A stretch of DNA of 64,000 nt from assembly GCA_963969395.1 (NCBI GenBank), contig OZ017797.1:25234001-25298000 (forward strand), in the 5' to 3' direction. The notes beneath the pieces were generated by a model. That model did no database searches. It saw only the letters and a list, made by a program, of their open reading frames with translations, and was not told where the DNA came from. This DNA comes from Pseudoscleropodium purum. Its lineage: Eukaryota > Streptophyta > Bryopsida > Hypnales > Brachytheciaceae. Shown in pieces: positions 1 to 64,000 of this stretch. Position 1 is the stretch's first letter. Every line of letters begins with the position of its first letter. The position numbers were made by a program, and so were the translations under genes.

Positions 1-184
1 GCTTATTCAGGCATAACTTTTGTTTCCAAACATTGATGGAAAAAAAATTATATTCTCATGAAGCTAATAAATTTTTCTATCTTCCAAAAAAAATAAAGAA
101 AAATAAAGAAAAAATTTCAGCCTGTAGGTACCTACTTGAAATCCCATTTGTCCCCCAAAGGGACAATGGTCCTTTAGGGGTTAA
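1..184 (+). mobile_element. Right end of a TTAA-type (piggyBac-like) non-autonomous element, family A
   Basis: The window opens inside a copy of the dispersed family called A here. The sequence runs through the family's characteristic right-hand block (reads like 'cataacttttg...', then 'tgtcccccaaagggacaatgg') and ends with TCCTTTAGGGG followed by TTAA at 181-184. The reverse complement of this end, TTAA-CCCCTAAAGGACCATTG, matches the left ends of other copies, so it is one of a pair of inverted termini. The left part lies outside the window. Non-coding. Confidence 0.75.
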
Positions 185-360
185 ACAATTTTAGAACATA
201 ATTTGCAGTGGTACAAGGCAAAAAACCTGATTTAACTAATTCTAGACAATCTATAGTCCAAAAATACCATTGCATCTACAAACAAATGATGAAAATATGA
301 TCTTTATATAGTTCAAATGTAAATTTTTGAGTTAAAATGGATAGCTCTCATCATTTCGGA

Positions 361-380
361 TAAAATAAAATAAAATAAAA
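361..380. repeat. TAAAA microsatellite
   Basis: Four perfect tandem copies of TAAAA in AT-rich intergenic DNA. Confidence 0.9.
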
Positions 381-384
381 TATA

Positions 385-2047
385 GATTAATATTGGTTGC
401 CACCCGATACATTTTCAATTATAGAGAAAGTCCATAATTTGTGAATAAGTCCATAATTAGTTAAATTGGGGTTTAAAACAAATTTTTTTTCATGTGCAAA
501 GATAAAAATGACGGGATTGCAAAAAATTGGTAATTTAATTGCTTGAAATCAATTTACTATGGATTTTGGGAGGTAAAAAGTCCTCCGGACCTAAAGCCAA
601 CATCTAGACTCTTCCAATTTCAATCATTCCAAAACTATTTTCTTACTCCTTACTTTCTACTTTCTTGCTCACTACTCTAGAACAAGTATCTTGAAATTAT
701 TAATCCAAACCTTGGAAAGGAGAAAAAAAACATATTCAAGCTTTGGTTGGAAATAACTACCCCCTATAGGTTGGGCATGGTTGGGAATGGTTGGGAATGG
801 GTGGTGCTACCTTATTCCACCCAATTCTACATACACCTTTCAATCATACCAATGTATAATCAATCAACGGTCCTCTCACCATGTTGGAAAGGTCTTATTA
901 TGCCTCCTTTGATGCTTGGGGTATTTAGGGTTGGAGTTGGCTAAGGAGCCCTACTACAAGACCATTTTGTTCATAGTGGAGGTCCCTTTTTTCAAGGATT
1001 CAAATTAAAAGGGACCCCTGCTTCATTGGTAAACAATGTTACAATCCCAATTCCATCCACTCTAAACTTAATGAGAATCGTTCTCCCATAATTTATCACT
1101 GCATTCGAATGCAAGAGGGTGCAATTGGGCCCCACCAGTCGGGATTGCAATTGCATTGGGGGGTATGCTTGCCACTTGTGTTGTGTGTTGAGTGTTGACC
1201 CGGCAATCGTGGGTCAGGACTGAGAGTGAAAGCATCGGATCCATCCAGGAGGGGGGGCCAACGTGGGACCAATCAATGTGGATGATGAGGCAGCAGCTGG
1301 TGAATGGTGGCCCTGGAGATGGAAATGGCAGTTCAAGTCTCACTCACCACTCCAAAAAAACAAAACTATGTACTCTCTCACTGTCATCTCCTTCATTTGG
1401 TGGCCCCCCCGCCATGTCTGTCTCGGTGACTAGCCAGGGTGCCCACCCTCACCCGCACCCCCACCCCCACCCGTGCAAGAATGTCAGCATTTGGATGACC
1501 GGGAGCTACTGGCACATATATCATGCTCTAGTGTTGTTGTTGGCTACAGTATTATCACCAGTACTATGCTGCCATCCATTGCCAAGACGGAGGGCCTCGG
1601 GATCTGACAACAAAAAATGACCCTTGGATGCCGTGGATACACCACCATCAACAGAGCTTAGCAATCAATCCTGTTTGCAAAAACAAACAGTGTTGGATTT
1701 GGAACACATAGAATGGAAATAGGATGTACTGTACAGTACCTGAGAGCAGAGTTTGTTTCCTATGTTGGATACCAGTTGATTCTAAGTGTTACAATTTATT
1801 TTTATTTAAATCAAATTTGGATACCATTCATGTCCATAAAGCATTTTACAAATTGGAAGTCTATTTCAAAGCAAAAAAGTATCACAAAATATGTGTTCAA
1901 AATTGTCCTCAATCACTGGTGGAAACATGGTTTGAGTAGTAGTAGGAGTACACCAATAACAGGACGATGAGAAGACCTTGGACTCAATCTGCTTTGTTTG
2001 TCATGTGTGGGTCCTCTAGTCAGTCACTTCCTTGCTGTACAAGTAAC
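385..2047. other. Intergenic stretch without a supported gene
   Basis: From about 750 to 2,000 the sequence is less AT-rich than its flanks and contains a 142-codon plus-strand frame (1,192-1,620) with a His-Pro run encoded by a CCCACC/CACCC simple repeat near 1,448-1,473. The frame matches no family I recognise, lacks domain structure, and competes with an overlapping minus-strand frame. It may be an old pseudogene or non-coding. Confidence 0.5.
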
Positions 2048-2430
2048 TTAACCCTTAAAGGATGAACTGGTGACTGTGGAAATTATCTATTTGGGTACTA
2101 TATGTATAGTTGGTATTAAAAAAAAAATCCAAAAGCATTAATTGGAAGTCAAACTACTATAGAAGATCTCCTCTTTTTACAAAAAATTTGGAAGATGAAT
2201 AGTTGCACTTTTGTCCTACACTAAAAGATTCTTTGTCATTCATATGATACTAAACGTTCTATGGCATTGTTAACCCTGGTCGCCGCGGACACTGAGTGTC
2301 CGATGGATGATGGAGAATTCCTCTACACAAGACAAAAGTGCAACTATTCATCCTCCATGTTTTGTTGTGAAAAGGGAACTTCTTCTACAGTAGTTTGACT
2401 TCCAATGAATACTTTTCCATTTTTTTAAGC
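2048..2430. mobile_element. Palindromic TTAA-type miniature element, family B
   Basis: The left terminus is TTAA (2,048-2,051) followed by CCCTTAAAGGATGAACTGG. The body is a large imperfect inverted repeat: the arm at about 2,117-2,243 (contains GGAAGTCAAACTACTATAG) reappears inverted at about 2,305-2,427 (contains CTACAGTAGTTTGACTTCC). The centre carries a small GC-rich hairpin (GGACACTGAGTGTCC) near 2,287. The terminal ~60 bases of the right arm seem to be missing, since no TTAA-bounded right end follows. Partial relatives occur at 11,212-11,440 and about 30,590-30,760. Confidence 0.65.
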
Positions 2431-3466
2431 GTTTGATTCCCACAGTATTAGAAAATGATGATTTCAATGGAGATCACCTTGTCCAAGGTAGTCATCAAAA
2501 TGCTCTAATTATTGAATCAATTGATGCATTCTTTCTTTCTACACTCAACAAGCAAGGCTTCCATTAAATGTTTTTCATACTCAACATTGTTTAAGGGGGT
2601 AATGGCTAGATACATATCCATATCCCCACCTCCACTTCAACATCATTTTGAATTGCAAAAGTGAGGTAGAAGATTGAGCCTTTGATTAAAAATATTTTTG
2701 AATAGTCTCTATCTTTCATTAACAAGAATAATTAAATAAAAATGTTTGTGTAGAAATTGTAGTTAGTGATATTATAAAGACATGAAAATTATGTAGAATA
2801 AATGTAAGAGCATGGAGTAAAACTACAAGCTTTTAATTAGGCTTTAGTAAACTAATCCTCATCAATGAATGACTTCTTGTTGACTCCTTCATGTACAACT
2901 TTAATATAGACTTCTTCCATGCAAAGCTACAAGAAGCAAAGAAAGAAAGCCATTTATCTCTTTTTGACTTATTTTCAGATTGAAAATTAAATAGAGTAGG
3001 TTGATAAAGAAAAATAGGAGATAAAGGCTTGGCAAATAATAAAAAATTATTGTTTTATCCTAAAATTTACTTAGATAAAATGGCATTCACTTGAACATCT
3101 TCTAAGATTCATAATATTTTTTTAGACTTACCCCAATATTGTTCTATTTGACAAATATTCCAATCACAATATTCCAATTCCAATTCCAATTGAAATGAAG
3201 TTATGGACCTTAGATATTTTACTTGTACTATACTTATGTAATTAAACTTTATTTACTTATTTGACATAAAAGACATGATATTTTCATCTAAAATATTGTA
3301 CAAATACAAACATCCACATGAGACAAACAAAAGTATCAATCACAAAAACTTGATGATATATTTTACATCATGTCCATTTTTTCATACACATTCCTCCTAC
3401 TTACTATCTTCCTTCTAATGAAATCCAAGTTTTTTTATTTATTGAATAACACATGTTTTAAAGAAA
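2431..3466. other. AT-rich intergenic DNA, no gene seen
   Basis: Strongly AT-rich sequence with many stops in all frames; no structured repeat boundary or RNA gene was recognised. Confidence 0.6.
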
Positions 3467-4660
3467 TTAAGCATTGCCCCTAAGCCTTGAAGGACCAAAG
3501 TCTCTTGTAGAAATAGATGAAAGTTTAGGTAATTTCCTATAATTTTGATTATTGGTGTGATTTTTTGAAACCTTTTTTCAAGGTTGAAAAACAAATTAAC
3601 TTTTGGTGAACATTATTTATAATTTAATTGATGTTGGCTAGCAAAACTTCTGTTGTTTAGAGCAAAAGTAGTCAAGCCCAAGCTTGAGATAAAAACATCT
3701 AAAACTTGAAATAAATTTCTTAAAGATTTAAAGATTTGATTTCTACATAAGATACTGATTTTGACATTAATAAAATTTGATTCTTTCTATTTTGATCATT
3801 GATGTAAAAGTTGCAAAGTCAATCTTATTGTGGACAACTACAACATCTTCAACATCAATTCTTTTACATAATCATCTTAAATTCACTATCTATCTATAGT
3901 GAAAATTTTATTTTTTATATGAAAGATTGCAATATATTTGGTTTTAAAGTGAATAAAGCCGATTTTTGAAAACAATCCTTGACTATATTCTTTGACTTTG
4001 AATCTCCTTAACTTAAAATTTTTGCACTAAATATTTGGATTTAAAAAAAAAAGTTCAAGGTCTTAATTGAAAGATTAGGAAAAAAAACTCCCAAAACAAA
4101 CACATTACAATATTTTCATTCTTTAAAAAATTGCAAAGTAGAAGTTAATTTAAGATTGAAGGAAAAATTGAATCTTTAAGAGTTCTAAGATGGAACTAAT
4201 ATACACTAACTCCAATAGTGAGACTGTTCTTTAAAAAATATTTAACCTTGTAAAACTTTTTTTTTAAATTGTAAAAATTGAGTTTAAAAATGAATCTTGT
4301 ACATTATTTTCTAGATGAATTTCTATAATTTCCTGCAAAATAAGAGGCTTGATGACTTTCACATCATTGATTCAAATGGAATGAATCAAAGCTTTCCATG
4401 TAATGACAAAACATAATCTATGATGAATAAATTCAAGATTTTGGGAATTTTTTTGCTATCCAATCTCTCCCATTTTGAGCTGCTTGTAGCATAACTTTTG
4501 CTCTTGGGCATTGTTTTAATAAAATCATATTCCCATAAAGATAATATAATTTTTTATCTTAAAAAAAAGTTTGCAAAAATCATGTCAAAAATTGAGGTTA
4601 CATAAGCCTTCCCAAAATCCATTTTGTTGCCTAGAGGAACGATGGGCTTTAGGGTTTCAG
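3467..4660 (+). mobile_element. Degenerate family A element
   Basis: The right two thirds (about 3,960-4,660) follow the family A order seen in other copies: a 'ttgactttgaatctccttaactt' type block, 'ttctttaaaaaattgcaaag', 'gttctaagatgga', 'ccaatagtgaga', 'cttgtagcataacttttgc', and the terminal block ending in GGGCTTTAGGG. The expected TTAA at the right end is mutated (GTTTC). A possible left end, CCCCTAAGCCTTGAAGGACC at about 3,477, suggests an element enlarged by an internal insertion. Confidence 0.55.
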
Positions 4661-4879
4661 ATTCATATACTAGAATTGTTTAGTTTCATTTGTAGTCCTA
4701 TATATTAGTAAAACCCATGATAATATTTATGTTATGTGCACATTATGAAAGAAATTTGCATTACTTTTATAAAATATAGATAATTATACACTCCTTAGCA
4801 TTTGCATTACAATAAGTTCTATACAAAATAATTCAATATATCATACTGGACAACAATGGGATAGATAGTGACAACAATT

Positions 4880-6310
4880 ACCTTAAGTGGCACTAAGGTA
4901 CATCAACCTATCACCACTATGATTAATACTATGGATACCAATGATACACATTTTTAAATGACATTTAATTTTCATGCATGTGCTCTTTTTCTATGGACGA
5001 AATCCCAAGTGAAATTGAAGTTTAAAGTAACACTAGGGTTTATCAACCTATGGCCACCTTGATTTGTAGTAATAAATTTGACTACCTTGGTTTGAATGGT
5101 ATTTAAATTTTACACATGTGCTCTCTTCTCATGAACAAAATTCAAGTGGAATATAATCTGTAATAGGGTACACCAACCTATAGCCACCATGATTGTAATC
5201 AAGAGCCTAACTACCTTAGAGACAATTTTTTGAATGGTGTTTAAATTTCAAACATAGTAGACAAAATTCAAGTAGAATTGAATTTTTAGCTATAATAAGG
5301 TATATCAACTATTTATCTTGATTTGTATTTAGTAGTCTAACTAGCTTGGAGACAATTTTTTGAATGGTATTTATATTTTATACTTGTGCTCTTTTTTCAT
5401 AGATAAAACTTCAAGGAAATGAAAGCTTTAACCTTTTAGTGACAGTGGTTGATTTCAAGGGCAAGTGCAATTTTTGAATACAAATTTGGAAAAGGGAAAT
5501 TTCATTACTACTCCAAGGAAGTAATTATAAATCAAACCGTAGGAATTGATGTCGTAGGCTTTATCCGTGATAAGAACAAAAAATGAACATGATCTGACAA
5601 TGCAATTTGTTGCTAGTGATCTTCAAAGTGCAATGCATTGAAATAGCCTTCAATTGAAGCAACATAACATATTATTGCCCATAACTTTTGAAACATGTCT
5701 CTACAATTCATGAGGTTGCTAGTCAACATTTTTATTGTTCTTAGGCATCAATTTCAAATAAAATCACATGAGTTGATGAATATATATGCGACTTAGAAGG
5801 TATGACTTAGGTAGCCCTTCTTGTCTTTGGACAAGCACAATTATCTCATTACTGCACAAATTTTTTTGAAAATAGATTTTTTTGGAGCACATGCTAAAGC
5901 TTTATATGCATTACTCTTTGGGTTTGTTCAAATACCCGGTATTGAGAGCTATAAAAGACAAAGAATCCAAAATTTGACCAAAAAGTGGTCAACCGGTCAC
6001 TAAAGGGTTAAACAACAATAGGGTAGATTAACCTATTGCCACTTTGATTCGTAGCCAAGAATTTGATTAGCTTAGAGAGACCTTTTTGAATGGTATTTGA
6101 ATTCCATATATGTGTTGTTTTTTCATAGGCAAAACATAAGTAGATTTGAAGCTTTAAAGGACACTAGGGTACAACAACTATAGCCAGTTTGATGTTTAGT
6201 CAAAAGTTTGACTACTTTGGAGACAATTTTCAGAATGGTGTTTATATTTCTCACATAAGTACTATTGTTACTAACAAAAATTGAGTGTAATTTTACTTTG
6301 CCAATAAAAA
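4880..6310. repeat. Degenerate ~140-bp tandem repeat, about six units, interrupted by a transposon
   Basis: Each unit contains a 'cactagggtacatcaacctatggccac' type block, then a 'tttgactaccttggagacaa' block, 'ttgaatggtatttaaatt', 'catgtgctcttttttcat' and 'aagtggaattgaagctttaaa'. The first block starts near 4,885, 5,025, 5,163, 5,297, 6,012 and 6,157, giving a period of roughly 134-146 bases once the 580-base insertion (5,432-6,011) is removed. Units are well diverged, so the array is old. No coding potential. Confidence 0.75.
5428..6011. mobile_element. TTAA-flanked inverted-repeat element inside the 140-bp array
   Basis: The left boundary is TTAA (5,428-5,431) followed by CCTTTTAGTGAC. The right boundary is GTCACTAAAGGG followed by TTAA (6,008-6,011), whose reverse complement is TTAA-CCCTTTAGTGAC. 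The 12-base termini differ at one position. The insertion splits a tandem unit, and the neighbouring unit at about 6,147 has the uninterrupted GAAGCTTTAAAGGACAC, so the TTAA is single in the empty site and doubled around the insert. A 60-codon frame inside it is not convincing as a gene. Confidence 0.8.
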
Positions 6311-7425
6311 TTGAAATTTCTATGAATATATTTAAAATGTTCAACTCCAAAAATGCAAACCACTCATATGCTAGGCCATGAATATTTTAAATAAACCACC
6401 CTTGAATAATTCTTCAACCAATTGTTTAGAATCCTATTTCTACCTACACTAAATAATGAAATTAGGTTGCCCCACACTAATCTCTTGACATTCTACATTA
6501 TAAGAATGTCTATTGTTATTGTAGAAAGATGCAATAATGTAAGAACCAATTGTGTTCCATGGGTTGGTGCTTTGGTTTATGGCCCATGTTTAGTGATTGG
6601 CATATGCCTTCATGTGGACAAGCAGTGAGTCATGAGATAAGTTTTGTGAAGTTCTTTGGGTACGGCAACCTAATTGTCAAGGCAACCCAATTTCACTATT
6701 TAGTGTAGATTAAATTATAAGTCTAAGTTCCTAAAAGATCCTCTGTAATGAATTTGAGTGACAATTTCAAACTTAAACATTAATCTCATGTCATAGTCAT
6801 TTTTGAAATACGTAAGCAACATTATTCAAGCCAATAAACATTCATTAAGAATGGTAAAAGCACCTTAGCCCTAAAGAATTGGAGCACATTTATAACATAA
6901 ATAGTAAAACTTGCAACTTTTCAAGTAAGAGAGAAGAATTTTTTTTCTTCTAAAGTTCAATTTTATAAATTTGTACTAGACTACCATGCAAATGTTTGGA
7001 GTTTTTTTTTAAAACTTTGACTAGGTGTATTGAAAGATTATAGTGTTTGAAGTTAGAAGAAAAAATTATTTTTTGACTATGTTTGATAGGGTCTACAAAC
7101 TATAACTTCTCTTTGAGTGATATTTTGTACTATGCCTAGTTTGTTTTTTATAGTTGCATCCTAAACCATATATATATTATATACCCACCAAATTTCAGAG
7201 GTAGAAGAGGAATTTTGCACATGCTACTCTAAATTTCCTGCTTTACTTGAAAAACTAAAGGCAACATAACTTATGATCTAGGAATCTAATCAAGAAAAAA
7301 ATTATATTCCTACAAAATGGGTACATGTCAAACCCTTGTTTCAAAATTCATAACTTCACTTTAGGGTAGTTGCAAGAAAGGTAGTCCATTTTTTTGTAGT
7401 GTTTTGCTAAAAATAGACTTTTTGG
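6311..7425. other. AT-rich intergenic DNA, no gene seen
   Basis: No protein family, RNA gene or clear transposon boundary was recognised. A stretch around 7,140-7,270 resembles, in inverse orientation, part of the TTAA element at 25,096-25,764. Confidence 0.5.
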
Positions 7426-7428
7426 AGC

Positions 7429-7553
7429 ACAATAATATGAGTACTATAAGTACTATGAAACATAACAATTTCAACCATTCATCAAAAAAATCAACGGCTA
7501 AAAGTACCGTTTTGAGTACTATGAGTACTTCTAAGTACTAAAATATTATTGTT
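7429..7553. repeat. Short inverted-repeat element (MITE-like)
   Basis: Left ACAATAATATGAGTACTATA and right (reverse complement) ACAATAATATTTTAGTACTT form inverted ends of a 125-base segment rich in AGTACT motifs. No target duplication was identified, so its class is unknown. Confidence 0.5.
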
Positions 7554-8950
7554 TGAAGAAAAAAAAATTATGACAAAAAAAAATGGATAAATTAATGGTA
7601 TAAATTTATAAAAAATAATAAATCATGATTAAAAATAAAATAAAAATTGGCCATTTGTGAGAACTTCATGGTAATCATATTTCATCAAAAAAATTAAGCC
7701 AAAACCATCTTTACTCTTAAAAAGTGAGCGCGTAAGGGATCCCTGATTGTATGCATGTGGATGCCATAAAATAATGTTTTTTCAAGCTTTTTTTAGTGGG
7801 CACATGAATCTCTAATGTGGGAATATCCCACACAAATTTTATCTTTATATCATCAATTATGGGTACTCCACAATACTAAAAAATCCTAAACAACAAAGTC
7901 TAACAAATTAGCTAAATTGGAATTTAATTATAAATTTTTTGGGGGAAATTTCTGAAAAATAAGAATTCTCTTTATCAACAAGTTGGTTATTTTCAATAAA
8001 AAAAAATTCAAGTACATTGACTTTATTCTCCAAAATCATGGCCAAACTAAACTACACAATTCAAAGTGTGATGGAAAATAGGACCACCCTTTATTGCAGC
8101 TACCCTTTATAGGACCTACTAGGATTTTCAATTAGTCATTCAATGACTACTTGGTCTATTAGGAATTAATTGTCTCCCATTTGCATTTCTCACCAATTTT
8201 TTTACATTTCATTTTCACTTTGAAGGTATTGAACTTGAAGACATGTCAAATTTGGGGTAGTTTTATAGGTGATGAGAGCGGGTCATGAGTTTTAGGGTCT
8301 CACTGTTGGAATTAATGTGTTTCAATTCCATCTTAGAACTATTAACAATTTATTTTTCTTCCTTTCTCCTATCTACTTAGACTTAACAAATTTTTAACAA
8401 ATTTTTAAATAATTTAATTATTTTGATTCCTTGACTCATTTCTTCATCATAAAAAATTCAAAAATATGGTACAAACTTTTTTAATTAAAAGGACTCAAAG
8501 CCTTATAATCTAATTTGGCTAAATGCAGAAAAAAAACAGTTTTCTTCATAGTTTTCTTCAATGTTTATATCTCTAATAAAAGCTTGAAATATTCTTTTAT
8601 ACATCTCATTAGAAATTGGCTTCAAAAATAGATGTAAGACATTATTTTTCCAATAAGATGCTATGATTGCCTATAAAAAAATGCTCTATAACTTTCACAT
8701 CATTTATCCAAATGGAATGAATCAAATCCTTTAATATGGGCAAAACCTTAGAAGGCTCTTAGAGGTTCAAGCAATATATAAGAAGAAAATTTAAAAAAAT
8801 TATATTTCAAATTTTTTTTGTCTAAACCTCTAAGAGTCTTCTAAAGAGCCTCTTAGGGCATTTTAGGGGTTAGTGGAGTAAGTTATTGACCATATTGTGA
8901 ATTGTTCACAAAAAGTGACTATTTATTTTAATATAACAATTAGTGGTTGC
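7554..8950. other. AT-rich DNA with family A fragments
   Basis: About 8,300-8,530 is a minus-oriented piece of family A ('ctcactgttggaatta', 'ccatcttagaact'), and about 8,640-8,740 a plus-oriented piece ('gctatgattgcctat'). Around 8,747-8,860 an inverted pair (AGAAGGCTCTTAGAGGTT and AACCTCTAAGAGTCTTCT) forms a foldback. No gene seen. Confidence 0.5.
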
Positions 8951-9834
8951 TTAACTGTTAAAGTCCCAAGGCTTTTTTTCCCTATAAACCACTCAAAATT
9001 GACATCTCTATTATAAAGAGTGGAAAGCTTTAAAATTATTATTTTAATATTTAATTGTAGTATCTTTTACTAAACTAGTATAAGAGTGTGGAAGAAATTT
9101 CATAAATTTAGTAAATTTTGACTATATAGATTTGTAGATACTTGTGGTTACAATTAAAAAAACAGATTTTTATGCACCTTGTGTGACTAGATTATAAGAC
9201 TTTGAATCTTTATAACTTAAAATTTTTTTGCACCCTCTCAAAATTGAATGAAAAAAATTATTTTGAAGAATTGAGTTGAAAGTTTAGAAAAAAATTGAAA
9301 AAAACATGTTGATTTTCATTCTTTAAAAAATCATTCAATAGAAGTAGGAAAAACTAAATTGTTAATAGTTCTAAGATGGAATTGAAACACACTACCTCCA
9401 ATGGTGAGATTTTCTAGAAAGCATACTAAACCTTGTAGACAATCTTATTTTGAAAATTCAGTTCAAAAACAAATTTAATTCAATATTTTTTCAAGAAGAT
9501 ATAATGATTGTCTACAAAACAATAAGCTTTGTAACATTCACATTACTAGCCTAAAATGGAAAGAATCAAAGTTTTCTGTAGAAACAAAAATATAATCTCC
9601 AAAAAACAGGTTTTATTTGAATTTTATTTGTTGCATGGCAAGTTCTATTTTGTACTCAAGTTAGAATGACTTTTGCTCTTGGGCACTGATCAAAATAGAA
9701 ATAATATTCCAAAATGCTAATGTGCTTTTTCTATTTATGAAAGAATTTCAAAGTCTCAATGAAAATTGAGGTCATAGGAGCCTATTCAAAATCCATTTTG
9801 TCCCCTGTAGGGATAATGGAACTTTTGGAGTTAA
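8951..9834 (+). mobile_element. Family A TTAA-type element, full length
   Basis: The left end is TTAA-CTGTTAAAGTCCCAAGGC (8,951). The right end is GGAACTTTTGGAG-TTAA (TTAA at 9,831-9,834). Between them the internal blocks of the family appear in the same order as in the copies at 11,768 and 22,880: 'ccactcaaaattgaca', 'actaaactagtataaga', 'gattataagactttgaatc', 'gttctaagatggaatt', 'ttttgctcttgggcac', 'ttgtcccctgtaggga'. Non-coding, about 884 bases. Confidence 0.75.
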
Positions 9835-10179
9835 GGAAACTATTACAACCAATTTAGGTGGGTAACAAGGTGACTATGGACATTTTTAAAGTTGGTTTGA
9901 GGGCTTCTAGTAACTCCTTTGGTCTATTTGGACAAAAGAATACTTTTTCAATTCATATTTTCTTAGAAATTTATAATTTCAATTTGCTAAAGAATTCTTT
10001 GTAACAATATTGTAAGTGTCATATAACTAGTGTGAAAATTTGAATGAAATTTAAATGAAAGCATATAGAAATGAAGAAAAGTCCAAAGAAGGCACATGAA
10101 TTTTGATGAAGGTAGGATGAAAATCGTACTATTTCACATGGTATGAAAACATTGTAGACCCTAATTTGATATACACTAT

Positions 10180-10957
10180 TGTAAGCTACTCTAAAAATGG
10201 TATTTCTTGTGCGAAGATAAAATTTTAATTAATTAATTCTTTTGCAAATCCAACTATGAGATCTTGCATTAGATTAGTATGAAAGATTGTAGAAGAAACT
10301 TTAGATTTTAGTGATTGAATAGTAGCACTTACAGTGCAAATATAAAGATGCTTTTTTACCTTGTTATACTAGGTTATTAGACTTTAATCTTTTTAACTTA
10401 ATTTTTTTCTTATTACAAATTTTTTCACTCTAGATTTTGTATTGAAAAAAGTTACATACAATAAGATAATTAAATTGAAAGCCTGTAAAAGGAAAATGAA
10501 AAACTCTTTTTTTTCTTTTTCTTTGAAAATTATTTAGTAGATGTAGGTACAAGATGGTAGAACTAAAACTTTAATAGCTTTAAAATGGTATTGAAATATG
10601 TCAATCATATGCATTCATTTTTTATGAATTTTTTTGAGTGCCCACAATATAAGGATCTTCCTAACTTTCACATCAATCTATTCGTAAATAGAATTTTCCA
10701 TAGAAACATGAATATATTCTATGACAAATAAATTATAAAAAATATTATTTTGACTATTCGTCTTTTATTTTAGTACCATGGTTCATGAATTTTGTGCTTA
10801 GGGTGATATAAAATTTTCACTCATATGCACCAATTAAAATAAAAATGATATTTCCAAAACCTATTCTAACTAATCTATCCTTTTATCTTAAGATATTTTT
10901 CAAAAGAAAATGCCAAGAATTGAGATCATAGGAATATGTTGGAACTTTTAGAGTTAA
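10180..10957 (+). mobile_element. Degenerate family A element, left end lost
   Basis: Follows the internal order of family A from 'gatcttgcattagattagtat' (about 10,259) to the terminal block GGAACTTTTAGAG-TTAA (TTAA at 10,954-10,957). The right end is nearly the same as that of the copy ending at 9,834. No clear left terminus was found. Confidence 0.55.
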
Positions 10958-11211
10958 TATTCTTTTGGGTAGTTGCAAGAAAGAGTTCCTCTTTTTTGGG
11001 TCACAAGTATAGTTATGGAGTTAAAATTGGCTATAAATTTGGGAGAATCAAGTTCATGAACTTGAAATTTTTACTGAAGAGGACTAATTTGGCCATGAAG
11101 ACAATTCTTATTAAATTTAAAAAAATCATATTTAAATTTCAATTGAGCTAATTTGTCACACTTTGTAATTTATGTTTTTTTTAGTACTATAGAGTATCCA
11201 AAATTAATGAT

Positions 11212-11440
11212 TTAACCCTAGAACGATGGACTAGTCATTGTGGAAATCATCTATTTTGGTACAATGTGCATTTTGGGATTAAAAACATGAATAAGCATTT
11301 TTTAGAAGTCAAGCTATTGTAGAAGACCTTCTTTTCTCTTACAAAACTTTGAGGATAAATAGTTGCACTTCTGTCTTGCATGGAGAGATTTTTTGTCATT
11401 CATTAACCAAAAAATGTCCACGATAGTGATTATAGGTCAA
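11212..11440. mobile_element. Short TTAA-type insertion (family B-like)
   Basis: TTAA (11,212-11,215) is followed by CCCTAGAACGATGGACTAG, closely matching the left end at 2,048 (CCCTTAAAGGATGAACTGG). The right limit is placed at TCAA (11,437-11,440) because the flanks on either side join into the sequence found uninterrupted near 12,950-12,985. The right target copy has a T-to-C change. Confidence 0.5.
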
Positions 11441-11767
11441 AGGTGAAATTTTTGTAGTCTATTTCTACATCAGACATGTGACTATCAAGGGGCATCTAAA
11501 AAAACATTATTTTTTACATCCACATGTGCGTGAATAGGGGCCCATTGCGCACACCTTCTTGAATAGTGAAAATGGTTATAAGATCATTCTTTTGGTGAAA
11601 TCCCTTCATCAAATAGTTCTCCCAAATTGCTAGTTTTGTATTCTAAATTTTTTTCCTATTTTTTCCAAATTAAAATGTCAAAACACCTTTTACATGAGAT
11701 TTTGCACTTTTCTAGTTCTTCTACTTAGAGAATGTTTCTACACTTTTCCTTCCTAGGTACCTTCTTC

Positions 11768-12695
11768 TTAACCCCTAAATTCCCAAGGCATTTTTCAGTC
11801 AAAAACCACTCAAAACTGCCGTTTTTGCTGTGTTCATTTAAGAATACAAAAAAAATTAATTTTTTTAGAATCTAACCATAGGATCTTGTACTTTACTTGT
11901 CTTAGCTCACATGGTAAAAATTTCATGAAGTTTGACTGTATAGATTGGAAGATATTAGCATTCAAAGTTGAAAAAGAAATTTTTTTTGAACACTAGCTTG
12001 CAAATTCAGATGACTTTGACTGCCAATTGTGAATTTTTTTGCACTACAAACTTTGAATTTAAAATTTTTTTATGTTGAAGAATTGAGTTGAAAGTCTTCA
12101 AAATCTTTTTTAAAAAGAAACACTTGATTTTCATTCTTTAAAAAAATGTTAAGTAGAAGTAGGTCTAAGATTGGAAAAAAAACTAAATTGTTTATAACTC
12201 CAAGATGGGATTAAAAGACAATAATTCCAATGGTGAGATTGTTTTAGCAATTGAACATAACAATCTAAAAAAGAAATTGTGAAAAATTGTGAAAATTGCA
12301 TTAAGAAATGAACCCTACAAGTTATTTTTTCAAGAAGATGCTGAAATTGCCCAAAAAACAAAATTGTCTTTAACTTTCTCATAATTAGTCCAAATAGAAC
12401 GAATCAAAGCTTCACATGTAGACAAAAAGAAAACATTTCAAGGGAAAAAAATTAAAATTTATTTTGATTTTTAGCAATTTTTTTTGTGTTGCTTGTTGAG
12501 TTCAGTTTCAAGCTTTTTGTGGTATAACTTTTGCTCCTGGGCACCAATTGAAATAAAAATTATATTCCCATGCAGATAATCAATTTTTCTATCTTACGGG
12601 AAAGTTTCAAAACAATTCACCAAAAATTGAGATCATAGGAACTTGCCCAAAATCTAATTTGTCCCCCGAAGGGACAATGGGAATTTAGGGGTTAA
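11768..12695 (+). mobile_element. Family A TTAA-type element, best-preserved plus-strand copy
   Basis: The left end is TTAA-CCCCTAAATTCCCAAGGCA (11,768). The right end, read in reverse complement, is TTAA-CCCCTAAATTCCCATTG (TTAA at 12,692-12,695). The first 14 bases of the two termini are identical. The element is 928 bases including both TTAA copies and has no open frame of note. TTAA target duplication with a terminus beginning CCC is the established signature of the piggyBac superfamily; assignment of this family rests on that plus the transposase relic elsewhere in the window. Confidence 0.85.
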
Positions 12696-12710
12696 AAGTG
12701 TGTACATCAA

Positions 12711-13439
12711 GGTGAATGCAAGAAACACTAGTACTATTTTGTGTCACATTTGCAATTTCTAAGTTGTGATTGGCCATATCTTTTGCAGATTTAAACCAAT
12801 GTATTTGAATTTTTTATGAAGATCAGTATTTAGACAATAATTAGAGAACTTATTTTTCAAAAAATTCAAAAATCATTTTATATTTAATTTTAAATTTAGC
12901 TAATTTGTCACACTTTGTAGTTTAGGGTTTTTTAGTATTGGGGACTATCCAAAATTAATTATCTAAAGCTGAAATTTTTGTGCTCTATTCCTACACTAGA
13001 GAGGCATGTGACTACCAAAAAGAACTTAAAAAAACATTATTTTATGTCTTCTACATCCATGCAAACATGGCTCCCTTGCGAGTGCAATTTTGAACATTGA
13101 AAATGGTTTCATAGATAATTTATTTAGTGAAATATATTTATGATGAAGTCTTTTCAAATTAAGATATTTTAGTTTCTTTGAAAATTATTTTTCTTATTTT
13201 TTACAGATTAAAATGTCAAAGTATCTATTTTCTTCAAAAACTTTGTTTCTCTATATTGTGAATAACTTTTGATCCAAATTTTTTTGAGATCTAATTTTTT
13301 TGGTGATATAATATTTATAGTATTATGCTAATTATCTATATTTTTTTAATTTTTAAATATTTTTTTTTCCAAAAGGTCACTAATACTAGCTAGTACTAGG
13401 TGAATGCTATGAAAACAAAAGGTGTTTCTTGCATTCACC
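12711..13439. mobile_element. Inverted-repeat-bounded repeat, class unknown (family C)
   Basis: An 18-base terminus GGTGAATGCAAGAAACAC at 12,711 is repeated exactly inverted at 13,421-13,439. The flanking hexamers CATCAA and CATTAA differ at one base and could be a target duplication. The interior (12,897-13,150) is shared with about 11,146-11,211 plus 11,440-11,640, where it is split by the TTAA insertion. Confidence 0.5.
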
Positions 13440-14500
13440 CATTAAACACATTTTTTACATTTAAAATTTATTTTTTAAATTATAAATTATTCCTGAAAAG
13501 ATTAGCACTACAATACAAAATACTACAAAAAAATGGGAGGTCTTTCTTGCAATCATGTTTTTAGGGGTTGAAGGGATTAAAACTATATACAACAAGTCAA
13601 TGTTGGAAGAGAATCTACAAATAAAATAGAAGAAAGAATTTTCTAAGTTTGAGATGTAGTACCGATGTTATAAGATGAAATAATGTAACTTTACCCAATG
13701 GCATCCAAATATGAATATTGGTACAATTTTCATCACTAAATTGTCTTATATTTGTTGAGAGATTTACTTGTAATTGAAAAGAGATTTCACTTTCTTGTTA
13801 GAGCAATGCCACTCATTCCCCCCAAACAAGGCTTGAAAAATATAATGGCTTGAGCCCTTCACCTCCCATGCTCTTGTAGACTCTTAATTATCTTCGCCAT
13901 CACAACCCAATAAAACTAGTCAAGACGTGGTTAAATGACTTGGCAAGCTAGCTTATAAGTTAGCTAGGATTGTTGGAATGTGAAAAAGAAGAATATGTGA
14001 GCTCAACAAGAGGCTTGTCTTTTGAGTAGATAGTCACTCAAAAGATAGTTTTTTTCAATTAGTTTTTGATGTTAAGTTAAATTTTTAAAAATGGAATTTA
14101 TAAACCCCCCTCCCCTATTCATATTTTTGAGTGCCTCTTGTGGTCACAATCAATATGGGATATTGCCACCACACACATTTTAGTAGCCGTATTTTGTACT
14201 TGTATTGCACTATGTTTGTATTCAATATTCATATGCAATATTTTATATTTGTAATTTAATCAAATCAACAACTTTTGTTTTTTCACAAAGGTGTTTGTGT
14301 GGTTAATTGAGTGTTGGTGTTCGCAGAGTTTCTTTGTTTTGCTAGAAAAAACTAAATCCACCATTGCAGTGGTAGTTGATAGTTCAATCAATGGTTCACG
14401 ATTTTCCTTGAGGGAGGGTGGGGCTAGCACCCAAGCTTGTAATCACAGGAGATAGTAAGCTCAATAACAAAAAATAAGCAATACACATGAGGACAAAACA
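13440..14500. other. Intergenic DNA, no gene seen
   Basis: AT-rich, with a fragment at 13,505-13,555 that is the inverse of sequence near 7,361-7,410. No coding region or RNA gene recognised. Confidence 0.5.
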
Positions 14501-15257
14501 ACCACTGTCAAAATCTGTGCCTTACAATTAACTATTTAGCAAGGAAGGTGTCTATTTAGTGAAGATGGTGTCTTGCGGTTTGGAGGGGCCAATTTGGCAT
14601 GGGTGGCCCCAAAGCATCCTTGGCTACGTACCCAATGGGGTCACAATCTCCCACTATCCATGCCCTTAGAGCCCAAGCCACCGGTTGACAATGCTCTTAG
14701 CCCACTTTCTTGTACACCACATGAAAAAAGTATGACTTTTCAAAGTGTTGACTTCTAATGTACCCCCCAAACCCTGCCTATGCTCTTACATGTTATTCAA
14801 AAACTTTACATTGCAGGTAAGATTCTATAGGGGTCCATTTTGCACCACGGTGACAATTAGGTGTGGTTCCCTTCAGTACGTGGTGTTGAATTTGCACAAC
14901 AGTAATCCAACTTTCCAGCACTTTGTCATCAGATTGGAAGGTGTCATCACTCCGTAGGACCCATTTTCTCCACGCTAAGTTAGCACCCAAGTTCATTCGG
15001 TTCCTATTCAGTTGACCTTATTTTGGGTGGAGATGCCCTCCGTGGCGTTTGATTGCATGAGCACTGTACGCTCTTTGGCTGGCACTGTGTCACCCAAGGT
15101 AAAGAAAACCCCACAGCAGCAGTGCAGTGGTACCGTCCTTTCTCTCGAGTATCCCAACAAAAAAATCAATAAAACTTGCAGTGTGGAGCCTAAACTGAGA
15201 AAAGCTGTAAGTTGGTATTCTATTTCGTGATTCATCCATGGATTGCCGTGCCTGCTT

Positions 15258-15279
15258 GCTCGCTCGCTCGCTCGCTCGT
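15258..15279. repeat. TCGC/GCTC microsatellite
   Basis: About five tandem copies of GCTC in the upstream region of the MYB gene. Confidence 0.85.
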
Positions 15280-16778
15280 ACCCTAGGAGCCGAGGTTCTT
15301 TACAGTAGTATGAGAATCGTTCCGTACGGTACATTATCAATAGCAGAGTGAAGCACTGTACACATATCATATGAGAAGACTCCTGCGAATATATCATAAA
15401 AAGCTTATTACGAGTATTTTAACAACTGGCTGTATCTTATAAGCCATCGCCAGTGGAAAGCCATTTGCGAGAAGCTGACAGCGACTACTGCATTGGAGTG
15501 AGCACCTCCGCATTTACTAATTAATGGATATCTTTCTGATTTTAATAACTTACTCAGCACATTCTTTACTGTGCGCAAGTCAACAGCAGCACCAATTCGG
15601 GTGCGGCACAGATCAGGGAGCTGATTTGGTTTCGAAAGGCAGAGATTTAGGGGAATTCTTTGGGTGACAAATTTGAGATTGTTTCAGTTGCACCCTTTTC
15701 CTTTCCCCCATCTTTTCGAGTGGAGGGCCTCCTTTTTAAAAACCCAAATGGGGTTCCTTTTTCATGTGCATTGTGCAGCACTGGCTTCCAGTCCCTTCCA
15801 CTGTCCAGCAAGCAGAGTGGACGCTGAAAACGAGGCAGAGGCGAAGGAGGCTCCATCCTGCATCCTGGATTCATGAGTATTAATAAACTGCCAACGATTC
15901 CCTACCTATCATCACTAGAGAGAATCTTCCCCGGTGTGGCAGCCTGTTTCTTGCAATCTGTGTGGGGTCATGAATCTTGCAATTTACTCTACTCTTACAA
16001 ATTCCCTTCTCCTGGTTTCCGGGTCCCTCTTTTTCTCCCAACGCCTCTTTATTTTTAATTCCTTGGTAATAATAACCTCCGCAAAAGAGATGAAACATCT
16101 GCTCGGCCTTTATGAGCCCATGATAACCCCGCCACAGGCTTCACGACACTGCGTCGCACGGCCATAGCGTAATCATGATGGAACGCCCGAATGGTAGACA
16201 CACGAAATAAATCACGCCCCACTGGAAACTCAAGTCCTCTGACTCCCCAAATCAATCCCAGTGCACGTTGCCATGGGAAAACTAGCCTTGGATTTTACCC
16301 TACTCCTTAGATTGCGCTCCAACCTACAACCACTCCAGCCTCAAGTTCTTTGCAACTATGAAACCACTCAATCATCCTCCAGAGTTTGGAATTTTGTTGT
16401 TGCTGAGCGTTTGATTGCAACCTCAGGCTTTTCCTCAACAACTGCGACTTCCTCGGCAGGAAAGAGCTACTGTAGCTAGCCCCACCTACTTACTTTAGCT
16501 GTTACCGTGCCTGTGTCAACAAAATCAGGCTGTCCGGCCCGGGGGTGGGATCCCAGTATCGAAACTTACATCCCGTTAATAGTAATTCACTGGGCAGATG
16601 ATGTCAGACTGGGTCTAGTCCAGTCTAGTCTATTCATTGCTGTGTGGTTCGAGGAGCTGGCCAGCGCTCGTTGTTGTAAGCTTAGTGGTTTGCGAGCCCA
16701 GCTTTCAGTCGGTTTCTGGGGACCCAGTTTGTGTGTGCTTTCGTCTTGTCCCCTTGTAGAGACAGTAGTGAGCGCCAG

Positions 16779-16785
16779 TATATAG
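16779..16785 (+). promoter_or_regulatory. Candidate TATA box
   Basis: TATATAG in a GC-balanced context about 860 bases upstream of the MYB start codon. If used, it implies a 5' leader of roughly 830 bases. Only sequence resemblance supports this. Confidence 0.25.
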
Positions 16786-17642
16786 CCTGCCCAGGTCCCC
16801 GTCTCAAAGGCTTTTGGCAAGCAATTGGGCTCTGATAGCGCCCCGCCGCTTGGTCATGTCCAACGCTTCAAATCCTGAGCCACGCCTTTTAACGGTGCTG
16901 CGCCTGCATTCTTAGACTCGGAGCGAGTCGAGTGCACATGGAAAAGCAGTCCAGATTGGGACGTCGCGACTCCTTGAAGGTTTGTTGTTTTTCCTTCAAG
17001 GCGACAGCGATGTTGCTCGGGTGGCCTTGAAGGAGCATTACAATGTTGTCCTGGGGTACGTTCAAACGCAATGTGTTGGATTTGAACACACGGTATACGC
17101 ATGTGGAGCGCCGACATGATCAAAAACTCGTTCAATGACCGGGACAGAAACCTCTCTTTTGGGGCTTCGTAACTTGGACTGTTATGTTGTTTTGTGAGCT
17201 AGCGCGTGCAAAGGGGGTCTAGATTCGTGTACATACAGTCGCTTTTAGGGAACCAGTGTTATCGCCGTTTGGGACGCATCAGGAGACTGCAGACATTGTC
17301 CAAGTGGCTGGATTCCAAAGGCGTTCGGACAGGAATCGGCTAGCGTATTCCTTGCTTGACTCTTCATTAGGCTTCAATTGTATCCCAAGTTTGTGTATGG
17401 GCTTGTGGCTAGCTAGCTAGGGCTGCGTTTTCAATTTCCACCGATCGTTTGTTGTCGCATTTCACATCTGCATGGACCCCGTGGTTCATGTGTTTCTAGT
17501 CTTTTCTAGAGCTTGGCATGTCGAGTAATGGCGCAAGTTTGAAACCCAATTGTTTCCAGGGGGTATGCTCTCTCTCTTCTGTCAGTTGGCGAGGTTGTCA
17601 ACGCAATTTGTATTGAAACGTCTGTAGTAGAATCGCGTAAAC

Positions 17643-19703
17643 ATGGTGGTTATGGAGGAACGGAGCTCCTGGTCGGCCGGCGCGGCGAAGCTCATGGGCC
17701 AGGTGCACTTCTCGGAAGACGGCCAGCGATCCCAGCAGCAATGGCCGCCTTCTCCAAATTTCCTGATTGCCTCCCGAGGATTCTCCTCGGCCGAAACGGT
17801 GACCACTTCGAACTCGGAATCCGACACGGGAACGCCTGTGAGCCACTCCAACATCCCCTTCCAAGCGCTCGGGGAACGACACTCCTGGCGCGGCGTGCAA
17901 ACGCGCTCCAGCGACGACGACGACATGGAACATGGCAGCGTAGAGGAGGACATGAAGGAGGACGAAGACCACGAGGACATGATGGAGGGCAGGTTTCTCG
18001 GCCGGGAGGGGGAGAGCGTCCAGTCGAAGCTCTGCCCGCGCGGACACTGGCGACCCGCGGAAGATGAGAAGCTCCGAGAGCTGGTCGCGCAGTATGGGCC
18101 ACAGAACTGGAACCTGATTGCGGAGAAACTGCAAGGCCGATCAGGTAATATTACACATGCGAGCTTGTATCCCAATCGTTCGTTTTTTGTTTGGATCTTT
18201 ATCGGGGTAGATCTAAAGCTCCTTTTGCAATCGATCACTGGACTTCGGGTTGCACATTGGAGACGAAGAAATTGAAACGCTGTTGCCGTAGAAATCTAGA
18301 ACCACATGAGTGATGGCGTTCCCGGCGCCATCAATTGCGTGATTTTGAAAGTTGACGTAAGATTTGGGGTGGGCGTGTTTTTCAGGCAAGAGCTGCAGGC
18401 TGCGTTGGTTCAACCAACTGGACCCGCGCATCAACCGGCGACCATTCACGGAGGAAGAGGAGGAGCGTTTGCTGGCCGCGCACCAGTTCCACGGCAACAA
18501 GTGGGCGATGATCGCGCGCCTCTTCCCGGGGCGGACCGACAACGCCGTCAAGAACCACTGGCACGTCGTCATGGCGCGCAAGTACCGGGAGCGGTCGCGC
18601 GCTTACGGACGCCGCAAGGCGCAGATGAATCGCCGAGGCGGCGGTGGCGGCAGCAGCAAGGCTCGCCACGGCAGTCACCCCCCGCCTCACCAGGGCTCGG
18701 GGACGGGAACGGGAACGGATTCCATCACGGCGTGGATTGAGAAGTACGCATTGACGGGAGAGTCGGACACAGCGAACCGCCCGAGGTCGTCTCTCTCGTC
18801 TCTCTCGGGATCACCCACCTTCACCAGGCCGCAACAACATCACACCGCCAATTTGCAACAAAACTCGACGGACGAAGCGTCGTCTAAGCTTCCGAGGTTT
18901 TCTGGCAACGATTTCGGAAGCACACCACCGATATCGGTCTCACCATCACTCCCACCAGGTGCTTAGGGTGATTCAATCGGGACCTTTAACTTCTTAGAGA
19001 TCTTCACCACTAGGGTGATCAATTGGGATACATGTTGAATCGGGTGAATATGTTATTTGTCTGATTTTCTACGCTCTTGTGGCCATCATTTGATTGGTTG
19101 TAACCATTTGGGATGTGCTAATGTTTGGTTTGCTGTGCAGGTTCTCGTCCCTGGGACCCCATGGACAGCCAGATCAGCTCTGGGCTGCTAACGCGAGCGG
19201 CGGAAGCGCGAGCCCAGCGAGGCGGCATCCTAGAGATACCGCAACCGCCAGAGTCTTTCATTGGATTCAAAGCAACGCCACAAGGCAACCTGTACACACA
19301 CTGGAGCTCTTCCCTGCCCAACCCATTTGCGAATAAGGTTGAAGACTTGTACAAATCTTACCCGAACGGCGAGCACCGCGCGCAGATCCAACGGCATCTG
19401 GGTGTCGATACCGGTCGACCAGTGGTCCGCCCCCCGGCACCGACTTTCTGCAGACAGGACACGACAAAGGAGCTCGGGAATTGGAAGCCTCTGGCGCTTT
19501 CCGGGAACGTCATTGAGCAACGGCACGAATCGACATGGGTGTGCAAGGAAAGCAGCGCGCTCAAGCTCGGGATTTCGTCATGGCCGGTAAAATCCAGTGT
19601 CCCGGCAAATTCCCCAGAAGAAGACTCTGGTGTCACGGCTCCTTCCCATTCTGAGCCTGCAGCAGTTCCATTCATTGATTTTCTCGGCGTGGGAGCGGCG
19701 TGA
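17643..19703 (+). CDS. R2R3-MYB transcription factor, MYB52/54/105/117 type
   Basis: Sequence-specific DNA-binding nuclear regulator. Model: exons 17,643-18,144, 18,386-18,958 and 19,141-19,703 (545 aa). All introns are GT-AG and phases agree; intron 1 falls in the codon before KSCRLRW, the usual first intron site of plant R2R3-MYBs. R2 spans about residues 131-179 ([21 protein letters not shown]) and R3 about 183-231 ([40 protein letters not shown]). The regular Trp series is present, with Phe at the first R3 position as is normal. The [11 protein letters not shown] and [18 protein letters not shown] wording is characteristic of subgroup 21 (Arabidopsis MYB52, 54, 56, 105, 117). An acidic stretch (about residues 88-115) precedes R2, and the long C-terminus has no motif I recognise. 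Family members act in boundary formation, meristem or cell-wall programmes in flowering plants; the role here is unknown. The start ATG has a good AACATGG context; a second Met is at codon 4. Confidence 0.95.
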
Positions 19704-22700
19704 ATCATAAGCCTGGCTCCCAATTTTTGTGTGTTTGATTTTTTTCTGTACAGGGCTGCTTGGGAAAACCATGCCAAGCGACGAGTAGCAGGAATGTTAG
19801 GGCTCCATTCATTCTTCCCAAGGGAACGTTACCAAGGGGCACCAAGAGGAGACCTGGCGCTCATTTTGAAGATCACCTCTATGATAGCCAAAGCGCAAGT
19901 CTTTTTTTTTTCCCATTTTTGAGACTTCTGCTCAGGCTTCTTCGGTCCAATTTTGCGCGCTTCGATTGATCATCGGAGGCGGCTTCGTTTTTTGTGCAAT
20001 CAGTAGGGGGTTAGTATTACCTGGATAAGCTAAATTCTCCAGTTGTTTTCGTACATATATAGAAGATGTTCTTCAGGCTTGCAGTAGAGACCGTTTCCGC
20101 TTCTGTAAAGAGACAAACCGTTTTGTACATTGGACGCTGGTAGCATTTCATGGAACTTGAGACATTCCGATCGAAAATTGTGAGAAAGAAACACTGAGAT
20201 AGACCCGAGAGATCAGACAGACAGAGAGAGAGAGAGAGAGGGAGAGTTCGTTCGACACCTTGATTCTTACTGCACTTACTATGTCAGTGGTGCCGAAGTT
20301 GACAATAATTCAATTCAAAAGAGATGGAAGGAGCCGAGGCAGTGATGAAGATTGCCTGGATTTAATACCCATCAATTGTAGAAATCCCAACTGAAATGTT
20401 CGGCCCTCCTCTACTTTGAGTTTATTGAGGCAATAAAGATGACACGTGTTCCTTGACACTAAGATTTGAAATCATGTCTGCCTGCCTTCATGGCTTGCAT
20501 CTCGTTGACTTACGCTAGTTCAAGATGATTGATCAATCTGCTTATGGCGTGGAATGTTGTGCCAATTACTTGTTATATTGTTGTCATAGCCATGTCATCC
20601 TCTTTGAAAATTTGCCAGCCGTTCAGGTTGGTTTTACAGTTATTCTTGCAGCAACAAACCATGCATTGTACGGGTCTCCGCTCCAATCTAATTCGTTTGG
20701 CCGTCGATGAGTGTGGGAATGTCTGATGAGATTTATCTTGAATGTGCGACTTTTTGTTTCTGACTTCAAAGTGTTGCCATCATTAATCCGCTATTATTGG
20801 GTGTCAGATGAGAGTAAGATCTAGTGCTCGTGTTTGCTAACCCCGAGTTTTGCAGTTCAACGAACGTAGCGCTCTGAAGGAATTGAAGATCGAGATTGTG
20901 CTGATTAAGTGAATTGATGGGGAGAAACTCTCCCAACTGTTGACTTTGTCTGTACTGTATGGAGTTTCCCCCATGGCGGGATCTCTTCCTCACACGCTAG
21001 AATGCTTCTGCTCATTGTTTTGCTCTGCAAATTTTCAGATCATTTGCACTTAAAACTGTCGCCATTATTGAATGGCAGAGACGACCCTGGGAAAGGTCGA
21101 ACCGGATCCTCTGAAGCTGATCAATTCCTTTGAATGCTAATAATCGATTGCTCCTGTCCAGTTCTGCTAGGGCTGATTCTTATGATCATCGCATCTGGTA
21201 ACTACCATTCGTTCGCAACAACGTAACGTTCTTCAACTAGGAAACTTCATTGATAACTTCCATGGTACTCATGATCACAAAAATTCTCTGGAGATGCTCT
21301 ATATATATGAACTGGTTAGCTAGACCAGACCGGAGTCGTGTACGTATGACCATTTTTCTTCCGCTACACCTGCCCAAGATTCTCAGTTAGAAAATCTTAA
21401 GGTGATGATCAACTTTCCCTAGCAAGAACCGCATGAGGTCCATTATATTAATTAGTTCATCGCCATCATTGAATCATCAAATGTTAGTTCCAGTGTCCAG
21501 TCATGTTGTGTAAGACTACAGTTACAGATTACGAAGAGTCGTCATTAAGTTCCATCGGCCGGGAGCGGTACATCGCCAGTTGCTCATCTGTACTCGGACG
21601 CTCGCCTTGTCCGTCTTATTAACAAAAATCTTACTTACTGCCTGTTAGTGCATGTCACCACCCGCGTAGTTAAATCCGATTTCAGAGTCTGAAGTAACCA
21701 CTGTAAAACTGCAGCTAGCAGCAACTGATCTTCAGGAGTAACAGCATTGGCAGACTCCGTTTCACTTCACTTCACTCCACTCACTTTCAATGGGCGCCAG
21801 GTTGAATTCAAATCAGTAACTTCCTAGCTTGTCGCATGTAAATTGTGACTAGGAGAGTAAGTTGCTTCCAGGCCACTAGTTACACTCCTGTCGATAGTAC
21901 TGGTTCAACAGATCCATGCAGTACTAGCTAGCTAATTAACTGGGAAGTAGCCTTATTATCTCCGTACAACAAACGGATGATTTTAATGACATTATCTACC
22001 GTAACTAGTCGCAAGTTCAGTGACTTCAGTCACTGCAGAGAATTTCCCGGTCAACATTTTTGGCAGTCTGCAAAATGCCCGGAGAAAAACAAAAGGACCA
22101 CAGTAAAAATAAAGTCATCCTGCCCTGTCGAAGATTGTGTTCAGATGACTCCAAAGAGCAAGTATGATTCGGGGAATTTACTCCTTTCCAGCACACACAT
22201 GTGCAACTTGTTGATTGATTGCGGGAGAGGGGGGAATGTACGTACTTTTCTAGCTAGACTAGCTAGCAGGCACTGGAACAAATCCATTGATTGACTGCAG
22301 TGGCCGGAGTTCGTTTCGTTTCCATACCGGAATTGATATTTCTTTTTTGATCTCCTGCCTTTGCCTGTTACGTTGTTGTTGTTGAACTCCGATTCGACCG
22401 TAGTGCATGTTTGCACAACCCAGCTGCGAGTTATAACATAATGCAAGGACGGACTGCCGCAACTGAGAAGCAGGTGAGTTTTTCTGTCTGAAGGGCTGGC
22501 TGATGAGTCCTTGAAGTACGAACAATTTGAACTTAACAGTAAGGCCAAGTTGGCTTCGGTTACGACTTCATTGATCACTGCTTGTCGTCTGCGTCTGTTG
22601 GGAACAACAGTTCCAAATGTGTGGTGATTCGGGATTGGTGAATGACATGCTCGTTTTCAGGAATGGGCTTCCAAAAATATCCGAGCTCATCAATGCCATT

Positions 22701-22740
22701 GACATTACTAGCAAGAGTAATTTCTGCGAAGTTAAAGTAC
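19704..22740. other. Non-repetitive region downstream of the MYB gene
   Basis: The first few hundred bases are probably 3' untranslated region. The rest stays GC-balanced and free of the dispersed repeats until about 22,740. Small frames occur on both strands but none resembles a known protein or carries splice-consistent extensions. Confidence 0.5.
20216..20246. repeat. GA microsatellite
   Basis: A run of GA dinucleotides preceded by CAGA units, about 520 bases past the MYB stop codon. Confidence 0.85.
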
Positions 22741-22879
22741 ATTATTCAAAGTTAAAGTACCTGGATATGTGTGCTAGGAATTTTCCATGAAGTTTAGGGT
22801 GAAAAAATTATTTAGTAATTTTTTGACACTTACACAATATTCTTTGAATTTTCAAAGTTGAAAAGACAAGGTGCTCTAT

Positions 22880-23810
22880 TTGACCCTAAAAATCAAAGAA
22901 TTAGTTGAAGCCACTTTTTCATCAATGAAAACTCAAAATTGTTATTTCTATTGCAAAGAGCAAAATTTATGGAAAAAAGGTCTAAATATCTAACCATATG
23001 ATCTTGCACTAAACTAGTGTGAAAATGTGTTGAAGAAATTTGAGAAACACGGATCACATAGATTGTAAGATCTTTGCAAATAAAGTGAAGATGACGTTTG
23101 TACTTGCCTAACTAGATTATTAGGCTTTGAATCTTCTTAGTCTAATATTTTTGCAATACAAATCTTGAATATAAGGATTTTTATGTTGAGAATTGAAGAA
23201 TTGACAATCTAGGAAAAAATGGAAGAAAAAACACTTACTTTTTATTTTATAAGAAATTATTAAGCACTAGAAATAGGTACAATATAGAAGGAAAAACTAC
23301 ATCAATAATATTTTTAAGATGGAATTGATACATACTAATCTCAATCATGAGATTGTTCCAAGAAACAAATTTAAGCATGTAAAATTCATTTTTTTGAAAA
23401 ATTGTAAAAATTGAATTCATAAACAAATCCAATACATTGGGTTTTCTATAAGATGCTCGAATTGCCTCCAAAATAAGATGCTCGCATAACTTTCTCACCA
23501 CTATTCCAAGAAGAGTAAATCAAACGTTTCCACGTAAACGATAGTGTTTTCTATGAGAGTGAAAAATCAATATTTTGAGTTTTTGTGAATTTATTTAGCT
23601 ACCCAACAAAATCCATTTTGACCTTTGTGTGGCTTAATTTTGTTTCCAGTCACCAATTTAAATTTAAATAAAGATTATAATCCCATAAAGCCAATGTGTT
23701 TTTTTATCTTCAAAAAGAATTTCAAAAATCATGCCAAAAATTGAGACCATAGGAACCTACCTAAACTTTCATTTGTCCCTTGAATAGACATTTGGTCCTT
23801 TGGGGTTTAA
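22880..23810 (+). mobile_element. Family A TTAA-type element
   Basis: The left end is TTGA (mutated TTAA) followed by CCCTAAAAATCAAAG at 22,880. The right end is GGTCCTTTGGGG followed by TTTAA (TTAA at 23,807-23,810). Internal blocks match the copies at 8,951 and 11,768 throughout: 'actcaaaattgttatttct', 'gatcttgcactaaactag', 'gattattaggctttgaatc', 'ccatttgtccctt' type end. About 931 bases, like the other full copies. An 84-codon minus-strand frame inside it is incidental. Confidence 0.75.
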
Positions 23811-25095
23811 AAATGTTGAATTTGGTATCTTTTTTTTCTTAATTCATTTGAGAAAGCAAGATTCCATTAATTATCTCAAAACTTGACTTTGCAAGGAATG
23901 AACTAAAAATTTAAATAAGACATGAGGTTTTTTTCAATCATTTAATAATAATGAGCTACTGAAATTCAATTCTTTATATAATAGCAAATCATGGGACAAA
24001 GTGAAGATTTTGTAGGGATAAGTTTGAGATAGTTCATAGTTGGTTATTGAATGAATTTGATTCACTTGTTGAGAGAGAATAGGATTTTATGAAATAGAGT
24101 TTGATGTTGAAATGATGTATTTTCCTCTATTACTTATTTTGAGTTTTTCTATTAAATTCCTTCATTATCTTTTTATTCTCTTCCTTTACTATTTACAAAA
24201 TGATCTCTTGTTGTAGTAGTTTAGGATTGCTTTTCTTATTATCTTCACTTTAATGTATTTGTCATCCTACTCCTATTATTAAATATTTAAATTGGTGACA
24301 TATTATTGTAGAGAATTATTTTTTGAATAATGATTTGTAAAATATTATATCCTATGCATTTATCATTATCTTACTCAAGTTATTTTCTTGAAAAACTTTT
24401 CTTTTCTTTTAAATGCTGAAAGTATGCAACAATGAATAAGATGTACAGTGATAGATTGAGGAATCTATAACATTCAAAAAAAGTGCAAAATAATATAGTT
24501 TTATTGGTTTTGAACCAAGCACAAAGCTATATTAATATGGAGTGAATGTGAAGTACAAGTGGTCCTTTCTTCAAAAAAATTGTATTAGAATGTGTTGTAG
24601 TTTGGAAAAAGATTCACAAAATTACCAAAGTAGATCATTGCATAGCAGTATGGGCTATAAATATTCACAACATTTTGGTGACTATTAACCTTATTTTCAA
24701 TTTATTTAATCTTATAGTTAGTTAAAATATTTCAATTTCTAAATAGAAATAAATATTGACAATATTCTAGCTACTATTAACCTTATTTTCCATTTATTTA
24801 ATTTCATAGTTAATTAAAATATTTCTATTTCTAAATTAAAAAATACAATGCCTTGCATTGCAATTCTATATTATAAAATAATTGTTTTCAACTATATTTA
24901 TAGCAAGGTGATGGAATTTGAGTAGATTGGTACTATTCAAGCCAATTATGCAACAATACTACAATAGGACTTCTTATATATGCAACATGCTTATTTGGTG
25001 ATATTTTATCCATTTATCTTGTACCAAATTAAAAATTGTTATAGTAACTAAACAATCAAATTATAAAGTAAGGTGAAATGTCCTTAGAGTATTAT
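23811..25095. other. AT-rich intergenic DNA with a local duplication
   Basis: No gene, RNA or transposon boundary seen apart from the 92-bp tandem duplication at 24,659-24,842. Confidence 0.5.
24659..24842. repeat. Tandem duplication, two ~92-bp copies
   Basis: The block starting AAATATTCACAACATTTTGG at 24,659 is repeated in direct orientation from 24,751 (AAATATTGACAATATTCTAG). Both copies contain 'actattaaccttattttc' and 'ttaaaatatttc'. Differences are scattered, so the duplication is not very recent. Confidence 0.8.
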
Positions 25096-25764
25096 TTAAC
25101 TCCTAAAGGACTAAATGACCATTGAACGTACGTAGGTGATTGTAGATAGGTGAATATGAAGTCATTTTTTAACAGATGTTGTTCAAATTTTGACACAAGG
25201 TGTGAACATCTACTTTCTTAGTGGGAGTGTAATTTTTTTCCAAATGGGTGCCTAAATCAAAAGTTATGCTACCTTAAACTTTAGAGGCAACTTAGGTAGC
25301 TTTAGGGAGCATGTGCAAAACTCCTCCTATAATTTTGAAATTTGGTAGGTATGAAATTCATATGATTGGTACAAGATGCAAAATGTCTCCAAAAAATAAC
25401 CATGTATAGTGTAAAAATCTCACTCTAGGAAGAATTTAAGTTTGCTAGCTTTGTTGGGCAAGGTTGGAAAAACATTTTTTTCAAACGTTATAATCTTTCA
25501 ATCTATCTAACCGTGGTTGTCACATTGGACAGATTACTATTCATTTCTTGTCCTATAGGACATGAAATGAATAGTAATCTGTCCAATGTGACAACCATGT
25601 ATCTAACCAAAGTTTTTGAAATTTTTCCACACATTCCTATAGTAGTTTAGTACAAATTTGTATGATTGAATTTTGAAAAAAATTCATTTTTTTCTCATTG
25701 CCTTACAACAAAGCAATCCTTTACAATTTGTACCTAAAATGTGCCTTGGTCCTTTAGGAATTAA
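25096..25764. mobile_element. TTAA-flanked element with family A-like termini but different interior
   Basis: The left end is TTAA-CTCCTAAAGGACTAAATG (25,096). The right end in reverse complement is TTAA-TTCCTAAAGGACCAAGG (TTAA at 25,761-25,764). The shared core TCCTAAAGGAC is that of family A, but the interior differs and resembles sequence near 7,140-7,270 in inverse orientation. It hosts the foldback at 25,514-25,597. Confidence 0.75.
25504..25608. mobile_element. Tiny foldback insertion with flanking 9-base direct repeats
   Basis: The core at 25,514-25,597 is an almost perfect hairpin: the left arm starts TGGTTGTCACATTGG and the right arm ends CCAATGTGACAACCA. The arms span 39-40 bases with one mismatch around a 4-base TATA loop. 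The direct repeat TATCTAACC lies at 25,504-25,512 and 25,600-25,608, one to two bases outside the hairpin. A 9-base duplication with long inverted termini would fit a Mutator-type miniature element. The near identity of the arms points to a young insertion in an old host repeat. Confidence 0.75.
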
Positions 25765-26924
25765 ACAATATTATGGATTTTCAAAGGATTTTTCACATCT
25801 CAAAAAAATTATCAATTTTCCTTAAATGAAAAAATAGAAGTTGAATCTATTCATTTAGATTTGTTCATATATAATTTTCAAATTCTTATAGAATTAATTA
25901 TGAAAATTTGAGGTTGGAAACGGAAGTCTATTTAAAAGTGATTCTACTTTAAAATATTCACTAATGGTACATTAAAAACTCTAATATGGGTCTATGAATT
26001 AGAATATGCATTGAAAGACTCTTTTGAACAAGGGCAACAATGAGCTGAAAAGAGATGGAGGAAGTTGGGCCATTAATTAACCAACCCCCATCCTTGCTAA
26101 AAAATGAGAGCCATTGATTTAAAAAAATTACAACCCACCCACCCTCCAAACGTTGATGTCCAAAAAAACCCGAGAGATACGGATACAACACTTTGATATG
26201 GATATTTTGAAATGGATACATATACATATATATACAGGGATATGTACTTGAAAAACACGAACTTCATATATCCCATATTCATTGGTAGGTAACCTTACTT
26301 TCAAAATTACAAAGAGGGGGAAGGGAAGGGGGGAGTTACTAAAAAAAATTTAGTTCAAATTATTTTTGAACTAATCGAGGGGTGGATAAATAAAAGGAAG
26401 TAAAATTAATTAAAGAAATTTTGAGCTCATTGTGACAGTTTGTCACAATGACAATGAGCTCAAGAGAGTTAGTTAACTAACTCTTTTGAGCAAAGGCAGT
26501 ATTAACACATCTTTTCTTAAGAAGGTGGATTACTATAAAATTTTCCATTGAAGTTGTTTTCTATAAACACAATCAATACTATCTTTCTAGAAAAATGTTT
26601 AGGCAATGAAAAATGAAAAAATAATATGACATTTTATTCATCATTTTGCAATATATAATGAAAATATGAAGACACAAAATTGAAGATACAAAATTGTGCT
26701 AATATACTCTTTATGAAGATACAAAATTGTCATAACATGTCTTTGCAAAATGAAGCATTTTGGGTGCCTAGGTTGTGTCTTGTGAAATAAAGGTATGTAC
26801 ATCCATAATCATTACCCAAAATGTGACATTAATATTTAAACAATTAATCAACATAAAAACCTAGATATTGATGACACAAGATGCACACAATCAAAACATG
26901 AAAAATGCAATAGAATTTAGTGTC

Positions 26925-26929
<5 letters not shown>
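25765..26929. repeat. Dispersed repeat family E and AT-rich flank
   Basis: The stretch of about 25,960-26,480 is shared in diverged form with 47,690-48,510. Both end with an inverted pair around GAGCTCATTG and CAATGAGCTC (26,423-26,462 here), followed here by the palindrome GAGTTAGTTAACTAACTC. No coding content was recognised. Confidence 0.55.

Positions 26930-27001
<72 letters not shown>
26929..27001. repeat. (AT)n microsatellite
   Basis: About 36 uninterrupted AT dinucleotides. Likely length-variable and a potential cruciform or breakage site. Confidence 0.95.
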
Positions 27002-27002
<1 letters not shown>

Positions 27003-29200
27003 CTTATATTTTGAAATTGAATAACTTATTCAAACAATGTCCAAATAATGTATACTAAATTGCATTAGAATCTTCTTTAAATTGCTAATAAAGATATAAA
27101 AAGTTATTTATGTCAATAATTGCAAGAATGTTCATTTTTTATTAGTGTCAATTACATGTGCATTTACTTTAAAGAAAAAGAAAAATAAGTTCTAAAATTT
27201 AATGGAAGTACAACTCACACTACATAAATCCTCAATCCATTTGGTAATTAACCCTACAAAGATATTGTAGACCTAAAAGGTTCAATGGCTAACTACACTC
27301 TTGATTGTGGAAACAAAGAATGCACCTAGTGGTTCAATAATTAGAATATTTTCATGACTACCTTGGATCCACATCTTTCTAGGGTTAATTGATTGTATTG
27401 TCAAATTTGAAAGTCCTTTGCTCTATATCCTCCATTTATTTGTTATTTGTGAGTGGATTTTTATTTTTTTATTTTTTAGAGATGAATTCACATGTTTGAT
27501 TATCATCCAAATTTTTTAAATTATCATGAATGTTTGAAGAAAAAATGAAGAAAACTAATATCAAATATAGATCATGTTAAAAAAAAATTTAATTTTTAGA
27601 AGAAAATTAAATTATAGTGTAGAACATCATTTTGTAAAGAATTATTTTTGTCACTCCATTTTTAAAAACATGGGTAAATATTCAATTTCAAACTTCATTA
27701 GATGTTTGTTTTTTTAAATTCCAAAATTTGTAAAGGAAATAGAAAGTAAACTTCAAAACTTAGAAGCTTCATTTTGTTAGTTTTTCTTAAGAAAAGTCAA
27801 AATCAAGTGTTAAGGGAAAAAACTCAAAGTATTGAAATACACTAAATAATTATTGTCCATTTTTATTGATGAGTAACCCATATAAAATTAAAAACAACTA
27901 AAATGTCTCAAACTCAATTCAATGATGTGGCTATAGCACTAATAAGTTGCTTATACAAAATTGGATGAAAACCATCTATTTTTTAATATGCACAAAGCTT
28001 GGTTGTCCATATAAAGGACAAAAAAGTCCTTGGTAATATGATTTTCTTAATTTATAATGTGTTTTTTGTGCATTAGCTATGTGTAGGATGGGTTGGATTT
28101 CCCCTTCTTCTTTTTAGATCTTAGAAAGTATTGTTGCACATGCTAGGTGGTGAGAATTTATATAACTTGGGCCTCTTGGGGCATCTGCAATGCACATGAC
28201 AAATTGGCATGGCAAAAAAAAAAGTTTTGAATGCTTGGTCTGGAATTAAAAATTAAAAAAATTATTATTGGAAATACCTAAAAAAATTTAAGTATATCTA
28301 AGAGTCCATGGATTTAGACTTAAGAGGACTAAAATAGACTTCAATTGACAACAAGAGAAAATACAAAAATATAGTACTTTCTAGCAATGAAACTTTTGAT
28401 CTGGCCTCGTGAACAAAAAAAGAATCATGTTCTTATGAAGGATATACATGTTCACAACATATGTCAAAATTTTAGAGAGATCCATTCAAAATTAAATTTG
28501 TAGGAATCTACCCAAACTTCTAATTATTCTTTGAACAAACACTTGATTAAAGGTTAATAACTTAAACATACATTATCAATTCATTTAATATGCATTTCAA
28601 AATTGAAGTAATTGTCATACAAATTATGAAACCACATGAATATGATGTAATAGTGTTGGAACTTGGTGCTTACATACTTCATTATTATTAGTGCTAGTGA
28701 CAACAAGCAAGTCCTTTATTTATATTAGTCTATGATTCTTGTGGAACCTCAACTATTTATTTTCTCTCACTATTATTGTCATGAGAGGATAAAATTATAA
28801 GTAGATTTATGATAAATGGGCATTATTTGAAAATATTGATCAAATTAAAGTCAATAACCAATACTTGTAGAAGACCCATAAAACAACAAATTTACTAGTT
28901 GATCCCCAAATTTATGAGTGTCAAGCAAAATTCCTTGAAATTTTTTCCTAAATTTTTTCCTTAAAAGACAAATTGAAGTAGCATCTAATCCAAGGTCATT
29001 TCATCATATTTTTTTGAACCTATGCAAAATTCATTATGAATTTTTGAATAGGAAATGACATTTGTCTTCAAAAGCACAGTGTATTTACCACCAAACCAAT
29101 TCCAAACTCTAACATTTACCTTTGTTTTAGCACCTCCTCCCTTACCTCCAATGACAAAATAACAACCCATCATCCACACCAACCTTAAGTTAGGTTGTTT
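27002..29200. other. AT-rich intergenic DNA, no gene seen
   Basis: All frames are broken. About 28,370-28,560 resembles a decayed right end of family A ('caaaattttagaga', 'aggaatctacccaaact'). Confidence 0.5.
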
Positions 29201-31240
29201 TGTTTTGTTTATTTGTTACGGTGAGATCTCAAGAACCATGCGTCCCCCAATCGCATTCTTGGCATCATTGGAAAGCTCTCATTGAGGAAGGGTGCACAAG
29301 CTTTGTTTTATGATGTTCCAATTCACAACAGAAAAGATATTGAGTTCCAAAGTTTTTATGAATGAAAAAAATTCGAAAATTACTTTTCACTTTTGATTTT
29401 GAATGTGGCAACGGTACAGGGCACACCAGTGACTAATAACTATTCAAACATGATTACAATAAGGTTACAAACAAACTATTCTTTTGTGTAAAATTAGAAA
29501 CACTAAGGATTCTGGAAGACCCAAGGAATTGATTGAACAATGAACACAGCGAATACCGGGGTTCCGTCCCATCAGACTACGGTACTTCTTCGTTCAAATA
29601 CATCCGTCACCAACCCCAATGAACCGACGGTGCTCCGCTCCCGTAGTAACTGAACTTCATTTACAATAGTTTCCATTAACTTAGATCGATTCCCGCTTCG
29701 TCTTCCTGTTGTAGAATCAATAAGAAGGAGAAACCAAATCAGGCAAACCCAAATGAACTGAATCAATTCTCGGTTTGACGTTTACGTCAGCTGCAACAGC
29801 TCCCGCCAGCAGTTAAGAATTAGCCATTTTCTAAACTCAACAGCCACCCTAAATTCTGGAATTTTATTCCCAAGATCTAGAGGAATCAAATCGTCTTTTG
29901 AAAATAGAAAGGAAACCAATCTAGACTATTATAATCAGATCTGCTTTGACAAGGCTTTCTTATCCAATACCTTCGTTCGATCTCCGGATTCCCAGTCCTT
30001 TCATGTTTTATTGTCTGGCCGCATACACGCAAATGGAAACCAGCTCAAAGTCTGGAGGAGCATATCCACCTCGATTCCCAACCGCGGCACCGATTCTGGG
30101 TTTCTGGGTTGTTGCAGTCCCTTCTGCAGGCAGTTCCGCAGTTCCGCAGTTCCGCTTTGTTGGTTTGCTTGCTCATGGAAGATAAGTTAATAATAGCTTT
30201 TGGAGGTTCCTTGTTCGCCACTAAAATTCACTTGCGATCAAAGCCAGGATTTGGGTGATTTGATGTGCATGGGGAACCATTCAGGGAGCGAAGTACACCG
30301 CTTTTCAGTGCTATATTTGCACGGAAAAAGCCAGATTGGGATGCATCTTTGGCTTCAAGGAAAAAAGAGCAGAGAAAGAGAGAAAGAGAGTCTATTGCGT
30401 GCATTTCGGCAAGCATGTTCCGGACGGGAGCGCCAGCGCCACTTTCCTTCGATCGAGAGGACATGGTCGCAAGGTGGTGAGGCAACGCGCAAGCAGACGG
30501 AAACACTCAAATGGGAGGAACTGTATTTTATTTGAAACTCTTTTAAGGAACGGAAAGGACGAGCTCGTCACCGTGGAAAGGAAATCATACACAGGGTGAA
30601 TCATGTACTTACAAATACAAAAAAACAAAAAAGGCACTCATTAGAGGTCAAACTATTGTGCAAGACCTTCCCTTTTCACACGAAACTTCTGAGGGTGAAC
30701 ATCTCCACTTTTGTCTTACATGGAAGGATCCTCCGTCATGCATCGTACACTTTGTGCCCACAACGGCATTGTAGGGTTGAATGGCATTTGTTGGCCTAGT
30801 AGGCAACCTAAAGGAGGAATCAAAAATCTCCTTGAAGTGGGGGCATAGATCTTATTCCTTGCCCAAGGTACGTTTGTGTAGCCGAGACAAAAAGTGGTGC
30901 TTGGCAAGCCTTGTGCACTGTTGAAGTGGAGCTCTTAGGTTGAAACATTCTAGAAAAAAATCCTAGTCACTTTGTCAAAGATTCACTTGAAATAGAAGTC
31001 CCAAGAGACTTTGCTTGTCCTTCAAGGGATATTAACATGGCATTATCAATCTTTAAAGGATAAGAAGAACCAACAAAGTCTTTGTAAAGCTTAGTCATGG
31101 CCAAAGCACAAGTGAAATGGCCATACCGAAACCCCTTGGAACCTATGAATGTCTATGGAAGGTAATGCTACAAATTATTCAATTTTTTGAAGGAATGCAA
31201 AATGATATTTGTGAACTATAGCCGATTGTGTAATTGCAAT
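29201..31240. other. GC-balanced block without a recognised gene
   Basis: Composition from about 29,400 to 30,950 is closer to that of the MYB region. Frames of 60-111 codons occur on both strands (for example plus 30,200-30,535 and minus 29,572-29,766, the latter beginning with a hydrophobic stretch), but none has a recognisable domain or consistent exon structure. A piece at about 30,590-30,760 is related to family B. Confidence 0.45.
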
Positions 31241-31265
31241 ATTGCTATATAAGAAAAGTTGCAAT

Positions 31266-31490
31266 AGAGGGTTGCTATTATGTGAGCCTAGGAGTGTGAG
31301 CTCATGAGCCTAAAGACTATACACCTATATTATAAAAACTTTCTATAACTATTAATAGTGTAAATAAATTATATGTGTTTATATTATAAACACCTTCAAT
31401 GGTTGTAGTATATTTACTTACATGTATGCTCAAACCTCACATGCTCACATTTTTGTACTAACATACTCTAGAAGGTGGGTGGAGGGTGAG
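31266..31490. mobile_element. MITE-like element, family F, copy 1
   Basis: Begins GGGTTGCTATTATGTGAGCC and ends near ACTAACATACTCT, whose inverse (AGAGTATGTTAGT) corresponds to the left end. The opening ~45 bases are almost the same as in the copy at 58,661. The interior is AT-rich with 'acacctatattata'. No target duplication was assigned. Confidence 0.55.
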
Positions 31491-31932
31491 CATCAAAATT
31501 TTAAAAAAATAGGTGAAAAAAAAAATAGGGTCAATTTAATTCATTCAAAATAAAATTTATACCTTTTTAGATCTACCATAGCATTGGAAATATGTAAAAT
31601 ATAAATTATATAAAAAAAATAGGGTGGAGAATACTTCCTTCATTTTCAAAAATAGTAGGAAAAAAATAGGGTGCCAAACATAGGATCCCTAAAAAAATAT
31701 TTAGTAGGATAAGTAAATTAAAATTTTAGATTAGAGTACTTGGATGATGTACATTATGTTTTTTTTTTTAATCTATTTCATCAATGAAGAGCCTTGGATG
31801 GTGGAGATAACTTGGTTTTTTTTAATAGAGTGAGTTGTGAATTCCTCCACAGCGTATAGTGTTTTAATTTTCATCGATTTGAGGTCTTTGTCTACAGTGC
31901 ATTTTACAGTTCAGATTTGAGTGGACTACCTT
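31491..31932. other. AT-rich intergenic DNA, no gene seen
   Basis: No coding sequence or structured repeat recognised. Confidence 0.5.
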
Positions 31933-32237
31933 TTCTGCGTCAGGGTTGACGAATGTCAACGTCCGCCCCAAAATAGCGTTCATTTTCTGAACGTCCGGAC
32001 GTCCGGACGCAACATCCCGACCGCCGTCGGAAAGCGGACGGGCGGGGTGGACGCTCAGATCGTGCGGACCAGATCAGTCTGCACGTCGATCGGACGGCCG
32101 TAATCGGGCAGACGGGCGGACGGGGCGGACGGGGGACAGGCGGACGCTGCGTCCGCCGGGACGTGAATGTCAGCAGACGTTGCGGACACAGCGTCCGCGT
32201 CCGGACGTCCAGACGTCGTGTCAACCCTGTTCTGCGT
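31933..32237. mobile_element. GC-rich hAT-like miniature element, copy 1
   Basis: The element is 31,941-32,229 (289 bases). It begins CAGGGTTGAC and ends GTCAACCCTG, a perfect 10-base inverted terminus, and is flanked by the perfect 8-base direct repeat TTCTGCGT (31,933-31,940 and 32,230-32,237). An 8-base duplication with a CAG...CTG terminus is established for the hAT superfamily. The body is GC-rich and packed with CGGACG/CGTCCG motifs, in sharp contrast to the host DNA. It encodes no transposase, and open frames across it are by-products of composition. Confidence 0.92.
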
Positions 32238-32486
32238 TGATAAGTGGTATGCTAAAATTCTAAATTTTGTTTTGCATTGTAATTTTATTGTATAACGGTT
32301 TAGGGTTTAAGGCATTTTCAAAACCCTTTTTGTAGGGTCTTCCATTGAGTTGTAGTTTAGGGTGCTTTTCAAATTCATTAGATTAGGGTTTGGGTGGTGT
32401 TGCAGCTTAGAGGCTGTACTTTCAGGGTTTAGGACTATAGGTTTTACCTTTGGCTCTACAGAATGTGCAAGATTTTGTAAATGCAA

Positions 32487-32880
32487 ATGTGCAGGATTTT
32501 ATATCACAGCTGATTTCATTTTGTTGTGTTTTGATTTCAATCTCACCTTTTTTATTTTGTGAATGTGCAGGACTCCATTGTCATAATTGATTCTCTGTGT
32601 TTCATGTTTTACTAAGTTAGGTTTCAATTTCTTGTGTTTGCTTTGAGTCTTGTCTCTCTTATTTAGTAAATGTAAAGGATTTTATGTCACAATTGATTTC
32701 TTGTGTTTCATTTTCTTGTGTTTTGATTTCAATCTCACCTTTTTAATTTTGTGAATGTGCAACACTCCATTGTTAGCCTATGATTATATGTGGTGCATGA
32801 TTTTCTAGATTTCAATTTCTTGTATTTGCTTTCAATCTTTTCTTCTTAATTTTGTGAATGTGAAAGATTTTATGTCACAA
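32487..32880. repeat. Degenerate ~185-bp tandem repeat
   Basis: The block 'atgtgcaggattttat.tcaca..tgattt' starts near 32,487, 32,670 and 32,858, and 'gatttcaatctcacctttt' followed by 'attttgtgaatgtgca' recurs in the first two units. Just over two units are present. Confidence 0.7.
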
Positions 32881-32889
32881 CTCAATATG

Positions 32890-33425
32890 TGTGGTATAGC
32901 TTGTAAGTCCTTGTTCTATTTGGAATATTTTCAAAAGTTTTGTGATCTTTTAAAAAAAATTTGTGCTTGTTGGTTTTATAGCCATTGGTTTCCTTCTTAC
33001 TATTGTTTATTGAAATTTTGATGGCTTTGTGAAAAGTAAGCAATTGGTACTACTTATTGTAATACTAGTATAGAATGTGAGTTTGAATGGTATACCATGG
33101 TAGTTTCTACATAATTGGTTTTGCACTTTTGCATTGCTTTAGTATTTTTTTCAATATTTTGTAGTTCTACAATGTAAAAAAAATTAGTGTGACAATAATT
33201 AATCCCTCTAAAGAAGTATAAAAAAATAGGATGTTGAAAAATATCCACTTGTAGCTTTTCATCTAAAAATAGGAAAGGAAAAATTTCCTAGAACACATAA
33301 ATATCCCCTAATTAAATACTCCATTATTACACATGATATTTAAATGTATAGAAGTGTGATAACCTCCCCCCCCCCCTTGAGCACATACTAGCACCGTTAA
33401 GTTGCAATACATACAATACGACTAC
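32890..33425. other. AT-rich intergenic DNA, no gene seen
   Basis: Includes a homopolymer run of C near 33,365-33,377. No gene recognised. Confidence 0.5.
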
Positions 33426-34420
33426 TTAACTTGTATTGGACCAGTGTCCTTTTGAAGTTTGGGCAAATACCTACAAGTTTAATTTCTTGCATGATCTTCT
33501 AAATTTTTTAATATATAAGAAAGATAATACATTCTTAAAATTAAATTGGTGTTAGAGAACGAAAAGTTATATCACCTAATGTAAAAACAATAGAGCCTAT
33601 GAAACATAAATATCATAGAAAATGAAATAAAGATTTTGAAAAATAGTTGATCATAGAATGTATTTCATCATTATGAAAGGCTTTCATTCATTCCATTTAG
33701 ATTATTGATGTGAAAGTTACAAAGTGTCTTGCATTTAAGGTATTTAGAGCATCTTCAAAAGAAATAACTTATAGGATTTGTTTTTGAATAAAATTTCCAA
33801 AACAAAATAGGTCTTAACATCTCAATTATTTGTTAGAACAATCTCACAATTAGAATTGATATATTTAAATTCCATCTTATTATTATTAACAATTTAAGTG
33901 TTTTTTCAATCTTACACCTTCTTCTAGTGAACATTTTTTGAAAGAATGGAAATTTTTTACTACATTACTATCAACATAAGTTTCCATTGCAACAATTTTA
34001 ACCTCAAAACCTTATATTGCAAAATTTTAGTTTAGGAGGCATCATAGTCTTTTCCCATATCATAATAGTACCTTTGCTATTTTATTTGCCTAAAATTTAT
34101 TTATTTTAGTGCCACATATTTTTTTTAGAGGTTCACATGTAGCAACATCTTCAAAAAAACTATTATCTTCTACATGAGCTATTAACAAAGCACAATAATC
34201 TAGTATAGAAGGAACTAAAAAAGAATTTTTCACTTTTGACACTAATATCTTCAAAGTATATGGTTGTAATTTTTGAATTTACTTCTGCAGTTTTTTCTCA
34301 CTACTCTAGTATAAGATCCTACTACTAGATTTTTTTAAATCATTTATTTATCTTTGCAATAGAAATGGTATTTTCAGAGTGTTTTTTGGTAAAACGTAGT
34401 TATAGAACTTTAGGAATTAA
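33426..34420 (-). mobile_element. Family A TTAA-type element, reverse orientation
   Basis: Left TTAA (33,426-33,429) and right AACTTTAGGAA-TTAA (34,417-34,420) bound a minus-oriented copy. Diagnostic blocks appear inverted: 'caatctcacaattagaatt', 'ccatcttattattatt', 'gcaaaattttagtttagg', 'tctttgcaatagaaatgg'. At 995 bases it is slightly longer than other full copies, which suggests small internal insertions. Confidence 0.65.
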
Positions 34421-35255
34421 TCTCTTCATTGTATTGATTTCTAAGGGTTGATCTTCGTCCTTTACAGGTGTAAATGGCATACCGATACTTCAAAAATATA
34501 TGGTATCCTACATTAAAAACGTAGTTATTTGCACGTGGGATATCCTAAATGCATCTACCAATGAAAAATAAATTTACTCTACTTTACTCTTGTTGTGTAA
34601 ACATGTTTAAGGGACTTCACATATAGGGGGGGCAAAATTGTTACCAAGATGGTATTCTTGACTTCAACATCAATGTGTTCAAAAAGTTAGCATTGCATTT
34701 TGGATCCATTGTCAACATCCTATTAAAGTTGGTCTTTATGTACCCCTCCAAATGCAACATATTCCCTTCTTCTAAGCATACAATATTTTTAGGATAATGC
34801 CTTTTACTGTTAGAAAAATTCATGAGTTTTACACAACAAGAAAACCTAGACTTTTGAATTTACAAAAATATTCAAATTGTCTCTATTCTAGTAGTCAAAA
34901 AGATTAGTCTACACTAGATCAATTGATTGAGCTTTTAGATTATTTCTATTAAATTTCTCTTAATTCGAGCTCTAGAAATACACTAATTATGGATATAACT
35001 ATTAAATCCACCCTTTTAAAAAACTGTAATATATATTTAAAACTTTCAGTAATCAATCTAATTTCTACAAAATAATTTATTTAAGAAAATCATATAATTT
35101 TAATTTTGATGATCTTAACAATAGTAATCAAAGATAAATCTAATATGAAGATAATTGAATGGAAAAAATATAAAATAAACATTTTTGATTTATTATTTTA
35201 ATATAAAAAATTAATGAAGCTTGGTTGGGTTTGGACATGATTTGTCCATTAAGTG
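34421..35255. other. AT-rich intergenic DNA, no gene seen
   Basis: No protein family, RNA or element boundary recognised. Confidence 0.5.
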
Positions 35256-35712
35256 TTAACCCCTAATGTTCCAAGACCCTTTTGTCATCAAAAAGCACTC
35301 AAAATTGCCATTTCTATTGTAAAGGGTATAAAAATTTTCTAATGATTAACTATAAGATCTTGCATTAGACTAGTATAAGAAAATAGAAAAACAAATTTAG
35401 AAACTTCCACTATATAGATTACAAGATTTTTGAGTTTGAAGTAAAGAAAGTAGGAGCACATTACTTGACTACTATAGATTATTAGACTTTGAATTCTCTT
35501 AACTTAAAAAAAATTATATTGAAGATTTGAGATGAAAGCCTTGGAACAAAAATTCAAAACCCCCTTGAGATTTTCATTCTTTAAAAAATTGTAAAGTAGA
35601 AGTTGATACAAGATTGAAGGAAAAAGCAATTGTGAATAACTCTAATAAGATGCAATTGAAACGCATTAATCATAGTAGTAAGATTGTTGCAACAAGCATA
35701 TTTAACCTCAAG
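35256..35712 (+). mobile_element. Family A element truncated on the right
   Basis: The left end is TTAA-CCCCTAATGTTCCAAGACC (35,256), followed by the left half of the family ('aaaaagcactcaaaattgcc', 'gattattagactttgaatt', 'caattgaaacgcattaatc'). The match stops near 35,712, about 140 bases beyond the end of the aspartic protease coding region, so the element abuts that gene's 3' side. Confidence 0.7.
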
Positions 35713-35853
35713 TGTGGAGCAAACTAAAACCGAGCGTCTCCAGCTCTGAAATATCGACAGCACGCAAACTTGTTATTTGGCGCAATCGTTCTCGCTTCAA
35801 CCAGTAGGTGAGCTGGCATACTTGATTTAGACTTTGGGTATTTGGAAGTTTGA

Positions 35854-38800
35854 TTAGTTCAATTCGCACTTGTCGGATTGCCATCGAAGTCTCTGGTTCT
35901 CAATATCATAGGCGAATAGATGTCCTCTCATCATGTCAGCTACAAACATGGAAAAACAGAAACCTCGTCTTCCATTAGTGTCAGGTCAAATAATGACGAT
36001 AGAGAGAATTTGCAGGTGATGTTAGGAAGAGAAACTATACTTGAAGAGACCACAACTTGCAAATCCAAATTCATTTGACTACAAACTGATAACTTCCTCA
36101 TGAACTCGTCCATGAATAATGTTAGCATGACAGAAGTGGCTGTTTAATAGAATGCCGGTACTCACCTCCAATATTAGATATAAAATGTTCATCGTCTTGG
36201 AGGATGTTCACACATAGCTTCTTCGTGGTTACCTGCGTACACAGATACAGAAAGGCAAAGATCGACAGAACATTCTGTAATTTGATTGAACACGACTAAA
36301 CAGATTTACCCTAAACATCCTACAGGATACTCAACGGAGGTCTTTCGATGAACCAGTCAACAGTCCCACTACTTCGCCAGCGTGACTGAGTCACATGCTC
36401 TATCCAAACAAGCCGTTAATCGCAAGTGTCTCTACCCCAAATAAAAATGTATAATTTTTATGTCTCTTACATTATAATCCTCAGTGCGATCGTTAGTATA
36501 ATCATCCCTGGTTAAAAAATTCAGCCACTAATGCGCCTATATGTTCCGCCTTTACCTTTAGTTTATGAAACATTATACGCAACCGATATCCAAGGAAAAA
36601 TAGAATTATATACTGAAACACATCTGCGTATCTTTTAGCATCACAGGAGTCCTTACGTCCCAGACCAAGTAGTTTGCGGGTTCAACGGTCAGATACTGAA
36701 AGGCGTCTCGCCTGGAGGCGCTGTCTATTCCCTCAAATGCAAATACAATAGGTGTAAATTCCTGAATTGGTGATCCCTTAGCCTGCAAGTTATTTTCACA
36801 TTTCAACTGCAAAGAAATGTTCGACCTATGTGTTCCTCAGCAAAATCACCAAACTTGAAACTGACCAAGGTATTAAGCATACTTTAAGGAGCAACTGTCC
36901 AGACAAAGCACAAATTCATTTCGACTAATACATACATATAGAAAATATTTGAGATCTCACAATCAGAAACGAAATGTCTAGGTAGATTTGGAATTATTTG
37001 TTTCAATAAGAGCAGTAAGAAAAGTAGCGCACCAAGATCAGATCAGGGGGTTGCCAACATACTCTTTGCTCTTCGGCTATGTATAAACGGTTATCTGCCA
37101 TTCTGGGGAACCCAATGATCGATGCATAGACGTCAAGCTGCTCCCTAACCATTCAACCAACATTTCAGCTTAGAATGTTTGGTGACACCTAAATCCAGTT
37201 GCACATTCGTGTATTCCATCCACCGTCCTTTGCAGTGCAATGATGTCGCGTATCAGCTCAGGAAAGAATATAATGTCGAAGGTGGCCAAGAATAATGAAA
37301 GAACTCACCAAACCCAAAAGTGGTTCATACACACTTGTGGCCAAGAATGTCACGTCGCTCCCGGTGTCAAACAACACCGGAGAATGGAAGGTCTTTTCTA
37401 ATCCAGAAAAGGATACGTACAAAAGATTTACAGCATATGCACATAAAATCCTGAACAGGATACAAATTAACATGCACATTTCAGAAAAATAATTTCGGTG
37501 GTTCAAGATTCCGGTACTACGGAAAATGCAAAAGACAATATACTTTCTGGAAGTCAAACTTAAATGCGTTACTAAAACGCACGTGTGTCCTGCGCTCGTT
37601 AGCTTTGACCAAACCGAATTGCTTTTGTCAAACTTCTCCTTGAGGTCCATGCCCATGGATATGTAGCCCACAGGTGTTGCTGAACTAGGTAGCGCGGTCC
37701 AGTCCACTCCCTCTGCCAAACAAACACCCAGTACGCCCTGCCCGACAGACTTGCTCGTAGTCCATTGGTCTAGGAGAGTCCCTTTGCAGTTTCCCAGACC
37801 AATGAGGCCATCCGCCAGCAGTGGGAGAACCTCTGGGTCACTCTGCTCTTTATTCATCACACAACTGAAAACATCACAAAAATTCTGACATTTCGTTAAG
37901 AAACAAAACAACATTTATTATTTTTCAAGGTGATGGATTCAATCTCCCACGCACTTACAGTTTCAACCCAAACATTTGCGTTACTATCATCAACCCCTCT
38001 AACACTTGTCATAGGATAACCTCTGCCGGAACAAACGACTTCACCATCAGCACTGAGATGCAGTATCAATACAGATGCTCGTGCAGGTGAGTACCCAAAC
38101 GAGCCGAACAAGTTCCTTTCGCTTTTGTCTTCCATCGCCACGGTGAAGCTTTCATTCACAACCAGACCAAAAAAAGTTGAGCCACTGGCATAACGAGCAG
38201 CAAATATGCATGGATAATTGAAACTTGAATCGCATGTTTCTTCTTCTCCGCCGCTTGAAACTTGGAGCTGTCGACATAAAGCTGCAGTATCACCTTCGCA
38301 GCTCACGAAAGAAGTATCTTCAGGCACAAATAATCCGTGGGGTCCCTGCATTCAGATGGTGGTTGGACAGAGCTTACTATCAATACTGTTACCTTCATGA
38401 CTTCAGACTTGAAGCACTGAAATCACAAAATTCGGCCATTAAGACTAAGCATTAGTTTAGGACTCTGTTAAGGTTCTGCATGTAGGACATTTTTAGATGG
38501 CATAGTCCCAACATGTAAGTTCAAGTAGCTTCCCTCAATAGACCACCAAAACGAATAACTCGAAGATCTAAGGTAGAGAATGCTAAACCATCAGGGACAC
38601 AATCTCGTCTCATATACTGGCCCCAATTACCAACAGCACCTCATCTATGTATAGACTTGGTTGGCCTTATTAGCAAGTGGTGTAAGCATGACTTGGCTAA
38701 TCTTTGAATGGAAATCACTTTCAGGAGTTTACAACGACCCGCTTTAAAATTGCACAAAAAACTCATGCATAGTAACAAGAGATTTGGCTATTGTATCCAA

Positions 38801-40650
38801 AGATCTCTCTACAGCTCTGTTGTCATCTCCCAAATGTCGAACTCCAACATATGTCAAAAAGCACCCTCTACCTTATTTACAAGACAAAAATGGATAACGC
38901 AGAAAACAGAATCATCGCATTTTTTACAGTCGAGTTCTTCTTGAAATTTTGGTAACAATGCCGGCACCACCACGATAGGAGATTTCAGGCGGCAGGGAGG
39001 TACTCACCCAATCAGTCAACTTCGAAACAAATGTACGAACATTACAGTAAACCCACGACAATGCACTCCCAGTGTCGATCTGAAAGTTGTACTTCACTGG
39101 AGGGACTCCCAGTTTCATCTCAATGTAGAACTGCTCACTGTGCACATTGCATAGAGAAAAGGCGAACAAAGAGCTTAACACCGCAAAACACCAAAGTGCC
39201 TAGAAAGAGCATATCAACAAAAATTGCAAACAAAACCTGCTCCAAGCTCATTGAAGATAGAGGATTCTAAAACCGTAAGGGACCTGATACCGTCTTCTAT
39301 AACGACCCCTCATACCAAAAGCAACTTCTCTTTTCCAACATACTTGGTTGACCTTCACTTAGCAAGTTTACTGTAAGCATGATTTGGCTAAGTGACACTG
39401 GCCACATACATTTGCATGCAAAAGAGGTTCTCTACAACCCCTTCAGTAGTGATCTATAATTTCCCACTTTAAATAATTGCAAAAGATTCATACATAGTGA
39501 TTAAACGTTGATCCTTAAAAGAGTTAGGCTCTTGTGCCCAAAGTGATCCCTCCACGAAGCTCTATACTGACCTCACAATGAAAGCAAACTCCTAAAATGT
39601 GTAAAAAAACTTAAAGTAAAACAAATAGTGCACACCTCAAACTCAATCATATAAGGTAAAACAACCCATCATTGTCAAATGACAAGTGACAGACACCTAA
39701 GAGATGATCCCATGACAGTTATTATCAATTTATGAAATTTTGAGCCACCATCAATGTCTCACCTAACACTATTGGAGTGATTAATGAACCCATTAGGAAC
39801 ACCTAGCTTTTTCAGTGTAAATCATTGAAAAAAATGACTTGTTTAAGGCCCTCCAAGTTATAAAATATTTTGACTGCTTTAGGTAAAAAAGGTGAGCATT
39901 ATTAATACAGGTTTTGTTAATTTTGGAGTAGTCTACAGACTGTTTTGGGCAGAACACTCCAAAAAAATCATAGCAAAGTCGTACTTCAATTGTTGTTGGC
40001 ATTTCTCACACTTGTCTGTAGTATGTGATGGGGGAAATTAAAAAAATTCAGCCATGGCATGAGGGCAAACTAGCAATTCTGACCATGGTGGGCTGTTTTA
40101 CCTTAGACACAAAGATCATGAATTCGAAGTATCCAAGGAAGAAGAAGAGCACATTGGAACGAGGGATCCAAGTACATATCATCAACGCTGGTTCGATGTC
40201 CACCACGGATATTCATCAATACATCCGTTCCTCGAATCCTTCTTCGCCTCCTCGCCCTGTTTTCACGCCATCCCAATCCATGTCCGCCACTTCGATTGTA
40301 GTAGAGGTATAAAGGAAACACCATCCCCGAACTGCTCGACTGGTGTACATACGAACGATGTCGGGAGCTCCATATGAGAATTGACATGGCCATGCTGCAA
40401 GCTGCAAGCAACGCAACGCAGACACAATTACGCACCGTCCACCCCCGATTCAGATACCCCGCACTCTGCACAAATCCACAACGCATTATCCAATTTCAAA
40501 GACGGGCAGGGGAAGAATGCTTTCATACACGCTAGGAAACCCTAATTAAGAAAATTCCTTTGCAGAATAAACCATGCTCACCGCAATTGCAGGGTCGTCA
40601 AGTCGTCTCCACGGACCTCGTCCATCGCTCCCTCGACCTCCTCGCCTCAT
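35854..40650 (-). CDS. Membrane-anchored A1B (nepenthesin-like) aspartic protease
   Basis: Model on the minus strand, 5' to 3': 40,650-40,582; 40,465-40,176; 39,137-39,008; 38,345-38,095; 37,864-37,583; 37,450-37,309; 37,256-37,189; 37,144-37,063; 36,806-36,657; 36,232-36,166; 35,939-35,854 (538 aa). Every junction is GT-AG and in phase. Residues about 36-55 (CVCVALLAACSMAMSILIW) form one hydrophobic segment, so a signal anchor or signal peptide after a basic N-terminus is likely. The first catalytic motif is FQIDTGSALSW (Asp141), the flap region YASGSTFFG with the cysteines typical of A1B enzymes precedes it in exon order, DGLIGLGN follows, and the second catalytic motif is VLFDTGSDVTFL (Asp369). 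The C-terminal MRGHLFAYDIENQRLRW is diagnostic of the family. The usual Cys pair right after WVYC is absent. It probably cleaves proteins in the secretory or endomembrane system; the substrate is unknown. If the first small exon is wrong, translation could start at the in-frame ATG at 40,486. Confidence 0.9.
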
Positions 40651-42050
40651 CTTCGCCAATTAGCGAGAATACAATCGATCGATTCTCGATTGCAAGACGT
40701 ACAAGGTAGTCATTCACGGACGCAATAGGATTGTAAACCTTACTGTAAGATGCTTGGCTTTTGATTCTCGATCAGCACCTGGAATTCTGCCAAAAAAACA
40801 ATCATCAATTCATTGTATTTTCGCTTTCGTATAGGCAGTAACTTAGGTGGCGATCTTGCGTCCAAGCCAAGGAATGGAACCTCGTCGACGACGGAATGGA
40901 CTCCGCCATCGCTGCAATGCGGGAGCCCAGCGGTTTCGGACACGAAACTTGCAACGCCCTTTCGTTTCAAACGGAATCTGCAGTAGAGGAACCTGATTCC
41001 GACCTTCTATGGACTTTTGTTTGGTCGTCATGAAAAATTAACCCTAATGTTGGAATTCTTAAACAATTCTATTTTAAAAATTTTGTGAATTTCTGTCTAA
41101 TTCTGAATATTTTGCTCTTCACAAAAGGGACAAGGTAAATTGGTATATTAGTAAGGTGTATAGTACTTTTTCAATCTATAGTGGAGTGTTTGAGATAATG
41201 CAATGTACTATAATAAATGCAGTCATTGGAAAAAAAGGGTGGAAAATTAGGTGGGCAATACTATCAGTAATTCCTATAAATGTACAATGTAGCCAAAATT
41301 ATTTTTTATATTCAAATTTTCAACTTTATCAATGCAAACAAGGTCCAAAATTTATATAGTAAAATAAGATTTGAATTTTTTTCACTTTTCAAGAATCAAT
41401 GATAAAGAAGTCACATTGTCTTACCAAAGTTGGATAAATGCTAAAATGAGTTAAAAATTACTATTGACTCAATGCAAATTCAATATATTTGTTGTCATGC
41501 CTAGAAATGATGTGACATGCCCTAAAATATAATTAGATGATAGAAAATAAAATCTTAAAAGAAACCACAAATTTTTTCTCAAGAAAAGATATATTTATAT
41601 TTATGATAAGGTCATTAAAAAATATTGAACTTTGAATTGGGACAAAAGTAAAAAAATCATAGAAGTTGAAAATTAACAAAAGTGAAATTATGTGACTACA
41701 AAATCAAGACACTATAGTTTGAAAACACCATAATAAGTCTTCAACAAAGTGAATTCAAATTCAAATTTTTAGTATTGTAATTCTCAATCCATACATCTAC
41801 ATTACACTAAAATATGTAAACTAAATTTTTCATACTTTAATTTTCTTAAATTTAAAGTTGAGATACACCCATAGGCACATGTTGAAAGAAAAACAAAAAC
41901 GGTGAAGAATTTGAAATTGAAGTGATTAGTATGTGTTCAATATGAAATTGGAATTTAAATCCTACAATTAAACTTTTCATTTTTTATAATCTTTTCCATC
42001 AAAAAATCTTGATCTAAGAATGATCATTTTTTGCATCTTTAGGCTCCAAA
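40651..42050. other. Upstream region of the aspartic protease and AT-rich spacer
   Basis: The part from 40,651 to about 41,040 is GC-balanced and probably holds the promoter and leader of the protease. Two overlapping minus-strand frames there (about 76 and 62 codons) have no family match. From about 41,050 the DNA is AT-rich and featureless. Confidence 0.5.
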
Positions 42051-42059
42051 TGCAAAGGA

Positions 42060-42352
42060 TCATTAGAAGAGTTTTGGGGGGGGTCCAAAAGCTTGTTTCA
42101 GGCCTGTTCCCCTGTAGTTGTTCCTCGCTGCGAGGGGAACGGCCCGCTGTCAAAATTTTCTTTTTCATAAAAAAAAGATTAGTCTCCAAATGCAAATAAA
42201 TAAAATAATGAATTGTTTTTTTAGTCAATGACGTGGTAGGGGCTCGGCAGCCTCAGCTATGTCAGACCGCTACGCTGAACCTATTCCCTACGTTCACAGG
42301 CTGTGATAACTCGTAAGCATCCGGAGGCCTCCAAAATCTTCTAATGTGATTG
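42060..42352. mobile_element. Inverted-repeat segment with GC-rich core, class unknown
   Basis: Left CATTAGAAGAGTTTTGG (about 42,061) and right, in reverse complement, CATTAGAAGATTTTGG (ending about 42,349) bound a segment containing two GC-rich islands (42,100-42,150 with the hairpin GTTCCTCGC/GAGGGGAAC, and 42,228-42,330) separated by AT-rich DNA. No target duplication was found. Confidence 0.45.
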
Positions 42353-44922
42353 GAGTTAATATTTCTTACTTTTACATTAGTGTATTATGTATTCCTTTAT
42401 CATCATCTCAGAAGACACTAATATCCATGACTTGTTGAATGTAAAGTCTAACTAGTTGCAATTCATTTCATTCCTATGACTTAGTTTGTATCTTATACCT
42501 ATATTCTCAACAAATAGTGACTCAAAGTGTTCATTTTGAATTAATTTAGTGGTTATTTCAAAATGTATTTAATTTTTATTTTAAAATCTCCCCTCTAACC
42601 ATATTTATATTTTTGAGACCAACCTCTATATGCAAATGATATGGGTTAATGGCTCATATATTTTGTATCCATATTTCTTGTATGTACCCATATTTGTATC
42701 TATACCATATCATATTCCTACCATACTTGTATCTCTTATTTTTCAAGATCAATGGTGTCAGAAGAGGGGAGGAGAAATTATTTTTTTAGAATCAACGGCT
42801 CAAGATCAACAAGTTATTTATTTCAAGTGAGGGGGGGTTGTTGTTAATTGAAACCAAGTGTGTTGTATCTTTTCATTGGATAGTTTGCATATCATTTTGA
42901 TCACCTATTATCTCTTTGCAATTCACTCCTTGTATACAGTGCCATTGCTCCTATGTTCAGGATGCAATTTGAAAACATTGGCAAAAAAACTGGTGAAACA
43001 AATCTATAGAATTTGTATTTTCAGTAAAGAAAATAGAGAAAATTACTGGACTCTATACTTAAAAAAAAGGGTTCAATTTGGGAATTGAAGGAAAATAGCA
43101 GGTAAAACTCACAAAACTTCCCGAACACTATGTGCTGTTCATCAAATTCTTATTCAAACTCTTTGCAGAAATAACTGAAAGGATGATAACCTATTTGTTT
43201 GTTGCAAATAATGAATATTTCTCTTCCTTCCAATTCTAGATTCAATTGGATTTTCAACCACTGTCTGATGCTTCCTGCAGCAGTCGTGTGTAAGAAGGCG
43301 TACGATACATTGGAAGCTAATTACTGGCATTTGTATTTCAGATGGATCATACTGGTACTTAGTTAGGGTGATTACATGTGCAAGACTGCATATTACTGCA
43401 GAATTGCTTTTGTGCATATTACCCAGTGCCTGTGCCTTGGTTATGGATTACTTGACTTGTCAAATTGAACAATGCACTGATGCTGCCGATACGACTGCAT
43501 TTTCATTTTCAGATATTTCTTGTACGCAACTACAAATTTCCCATCTGAGTTAAATTAATACGCAATTCAAAAGAGAATTGGTGCCTCAAAGGTGTCCACC
43601 AACCATGGCATTGTGAGACGGCGTGGCATGCCGAAAAGAGTATCAGTAAGGTAGTTGAGTTTCCTTGCTCACCTAACTTATTGCTATCGATCCAATTCAA
43701 GCTAGGGAGGATTACGGACTGTGAAGTGCAGCATAAATCTCACTAAATATTTACAGTAATGGTCACTCTTGTCATATGTAGGATTTCAGAAAGTCAGAAA
43801 TGTGACATTCAAGCTCTCTGAAAATCTCTGGAACTAGTACTATTGAAGCGTACAGCTTTGAAAACCCTAACTTTCAAGTGTTCAGATGGGTTCTGAGGTC
43901 TTGAGTCCAGAATCTAGGTCTACTATCTAGATTTGACCTTCACGTTTCAGTCGAGCAATAAAAAAACTGCTCCAATTCCTCAATTCTCAGCATTAAATAC
44001 AATTCCCAAATTCTTCTATTAAAAAGAATATGGGGTTCATAACGCAGTGATGCAAGACAGGAAGTTGAAGTGTCTGCTTGATGTCGAAATGGCGAATCGC
44101 AGGTTTTTATTTCCGTCTGGTGTACTAGACTTGATCGATAAATGGGAGCAAGAAGTCTAGAGCGAAAACCTCTTGAAACTAGGCAGCATCATGCAGTATG
44201 CGTAGTACTAATGACCAACATGTGGAGATACTCTGAACTACAACAAATTCTACAACAATGAACAGGCAGAGCGGAACGTTTTGATTTCCAGGAAAGAGAG
44301 TGATCCGCTACCCTGCTAATACAAATACTGCCATTTAGAGTCTGCAGGAAAATCTCCCACTGAAATCAAAAAGTCTTGCTGTAAGTTCTACTTAAGAGTT
44401 TGCGCCTTGATCATTAATTGGTGCAGTAATTTAGTATAATTTCACTCTGCATGTCAATGCCAAAAGTGTGCACCTATATTCAAGACTATGAAAATTCAAA
44501 GTTTAACTCATGAAGTGTTCAAAACATGCATGTTAAAGAGATTTCTAGAATATCCTTTTACTTCCAACAATCTCCAACAAAAACTTGGAATGCCAATTTT
44601 CTTAAAATAGAAATATTCCAAAAACTTTGGGACTTTTCAGAATGGGTTTTCTGAAGCATATATCCAAACATGTTCTAGACCTTTTAGACCTTCTTCTGCA
44701 TGTATGTCACGTTTTTTTGCGCTGGAATCACACCTCTAGTTTTAACAAAAATTGACATTCTGGATATGTAGTTTAATAATAGTAACCATCTTCAATTGCT
44801 TGTTTGGCTGATTTAGGTGCATGTTACCACTAGTGACCAAAGTCACAATCATACACTTGGCTATATATGTGAAGTGCACGTGTTACTCCATATGGTCAAG
44901 TGCATGATCGAAAACAAATTGT
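42353..44922. other. Intergenic DNA, no gene supported
   Basis: About 42,600-42,850 resembles repeat family E in inverse orientation. From 43,100 to 44,900 composition is more balanced, but no frame shows a domain; part may be 3' sequence of the RING gene. Confidence 0.5.
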
Positions 44923-45564
44923 CTACAGGAGACGGTGCCCCACAATGGCATTCAGGACTCTCCGGATAACCTCTGTGCCATGAGCAAGATCAATGTCCAT
45001 GACGCCATGGCTAAGGGAGTTCCTGGTGGAAGCCTGACCCGTCGTCCCACTCTCAGCACTGGACACAACCAAAGCATGCATACGATTCCTCCTTCTCAGC
45101 TCCTTCAATTCTCGCCTCATGCGAGACAGACTCCGAACGTCGGCGTCGACGAGATTTTGCATCTGCGCAATGCCCTCCTCTTCTCCTGCAAGCCTTGTGC
45201 GCTCTACGTCTTCCTGTCGACACACATGATCCATAGTTTCACGATACAAGTGAACCGCGATCGAGTCATGGTCAGGTGCCGAAGTAGTAGGTGCCCGTGG
45301 ATGGGGCCGAGGCGGAATTGTAATTGCAGCAGCATTTGCAGCTTGTGGAGGTTCCGCTTGTGTGGTCACGTAGACGGGGGTGATGCTGGAGTGGAGGGTG
45401 AGAGAGGATCGGCACACGGGACAGGGTTTGGCCATGTCGTGGACCCATCGATACAGGCAGGGCCAGCAGAAGAGATGTCCGCACGATGTGCAGACGGGGT
45501 TCTGGGATTCCTCGAAGCAGATGTTACAGCCCCAGGTGGGAAGCATATCATTCGAATCCGCCAT
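44923..45564 (-). CDS. RMA/RNF5-like RING-finger E3 ubiquitin ligase
   Basis: A single uninterrupted frame of 213 aa starting at the ATG at 45,564 (MADSNDML). The N-terminal C3HC4 RING spans residues 13-51: C13-x2-C16, C28-x-H30, C33-x2-C36, C48-x2-C51, with CGHLFCWPCLYRW, the wording of the RMA/RNF5/RNF185 group, followed by an ITPVYV segment like the LVPLYG found there. These ligases recruit E2 enzymes and usually sit in the ER membrane by a C-terminal hydrophobic tail. Here the C-terminal half is hydrophilic, with a charged, probably helical stretch (RMRRELKELRRRNR) and no membrane segment before the stop. It may be soluble, or a tail exon may have been missed. All RING ligands are present, so it should be active. 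The frame is open a further 12 codons upstream, but no ATG lies there. Confidence 0.88.
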   Translation of the reverse strand: MADSNDMLPTWGCNICFEESQNPVCTSCGHLFCWPCLYRWVHDMAKPCPVCRSSLTLHSSITPVYVTTQAEPPQAANAAAITIPPRPHPRAPTTSAPDHDSIAVHLYRETMDHVCRQEDVERTRLAGEEEGIAQMQNLVDADVRSLSRMRRELKELRRRNRMHALVVSSAESGTTGQASTRNSLSHGVMDIDLAHGTEVIRRVLNAIVGHRLL

Positions 45565-47254
45565 GCGGGTGCTTGCTGAGCAAACGAACACGTACTGCAC
45601 GCAGTTAGTAATGCACGCACATAATTACCTAGGAAGCCTTTCTCTCGATCCTCTGTATGTCACAAAATGAGGAGAATTTTGCACCTTGCAGTATCAATTG
45701 CAGGATTCATTTATGTGCAAGGGAAGTTCTAGCTAGAATTGAAAGTCACGTACTTATTAATCAATTCGAGATCATTCACTTCAAATGAACATAAAAGCTA
45801 GTAACTATGCAAGCACAGTAATACATTAACTAAGATCGATCGAGAGTATGAAACTCTTACACGCGGGCGTCCAGAGGATGGAACCAGAGCACAACCAGGG
45901 TACTGCAGTCTCGATCTGTGAAGCGAATTCAACTTACAGTAACTGGGAAGATGTGAAGGTCTCGGCTACGCAAGCTCCTATTTATTTACACCCTGAAGAC
46001 ATGACTACCGAGGCTTCACTTACACCAGCTTCAACCTCGTTGCTTGGATAATTAGAAGCACTTTGATCCAAGTACACTGTAGGATATGACCGTATAGCAA
46101 AAGGAAAAAAACAAACAATAAATAACTTTTTTTTAAATTTTATTTTATATCTATTATGCATGCATGGATCAAAGTGCTTATAAATACTCTTTCTTATTTT
46201 ACTTTTATTTTTGTGTCATATATATAGAAACAACCCCGGTTTTGTTAAATTGGCCATATTCCACTTACTTTGGTGAAGTAAAAGATATGTGGCTTGAATC
46301 CAAAATTTGTACGAGTTGTAGGTTGTAGCCTGAAATTAGCCCAAAAATTAGTCCAAAAATGAGCCCTTTGGGAAGATATATGCCATAGTTTTTGGAACAT
46401 GGAACACCACCAATTTTTAAAAATTAACACTATTATAAACCTTTTCAATCACAATGTATCCTATACTTGGTGTGTTCTCAAGGTATGGGCTAATTATTTG
46501 TCTTGAAATTAATGAAGTATTGACTACTGTAAATGTAGGATGATTTTGTACATAAAAAAAACTTTAATTAGATGTATACATATATATAATATATATTTTC
46601 AATTTTTTTCAATCCAAGTTTATTTTTGAAGGTAAACAATCAAATTGCAACAACAATGTGTAAAAAATTGTGAATGCTAAAAAATTTGATATCAATTACA
46701 TTTCAAAGAAAGAAATATCATTCTAGAAATATAATAATATGTGAATATCATGATACATTTACAGTACATTACTTTGTATGTCATTTCAACTCTTATTAAA
46801 ACCAAATAATATAGGATACTTCTATTGCAACAGCTCTTACCAAACTCCTACTTTCTATTACATTAATACACTCCCCTCTAAATTTTTGTATGTTTTTCTT
46901 TTCTTTCTATTCCTACATGGATTGATTTAGGATCTTTCAACATAAGAATTATAGAACTCCAACTGACCATATTAATTGGTTATATTATTGAAGACTAGAA
47001 AAATTGCATTTTAAAAGGGTTTTTTTATGGTTTATATGATCTCATCCTTATAAAACAAAAATAATTTTTTATGTATATTGTATATTACATCAATATGGAA
47101 TTTATAGAATGAAGGATTTTGAAAGGTTACTCAATAGTCATTCTATCCTTACAACTACTATCTTTTGATGATATATTGGCACATATACTAGTATGCTAAT
47201 AATATCTTAAACTTGAAAGGATTCAATAGTAACTATTTTCAACACATAATGCAT
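45565..47254. other. RING gene upstream region and AT-rich spacer
   Basis: The segment 45,565-46,080 is GC-balanced and likely holds the RING promoter; a 67-codon plus-strand frame in it has no recognisable content. Beyond 46,080 the DNA is AT-rich without a gene. Confidence 0.5.
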
Positions 47255-47680
47255 GGACAAATCAGGGTTGACAAATCAATACGTCCGCCCCAAAATAGCG
47301 TCCGGACGTCCGTCCTCACGGACGCTAGCGGACGCAGCGTTCCTCCCGCCGTCGGAAGGCGGACGGGCGGGGCGGGGCGGTTCTTGTCTACTTTGAGTTA
47401 GTAGGGTTACATTTCCCAAAAAATTAATATAACTCATGAAAATGGTTTGTTTTCCCTTTAATTCTAAGGAAACATTTTTTTTCTTTTTTTTATAACAAAT
47501 CGCGAACCATTGCACTTCATTTAATATTTAATTGTTTAAGGATTAAGGGAGTGACCGCGGACGAGGGGACAGGCGGACGCTGCGTCCGCTGAGACCGCGA
47601 ATGTCAGCGGATATTGCAGACACAGCGTCTGTGTCCGGACGTCCCGGACGTCCGACCATCCTGTCAACCTTGGGACAAAT
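47255..47680. mobile_element. GC-rich hAT-like miniature element, copy 2, with internal AT-rich segment
   Basis: The element is 47,263-47,672 (410 bases). It begins CAGGGTTGAC and ends GTCAACCTTG (one change from the inverted terminus), flanked by the perfect 8-base repeat GGACAAAT (47,255-47,262 and 47,673-47,680). The outer parts match copies 1 and 3. About 176 bases of AT-rich sequence (47,381-47,556) replace the middle section, so this copy has either been invaded or carries captured host DNA. Confidence 0.9.
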
Positions 47681-47689
47681 GGATTTTAC

Positions 47690-48510
47690 AATGTATTGAA
47701 TTGAGGCAACATAGCTATGTGTGTTCTTCCTAGCATTGATGCCCCCTTCCCCACCAAAAAAATCCTCACCGTTAATTATGTTTAAGAAAAAATGAACCCC
47801 CTCTACCTTATCATTGATCTTCAAAAATCCTCTACCATTGATTGAGATCAAGATCTAGATATTAATACAAATACAAAAATAAGAAAGTCATACTAAATAT
47901 GAGTGCATATAGATACAAAACACATACAAATCTATGTATAAAGTATAAATATTGCACTTATGTATATTCTATATGGAATACAAATCCTATTGCATATGAA
48001 AAAATATATGAAATGTGGGAGGGTGGAGATCCTAAAAAATATATTGGGGATAGGGGGCAGGGTTGACGAATCTCAACGTCCGCCCCAAAATAGCGTCCGT
48101 TTTCCAGACGTCCGGACGCACGGACGCTAGCGGATGCAACGTCCCAATCGCCGTCGGAAAGCGAACGGGCGGGGCGGGGTGGATGGGTGGGGTGGATGGA
48201 CGGGGCGGACGGCCCGAGGCGGACGCCTAGATCGTGCGGACCAGATCAGTCCGTGCATCGATCGGACGGCCGTAATCGGGGGGACGGACGGACGGACGGG
48301 CGGATAGGCGGACGGGGGACAGGCGGACGCTGTGTCCGCCGGACCGCGAATGTCAGCGTCCGCGTCCGGACGTCGTGTCAACCCTGATAGGGGGATAAGG
48401 GGGAGGTGATAAAACTAATTTTTATTCTTTTTTATTACTGGAAAACACAAATAAATAAATAATGAACTTTTGAGCTCATTGACACAATGACAATGAGCTC
48501 AAAAGAGGTA
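47690..48510. repeat. Dispersed repeat family E, interrupted by hAT-like copy 3
   Basis: Related in diverged form to 25,960-26,480. It ends in the inverted pair TTTTGAGCTCATTG / CAATGAGCTCAAAA (about 48,467-48,506). The hAT-like element at 48,058-48,386 sits inside it, so family E is older than that insertion. Confidence 0.55.
48050..48394. mobile_element. GC-rich hAT-like miniature element, copy 3
   Basis: The element is 48,058-48,386 (329 bases), from CAGGGTTGAC to GTCAACCCTG, flanked by the perfect 8-base repeat ATAGGGGG (48,050-48,057 and 48,387-48,394). The body is GC-rich with many CGGACG motifs and includes the segment 'gatcgtgcggaccagatcag' shared with copy 1. No coding capacity for a transposase. 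Confidence 0.92.
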
Positions 48511-49672
48511 GTAACTACCTAATTATTAGGCAATGACTGCTTGATTTTACATTTTTTCTACATTAAAAATGCATTAGAAATTTATAATATACTTTGTAAT
48601 ATGAGAAGAAATATTGAGACATTTTATCCTAATTTTCATTTGCAATTTGTAAAGAATTATTTGAGAATATAATTGTATTCACATAGCTCACTTAAATTAT
48701 TTGTGTTAGAAATATAAATATCTATTTGCTACTACAATATTGTACGTTTTATTTGTAGTTTTATTTTAAACATTTTTCATGTAGAAAAAATCAAGTTTGT
48801 TGTCAAATTAAAATAATGTTGTATGAGAATTGGAAATTGATGGCAAAGATCCAACCTTCTATGAGCATTCAAGATTAGGTGGTATTTTTGTCCAATGTTT
48901 TTTCATTGGCTAGAAATGAAGCTAAATCCTTAATCCTTAAAGGATTTACTTAGATACCATATTTAAATCCTAAAATTTAAAATTATATATAATAAATATG
49001 GAAAATCATGTATCATTAGATTCATAATTCAAAATGAAACACCTTTTATATAAATGTCATATTAACATGTAAACTTGATCATGCTCATATATTGCACCAT
49101 ATATGTAAAATATACAACCATTTTGTATCTTCTTAGACATGGAAGAGGCACAATAACTATTCAAATTGGAAGTACCACATGTTATTGGATTTAGCTTTGC
49201 ATGAGTACATTTTTTGTCACTAATGTATATATCAATTCATTCTATTAGTTCTATGTCGAATCTTTCCAAAATACAATGGTAACTTTTTGTCAAATATACA
49301 CAAAACTCCAATTGTATATATCATTTGGCACTACAAACCATTGAAGCATAAATGAATCCACATAACCTCCTTGAAGGAAAATTGGTCACCTACAGTCATC
49401 AAAATATAGAATATTGCCAAACCTTGCATTTTCAAAATGTTTTCTTTTTAGTTAATCAAAAGGAGTCATAGTAGGAAGCACTTCTTCTCCCAACTTGTTG
49501 AAAGAATGCACATGGAAGGAGATGAGAGGATAACTAAGAAGACCACACGAACTCATTGAAGAATCTTCTTATTTCTTTAGGAAGTGAATATGGCTTCTTC
49601 TAATTCATTGAAGAGTCACTAAAGCTCCCCTAAATGCATCCAAGTTTGGAATATTCTCTTTAATTGTTGACT
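48511..49672. other. AT-rich intergenic DNA, no gene seen
   Basis: No gene, RNA or clear element boundary recognised. Confidence 0.5.
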
Positions 49673-49895
49673 TTAACCCCCAAAGTACTCAAGCTAATCA
49701 TAGTGTAATTACTTCAAAAAATTGTAATAACTAATAGAAACTAGTTCAATAAAACAACATCATTGTTTTATTTGAAGCATTCTTTCTTCTTTTCATTGAG
49801 TATATTACATGATTTTTCTTCAAGTTTCCTTCAAATATTTTTTTGATGAAGCTCACATTCCACAACATTCATTATGATTTAGCACTTAGGAGTTA
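49673..49895. mobile_element. Possible short TTAA-type element
   Basis: Left TTAA-CCCCCAAAGTACTCAAGC (49,673) and right, in reverse complement, TTAA-CTCCTAAGTGCTAAATC (TTAA at 49,892-49,895). The termini agree only in part, and the pairing could be chance between two unrelated ends. Confidence 0.4.
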
Positions 49896-50526
49896 ATTTT
49901 GCATTTAGAATAATGTTTACTCCTTCATAGCTACAATGGGACAACATAATTGTGACCTCAAATAATGTTTGCATTGTAAAGGCAATGACTACCTCTTTTG
50001 TAGCTACAATGGTGCAACATAGAAGTTGACTTGAAAGTGAAATGTTATTGTGTAGCATTGCAAGGAATCACCTACCCAAGAGTTGTTTTTCAAACAAATT
50101 GCATGGGACAAAAAATAAAACATCTAAGGTAGGAGGTTCTTAAAACATTTAGGCTCTAAAATTGCCACCTCCTCTAGTGAACAATATTTGTACAAGTTGC
50201 TTTTTCATTGTACTAGCACTGTACAAATAGTGTACATTTGAAAAAGTGAACAATTCTAGAGCCCTATGCCATTTCAACTTCAAAAGTTTATAACTAATTC
50301 TACACAACTCCTAAATATATAGATTGAATGAATGCCAATTCCACTTGTCTTTTAACTAAAAAATATTTCAAGAAGTTTCACCTCCTCTCTAAAATTTAGT
50401 TTCAGCTCTTAACCCCTAAATGCTCAAACATTTTCAAGTGTATTTTGACTATGAAAAAAGAGCTTGGACTAATAGTTATCTTCATAGAAGCAAATTTATT
50501 TTTTCAATATCTAAACGTATGGATGT
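49896..50526. other. AT-rich DNA with one unpaired TTAA-type end
   Basis: A left-end-like TTAA-CCCCTAAATGCTC occurs at 50,409 without a recognised partner. No gene seen. Confidence 0.5.
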
Positions 50527-53500
50527 TTAACTCCTTGAGGACTATGAGGACACATTGTGTCTTCAAAGAAAGTTAGAGTGTTGTATGGATAAGAATGGAA
50601 AAGAATTTTGCACCAAATGAAAATTTCAAAATGCACTTAAGTCACACAAGGTCTAGGGATGTTGAATTTGATTTTCAAAAAAGTTAAACACTAATTTTAC
50701 ACAAAATTCCTAAGTCTATTGCCTCGGAGCTCCACTATGGCCCAAGCTAGATTTGAGCCTTTGTAATCCAATACATTTGGATGGGATGGGTTAAGTGGTA
50801 GCGGGTTGGGTACCTACTGTATTTTAGTTGCGCCAAAGCCATTGGAGGAGGAGCATTACTTTTGAGTCACCTTTAGTTGGCCTCCTTCCCATTACCACAA
50901 GTTCAAAATGAGTGCCTCTCTTGCTCTTGGATTCTTTGCTCTACTCTCTTGGATAATCATTACAATTGCTACACGTCTTTTTTTGAGGGAATTCAAGAAA
51001 TGAGTGCTAAGAATACTTCCAAAATTTCTGTTTCTTATTGCTTGTGAAGTACAAGGCCACATTTGAGAGCTACGAGAGGTGCGTTTAATAGACACATCGA
51101 CAATGGACACATGAGGGGAGCTGCCAACACCACCACCACACTTGACATTGGAGGCAAGTATAATTGAGGTCTATGCTAGAACATAAACTCAAAATTCAAT
51201 TACTATTGTAAGAATTTTAGGTTGTATGAGTGAGTATTTCTTGAAAACTCTTCCAACAAAGAGGGGTAGTTGGAAGCCCCCAAGGAATCCTTCTACTAGA
51301 GAGTGGCACTACAAATTCTATCAGTTCATCACTAGGTTCTTGGATTGGTGTGATCAACCCCAACAAAATTTTGCATATTGTCAGAGATAGATTGTTGCTT
51401 GACATTAGGGTTTGCAAGAATGGTGAGGGTTGTCAAAAAATTAGTGTCGAGGTCCTTCGTGGTGAAGAAGAAAGTGTAGAAGATGGCAGCAGTCGACTAA
51501 GCTCCAACGTCTCCCAAATGATGTACATTGCCAAAGGAGAGCAACTACAATTCCCTGCATTCAGATTAGGAGGGGGGGTCACCAGAGCACGATATATAGG
51601 CTGAAAAAGCGGAAGGCTCGAGTGACAAGGACGTTGCAAGAGGGAGACAAAGAAGCAGCCTCACCATTGTGATTGGTCAAGCTAGTGGGGCCCTTGCCAT
51701 ACACCAATTACCAACCCCAACCATCAATGTACTTCCAAGCGAGCGAAGAAAGAGACCTCATGGGAGGTGAGAACATGGAGGGACAAAATGAGGCTACACT
51801 ATAGGTAAATTCTCCACCACAAACACCATTGAGTATGCCACTAGAGTGTATGGTTCTAATCCTTCAAATTTTGAACATGACTCTATTTTTGCTCCAAAAT
51901 ATAGGTTGACAATGAGACCTCAATTTCATTGATGCAGATTTGATTGATATGGAAGGTGTGGTCATTGGGGAGGCTAGCGTTGATGGAAGCGATACAACAA
52001 CCAAAGGGTCTCCAGGAATATTGCTACGAGTGATTAGGACAAAAATCCCAAGCCATCGAGATTTATATGCCAATGGTGAATTTCCCCAAGAGGTGTTTAT
52101 TCTAGTAGCTAAGTTGGTTGAAGTGCCAAAGAAATGGGCTCACATTGAACATTTTCTTGCATCTATTCATTCAATGCACACTAACATGGCAATTGGAAAA
52201 GAAATTTATTGCGTCAATTTCTCAAGGACAACTAGATTGGTGGACATTCATGTAGTTGATTGCATAGACCTGAGCACTATGACTACATCTGACTACTACC
52301 TCAAGGGGACAATTTGCTGCACCAAAAGAATCAAGTGGATTCTTTAGGTTCCGATAGTAATGACGGAGGAGATACTGATAGTAGTAGCAATACCTTCTCT
52401 GAAGAAATTTTTAGCAAGGTGTAGCATCTACCTAGGTGATAGGTTGTACAAGCCTAAGAGGAGCAAGACTGTTGCGGACGGGGAATAGAGATTAGTGAAT
52501 CCCTCGATCCCAGTCGCATATATGTCTATTATTGAGCCTCGAAAGCCTTCTATGCCTTAGGATTCGACTGTAGACAAAACCTTCTCTAGCCCCATGAGAA
52601 AAATAAGCCTAGTAGAAGATTTATCTAAGTCATCAGAGGCTAGCAATTACGAGGCTATCTTTGAAGATTTCTTTGAAGCCAACCCATACTCCCTTGATAG
52701 TGACTTAGACAACTTTGTTTTTGCACTTGTAGATTTGCTCGGTGAGATAGGTATTTACTCTCAAGGCTTAGAAAACCTACCATTTGAAGAGAAGTATGTT
52801 GAGTCAACATGGGAGAGCCATAACTCAAACTTCAAAGGTTTCCATCAGACATTTAGTGGCCCCAAATTTGGTCCAACTTCTTTCTATGGTCGAAGAAAGC
52901 CTGAAGTCCATTCATTCTTCTCGTTGTTCTAGCCTAAGAAAACTCTAAAGGAGATAATTCTCTAAACAGATTTGTATGCAAGTCAGTTTATTTATAGCGG
53001 TACCGATCATAGTAGAAGTATTGATAAGACAAATGGAGGACCAAAGTAGAAGAGGTTTATTATAAAGTCATTGAAGGCATGGTTAAGGATTGTTGTGCTT
53101 TTGAGCCTGAAGAGCAAGCTTGCGCTAAAAGATTTTTGGTTAGAAGATTCGTTTGTTGGTTGTCCAATCATGAGGAATGTAATGTCCAAAGATTGTTTTC
53201 TAAGTATTTTGAGGAATAACCATCTTGTAGATAGTACAAAGCTATGCACTAATTGTATAGATCATTGGTTTGACAAGTTAGGGAAGGTGTAGTGGCTACT
53301 TGACAATTTTGTGGGCCTTTGTAAAAAATTGCTGAATCCCTAGAAATTTTTAGTGGTAGATGAAATTATGATAGCATACAAGGGTAGGTACTGTGCTTTC
53401 CAACAATACATGATGAATAAGCTAGTAAAATATGGGATAAAGGTCTAGGCTACTCCTTCTTCAGTTATCCATTATGTTTGGAACTTCGAAATTTATCTAG

Positions 53501-54863
53501 GTACAAGTGTAGAGCTTAGCAAGAGTGATCAGCTAATGGGTGCTCAAGTAGTGCTGCACCTTATGGACAACTTGTCACAACATGGCCACTACATAGTGGT
53601 CGACAAGCTTGGGAGTTGAGGCATGGTGTTGTATTGTGAAGCTTGGATGGAGGACGGTGCATAGTTCACCCCAACAGACACACCGTTTGCCACTTGGCTA
53701 GATGGCCATCCTTTTGCATGGAATTGTGATTGGGTTATTGATGATTTACTCGAAGTGTTTCAATCATAGGTTCTCCATTGAGTAGTGTTAGGTCCTTGAA
53801 GGTTTCAAATCGTTGTGGAACTTGAGGTTTGTAAATACTCTTGACTCGAACAATAGACCTTCCATTTTTATATGTAGCGGTTTCATGTTCATGTGTTGTG
53901 TATGTGTTTTGTTCACTTCTATTGTCGTGTCCAAATAGTTGTCAATGTATACAAGTCACTTGTAGACCTATTGTAAGAATTTGGAGGAGTATGTGTCAAT
54001 TCTCCATGCTATAAGAAAGCTCGTAGCACTGGGAGTTGGTCGTTGGCTTAGGAATTTCCTTCCTACATCTACAATGTATGTTGTCCGTAGGTGTGACATG
54101 CATGTTATCAGGAGCCATCGATGTTTTCTGACAAAGATGTGTTCTCGAAAAAAATCGCATCATTCCCGCTAAAGCTTTGCTTGTTCCCTCACTAAATGCC
54201 ATAGGCTACATCCCTAGTACACTCGGGAATGCCAATTTAACAGTTTATCGTTGGGTTTGCAACAGGGTCCTTTGTCAAAATTCTCGGCATGTAATTGTCT
54301 AACATCCATCAACCTTTTGGGTAAAGATCAAAACCAATCCATGATTGATTTTTTTTCCCACTTGAAGTTAAACTAAAAGTCTACATAATCATCGAAGGAT
54401 GTGGAAGAAAAATGAAATTTAAAATTTCTAAAAATACTTGAATTTATTTGCATGCATTTATACCGTCCTAACCCTTTATTTTTTAAGGTGTTCTTTTCAT
54501 TCATGTATGCTTGTATGTAGAAGGTTTCTTCAAAGATGTTTCTAATATGTGCTTAGGTGTGCTAGCACCGAAACAAAAAGTCATTCTTGCATTGGTAGCA
54601 TTTTCTATGAATTTTTAAGCTTTCTATGCACCAAATTTAGATGCCCAATGTACACAATAATTGCAAAATCACATTGAAATATATGAATCCAATGGTTCAA
54701 ATAATTTTCCAAAAATATATTGTGAACTTCATCATATGTGGAATACATTTGTACAATTAGTTTAGACAATCATACTAGAATCTTCCTTCAAGACAACTTC
54801 ATATATGCCTACCTTTTTTGAATCCCTAAACTGTTGAAACAAGCTCAATCCTCAAGGGGTTAA
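50527..54863 (+). mobile_element. TTAA-bounded element carrying a piggyBac-type transposase relic
   Basis: The left boundary is TTAA (50,527-50,530) followed by CTCCTTGAGGACTATG. The right boundary in reverse complement is TTAA-CCCCTTGAGGATTGAG (TTAA at 54,860-54,863). The first 13 bases of the termini agree at 11 positions. The transposase relic (51,916-53,769) lies between them in forward orientation. The terminus resembles the CCCCTAAAGGACC of the non-autonomous family A. The length (about 4.3 kb) is somewhat large for a piggyBac element, so extra insertions are likely. Pairing of the two ends is inferred from their similarity. Confidence 0.6.
51916..53769 (+). pseudogene. Decayed piggyBac-type transposase (DDE_Tnp_1_7)
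   Basis: One frame runs about 618 codons without a detectable frameshift but with 12 stops, so the gene is dead. Family features in order: a divergent N-terminal part; FSGPKFGPTSF (about 52,845); YASQFIYSG; LKAWLRIVVLLSLKSKLALKDFW (split here by description: helix-rich core from about 53,065); PIMRNVMSKDCFLSILRNNH; DKLGKV; then VVDEIMIAYKGRY (first catalytic Asp, codon at 53,359), QQYMMNKLVKYGIKV, and HYIVVDKLGS (second catalytic Asp, codon at 53,602, where the family usually has DN). A third acidic candidate lies near 53,740. The Cys-rich C-terminal domain of complete piggyBac transposases is not visible. The enzyme family cuts and pastes at TTAA sites. Confidence 0.85.
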
Positions 54864-56298
54864 AGAACTAGCTTATTAGTATATACACCACTTTTAAGTG
54901 CAAAATTGCATAAGAGTTGTGCGATTATAACAAAAGAAATGTAAATTTTTTATTTTTAGTATATTGCTTCTCCCCACAATGTTTCAAAAATTTACAAATT
55001 GTGTTAGCACACCAAAATGCACTTTCAGAAAACTTAATTTCACATGAAATGCTATTATTAAACTCATGACACAATCGACCTTACAATTGTTGAGAAGTAA
55101 TTTTTTCTTTAAGTATAAATCATAGGTAAGTCCAAATCAATACTTGCTTGCTTAAATTTTCAACAGTGAAAAATGTAGAAGCACTTGACTGTTTTCATTG
55201 GGACCATTTTCAAAACAAATGGATGAGCACAAATTCCTAAATCTCAAATCAAGTGAAATTGCTCAAAATTGAAAAATGAAGTAGAATTAGCAAACTCTTC
55301 TTCTAATGGACATGTATGGCTTCGAAGATCTCTCAACTATCAAATATATATCTTTTTCCACGAAAAATAAAAGTTTTCAATAGTTAATCCTAAAAACTGC
55401 CCAAAAAATATTTTAAAACGGTCAAACGAATTTAACTGTCCATACCAAAATGCTCATTCCGAAATGAGCCTGAAATTTCCGATCAACCATATATGATCGG
55501 TTGGGCACTTACGGATTACATGGGCGCTTCATTACCTCCTCCCTTAATGAACTTAAATTCATATTTGAATAATCCTCTAGAATTAACTATGAACTCCATA
55601 AGTTGGAATAGTACTGTAGTGCTCCACACTACATCAGTCCCCACCCTGAAATCTTCACAAACTCCAGTTTATGCCCTTACGTTACAGGATGCTTTCGGAG
55701 CGAAGGCAGTTTTTAGCATTTAACCCTTCCTTAAACTCAGCATTCTGTCTAACGCAGCATTGTAAGGTATCAGGCAGCATTTTGAGGCGAACGGAAACAA
55801 TCTTAAGACGAAAGGAAGCTTCTTGTAACGAAAGCGGTTCACAATCCATGACCGGCAATTCATATTCTCACGCTTTAGGCCCTGATTCCTTTACCAGTCG
55901 TACTATTCGAATCATTGCAAATGTCTCTGATTGGGTGAAACATGGACATATTTCGCAAACATTCCAAATTCAATACTTCGATCAATCGCCAAATTATAAT
56001 TCATACTCGGGGTGATGCTTTCAGTACTCCAAACTCGTAAGGATTCAATCATAATTCGGCGTTCTGCATGTTTTCCTTGACAAACTATGACAAATATAGA
56101 GTGACAGTGACAGTGCAATCAAATATCAGATGAACACATGATAAACCACCAATGGAAGAGTGAGGACATTTCAAGAAGACGAAGTACAAAGAGAAACAAC
56201 ACTCGTCAGAGCTTGGATCAGATGAATACGGCAAACAAAGTTGCCAAACATCACATTAACAAAAGGGAGTTATAAATGATTCGGTATGTTTACACCAT
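54864..56298. other. Intergenic DNA downstream of eL43, no gene supported
   Basis: AT-rich up to about 55,440, then GC-balanced. Plus-strand frames at 55,493-55,723 and 55,671-56,015 overlap in different frames and match nothing I recognise; 3' untranslated sequence of eL43 probably occupies the last part. Confidence 0.5.
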
Positions 56299-57843
56299 CT
56301 AACTCTCCGTTGCCTCCCTCAATCGCCTGATCGTACTGCGCACAGTAACTGCAGCTGCCGTGCTGCAACAAGAAGCACATTGGTTGTCAGATTAATGCTG
56401 ATATCAAAAGTGACAACAGGATATCCAGATAGGTTCGAAAAAAACATTTTAAAATAGAAAATCACAAATTTCACAGTGCAAATCCACTTACTTCAAGGTA
56501 TAAGCACCTCCGGCCTTGACCTTGCCGCAGTCCTTGCAGTTCCAGATACCGACAGCTTTTCTCTTCACTGCGAACTGAAAGCAGGAAGATTGCAGAATTT
56601 AGATAGATTACACTCGTTCTCATCTCTGCTATTGGGTACTACACTACACCATATAGCATGAACACGAAGCAATCATAAGAATCGACAGCGATTAAGAACT
56701 TGGGATCAACCAAAATCTGTACGTGTTTATACTAAACCTAAACATATCTGATGAGGGAACGGCAAGTAAAGGAATATCCACTGCAAGATCAGTTTCAGAC
56801 AGTGCAAAGGCACGGACTCCCATTCGTTAATAGGCAGATAATATCCAGTTGGAATTCCAAGTAGAATGAACTAGAATAAACATTCGATACTCATATTCTA
56901 ATCTTGCCGCAAAGATGTTATTATTCACGACGTTACCTTTCCGCAGAATTCGCAGAAATACTTGGAGTGCTGGCTGACCTCCATCTTCTTGATCTGCTTC
57001 CTCAAACTGGCACCATATCGGGTACCTGCAGACCCATGAATTGAACATTATCACTGAAGTGCATTTGGCATGAGAGGTTACCGATACAAAAGTTTTACAG
57101 GACGTGTACCTATACAACAGTCAAGTTCATCCAAGGATAAACACCAAACTACTGATATCAAGAACAGAGTGATACAAGTATTCAAAACCAGTAGACAACC
57201 AATCAATCATAAATTAAGCAAGAAGGGTTAAACAAGGCATACCGTATTTGCCGACGATTCCGGCTTTCTTCGTGCGCTTAGTCTGCCAGAATAAACCTAG
57301 GCGTCAGTACCACAAAAGTCGTCTAACCGAGAGGCTCATGCTTGACGCAATTAGGTCACGACCTAGTTAACCTAATCGACCTATCATTTGAAACTAAAAC
57401 CACGGACGGACGATAGTATTCAGGCTGACGCCGAATTGATACAAAATATCTTGCACAATAGACATCTGAAATCATCTTCAACGATAAACTTCTTTAAGGC
57501 GAAAACAGCAAATGACTTGAAATGACGAATGTCACACCTGAGATCGAAAATTCTAGATAAACTGCGCTAGGTAAATACAAAAACTCAGCACATTAACCCA
57601 ATTGTTATTCAGACTGAACATTAACCTCATGCGAGGCACAGTAACGGCCACCTCCAGAAGAAGAGAAGGAAAAACACTCTTCATAGAACAAGCTCTCACA
57701 CGCAATAGACAATAGGAAAAAAACCTAAACACGCATAAACACTAAAATACCAACAAACCCTCCATTTCCAGAAATCAGGTCACAGCTAAACGCCCATAAA
57801 AAAGAAGCTCCAATCACGGAAGTTCAGGAAGCGAACGTACCAT
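56299..57843 (-). CDS. RPL37A: 60S ribosomal protein eL43 (L37a)
   Basis: A zinc-binding structural protein of the large cytosolic ribosomal subunit. Model on the minus strand: 57,843-57,841 (ATG only), 57,282-57,243, 57,025-56,937, 56,574-56,492, 56,362-56,299, giving exactly 92 aa, the standard eukaryotic length. All introns are GT-AG and in phase. The protein opens [14 protein letters not shown] and has the zinc ribbon C39-x2-C42 ... C57-x2-C60 ([19 protein letters not shown]) and the conserved tail [11 protein letters not shown]. All key residues are present, so it should be functional. Exon 1 supplies only the start codon and is followed directly by a 558-base intron. A telo-box lies just upstream. 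Confidence 0.97.
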
Positions 57844-57948
57844 GGTGGCGAAAACGAAGATCCGAGACGCGCACTGGTACGCAGGACGGCGCTCCGGCGC
57901 TGAGGAACAAGCAGTGGTGCTGCGAAAAGACTGAGCTCTGCGGACGGC

Positions 57949-57956
57949 TAGGGTTT
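57949..57956 (-). promoter_or_regulatory. Telo-box (AAACCCTA) in the eL43 promoter
   Basis: On the gene's strand the sequence reads AAACCCTA, about 105 bases before the ATG. This motif is well known in plant ribosomal protein and translation-factor promoters, where it supports expression in dividing cells. A weaker relative (CCCTAG, plus strand) is at about 58,017. Confidence 0.65.
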
Positions 57957-58059
57957 TGGGGAGGGAGACGACTCGCGGTGTCTGATGACCGTGTTCTGTC
58001 CCCGGTCACCGTGGAAGCCCTAGCTTCTCCACGGTTGGGAACGTCCAACACTAGCTGCC

Positions 58060-58655
58060 CGAACTAAGTTGGCTGCCCCTCCCAATGGCCGGGAAAACCG
58101 GGCAAGCTTGTTGAAAGTTAGCCGGTGGAATTGAGAAAGAAAGCGGTTGCATTTTCAAAACAAAGGATGTAAAATCAAAAAGAATTTGGTAGGACTGGAA
58201 ATCAACTGATGTCCACCAAAAATCCCGAAATTAAAGGATATTTGTAACCACCTCCTTTCAGCACTTGGTGAATTTCAGTGACCATAAAATAATAATTAGT
58301 TGAAGTGGGGGTGAGGTACCCAGATGGAGTAGCAAGGTACAAATTTGGGAGGGCAAATATAGACATAGCAAAGGTCTCTCTGTTGGATCAACAATAACAA
58401 TGCTTCACAATAGTCATGAACTACACACATTATCTTAGATTGCTTGATCTATAAAAAATTGACAGCCATGAAGAGTAAAACATTAAAAAATGGCCTTGCT
58501 TAGCAACAAGGGAAGAAGAAATTTTGAAAAAAACAAGGCAAAGTTTCAACAATCAAATATTGCAAAGTGCAAGTCTACTTTAGAGTTTCAAACACATATC
58601 CTTTACATTCATTGACCAAATTGAACATGTATATTTAAACCATGAATAATTAGAG
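58060..58655. other. eL43 upstream flank and AT-rich spacer
   Basis: No gene seen; composition turns AT-rich from about 58,130. Confidence 0.5.
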
Positions 58656-58660
58656 AAATG

Positions 58661-58902
58661 AGGGTTGCTATTATGTGAGCATAGGAGTGTGAGCCTATGA
58701 GCCTAGAATACTACACATATATTATAGGTGTATATACTATAGAAATTGTTTATGATTATAGGGTATATATGTTACAAATACCTATATTATAGGTGTTTAT
58801 GATATATACACCTTCTATAATATGTAGCATCTATATATTAGGTACCTTTATTGTAGGCTCAATGCTCACAAGCTCGCATTCTTGGACTCACATACTAGCA
58901 CC
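58661..58902. mobile_element. MITE-like element, family F, copy 2
   Basis: Begins GGGTTGCTATTATGTGAGCA and ends near CTCACATACTAGCACC, whose reverse complement GGTGCTAGTATGTGAG matches the left end. The inverted termini extend over about 45 bases with mismatches. The interior is AT-rich with repeated 'tatattataggtgt'. It shares its left end with the copy at 31,266. Confidence 0.65.
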
Positions 58903-61712
58903 ATTGTTAAAGAAATCTCATTCAATGTGGGAAGGACCTTTACCTAAACCTAAACGCCTAAGGGGAATAAGGGCTACAAACGAAGTTGCAAAATTCAAAG
59001 AGCACTATATAAAATCAAATGAAAGGCTCTAATCTTTGTATGAATTGGAAAAAAAAAACAATAAGAAATGCATTAACTTACCAAATGCAAGAGAAAAAAT
59101 TTCATAAGAAGAAGAATTTGGACAATAAAAAACTATAAAGAACAAGGAGGAGACATTCAAGCTTCAATATACAAATCCTTGACATCCATTGGCCAAATTG
59201 AAATGTGAATCTTGACAATGACTAAATATTTTGTGAAATATTAGCAAATGTGAAACGAAACCCATGAGTATACCAAGGATGCAATATTCATGAGTACTTT
59301 TAGTTTCAAATTAATTTTTTAGCTAATGTCAATTTAAATTTGGAGGAAATTGGTTGGTAAGAAATTGACATTGCAACAAAATTAACTAGTAGATTTTGTG
59401 GTTGAGAAGATGCAATTGGTGACCATTAAAGACAAATTAATTCATTTTTGCAGAAGGAAGAATTCACCAAAGGAGCTCCAAAATTTTTTCAAGCATTTGT
59501 TCCTCTTCTATAAGCGTTCCAAACTTCTACTCATCATGGTCAACTATATTACAATTTTTTTCAATGGTTAATGGTTGACAATTGTCAAGCCTACAGCACT
59601 CCAAAGTTCAATTTTGGGATGACAAATAGATTAAAAATCAATTTTTTTTCTCATAACTACTTGGATGAAAGTCATCTAATTTACAGAGATACTTTATCAA
59701 GTTGTTGTCATATCTAATGGTTGGATTTGAAGTTATTAGAATTCATATTTTTCTAAAATTACAAATGTAGAAGTATGCCAAGATAAAAGTTGCATTGACT
59801 TCAGTTCAAAATTGGATGTGCAAAAATGAGGCTATAGATTTAAAGAATCAAAATATCAAGAGAACCTCATTTCAAATCCATTCCAATAATTTTTAGTCAA
59901 AAAATGATAATATTTTTCTTATAATTGAATTTTGAAGGAATTTTGAAATTTTAATTTATAAATTTATAAAAAATATTGGTGATACCACTAATAAACCTAA
60001 CCATACATAAGCAATTTAGAACTCAAAATCTACAACTCTTGTTGGATACCAGTTCCAAAATATTCTTCAAAATACTGCTTTATAATGATTTTTTCCAAAT
60101 CAACAATTCTAGGAAGCATTTGGACATTTAGGAGTTAACCATTGTTACAATTATTACATTTAATGGTTTATAGTTGTTAACCATTTAACCATGTTATTGT
60201 CATTTCAACCATGTTACAATTTTTGTTTATTGATGAGAAGTAACTCATACAAAGCAAAAAGAATTCCAAATTTCTGAAATTGTGAAAACATGAAGATTTT
60301 TTATAAAATGCAAATTAGAATAATAATTTAATGAAGACTTTCTAACAAAAGTTGTAAAACATGATGAAAATTCTATATCCATATAGTTGAATCTACTACT
60401 ATATTATTCATCAATAAATTTTAAGCAAAACATTCAAAATTTCTTCAAAAGTTAAATTTATATTTTGTTTTTATAATTTTCACATAAATTTTTTTTCTTT
60501 AAGTTCAAAATTTTAAGCTTTAATCATGATGATATTTTAAGATTTATGTTTTACTTATTTATTGAAGTCATTTTAGAAGGGTCATATTGGTATCCTTTGA
60601 ATCATAGAAAATGTACAAAACAAAGTCTTTTAAAATTTATATAGTACAAATATTAGAGAGCTGACATAAAAATCAACTCAAAAAAAAAATGGATGAGAAA
60701 TACAATTTTGTATGTTTGAGATGTGTTTGCATTCATTTATTGTTTGAAATTTGAATATTTGGTCCTTAAAGAATTAACCTTGATAGGACAAGACCTTATC
60801 ACTAAGGCAATCAACCAAAAAATGATTCAATTACTAAATGGATTAGTGTATTCTTCATTTCTAAAGAGAACCTAGTAGTCATTCATTGAACGTTTTTTAT
60901 CCTCTATTATATTGCCAAATCAACTTTCAAATGTCCAAATGGCAATTTTGGTGCCACCTTATTAAATTGTATTTAGAGCTTAACAAAAATCCAAAAGGTT
61001 GATATTTTAGCAATTAATTTGCTTTGAATTGTAACAATATGATCTTAAACTAGATGTTCTCAACAGGCTACATATGAAAAGAAAATACAACAATATCATA
61101 TATGGATTGAAGGATTATTATGTTTGATCACAAGGGGGCTAAGAAAGTGAAGTAATTTGAAGTCTTCCAATCCTATTTTTACATGTCAAATATGGTGATG
61201 AAAAATATAAGGGCCATGGACATAGTATGTGTAACCATGTTGTTTTTTGCGATACAAAGCTATTTCTTTAGGATACTAGGATATGACACCAAATTTGGAA
61301 GGGGCAATTAGATCATAGCCATGATTATAGTTAAGTATTGAAAAACAAATGTTGTGCATAAATATAATTAATTTATAACATCACAAAAGTCTACTCTACA
61401 TAAATCTAAATGAATTTGCAATGTGCTTTTCTCCTAAGATCTATTGCATTAGAAGTTCATCTTCAAGGACTAAAAAAATCCTTGAAAAATCTTGAATAGA
61501 AAAACTATAACTAATTCCTATTCAATTATGGAATTTCGATGGCATAAATAGACTTAAAAGAAAATTCAACTTTTTAAATTCTAGAAAAAGGATTTAGATG
61601 GAATTTTATTTAACTTCAAAGTTTTATTGACACCAAAAGGTGGTCCCTATGTCATGTAGGAATTAAAGGCAAATCATGTTTACACTTTGTCAAACTTCAT
61701 TCATTTTCTATA
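58903..61712. other. AT-rich intergenic DNA with unpaired TTAA-type ends
   Basis: Right-end-like sequences GGACATTTAGGAG-TTAA (60,135-60,138) and GGTCCTTAAAGAA-TTAA (60,774-60,777) are present, but I could not pair them with left ends. No gene recognised. Confidence 0.5.
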
Positions 61713-62614
61713 TTAACCCCCAAAGGACCAAGGAGCCTACTTTGGGCTTTTTGAAAACTTGAGCAAACTCTATTGACTTCATAGTTTGGAATTTTTGCAT
61801 GAATTCTTTAGGATAAATACTACTCATTAGAAACTACTTGTGAAGCTTTGTTTCATGTCATTCCAATAAATATTGCAAAAATTAGCAGGATTTTTGTATT
61901 TCAATGTCAAACAAAGTAGCAAAATATATATTCTAAAAAAATATTAATTATTTTTTTGGAAATGTATAGAGTGCTACTTATTCAAAAACATTTGAACCAA
62001 TCAATTTTGAATTATGATGTAAAAGATATGAGGAGTTTTATTCTGTAGGCAATAAAGATAGAAAAACATATAAAGTCATCTTTTGCTCTCAATTTTGAAA
62101 ATTTCAAATAAAAATAAGAATAAAGGGGAATAATTTTTTAGTAGAACATTCTCACCATTAAAATTAAGAATTTTTCATTTTTTGTAAAATTTATTAGTAG
62201 ATTTAGCTTTTCTATCATTTTGTACTACCTTCCACTTTACAATTTCTTAAAGATGAATATGAAAATATTTTTGTTTAAATTTTTTATATATTTTTTCAAA
62301 ATATGTTTTAAATATTGATTAAAATGCACAAGTTATGGGATATACCTATATTTTTTTTAAATGTTGAGAGACCAAACTTCATCTTTTTAAGGGGTTAGAG
62401 AAGCTTCTATTTTGAAGTTTAGGCACATTGAACTTGCAATTGGTAAGGATATTCATTCTTAAATTTTGGGGCAATGTACTTGAACAAATTAACCAAAGGA
62501 TCCTATGGGTGAATTTCTTAAAATATATATATTGAAGAAAATTTTGACCTTGCTTGGAGATGAGTATTTTAAAGTAGTTTGGGCTTCTAAACATGTTGGT
62601 CCTTTAAGGTTTAA
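61713..62614 (-). mobile_element. Family A TTAA-type element, reverse orientation, diverged
   Basis: Left TTAA-CCCCCAAAGGACCAAGG (61,713) and right, in reverse complement, TTAA-ACCTTAAAGGACCAACATG (TTAA at 62,611-62,614). The inner core AAAGGACCAA is identical. The interior contains inverted family A blocks such as 'cattctcaccattaaaatt'. About 902 bases. Confidence 0.65.
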
Positions 62615-62907
62615 TACATGCATTTTTTTAAATGAACGAATCCTTGATATAATATATATTTTGATTTATGTTCATTTTTCTTTGTTTAAATGCCATTTTA
62701 CATTAGATTTTTTTTAAATCATAGAATATTTTTTGAATGTTTAATATAATATGATTTTTATATTAAAAAAATATTATAGTAATAAACATCATGGCATGAT
62801 TGGTGTACTTTTTTAGTTTAACTTAAGTGAAATTCAATAGAAAAAGTTTAAAATAGTATTTTGAAAGTGTTTAAGATGGAACAATTGGGCTAAAAAATAT
62901 TACAATT

Positions 62908-63836
62908 TTAACCCCCAAAGTCCCAAGAGTCTCCTTGGGGGACTTTTGAAGGTTTGGGTGGTACTTATGATCTCAATATTTGATAGGTTTTTTTGAAAAC
63001 TTTTGTCAAAGATAGGAAAACTTATTAGTTTTTTTAGGAATTTAATTTTTATTTCAATCGGTATCTAAGAGCAAAAATTATGCCACAAGAAGCCCAAAAT
63101 AGGCAAAAGTATGCAACAAAAACATCCAAAAGAATTTAGATAATTTAAAAAAATTCTCTTGAAGCTTATATTTTTGTCTATGTAGAAAGATTAGATTCAT
63201 TCTACTTAGATAAGTGATGTAAAAGTTATGAAGCTTTTTATTTTGCAAGCAATCTAAGCAAATTTCTTGTGAAAATAATGTATTGGATCTATTTATAAAC
63301 TCAATTTTAATAATTTTCCAAAAATCAAAATTGCACAAGGTTTAATTTGCTTTTTAAAACAATCTCACCATTGGAATTAGTGAGTTTCAATACCATCTTA
63401 AAGCTATCATCAATTTAGTTTTTCCTTCTATTTCATACCTACTTTGGCTTAATTATTTTTTACAAAATGAAAATCAAAGGAAAGGTTGAATTTATTTTCC
63501 AAAATCTCAATTCAATTCTTCAACATAGAAAAGTTTTAATTTACAATCAGTAGCACAAAAAAATTTTAATTAAGAGGATTCAAAACCTTATATTCAAATT
63601 AGGCTAGGAGCAAAAATACTTGTTTCTTCACTTTAAACACTTATATCTTGTGATTGATATAGTTAAAATTTTAAAAATTTCTTCTACAAATTTTCATGCT
63701 AGATAAGTGTAGTGCAAGATCTAATAATAGGATATGCAAAAGAAAAAAAATGTTAAAATTTTTTGTTGTTTGCATTGAAAATGACAATTTTGAGTGTTTT
63801 TTTACAGAAAAATGGCCTCAGGACTTGAAGAGTTAA
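62908..63836 (-). mobile_element. Family A TTAA-type element, full-length reverse copy
   Basis: Left TTAA-CCCCCAAAGTCCCAAGAG (62,908) and right, in reverse complement, TTAA-CTCTTCAAGTCCTGAGGCC (TTAA at 63,833-63,836). All family blocks appear inverted and in order, including 'atttcaatcggtatctaaga', 'caatctcaccattggaatt', 'ccatcttaaagct' and 'gacaattttgagtgttttt'. At 929 bases it has almost the same length as the plus-strand copy at 11,768-12,695. Confidence 0.8.
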
Positions 63837-64000
63837 CAATTTCTGAAAATTTTAAGATGGAATGAAAACAAAATTACAAAAGCTCCATTTTCCTAGTTGA
63901 GCTCAACAACATTTAAAATCAAAGAATTATGTGAATAATCAATGTTGACTTTGAAAATGCCCCTCAACTCGCAATTGAGTCTTTGAGGTGTTTAAACAAT

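What the first reader, a model, noticed from the sequence alone, without database searches (positions are those of the whole stretch)
8951..12695. A ~930-bp TTAA/CCCCTAAAGGACC family makes up much of the AT-rich DNA
At least ten copies or fragments in both orientations share the same internal block order and end in TTAA plus a terminus of the type CCCCTAAAGGACC (ends at 184, 8,951/9,834, 10,957, 11,768/12,695, 22,880/23,810, 33,426/34,420, 35,256, 61,713/62,614, 62,908/63,836). The copy at 11,768-12,695 has 14 identical terminal bases and doubled TTAA; full copies cluster at 884-931 bases. TTAA duplication with CCC-starting termini is the piggyBac hallmark. Such elements are much better documented in animals than in plants, so a plant genome filled with piggyBac-type non-autonomous copies would be notable.
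Basis: partly seen in the sequence, partly recalled or inferred. Interest (0 to 1): 0.75.

Follow-up and report, generated by a model that had tools for sequence, protein, structure and literature searches.

The report
piggyBac-like transposon remnants in a moss
A stretch of DNA, most likely from a moss, holds many old copies of a roughly 930-letter jumping element that shows no gene of its own and, like the insect piggyBac element, inserts at the letters TTAA; it looks like a new example of a known kind of element in a little-described plant group.

Summary
Six full-length copies (884-995 bp) and 11 further profile matches, in both orientations, form one family. 14 of 15 clear ends read TTAA, followed by a CCCCTAAAG-type terminus. 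Flanks are unrelated beyond the TTAA. Matches cover 14.0% of the window and 32.4% of its 11 most AT-rich 2-kb bins.

The one clear breach, shared right flanks of two copies, is nesting: copy b and another TTAA element (Y) sit inside a different transposon, X3. Removing the inserts leaves an X of normal length.

The host is probably a moss. The window also holds a 141-bp TTAA element whose two ends each match the published insect piggyBac end at 16 of 17 bases. The family's right end keeps a 19-bp palindrome with compensatory changes, near the place of piggyBac's 19-bp repeat.

Best reading: non-autonomous, long-diversified TTAA cut-and-paste elements, probably piggyBac superfamily. No transposase was found and the host genome could not be searched, so membership is probable, not proven. 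A review already lists PiggyBac among angiosperm MITE superfamilies: a new member of a known kind.

The parts
8951..9834 (+). full copy a, TTAA to TTAA (884 bp)
11768..12695 (+). full copy b (928 bp), 14/14 identical termini, nested inside transposon X3
22880..23810 (+). full copy c (931 bp), left end TTGA
33426..34420 (-). full copy d (995 bp)
61713..62614 (-). full copy e (902 bp), most diverged
62908..63836 (-). full copy f (929 bp)
1..184 (+). right part of a copy, right end at 184
3483..3850 (-). fragment, eroded right end (CTAA)
3924..4655 (+). fragment, eroded right end
8297..8545 (-). internal fragment
8610..8747 (+). internal fragment
10183..10957 (+). copy lacking its left end, right end TTAA at 10957 (two profile matches)
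28423..28545 (+). weak internal fragment (E 1.2e-6)
35254..35708 (+). copy g, left half only, left TTAA at 35256
25096..25764 (-). shorter relative B (669 bp), same type of ends, different middle (two profile matches)
6867..8169 (+). second B copy, interrupted by transposon X2 (7364-8105), which is flanked by TTTA on both sides
12659..12677 (.). 19-bp palindrome near the right end of copy b; counterparts in a, c, e, f and the copy ending at 184
11212..11441 (+). element Y inside X3: left TTAACCCTAGAACGATG, right end followed by TCAA
27248..27388 (.). element V (141 bp): both ends 16 of 17 to the piggyBac end TTAACCCTAGAAAGATA
5428..6011 (.). element W (584 bp): ends TTAACCTTTTAGTGACAG / TTAACCCTTTAGTGACCG; its right end has a 19-bp palindrome

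Best explanation
The family is a set of old, non-autonomous DNA transposons (long MITE-like elements) in what is probably a moss genome. A transposase supplied in trans recognised the short CCCCTAAAG-type termini and, at the right end, a 19-bp palindrome. It excised the element and reinserted it at TTAA, duplicating the TTAA. Shown here: family, ends, TTAA, asymmetric interior, right-end palindrome with compensatory changes, nesting. Inferred: cut-and-paste, trans mobilisation, palindrome as a transposase-binding site, piggyBac-type enzyme. Full copies differ from each other by about 33-40%, yet 11 of 12 full-copy ends keep TTAA intact. I infer that much of the divergence arose in parallel mobile lineages before the present copies inserted.
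For: Ends and TTAA. Flanks at chance identity beyond TTAA (0.296 and 0.253 against 0.271 random), inside 0.52-0.55. Nested insertion of Y in X3: filled GATTTAA...GGTCAAAGGTG, empty counterparts ATCTAAAGCTG and ATATAAAGATA. X3 without inserts is 712 bp against 729 and 742. Element V has piggyBac ends: 2 TTAA sites within 1 mismatch of CCCTAGAAAGATA, 0 of 200 shuffles with any, and 2 of 2000 permuted 13-mers with two or more; published end seen in PMC7351741 (passage). Palindrome covariation 0.562 against 0.270 shuffled (1/500) and at most 0.400 when slid. Kolobok ends are 5'-RR, unlike these (PMC9587614, passage). 11 of 12 TTAA intact against 4.15 expected if they had decayed like the body. Insect piggyBac itself transposes in rice and tobacco cells (PMC10905368, passages), so plant cells do not bar the mechanism.
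Against: No transposase in the window (no ORF of at least 130 aa overlaps a full copy; only 9 of 20 ORFs were scanned), and the genome was never reached. Empty-site alignment right at the b site is weak: 120 bp before it against X2 is no better than chance (146 of 300 controls as high), against X1 2 of 300; after it 0 of 300 (X1) and 7 of 300 (X2). Left and right termini of one copy are not significantly more alike than between copies (401 of 5040 permutations). The left end has no comparably clear palindrome (aligned, pairs not counted). The palindrome count includes G-T as pairs and leaves out two right ends (d, 10957) that show none. V, Y and W are different elements, so their ends support the family only indirectly, and V's likeness to piggyBac was noticed after the scan. 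Ends were partly located by their TTAA, which biases the TTAA count upward.
Confidence: 0.7

Rival explanations
1. A TTAA-targeting DNA transposon of another superfamily (Sola3, or one not yet described) made the family; the resemblance to piggyBac is convergent.
For: No transposase was found; family ends (CCCCTAAAGGACC type) are not the piggyBac end. That Sola3 uses TTAA is recalled; the passages seen in two papers did not define its ends.
Against: Near-exact piggyBac ends on element V and one end of Y in the same window; 19-bp palindrome at a similar distance from the end.
Confidence: 0.2
2. Kolobok-type elements, which also duplicate TTAA.
For: TTAA; Kolobok occurs in chlorophytes and rhodophytes (PMC9587614, passage).
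Against: Kolobok starts 5'-RR; of the 15 clear family ends 12 start CC or CT, two AC and one TT.
Confidence: 0.03
3. The ~930-bp unit is part of a longer repeat or a tandem unit (family + X), so the TTAA is not a border.
For: Right flanks of the copies ending at 10957 and 12695 are 70% alike.
Against: X is a separate transposon with its own inverted ends; X3 starts 9 bp after 10957 and contains b, Y and X1; X2 lies inside a B copy. Five other right flanks compared with that of b (a, c, d, e, f, plus 184: six in all) give weaker AT-rich matches; the strongest, right of d at E 4e-10, lies at a different offset.
Confidence: 0.04
4. Tc1/mariner (TA) or PIF/Harbinger (TTA/TAA) elements with a preference for TTAA.
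For: TA and TAA lie inside TTAA.
Against: The outermost T is kept in 16 of 17 rows and the innermost A in 15 of 17; two of these rows are misregistered B ends.
Confidence: 0.03

Closest known systems
piggyBac superfamily (insect piggyBac and its MITEs)
   Same: TTAA; short CC-starting termini; 19-bp palindrome close to an end (15-33 here, 17-35 in the published left end); asymmetric ends
   Different: No transposase seen; family terminus CCCCTAAAG rather than CCCTAGAAAGATA; copies old and diverged; moss host
PiggyBac MITEs reported in angiosperms (PMC10004981, passage)
   Same: Non-autonomous elements of this superfamily in a land plant (their TTAA is recalled, not in the passage)
   Different: Moss host; about 930 bp long.
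Kolobok T2-MITEs of Xenopus (PMC6004289, passages)
   Same: TTAA-flanked, abundant, long-lived non-autonomous families
   Different: Termini AGGRR; here mostly CC or CT

Membership tests
piggyBac superfamily | TTAA target site duplication | tested here: met
   14 of 15 clear ends (14 of 17 with eroded ones); flanks unrelated outside
piggyBac superfamily | empty site carries one TTAA | tested here: inconclusive
   Y in X3: the filled copy has TTAA and TCAA, empty counterparts CTAA and ATAA; b in X3 fits by length (712 against 729/742) but local alignment is weak
piggyBac superfamily | termini begin CCY with short inverted repeats | tested here: met
   end consensus CCCCTAAAGTCCCAAG from the 12 full-copy ends, first base C in 9 of 12; b 14 of 14; CCC motif in PMC10813416 (passages)
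piggyBac superfamily | sub-terminal palindromic 19-bp transposase site | tested here: inconclusive
   right end, six of eight copies: palindrome at positions 15-33, 92.9% of 42 cells paired (G-T counted), covariation 1/500; two right ends without it; left end unclear; binding not tested
piggyBac superfamily | DDD transposase (DDE_Tnp_1_7) in an autonomous relative | not tested
   genome search unanswered
piggyBac superfamily | seamless excision | not testable with these tools
   needs an experiment or several genomes
Kolobok | 5'-RR...YY-3' termini | tested here: not met
   12 of 15 clear ends start CC or CT, two AC, one TT; definition from PMC9587614 (passage)
Tc1/mariner | TA duplication only | tested here: not met
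   outermost T kept in 16 of 17 rows
PIF/Harbinger | 3-bp TAA/TTA duplication | tested here: not met
   all four bases kept at left and right ends
Sola3 | TTAA duplication plus Sola transposase (recalled) | not tested
   no transposase available; passages of the two papers found gave no terminus definition

The most novel reading that the evidence does not exclude
Mosses carry an ancient, vertically kept piggyBac-type system that has driven several divergent TTAA families at once (the ~930-bp family, B, Y, V, W). Their ends still show the insect piggyBac layout, a ~14-16-bp terminus followed by a 19-bp palindrome, and in element V almost the same letters, so end recognition would have been conserved between insects and mosses.
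Probability: 0.3. Interest if true: 0.6.

Novelty: new member of a known kind. Interest (0 to 1): 0.42.

Why it matters
If confirmed, piggyBac-type elements would be a sizeable part of AT-rich DNA in a moss, a lineage for which the listings of my paper searches (open-licence papers only) showed no title on such elements. It would give a non-animal test of how conserved end recognition by piggyBac transposases is, and a possible source of plant-native TTAA transposons with footprint-free excision.

Tried and rejected
Homology running through the TTAA: seen for b and the copy ending at 10957, traced to transposon X and nesting. Shared flank of c and f: only weak AT-rich matches. Upstream similarity of e and g (34933-35183 with 62853-62606): offsets differ; not resolved. 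Right flank of d resembling the X1 tail: not followed. Co-variation of left and right termini within copies: not significant. Rfam and tRNA scans: nothing. Pfam on 9 of the 20 ORFs listed: RING, MYB and two weak matches below cut-off (TAXi_N, DUF423), no transposase. The other 11 ORFs and shorter ones were not scanned. The RING protein search (10 hits) did not place the host clearly: named hits include Ectocarpus, Cicer, Ceratodon, Silene and Spirodela.

One search used wrong registers for copies d, e and f and was redone. One search shows two B ends (25764, 25096) misregistered; one search gives them correctly. One search picked a wrong start for X3 and an empty X2 and was redone. In one search the AT-rich controls were drawn from stretches that include X itself (largest control score 105).

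Full report
Observation. Whole-window self-comparison and a profile from the six full copies confirm one family with a colinear, asymmetric interior in both orientations: 17 profile matches at E<=1e-3 (six full copies and 11 matches at nine other places), 8936 of 64000 bases, and a reversed-window control with best E 0.4. Copies are 62-84% identical to their majority consensus. Outside the TTAA, 60-bp flanks of the six copies are at chance identity (0.296 left, 0.253 right; random 0.271, sd 0.063), while the first 20-24 bases inside give 0.52-0.55. TTAA is exact at 14 of 15 clear ends, or 14 of 17 with two eroded ends. Termini follow a CCCCTAAAG type.

Borders. Two copies appeared to breach their right border, because the sequences after 10957 and after 12695 are 70% alike. 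The shared sequence X is a separate transposon of 712-742 bp with its own inverted ends (GGGTAGTTGCAAGAAAG type). X1 is 12711-13439, X2 7364-8105 (minus), X3 10967-13557. X3 contains three insertions: Y (11212-11441), copy b (11768-12695) and X1. Taking them out leaves 712 bp against 729 and 742 for X1 and X2. At the Y site the filled sequence has TTAA on the left and TCAA on the right, and the two empty counterparts read CTAA and ATAA. At the b site the length fits but the local alignment is weak: controls as high were 2 of 300 before and 0 of 300 after the site against X1, and 146 of 300 and 7 of 300 against X2. X2 in turn lies in a B copy and is flanked by TTTA on both sides. So X is an independent transposon and not part of the family.

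Host. The MYB gene near 17.6-19.7 kb, with exon borders guessed, matches an unnamed sequence at 90% over its length. The next hits are further unnamed sequences and Ceratodon purpureus at 52% over its length; liverworts, Sphagnum and seed plants match over shorter parts. Of 2511 matches the best 120 were listed. The RING protein is less clear. A moss is the best reading; the species is unknown.

What kind of element. Kolobok also duplicates TTAA but starts 5'-RR (PMC9587614, passage); here 12 of 15 clear ends start CC or CT, two AC and one TT. TA-only or three-base duplications do not explain the conserved outer bases. piggyBac elements have TTAA and CCC termini (PMC10813416, passages). Element V (27248-27388) was one of 5 pairs found by a scan for TTAA-anchored inverted ends; its likeness to piggyBac was noticed afterwards. 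Its ends, TTAACCCTACAAAGATA and TTAACCCTAGAAAGATG, each match the published piggyBac left end TTAACCCTAGAAAGATA (PMC7351741, passage) at 16 of 17 bases. Two TTAA sites lie within one mismatch of the 13-base terminus, and 0 of 200 shuffles have any; of 2000 permuted 13-mers (CCC kept) 2 do as well. Y's left end is 15 of 17. V and Y are not members of the ~930-bp family, so this shows that piggyBac-type ends occur in this genome and supports the family's assignment only indirectly.

Palindrome. At 15-33 bases from the right TTAA the family carries TTGTCCC-N5-GGGACAA (12659-12677 in copy b). Six of the eight right ends (a, b, c, e, f, 184) were aligned and counted; d and the copy at 10957 show none there and were left out. 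In these six, 92.9% of 42 cells pair, with G-T counted as a pair. Four of seven pairs show changes on both sides, one of them only as G-T. The covariation score is 0.562 against 0.270 in shuffles (1 of 500) and at most 0.400 in slid versions. Element W has a palindrome of the same size and other sequence at 16-34. Among 998 other TTAA sites 7 reach 6 of 7 pairs with at least three G-C; among the 30 listed ends 4 do (a, b, 184, W). piggyBac has a palindromic-like 19-bp repeat bound by the transposase (PMC7351741, passages); by the printed letters it lies at 17-35 of the left end.

History. If the ends had decayed like the body, 4.15 of 12 TTAA would be expected intact; 11 are (P 3e-5). With the covarying palindrome this suggests that much divergence arose while lineages were still mobile. 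The ends were partly recognised by their TTAA, which inflates the count. Left and right termini of the same copy are not significantly more alike than across copies (401 of 5040).

Novelty. A review lists PiggyBac among seven MITE superfamilies in angiosperms (PMC10004981, passage), another names it among plant superfamilies (PMC10794571, passage), and a fern genome table lists 1230 PiggyBac entries at 0.00% (PMC6890710, passage). Insect piggyBac works as a tool in rice and tobacco (PMC10905368, passages). Paper searches for piggyBac with moss or bryophyte terms list no title on moss piggyBac elements. I opened passages of three of the listed papers (PMC10619864, where the word is 'piggybacking'; PMC6890710; PMC10004981); the rest were seen as listings only, and the library holds open-licence papers only. 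Hence: new member of a known kind, in an under-described host group. The decisive evidence, a transposase and genome-wide borders, could not be obtained.

Noticed in passing
12711-13439, 7364-8105 (minus), 10967-13557: Independent ~712-742 bp transposon X, inverted ends of GGGTAGTTGCAAGAAAG type (18 of 18 in X1); X2 is flanked by TTTA on both sides; superfamily not assigned.
   Followed up: partly
2048-2465: Two Y-like sequences in inverted arrangement (a long near-palindrome), next to a partial V relative at 2482-2597.
   Followed up: partly
4885-6291: Cluster of directly repeated stretches (about 130-390 bp, 65-71% alike) around element W.
   Followed up: no
49673-49896, 50409, 60138, 60777: Further TTAA ends of CCCCTAAA-like or similar type, possibly more small families of the same group.
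   Followed up: no
31941-32271, 47263-47664, 48058-48426: Repeats outside the AT-rich DNA, partly G/C-rich tandem units (CGGACAGGCGGACGGG type).
   Followed up: no
17631-19703: R2R3-MYB gene in a GC-rich island (up to 55% GC) amid AT-rich transposons; Ceratodon purpureus is the best full-length named match.
   Followed up: partly
44923-45624 (minus); 37258-37914 (minus): RING-finger protein gene; a piece with a weak aspartic-protease-like (TAXi_N) match below its cut-off.
   Followed up: partly
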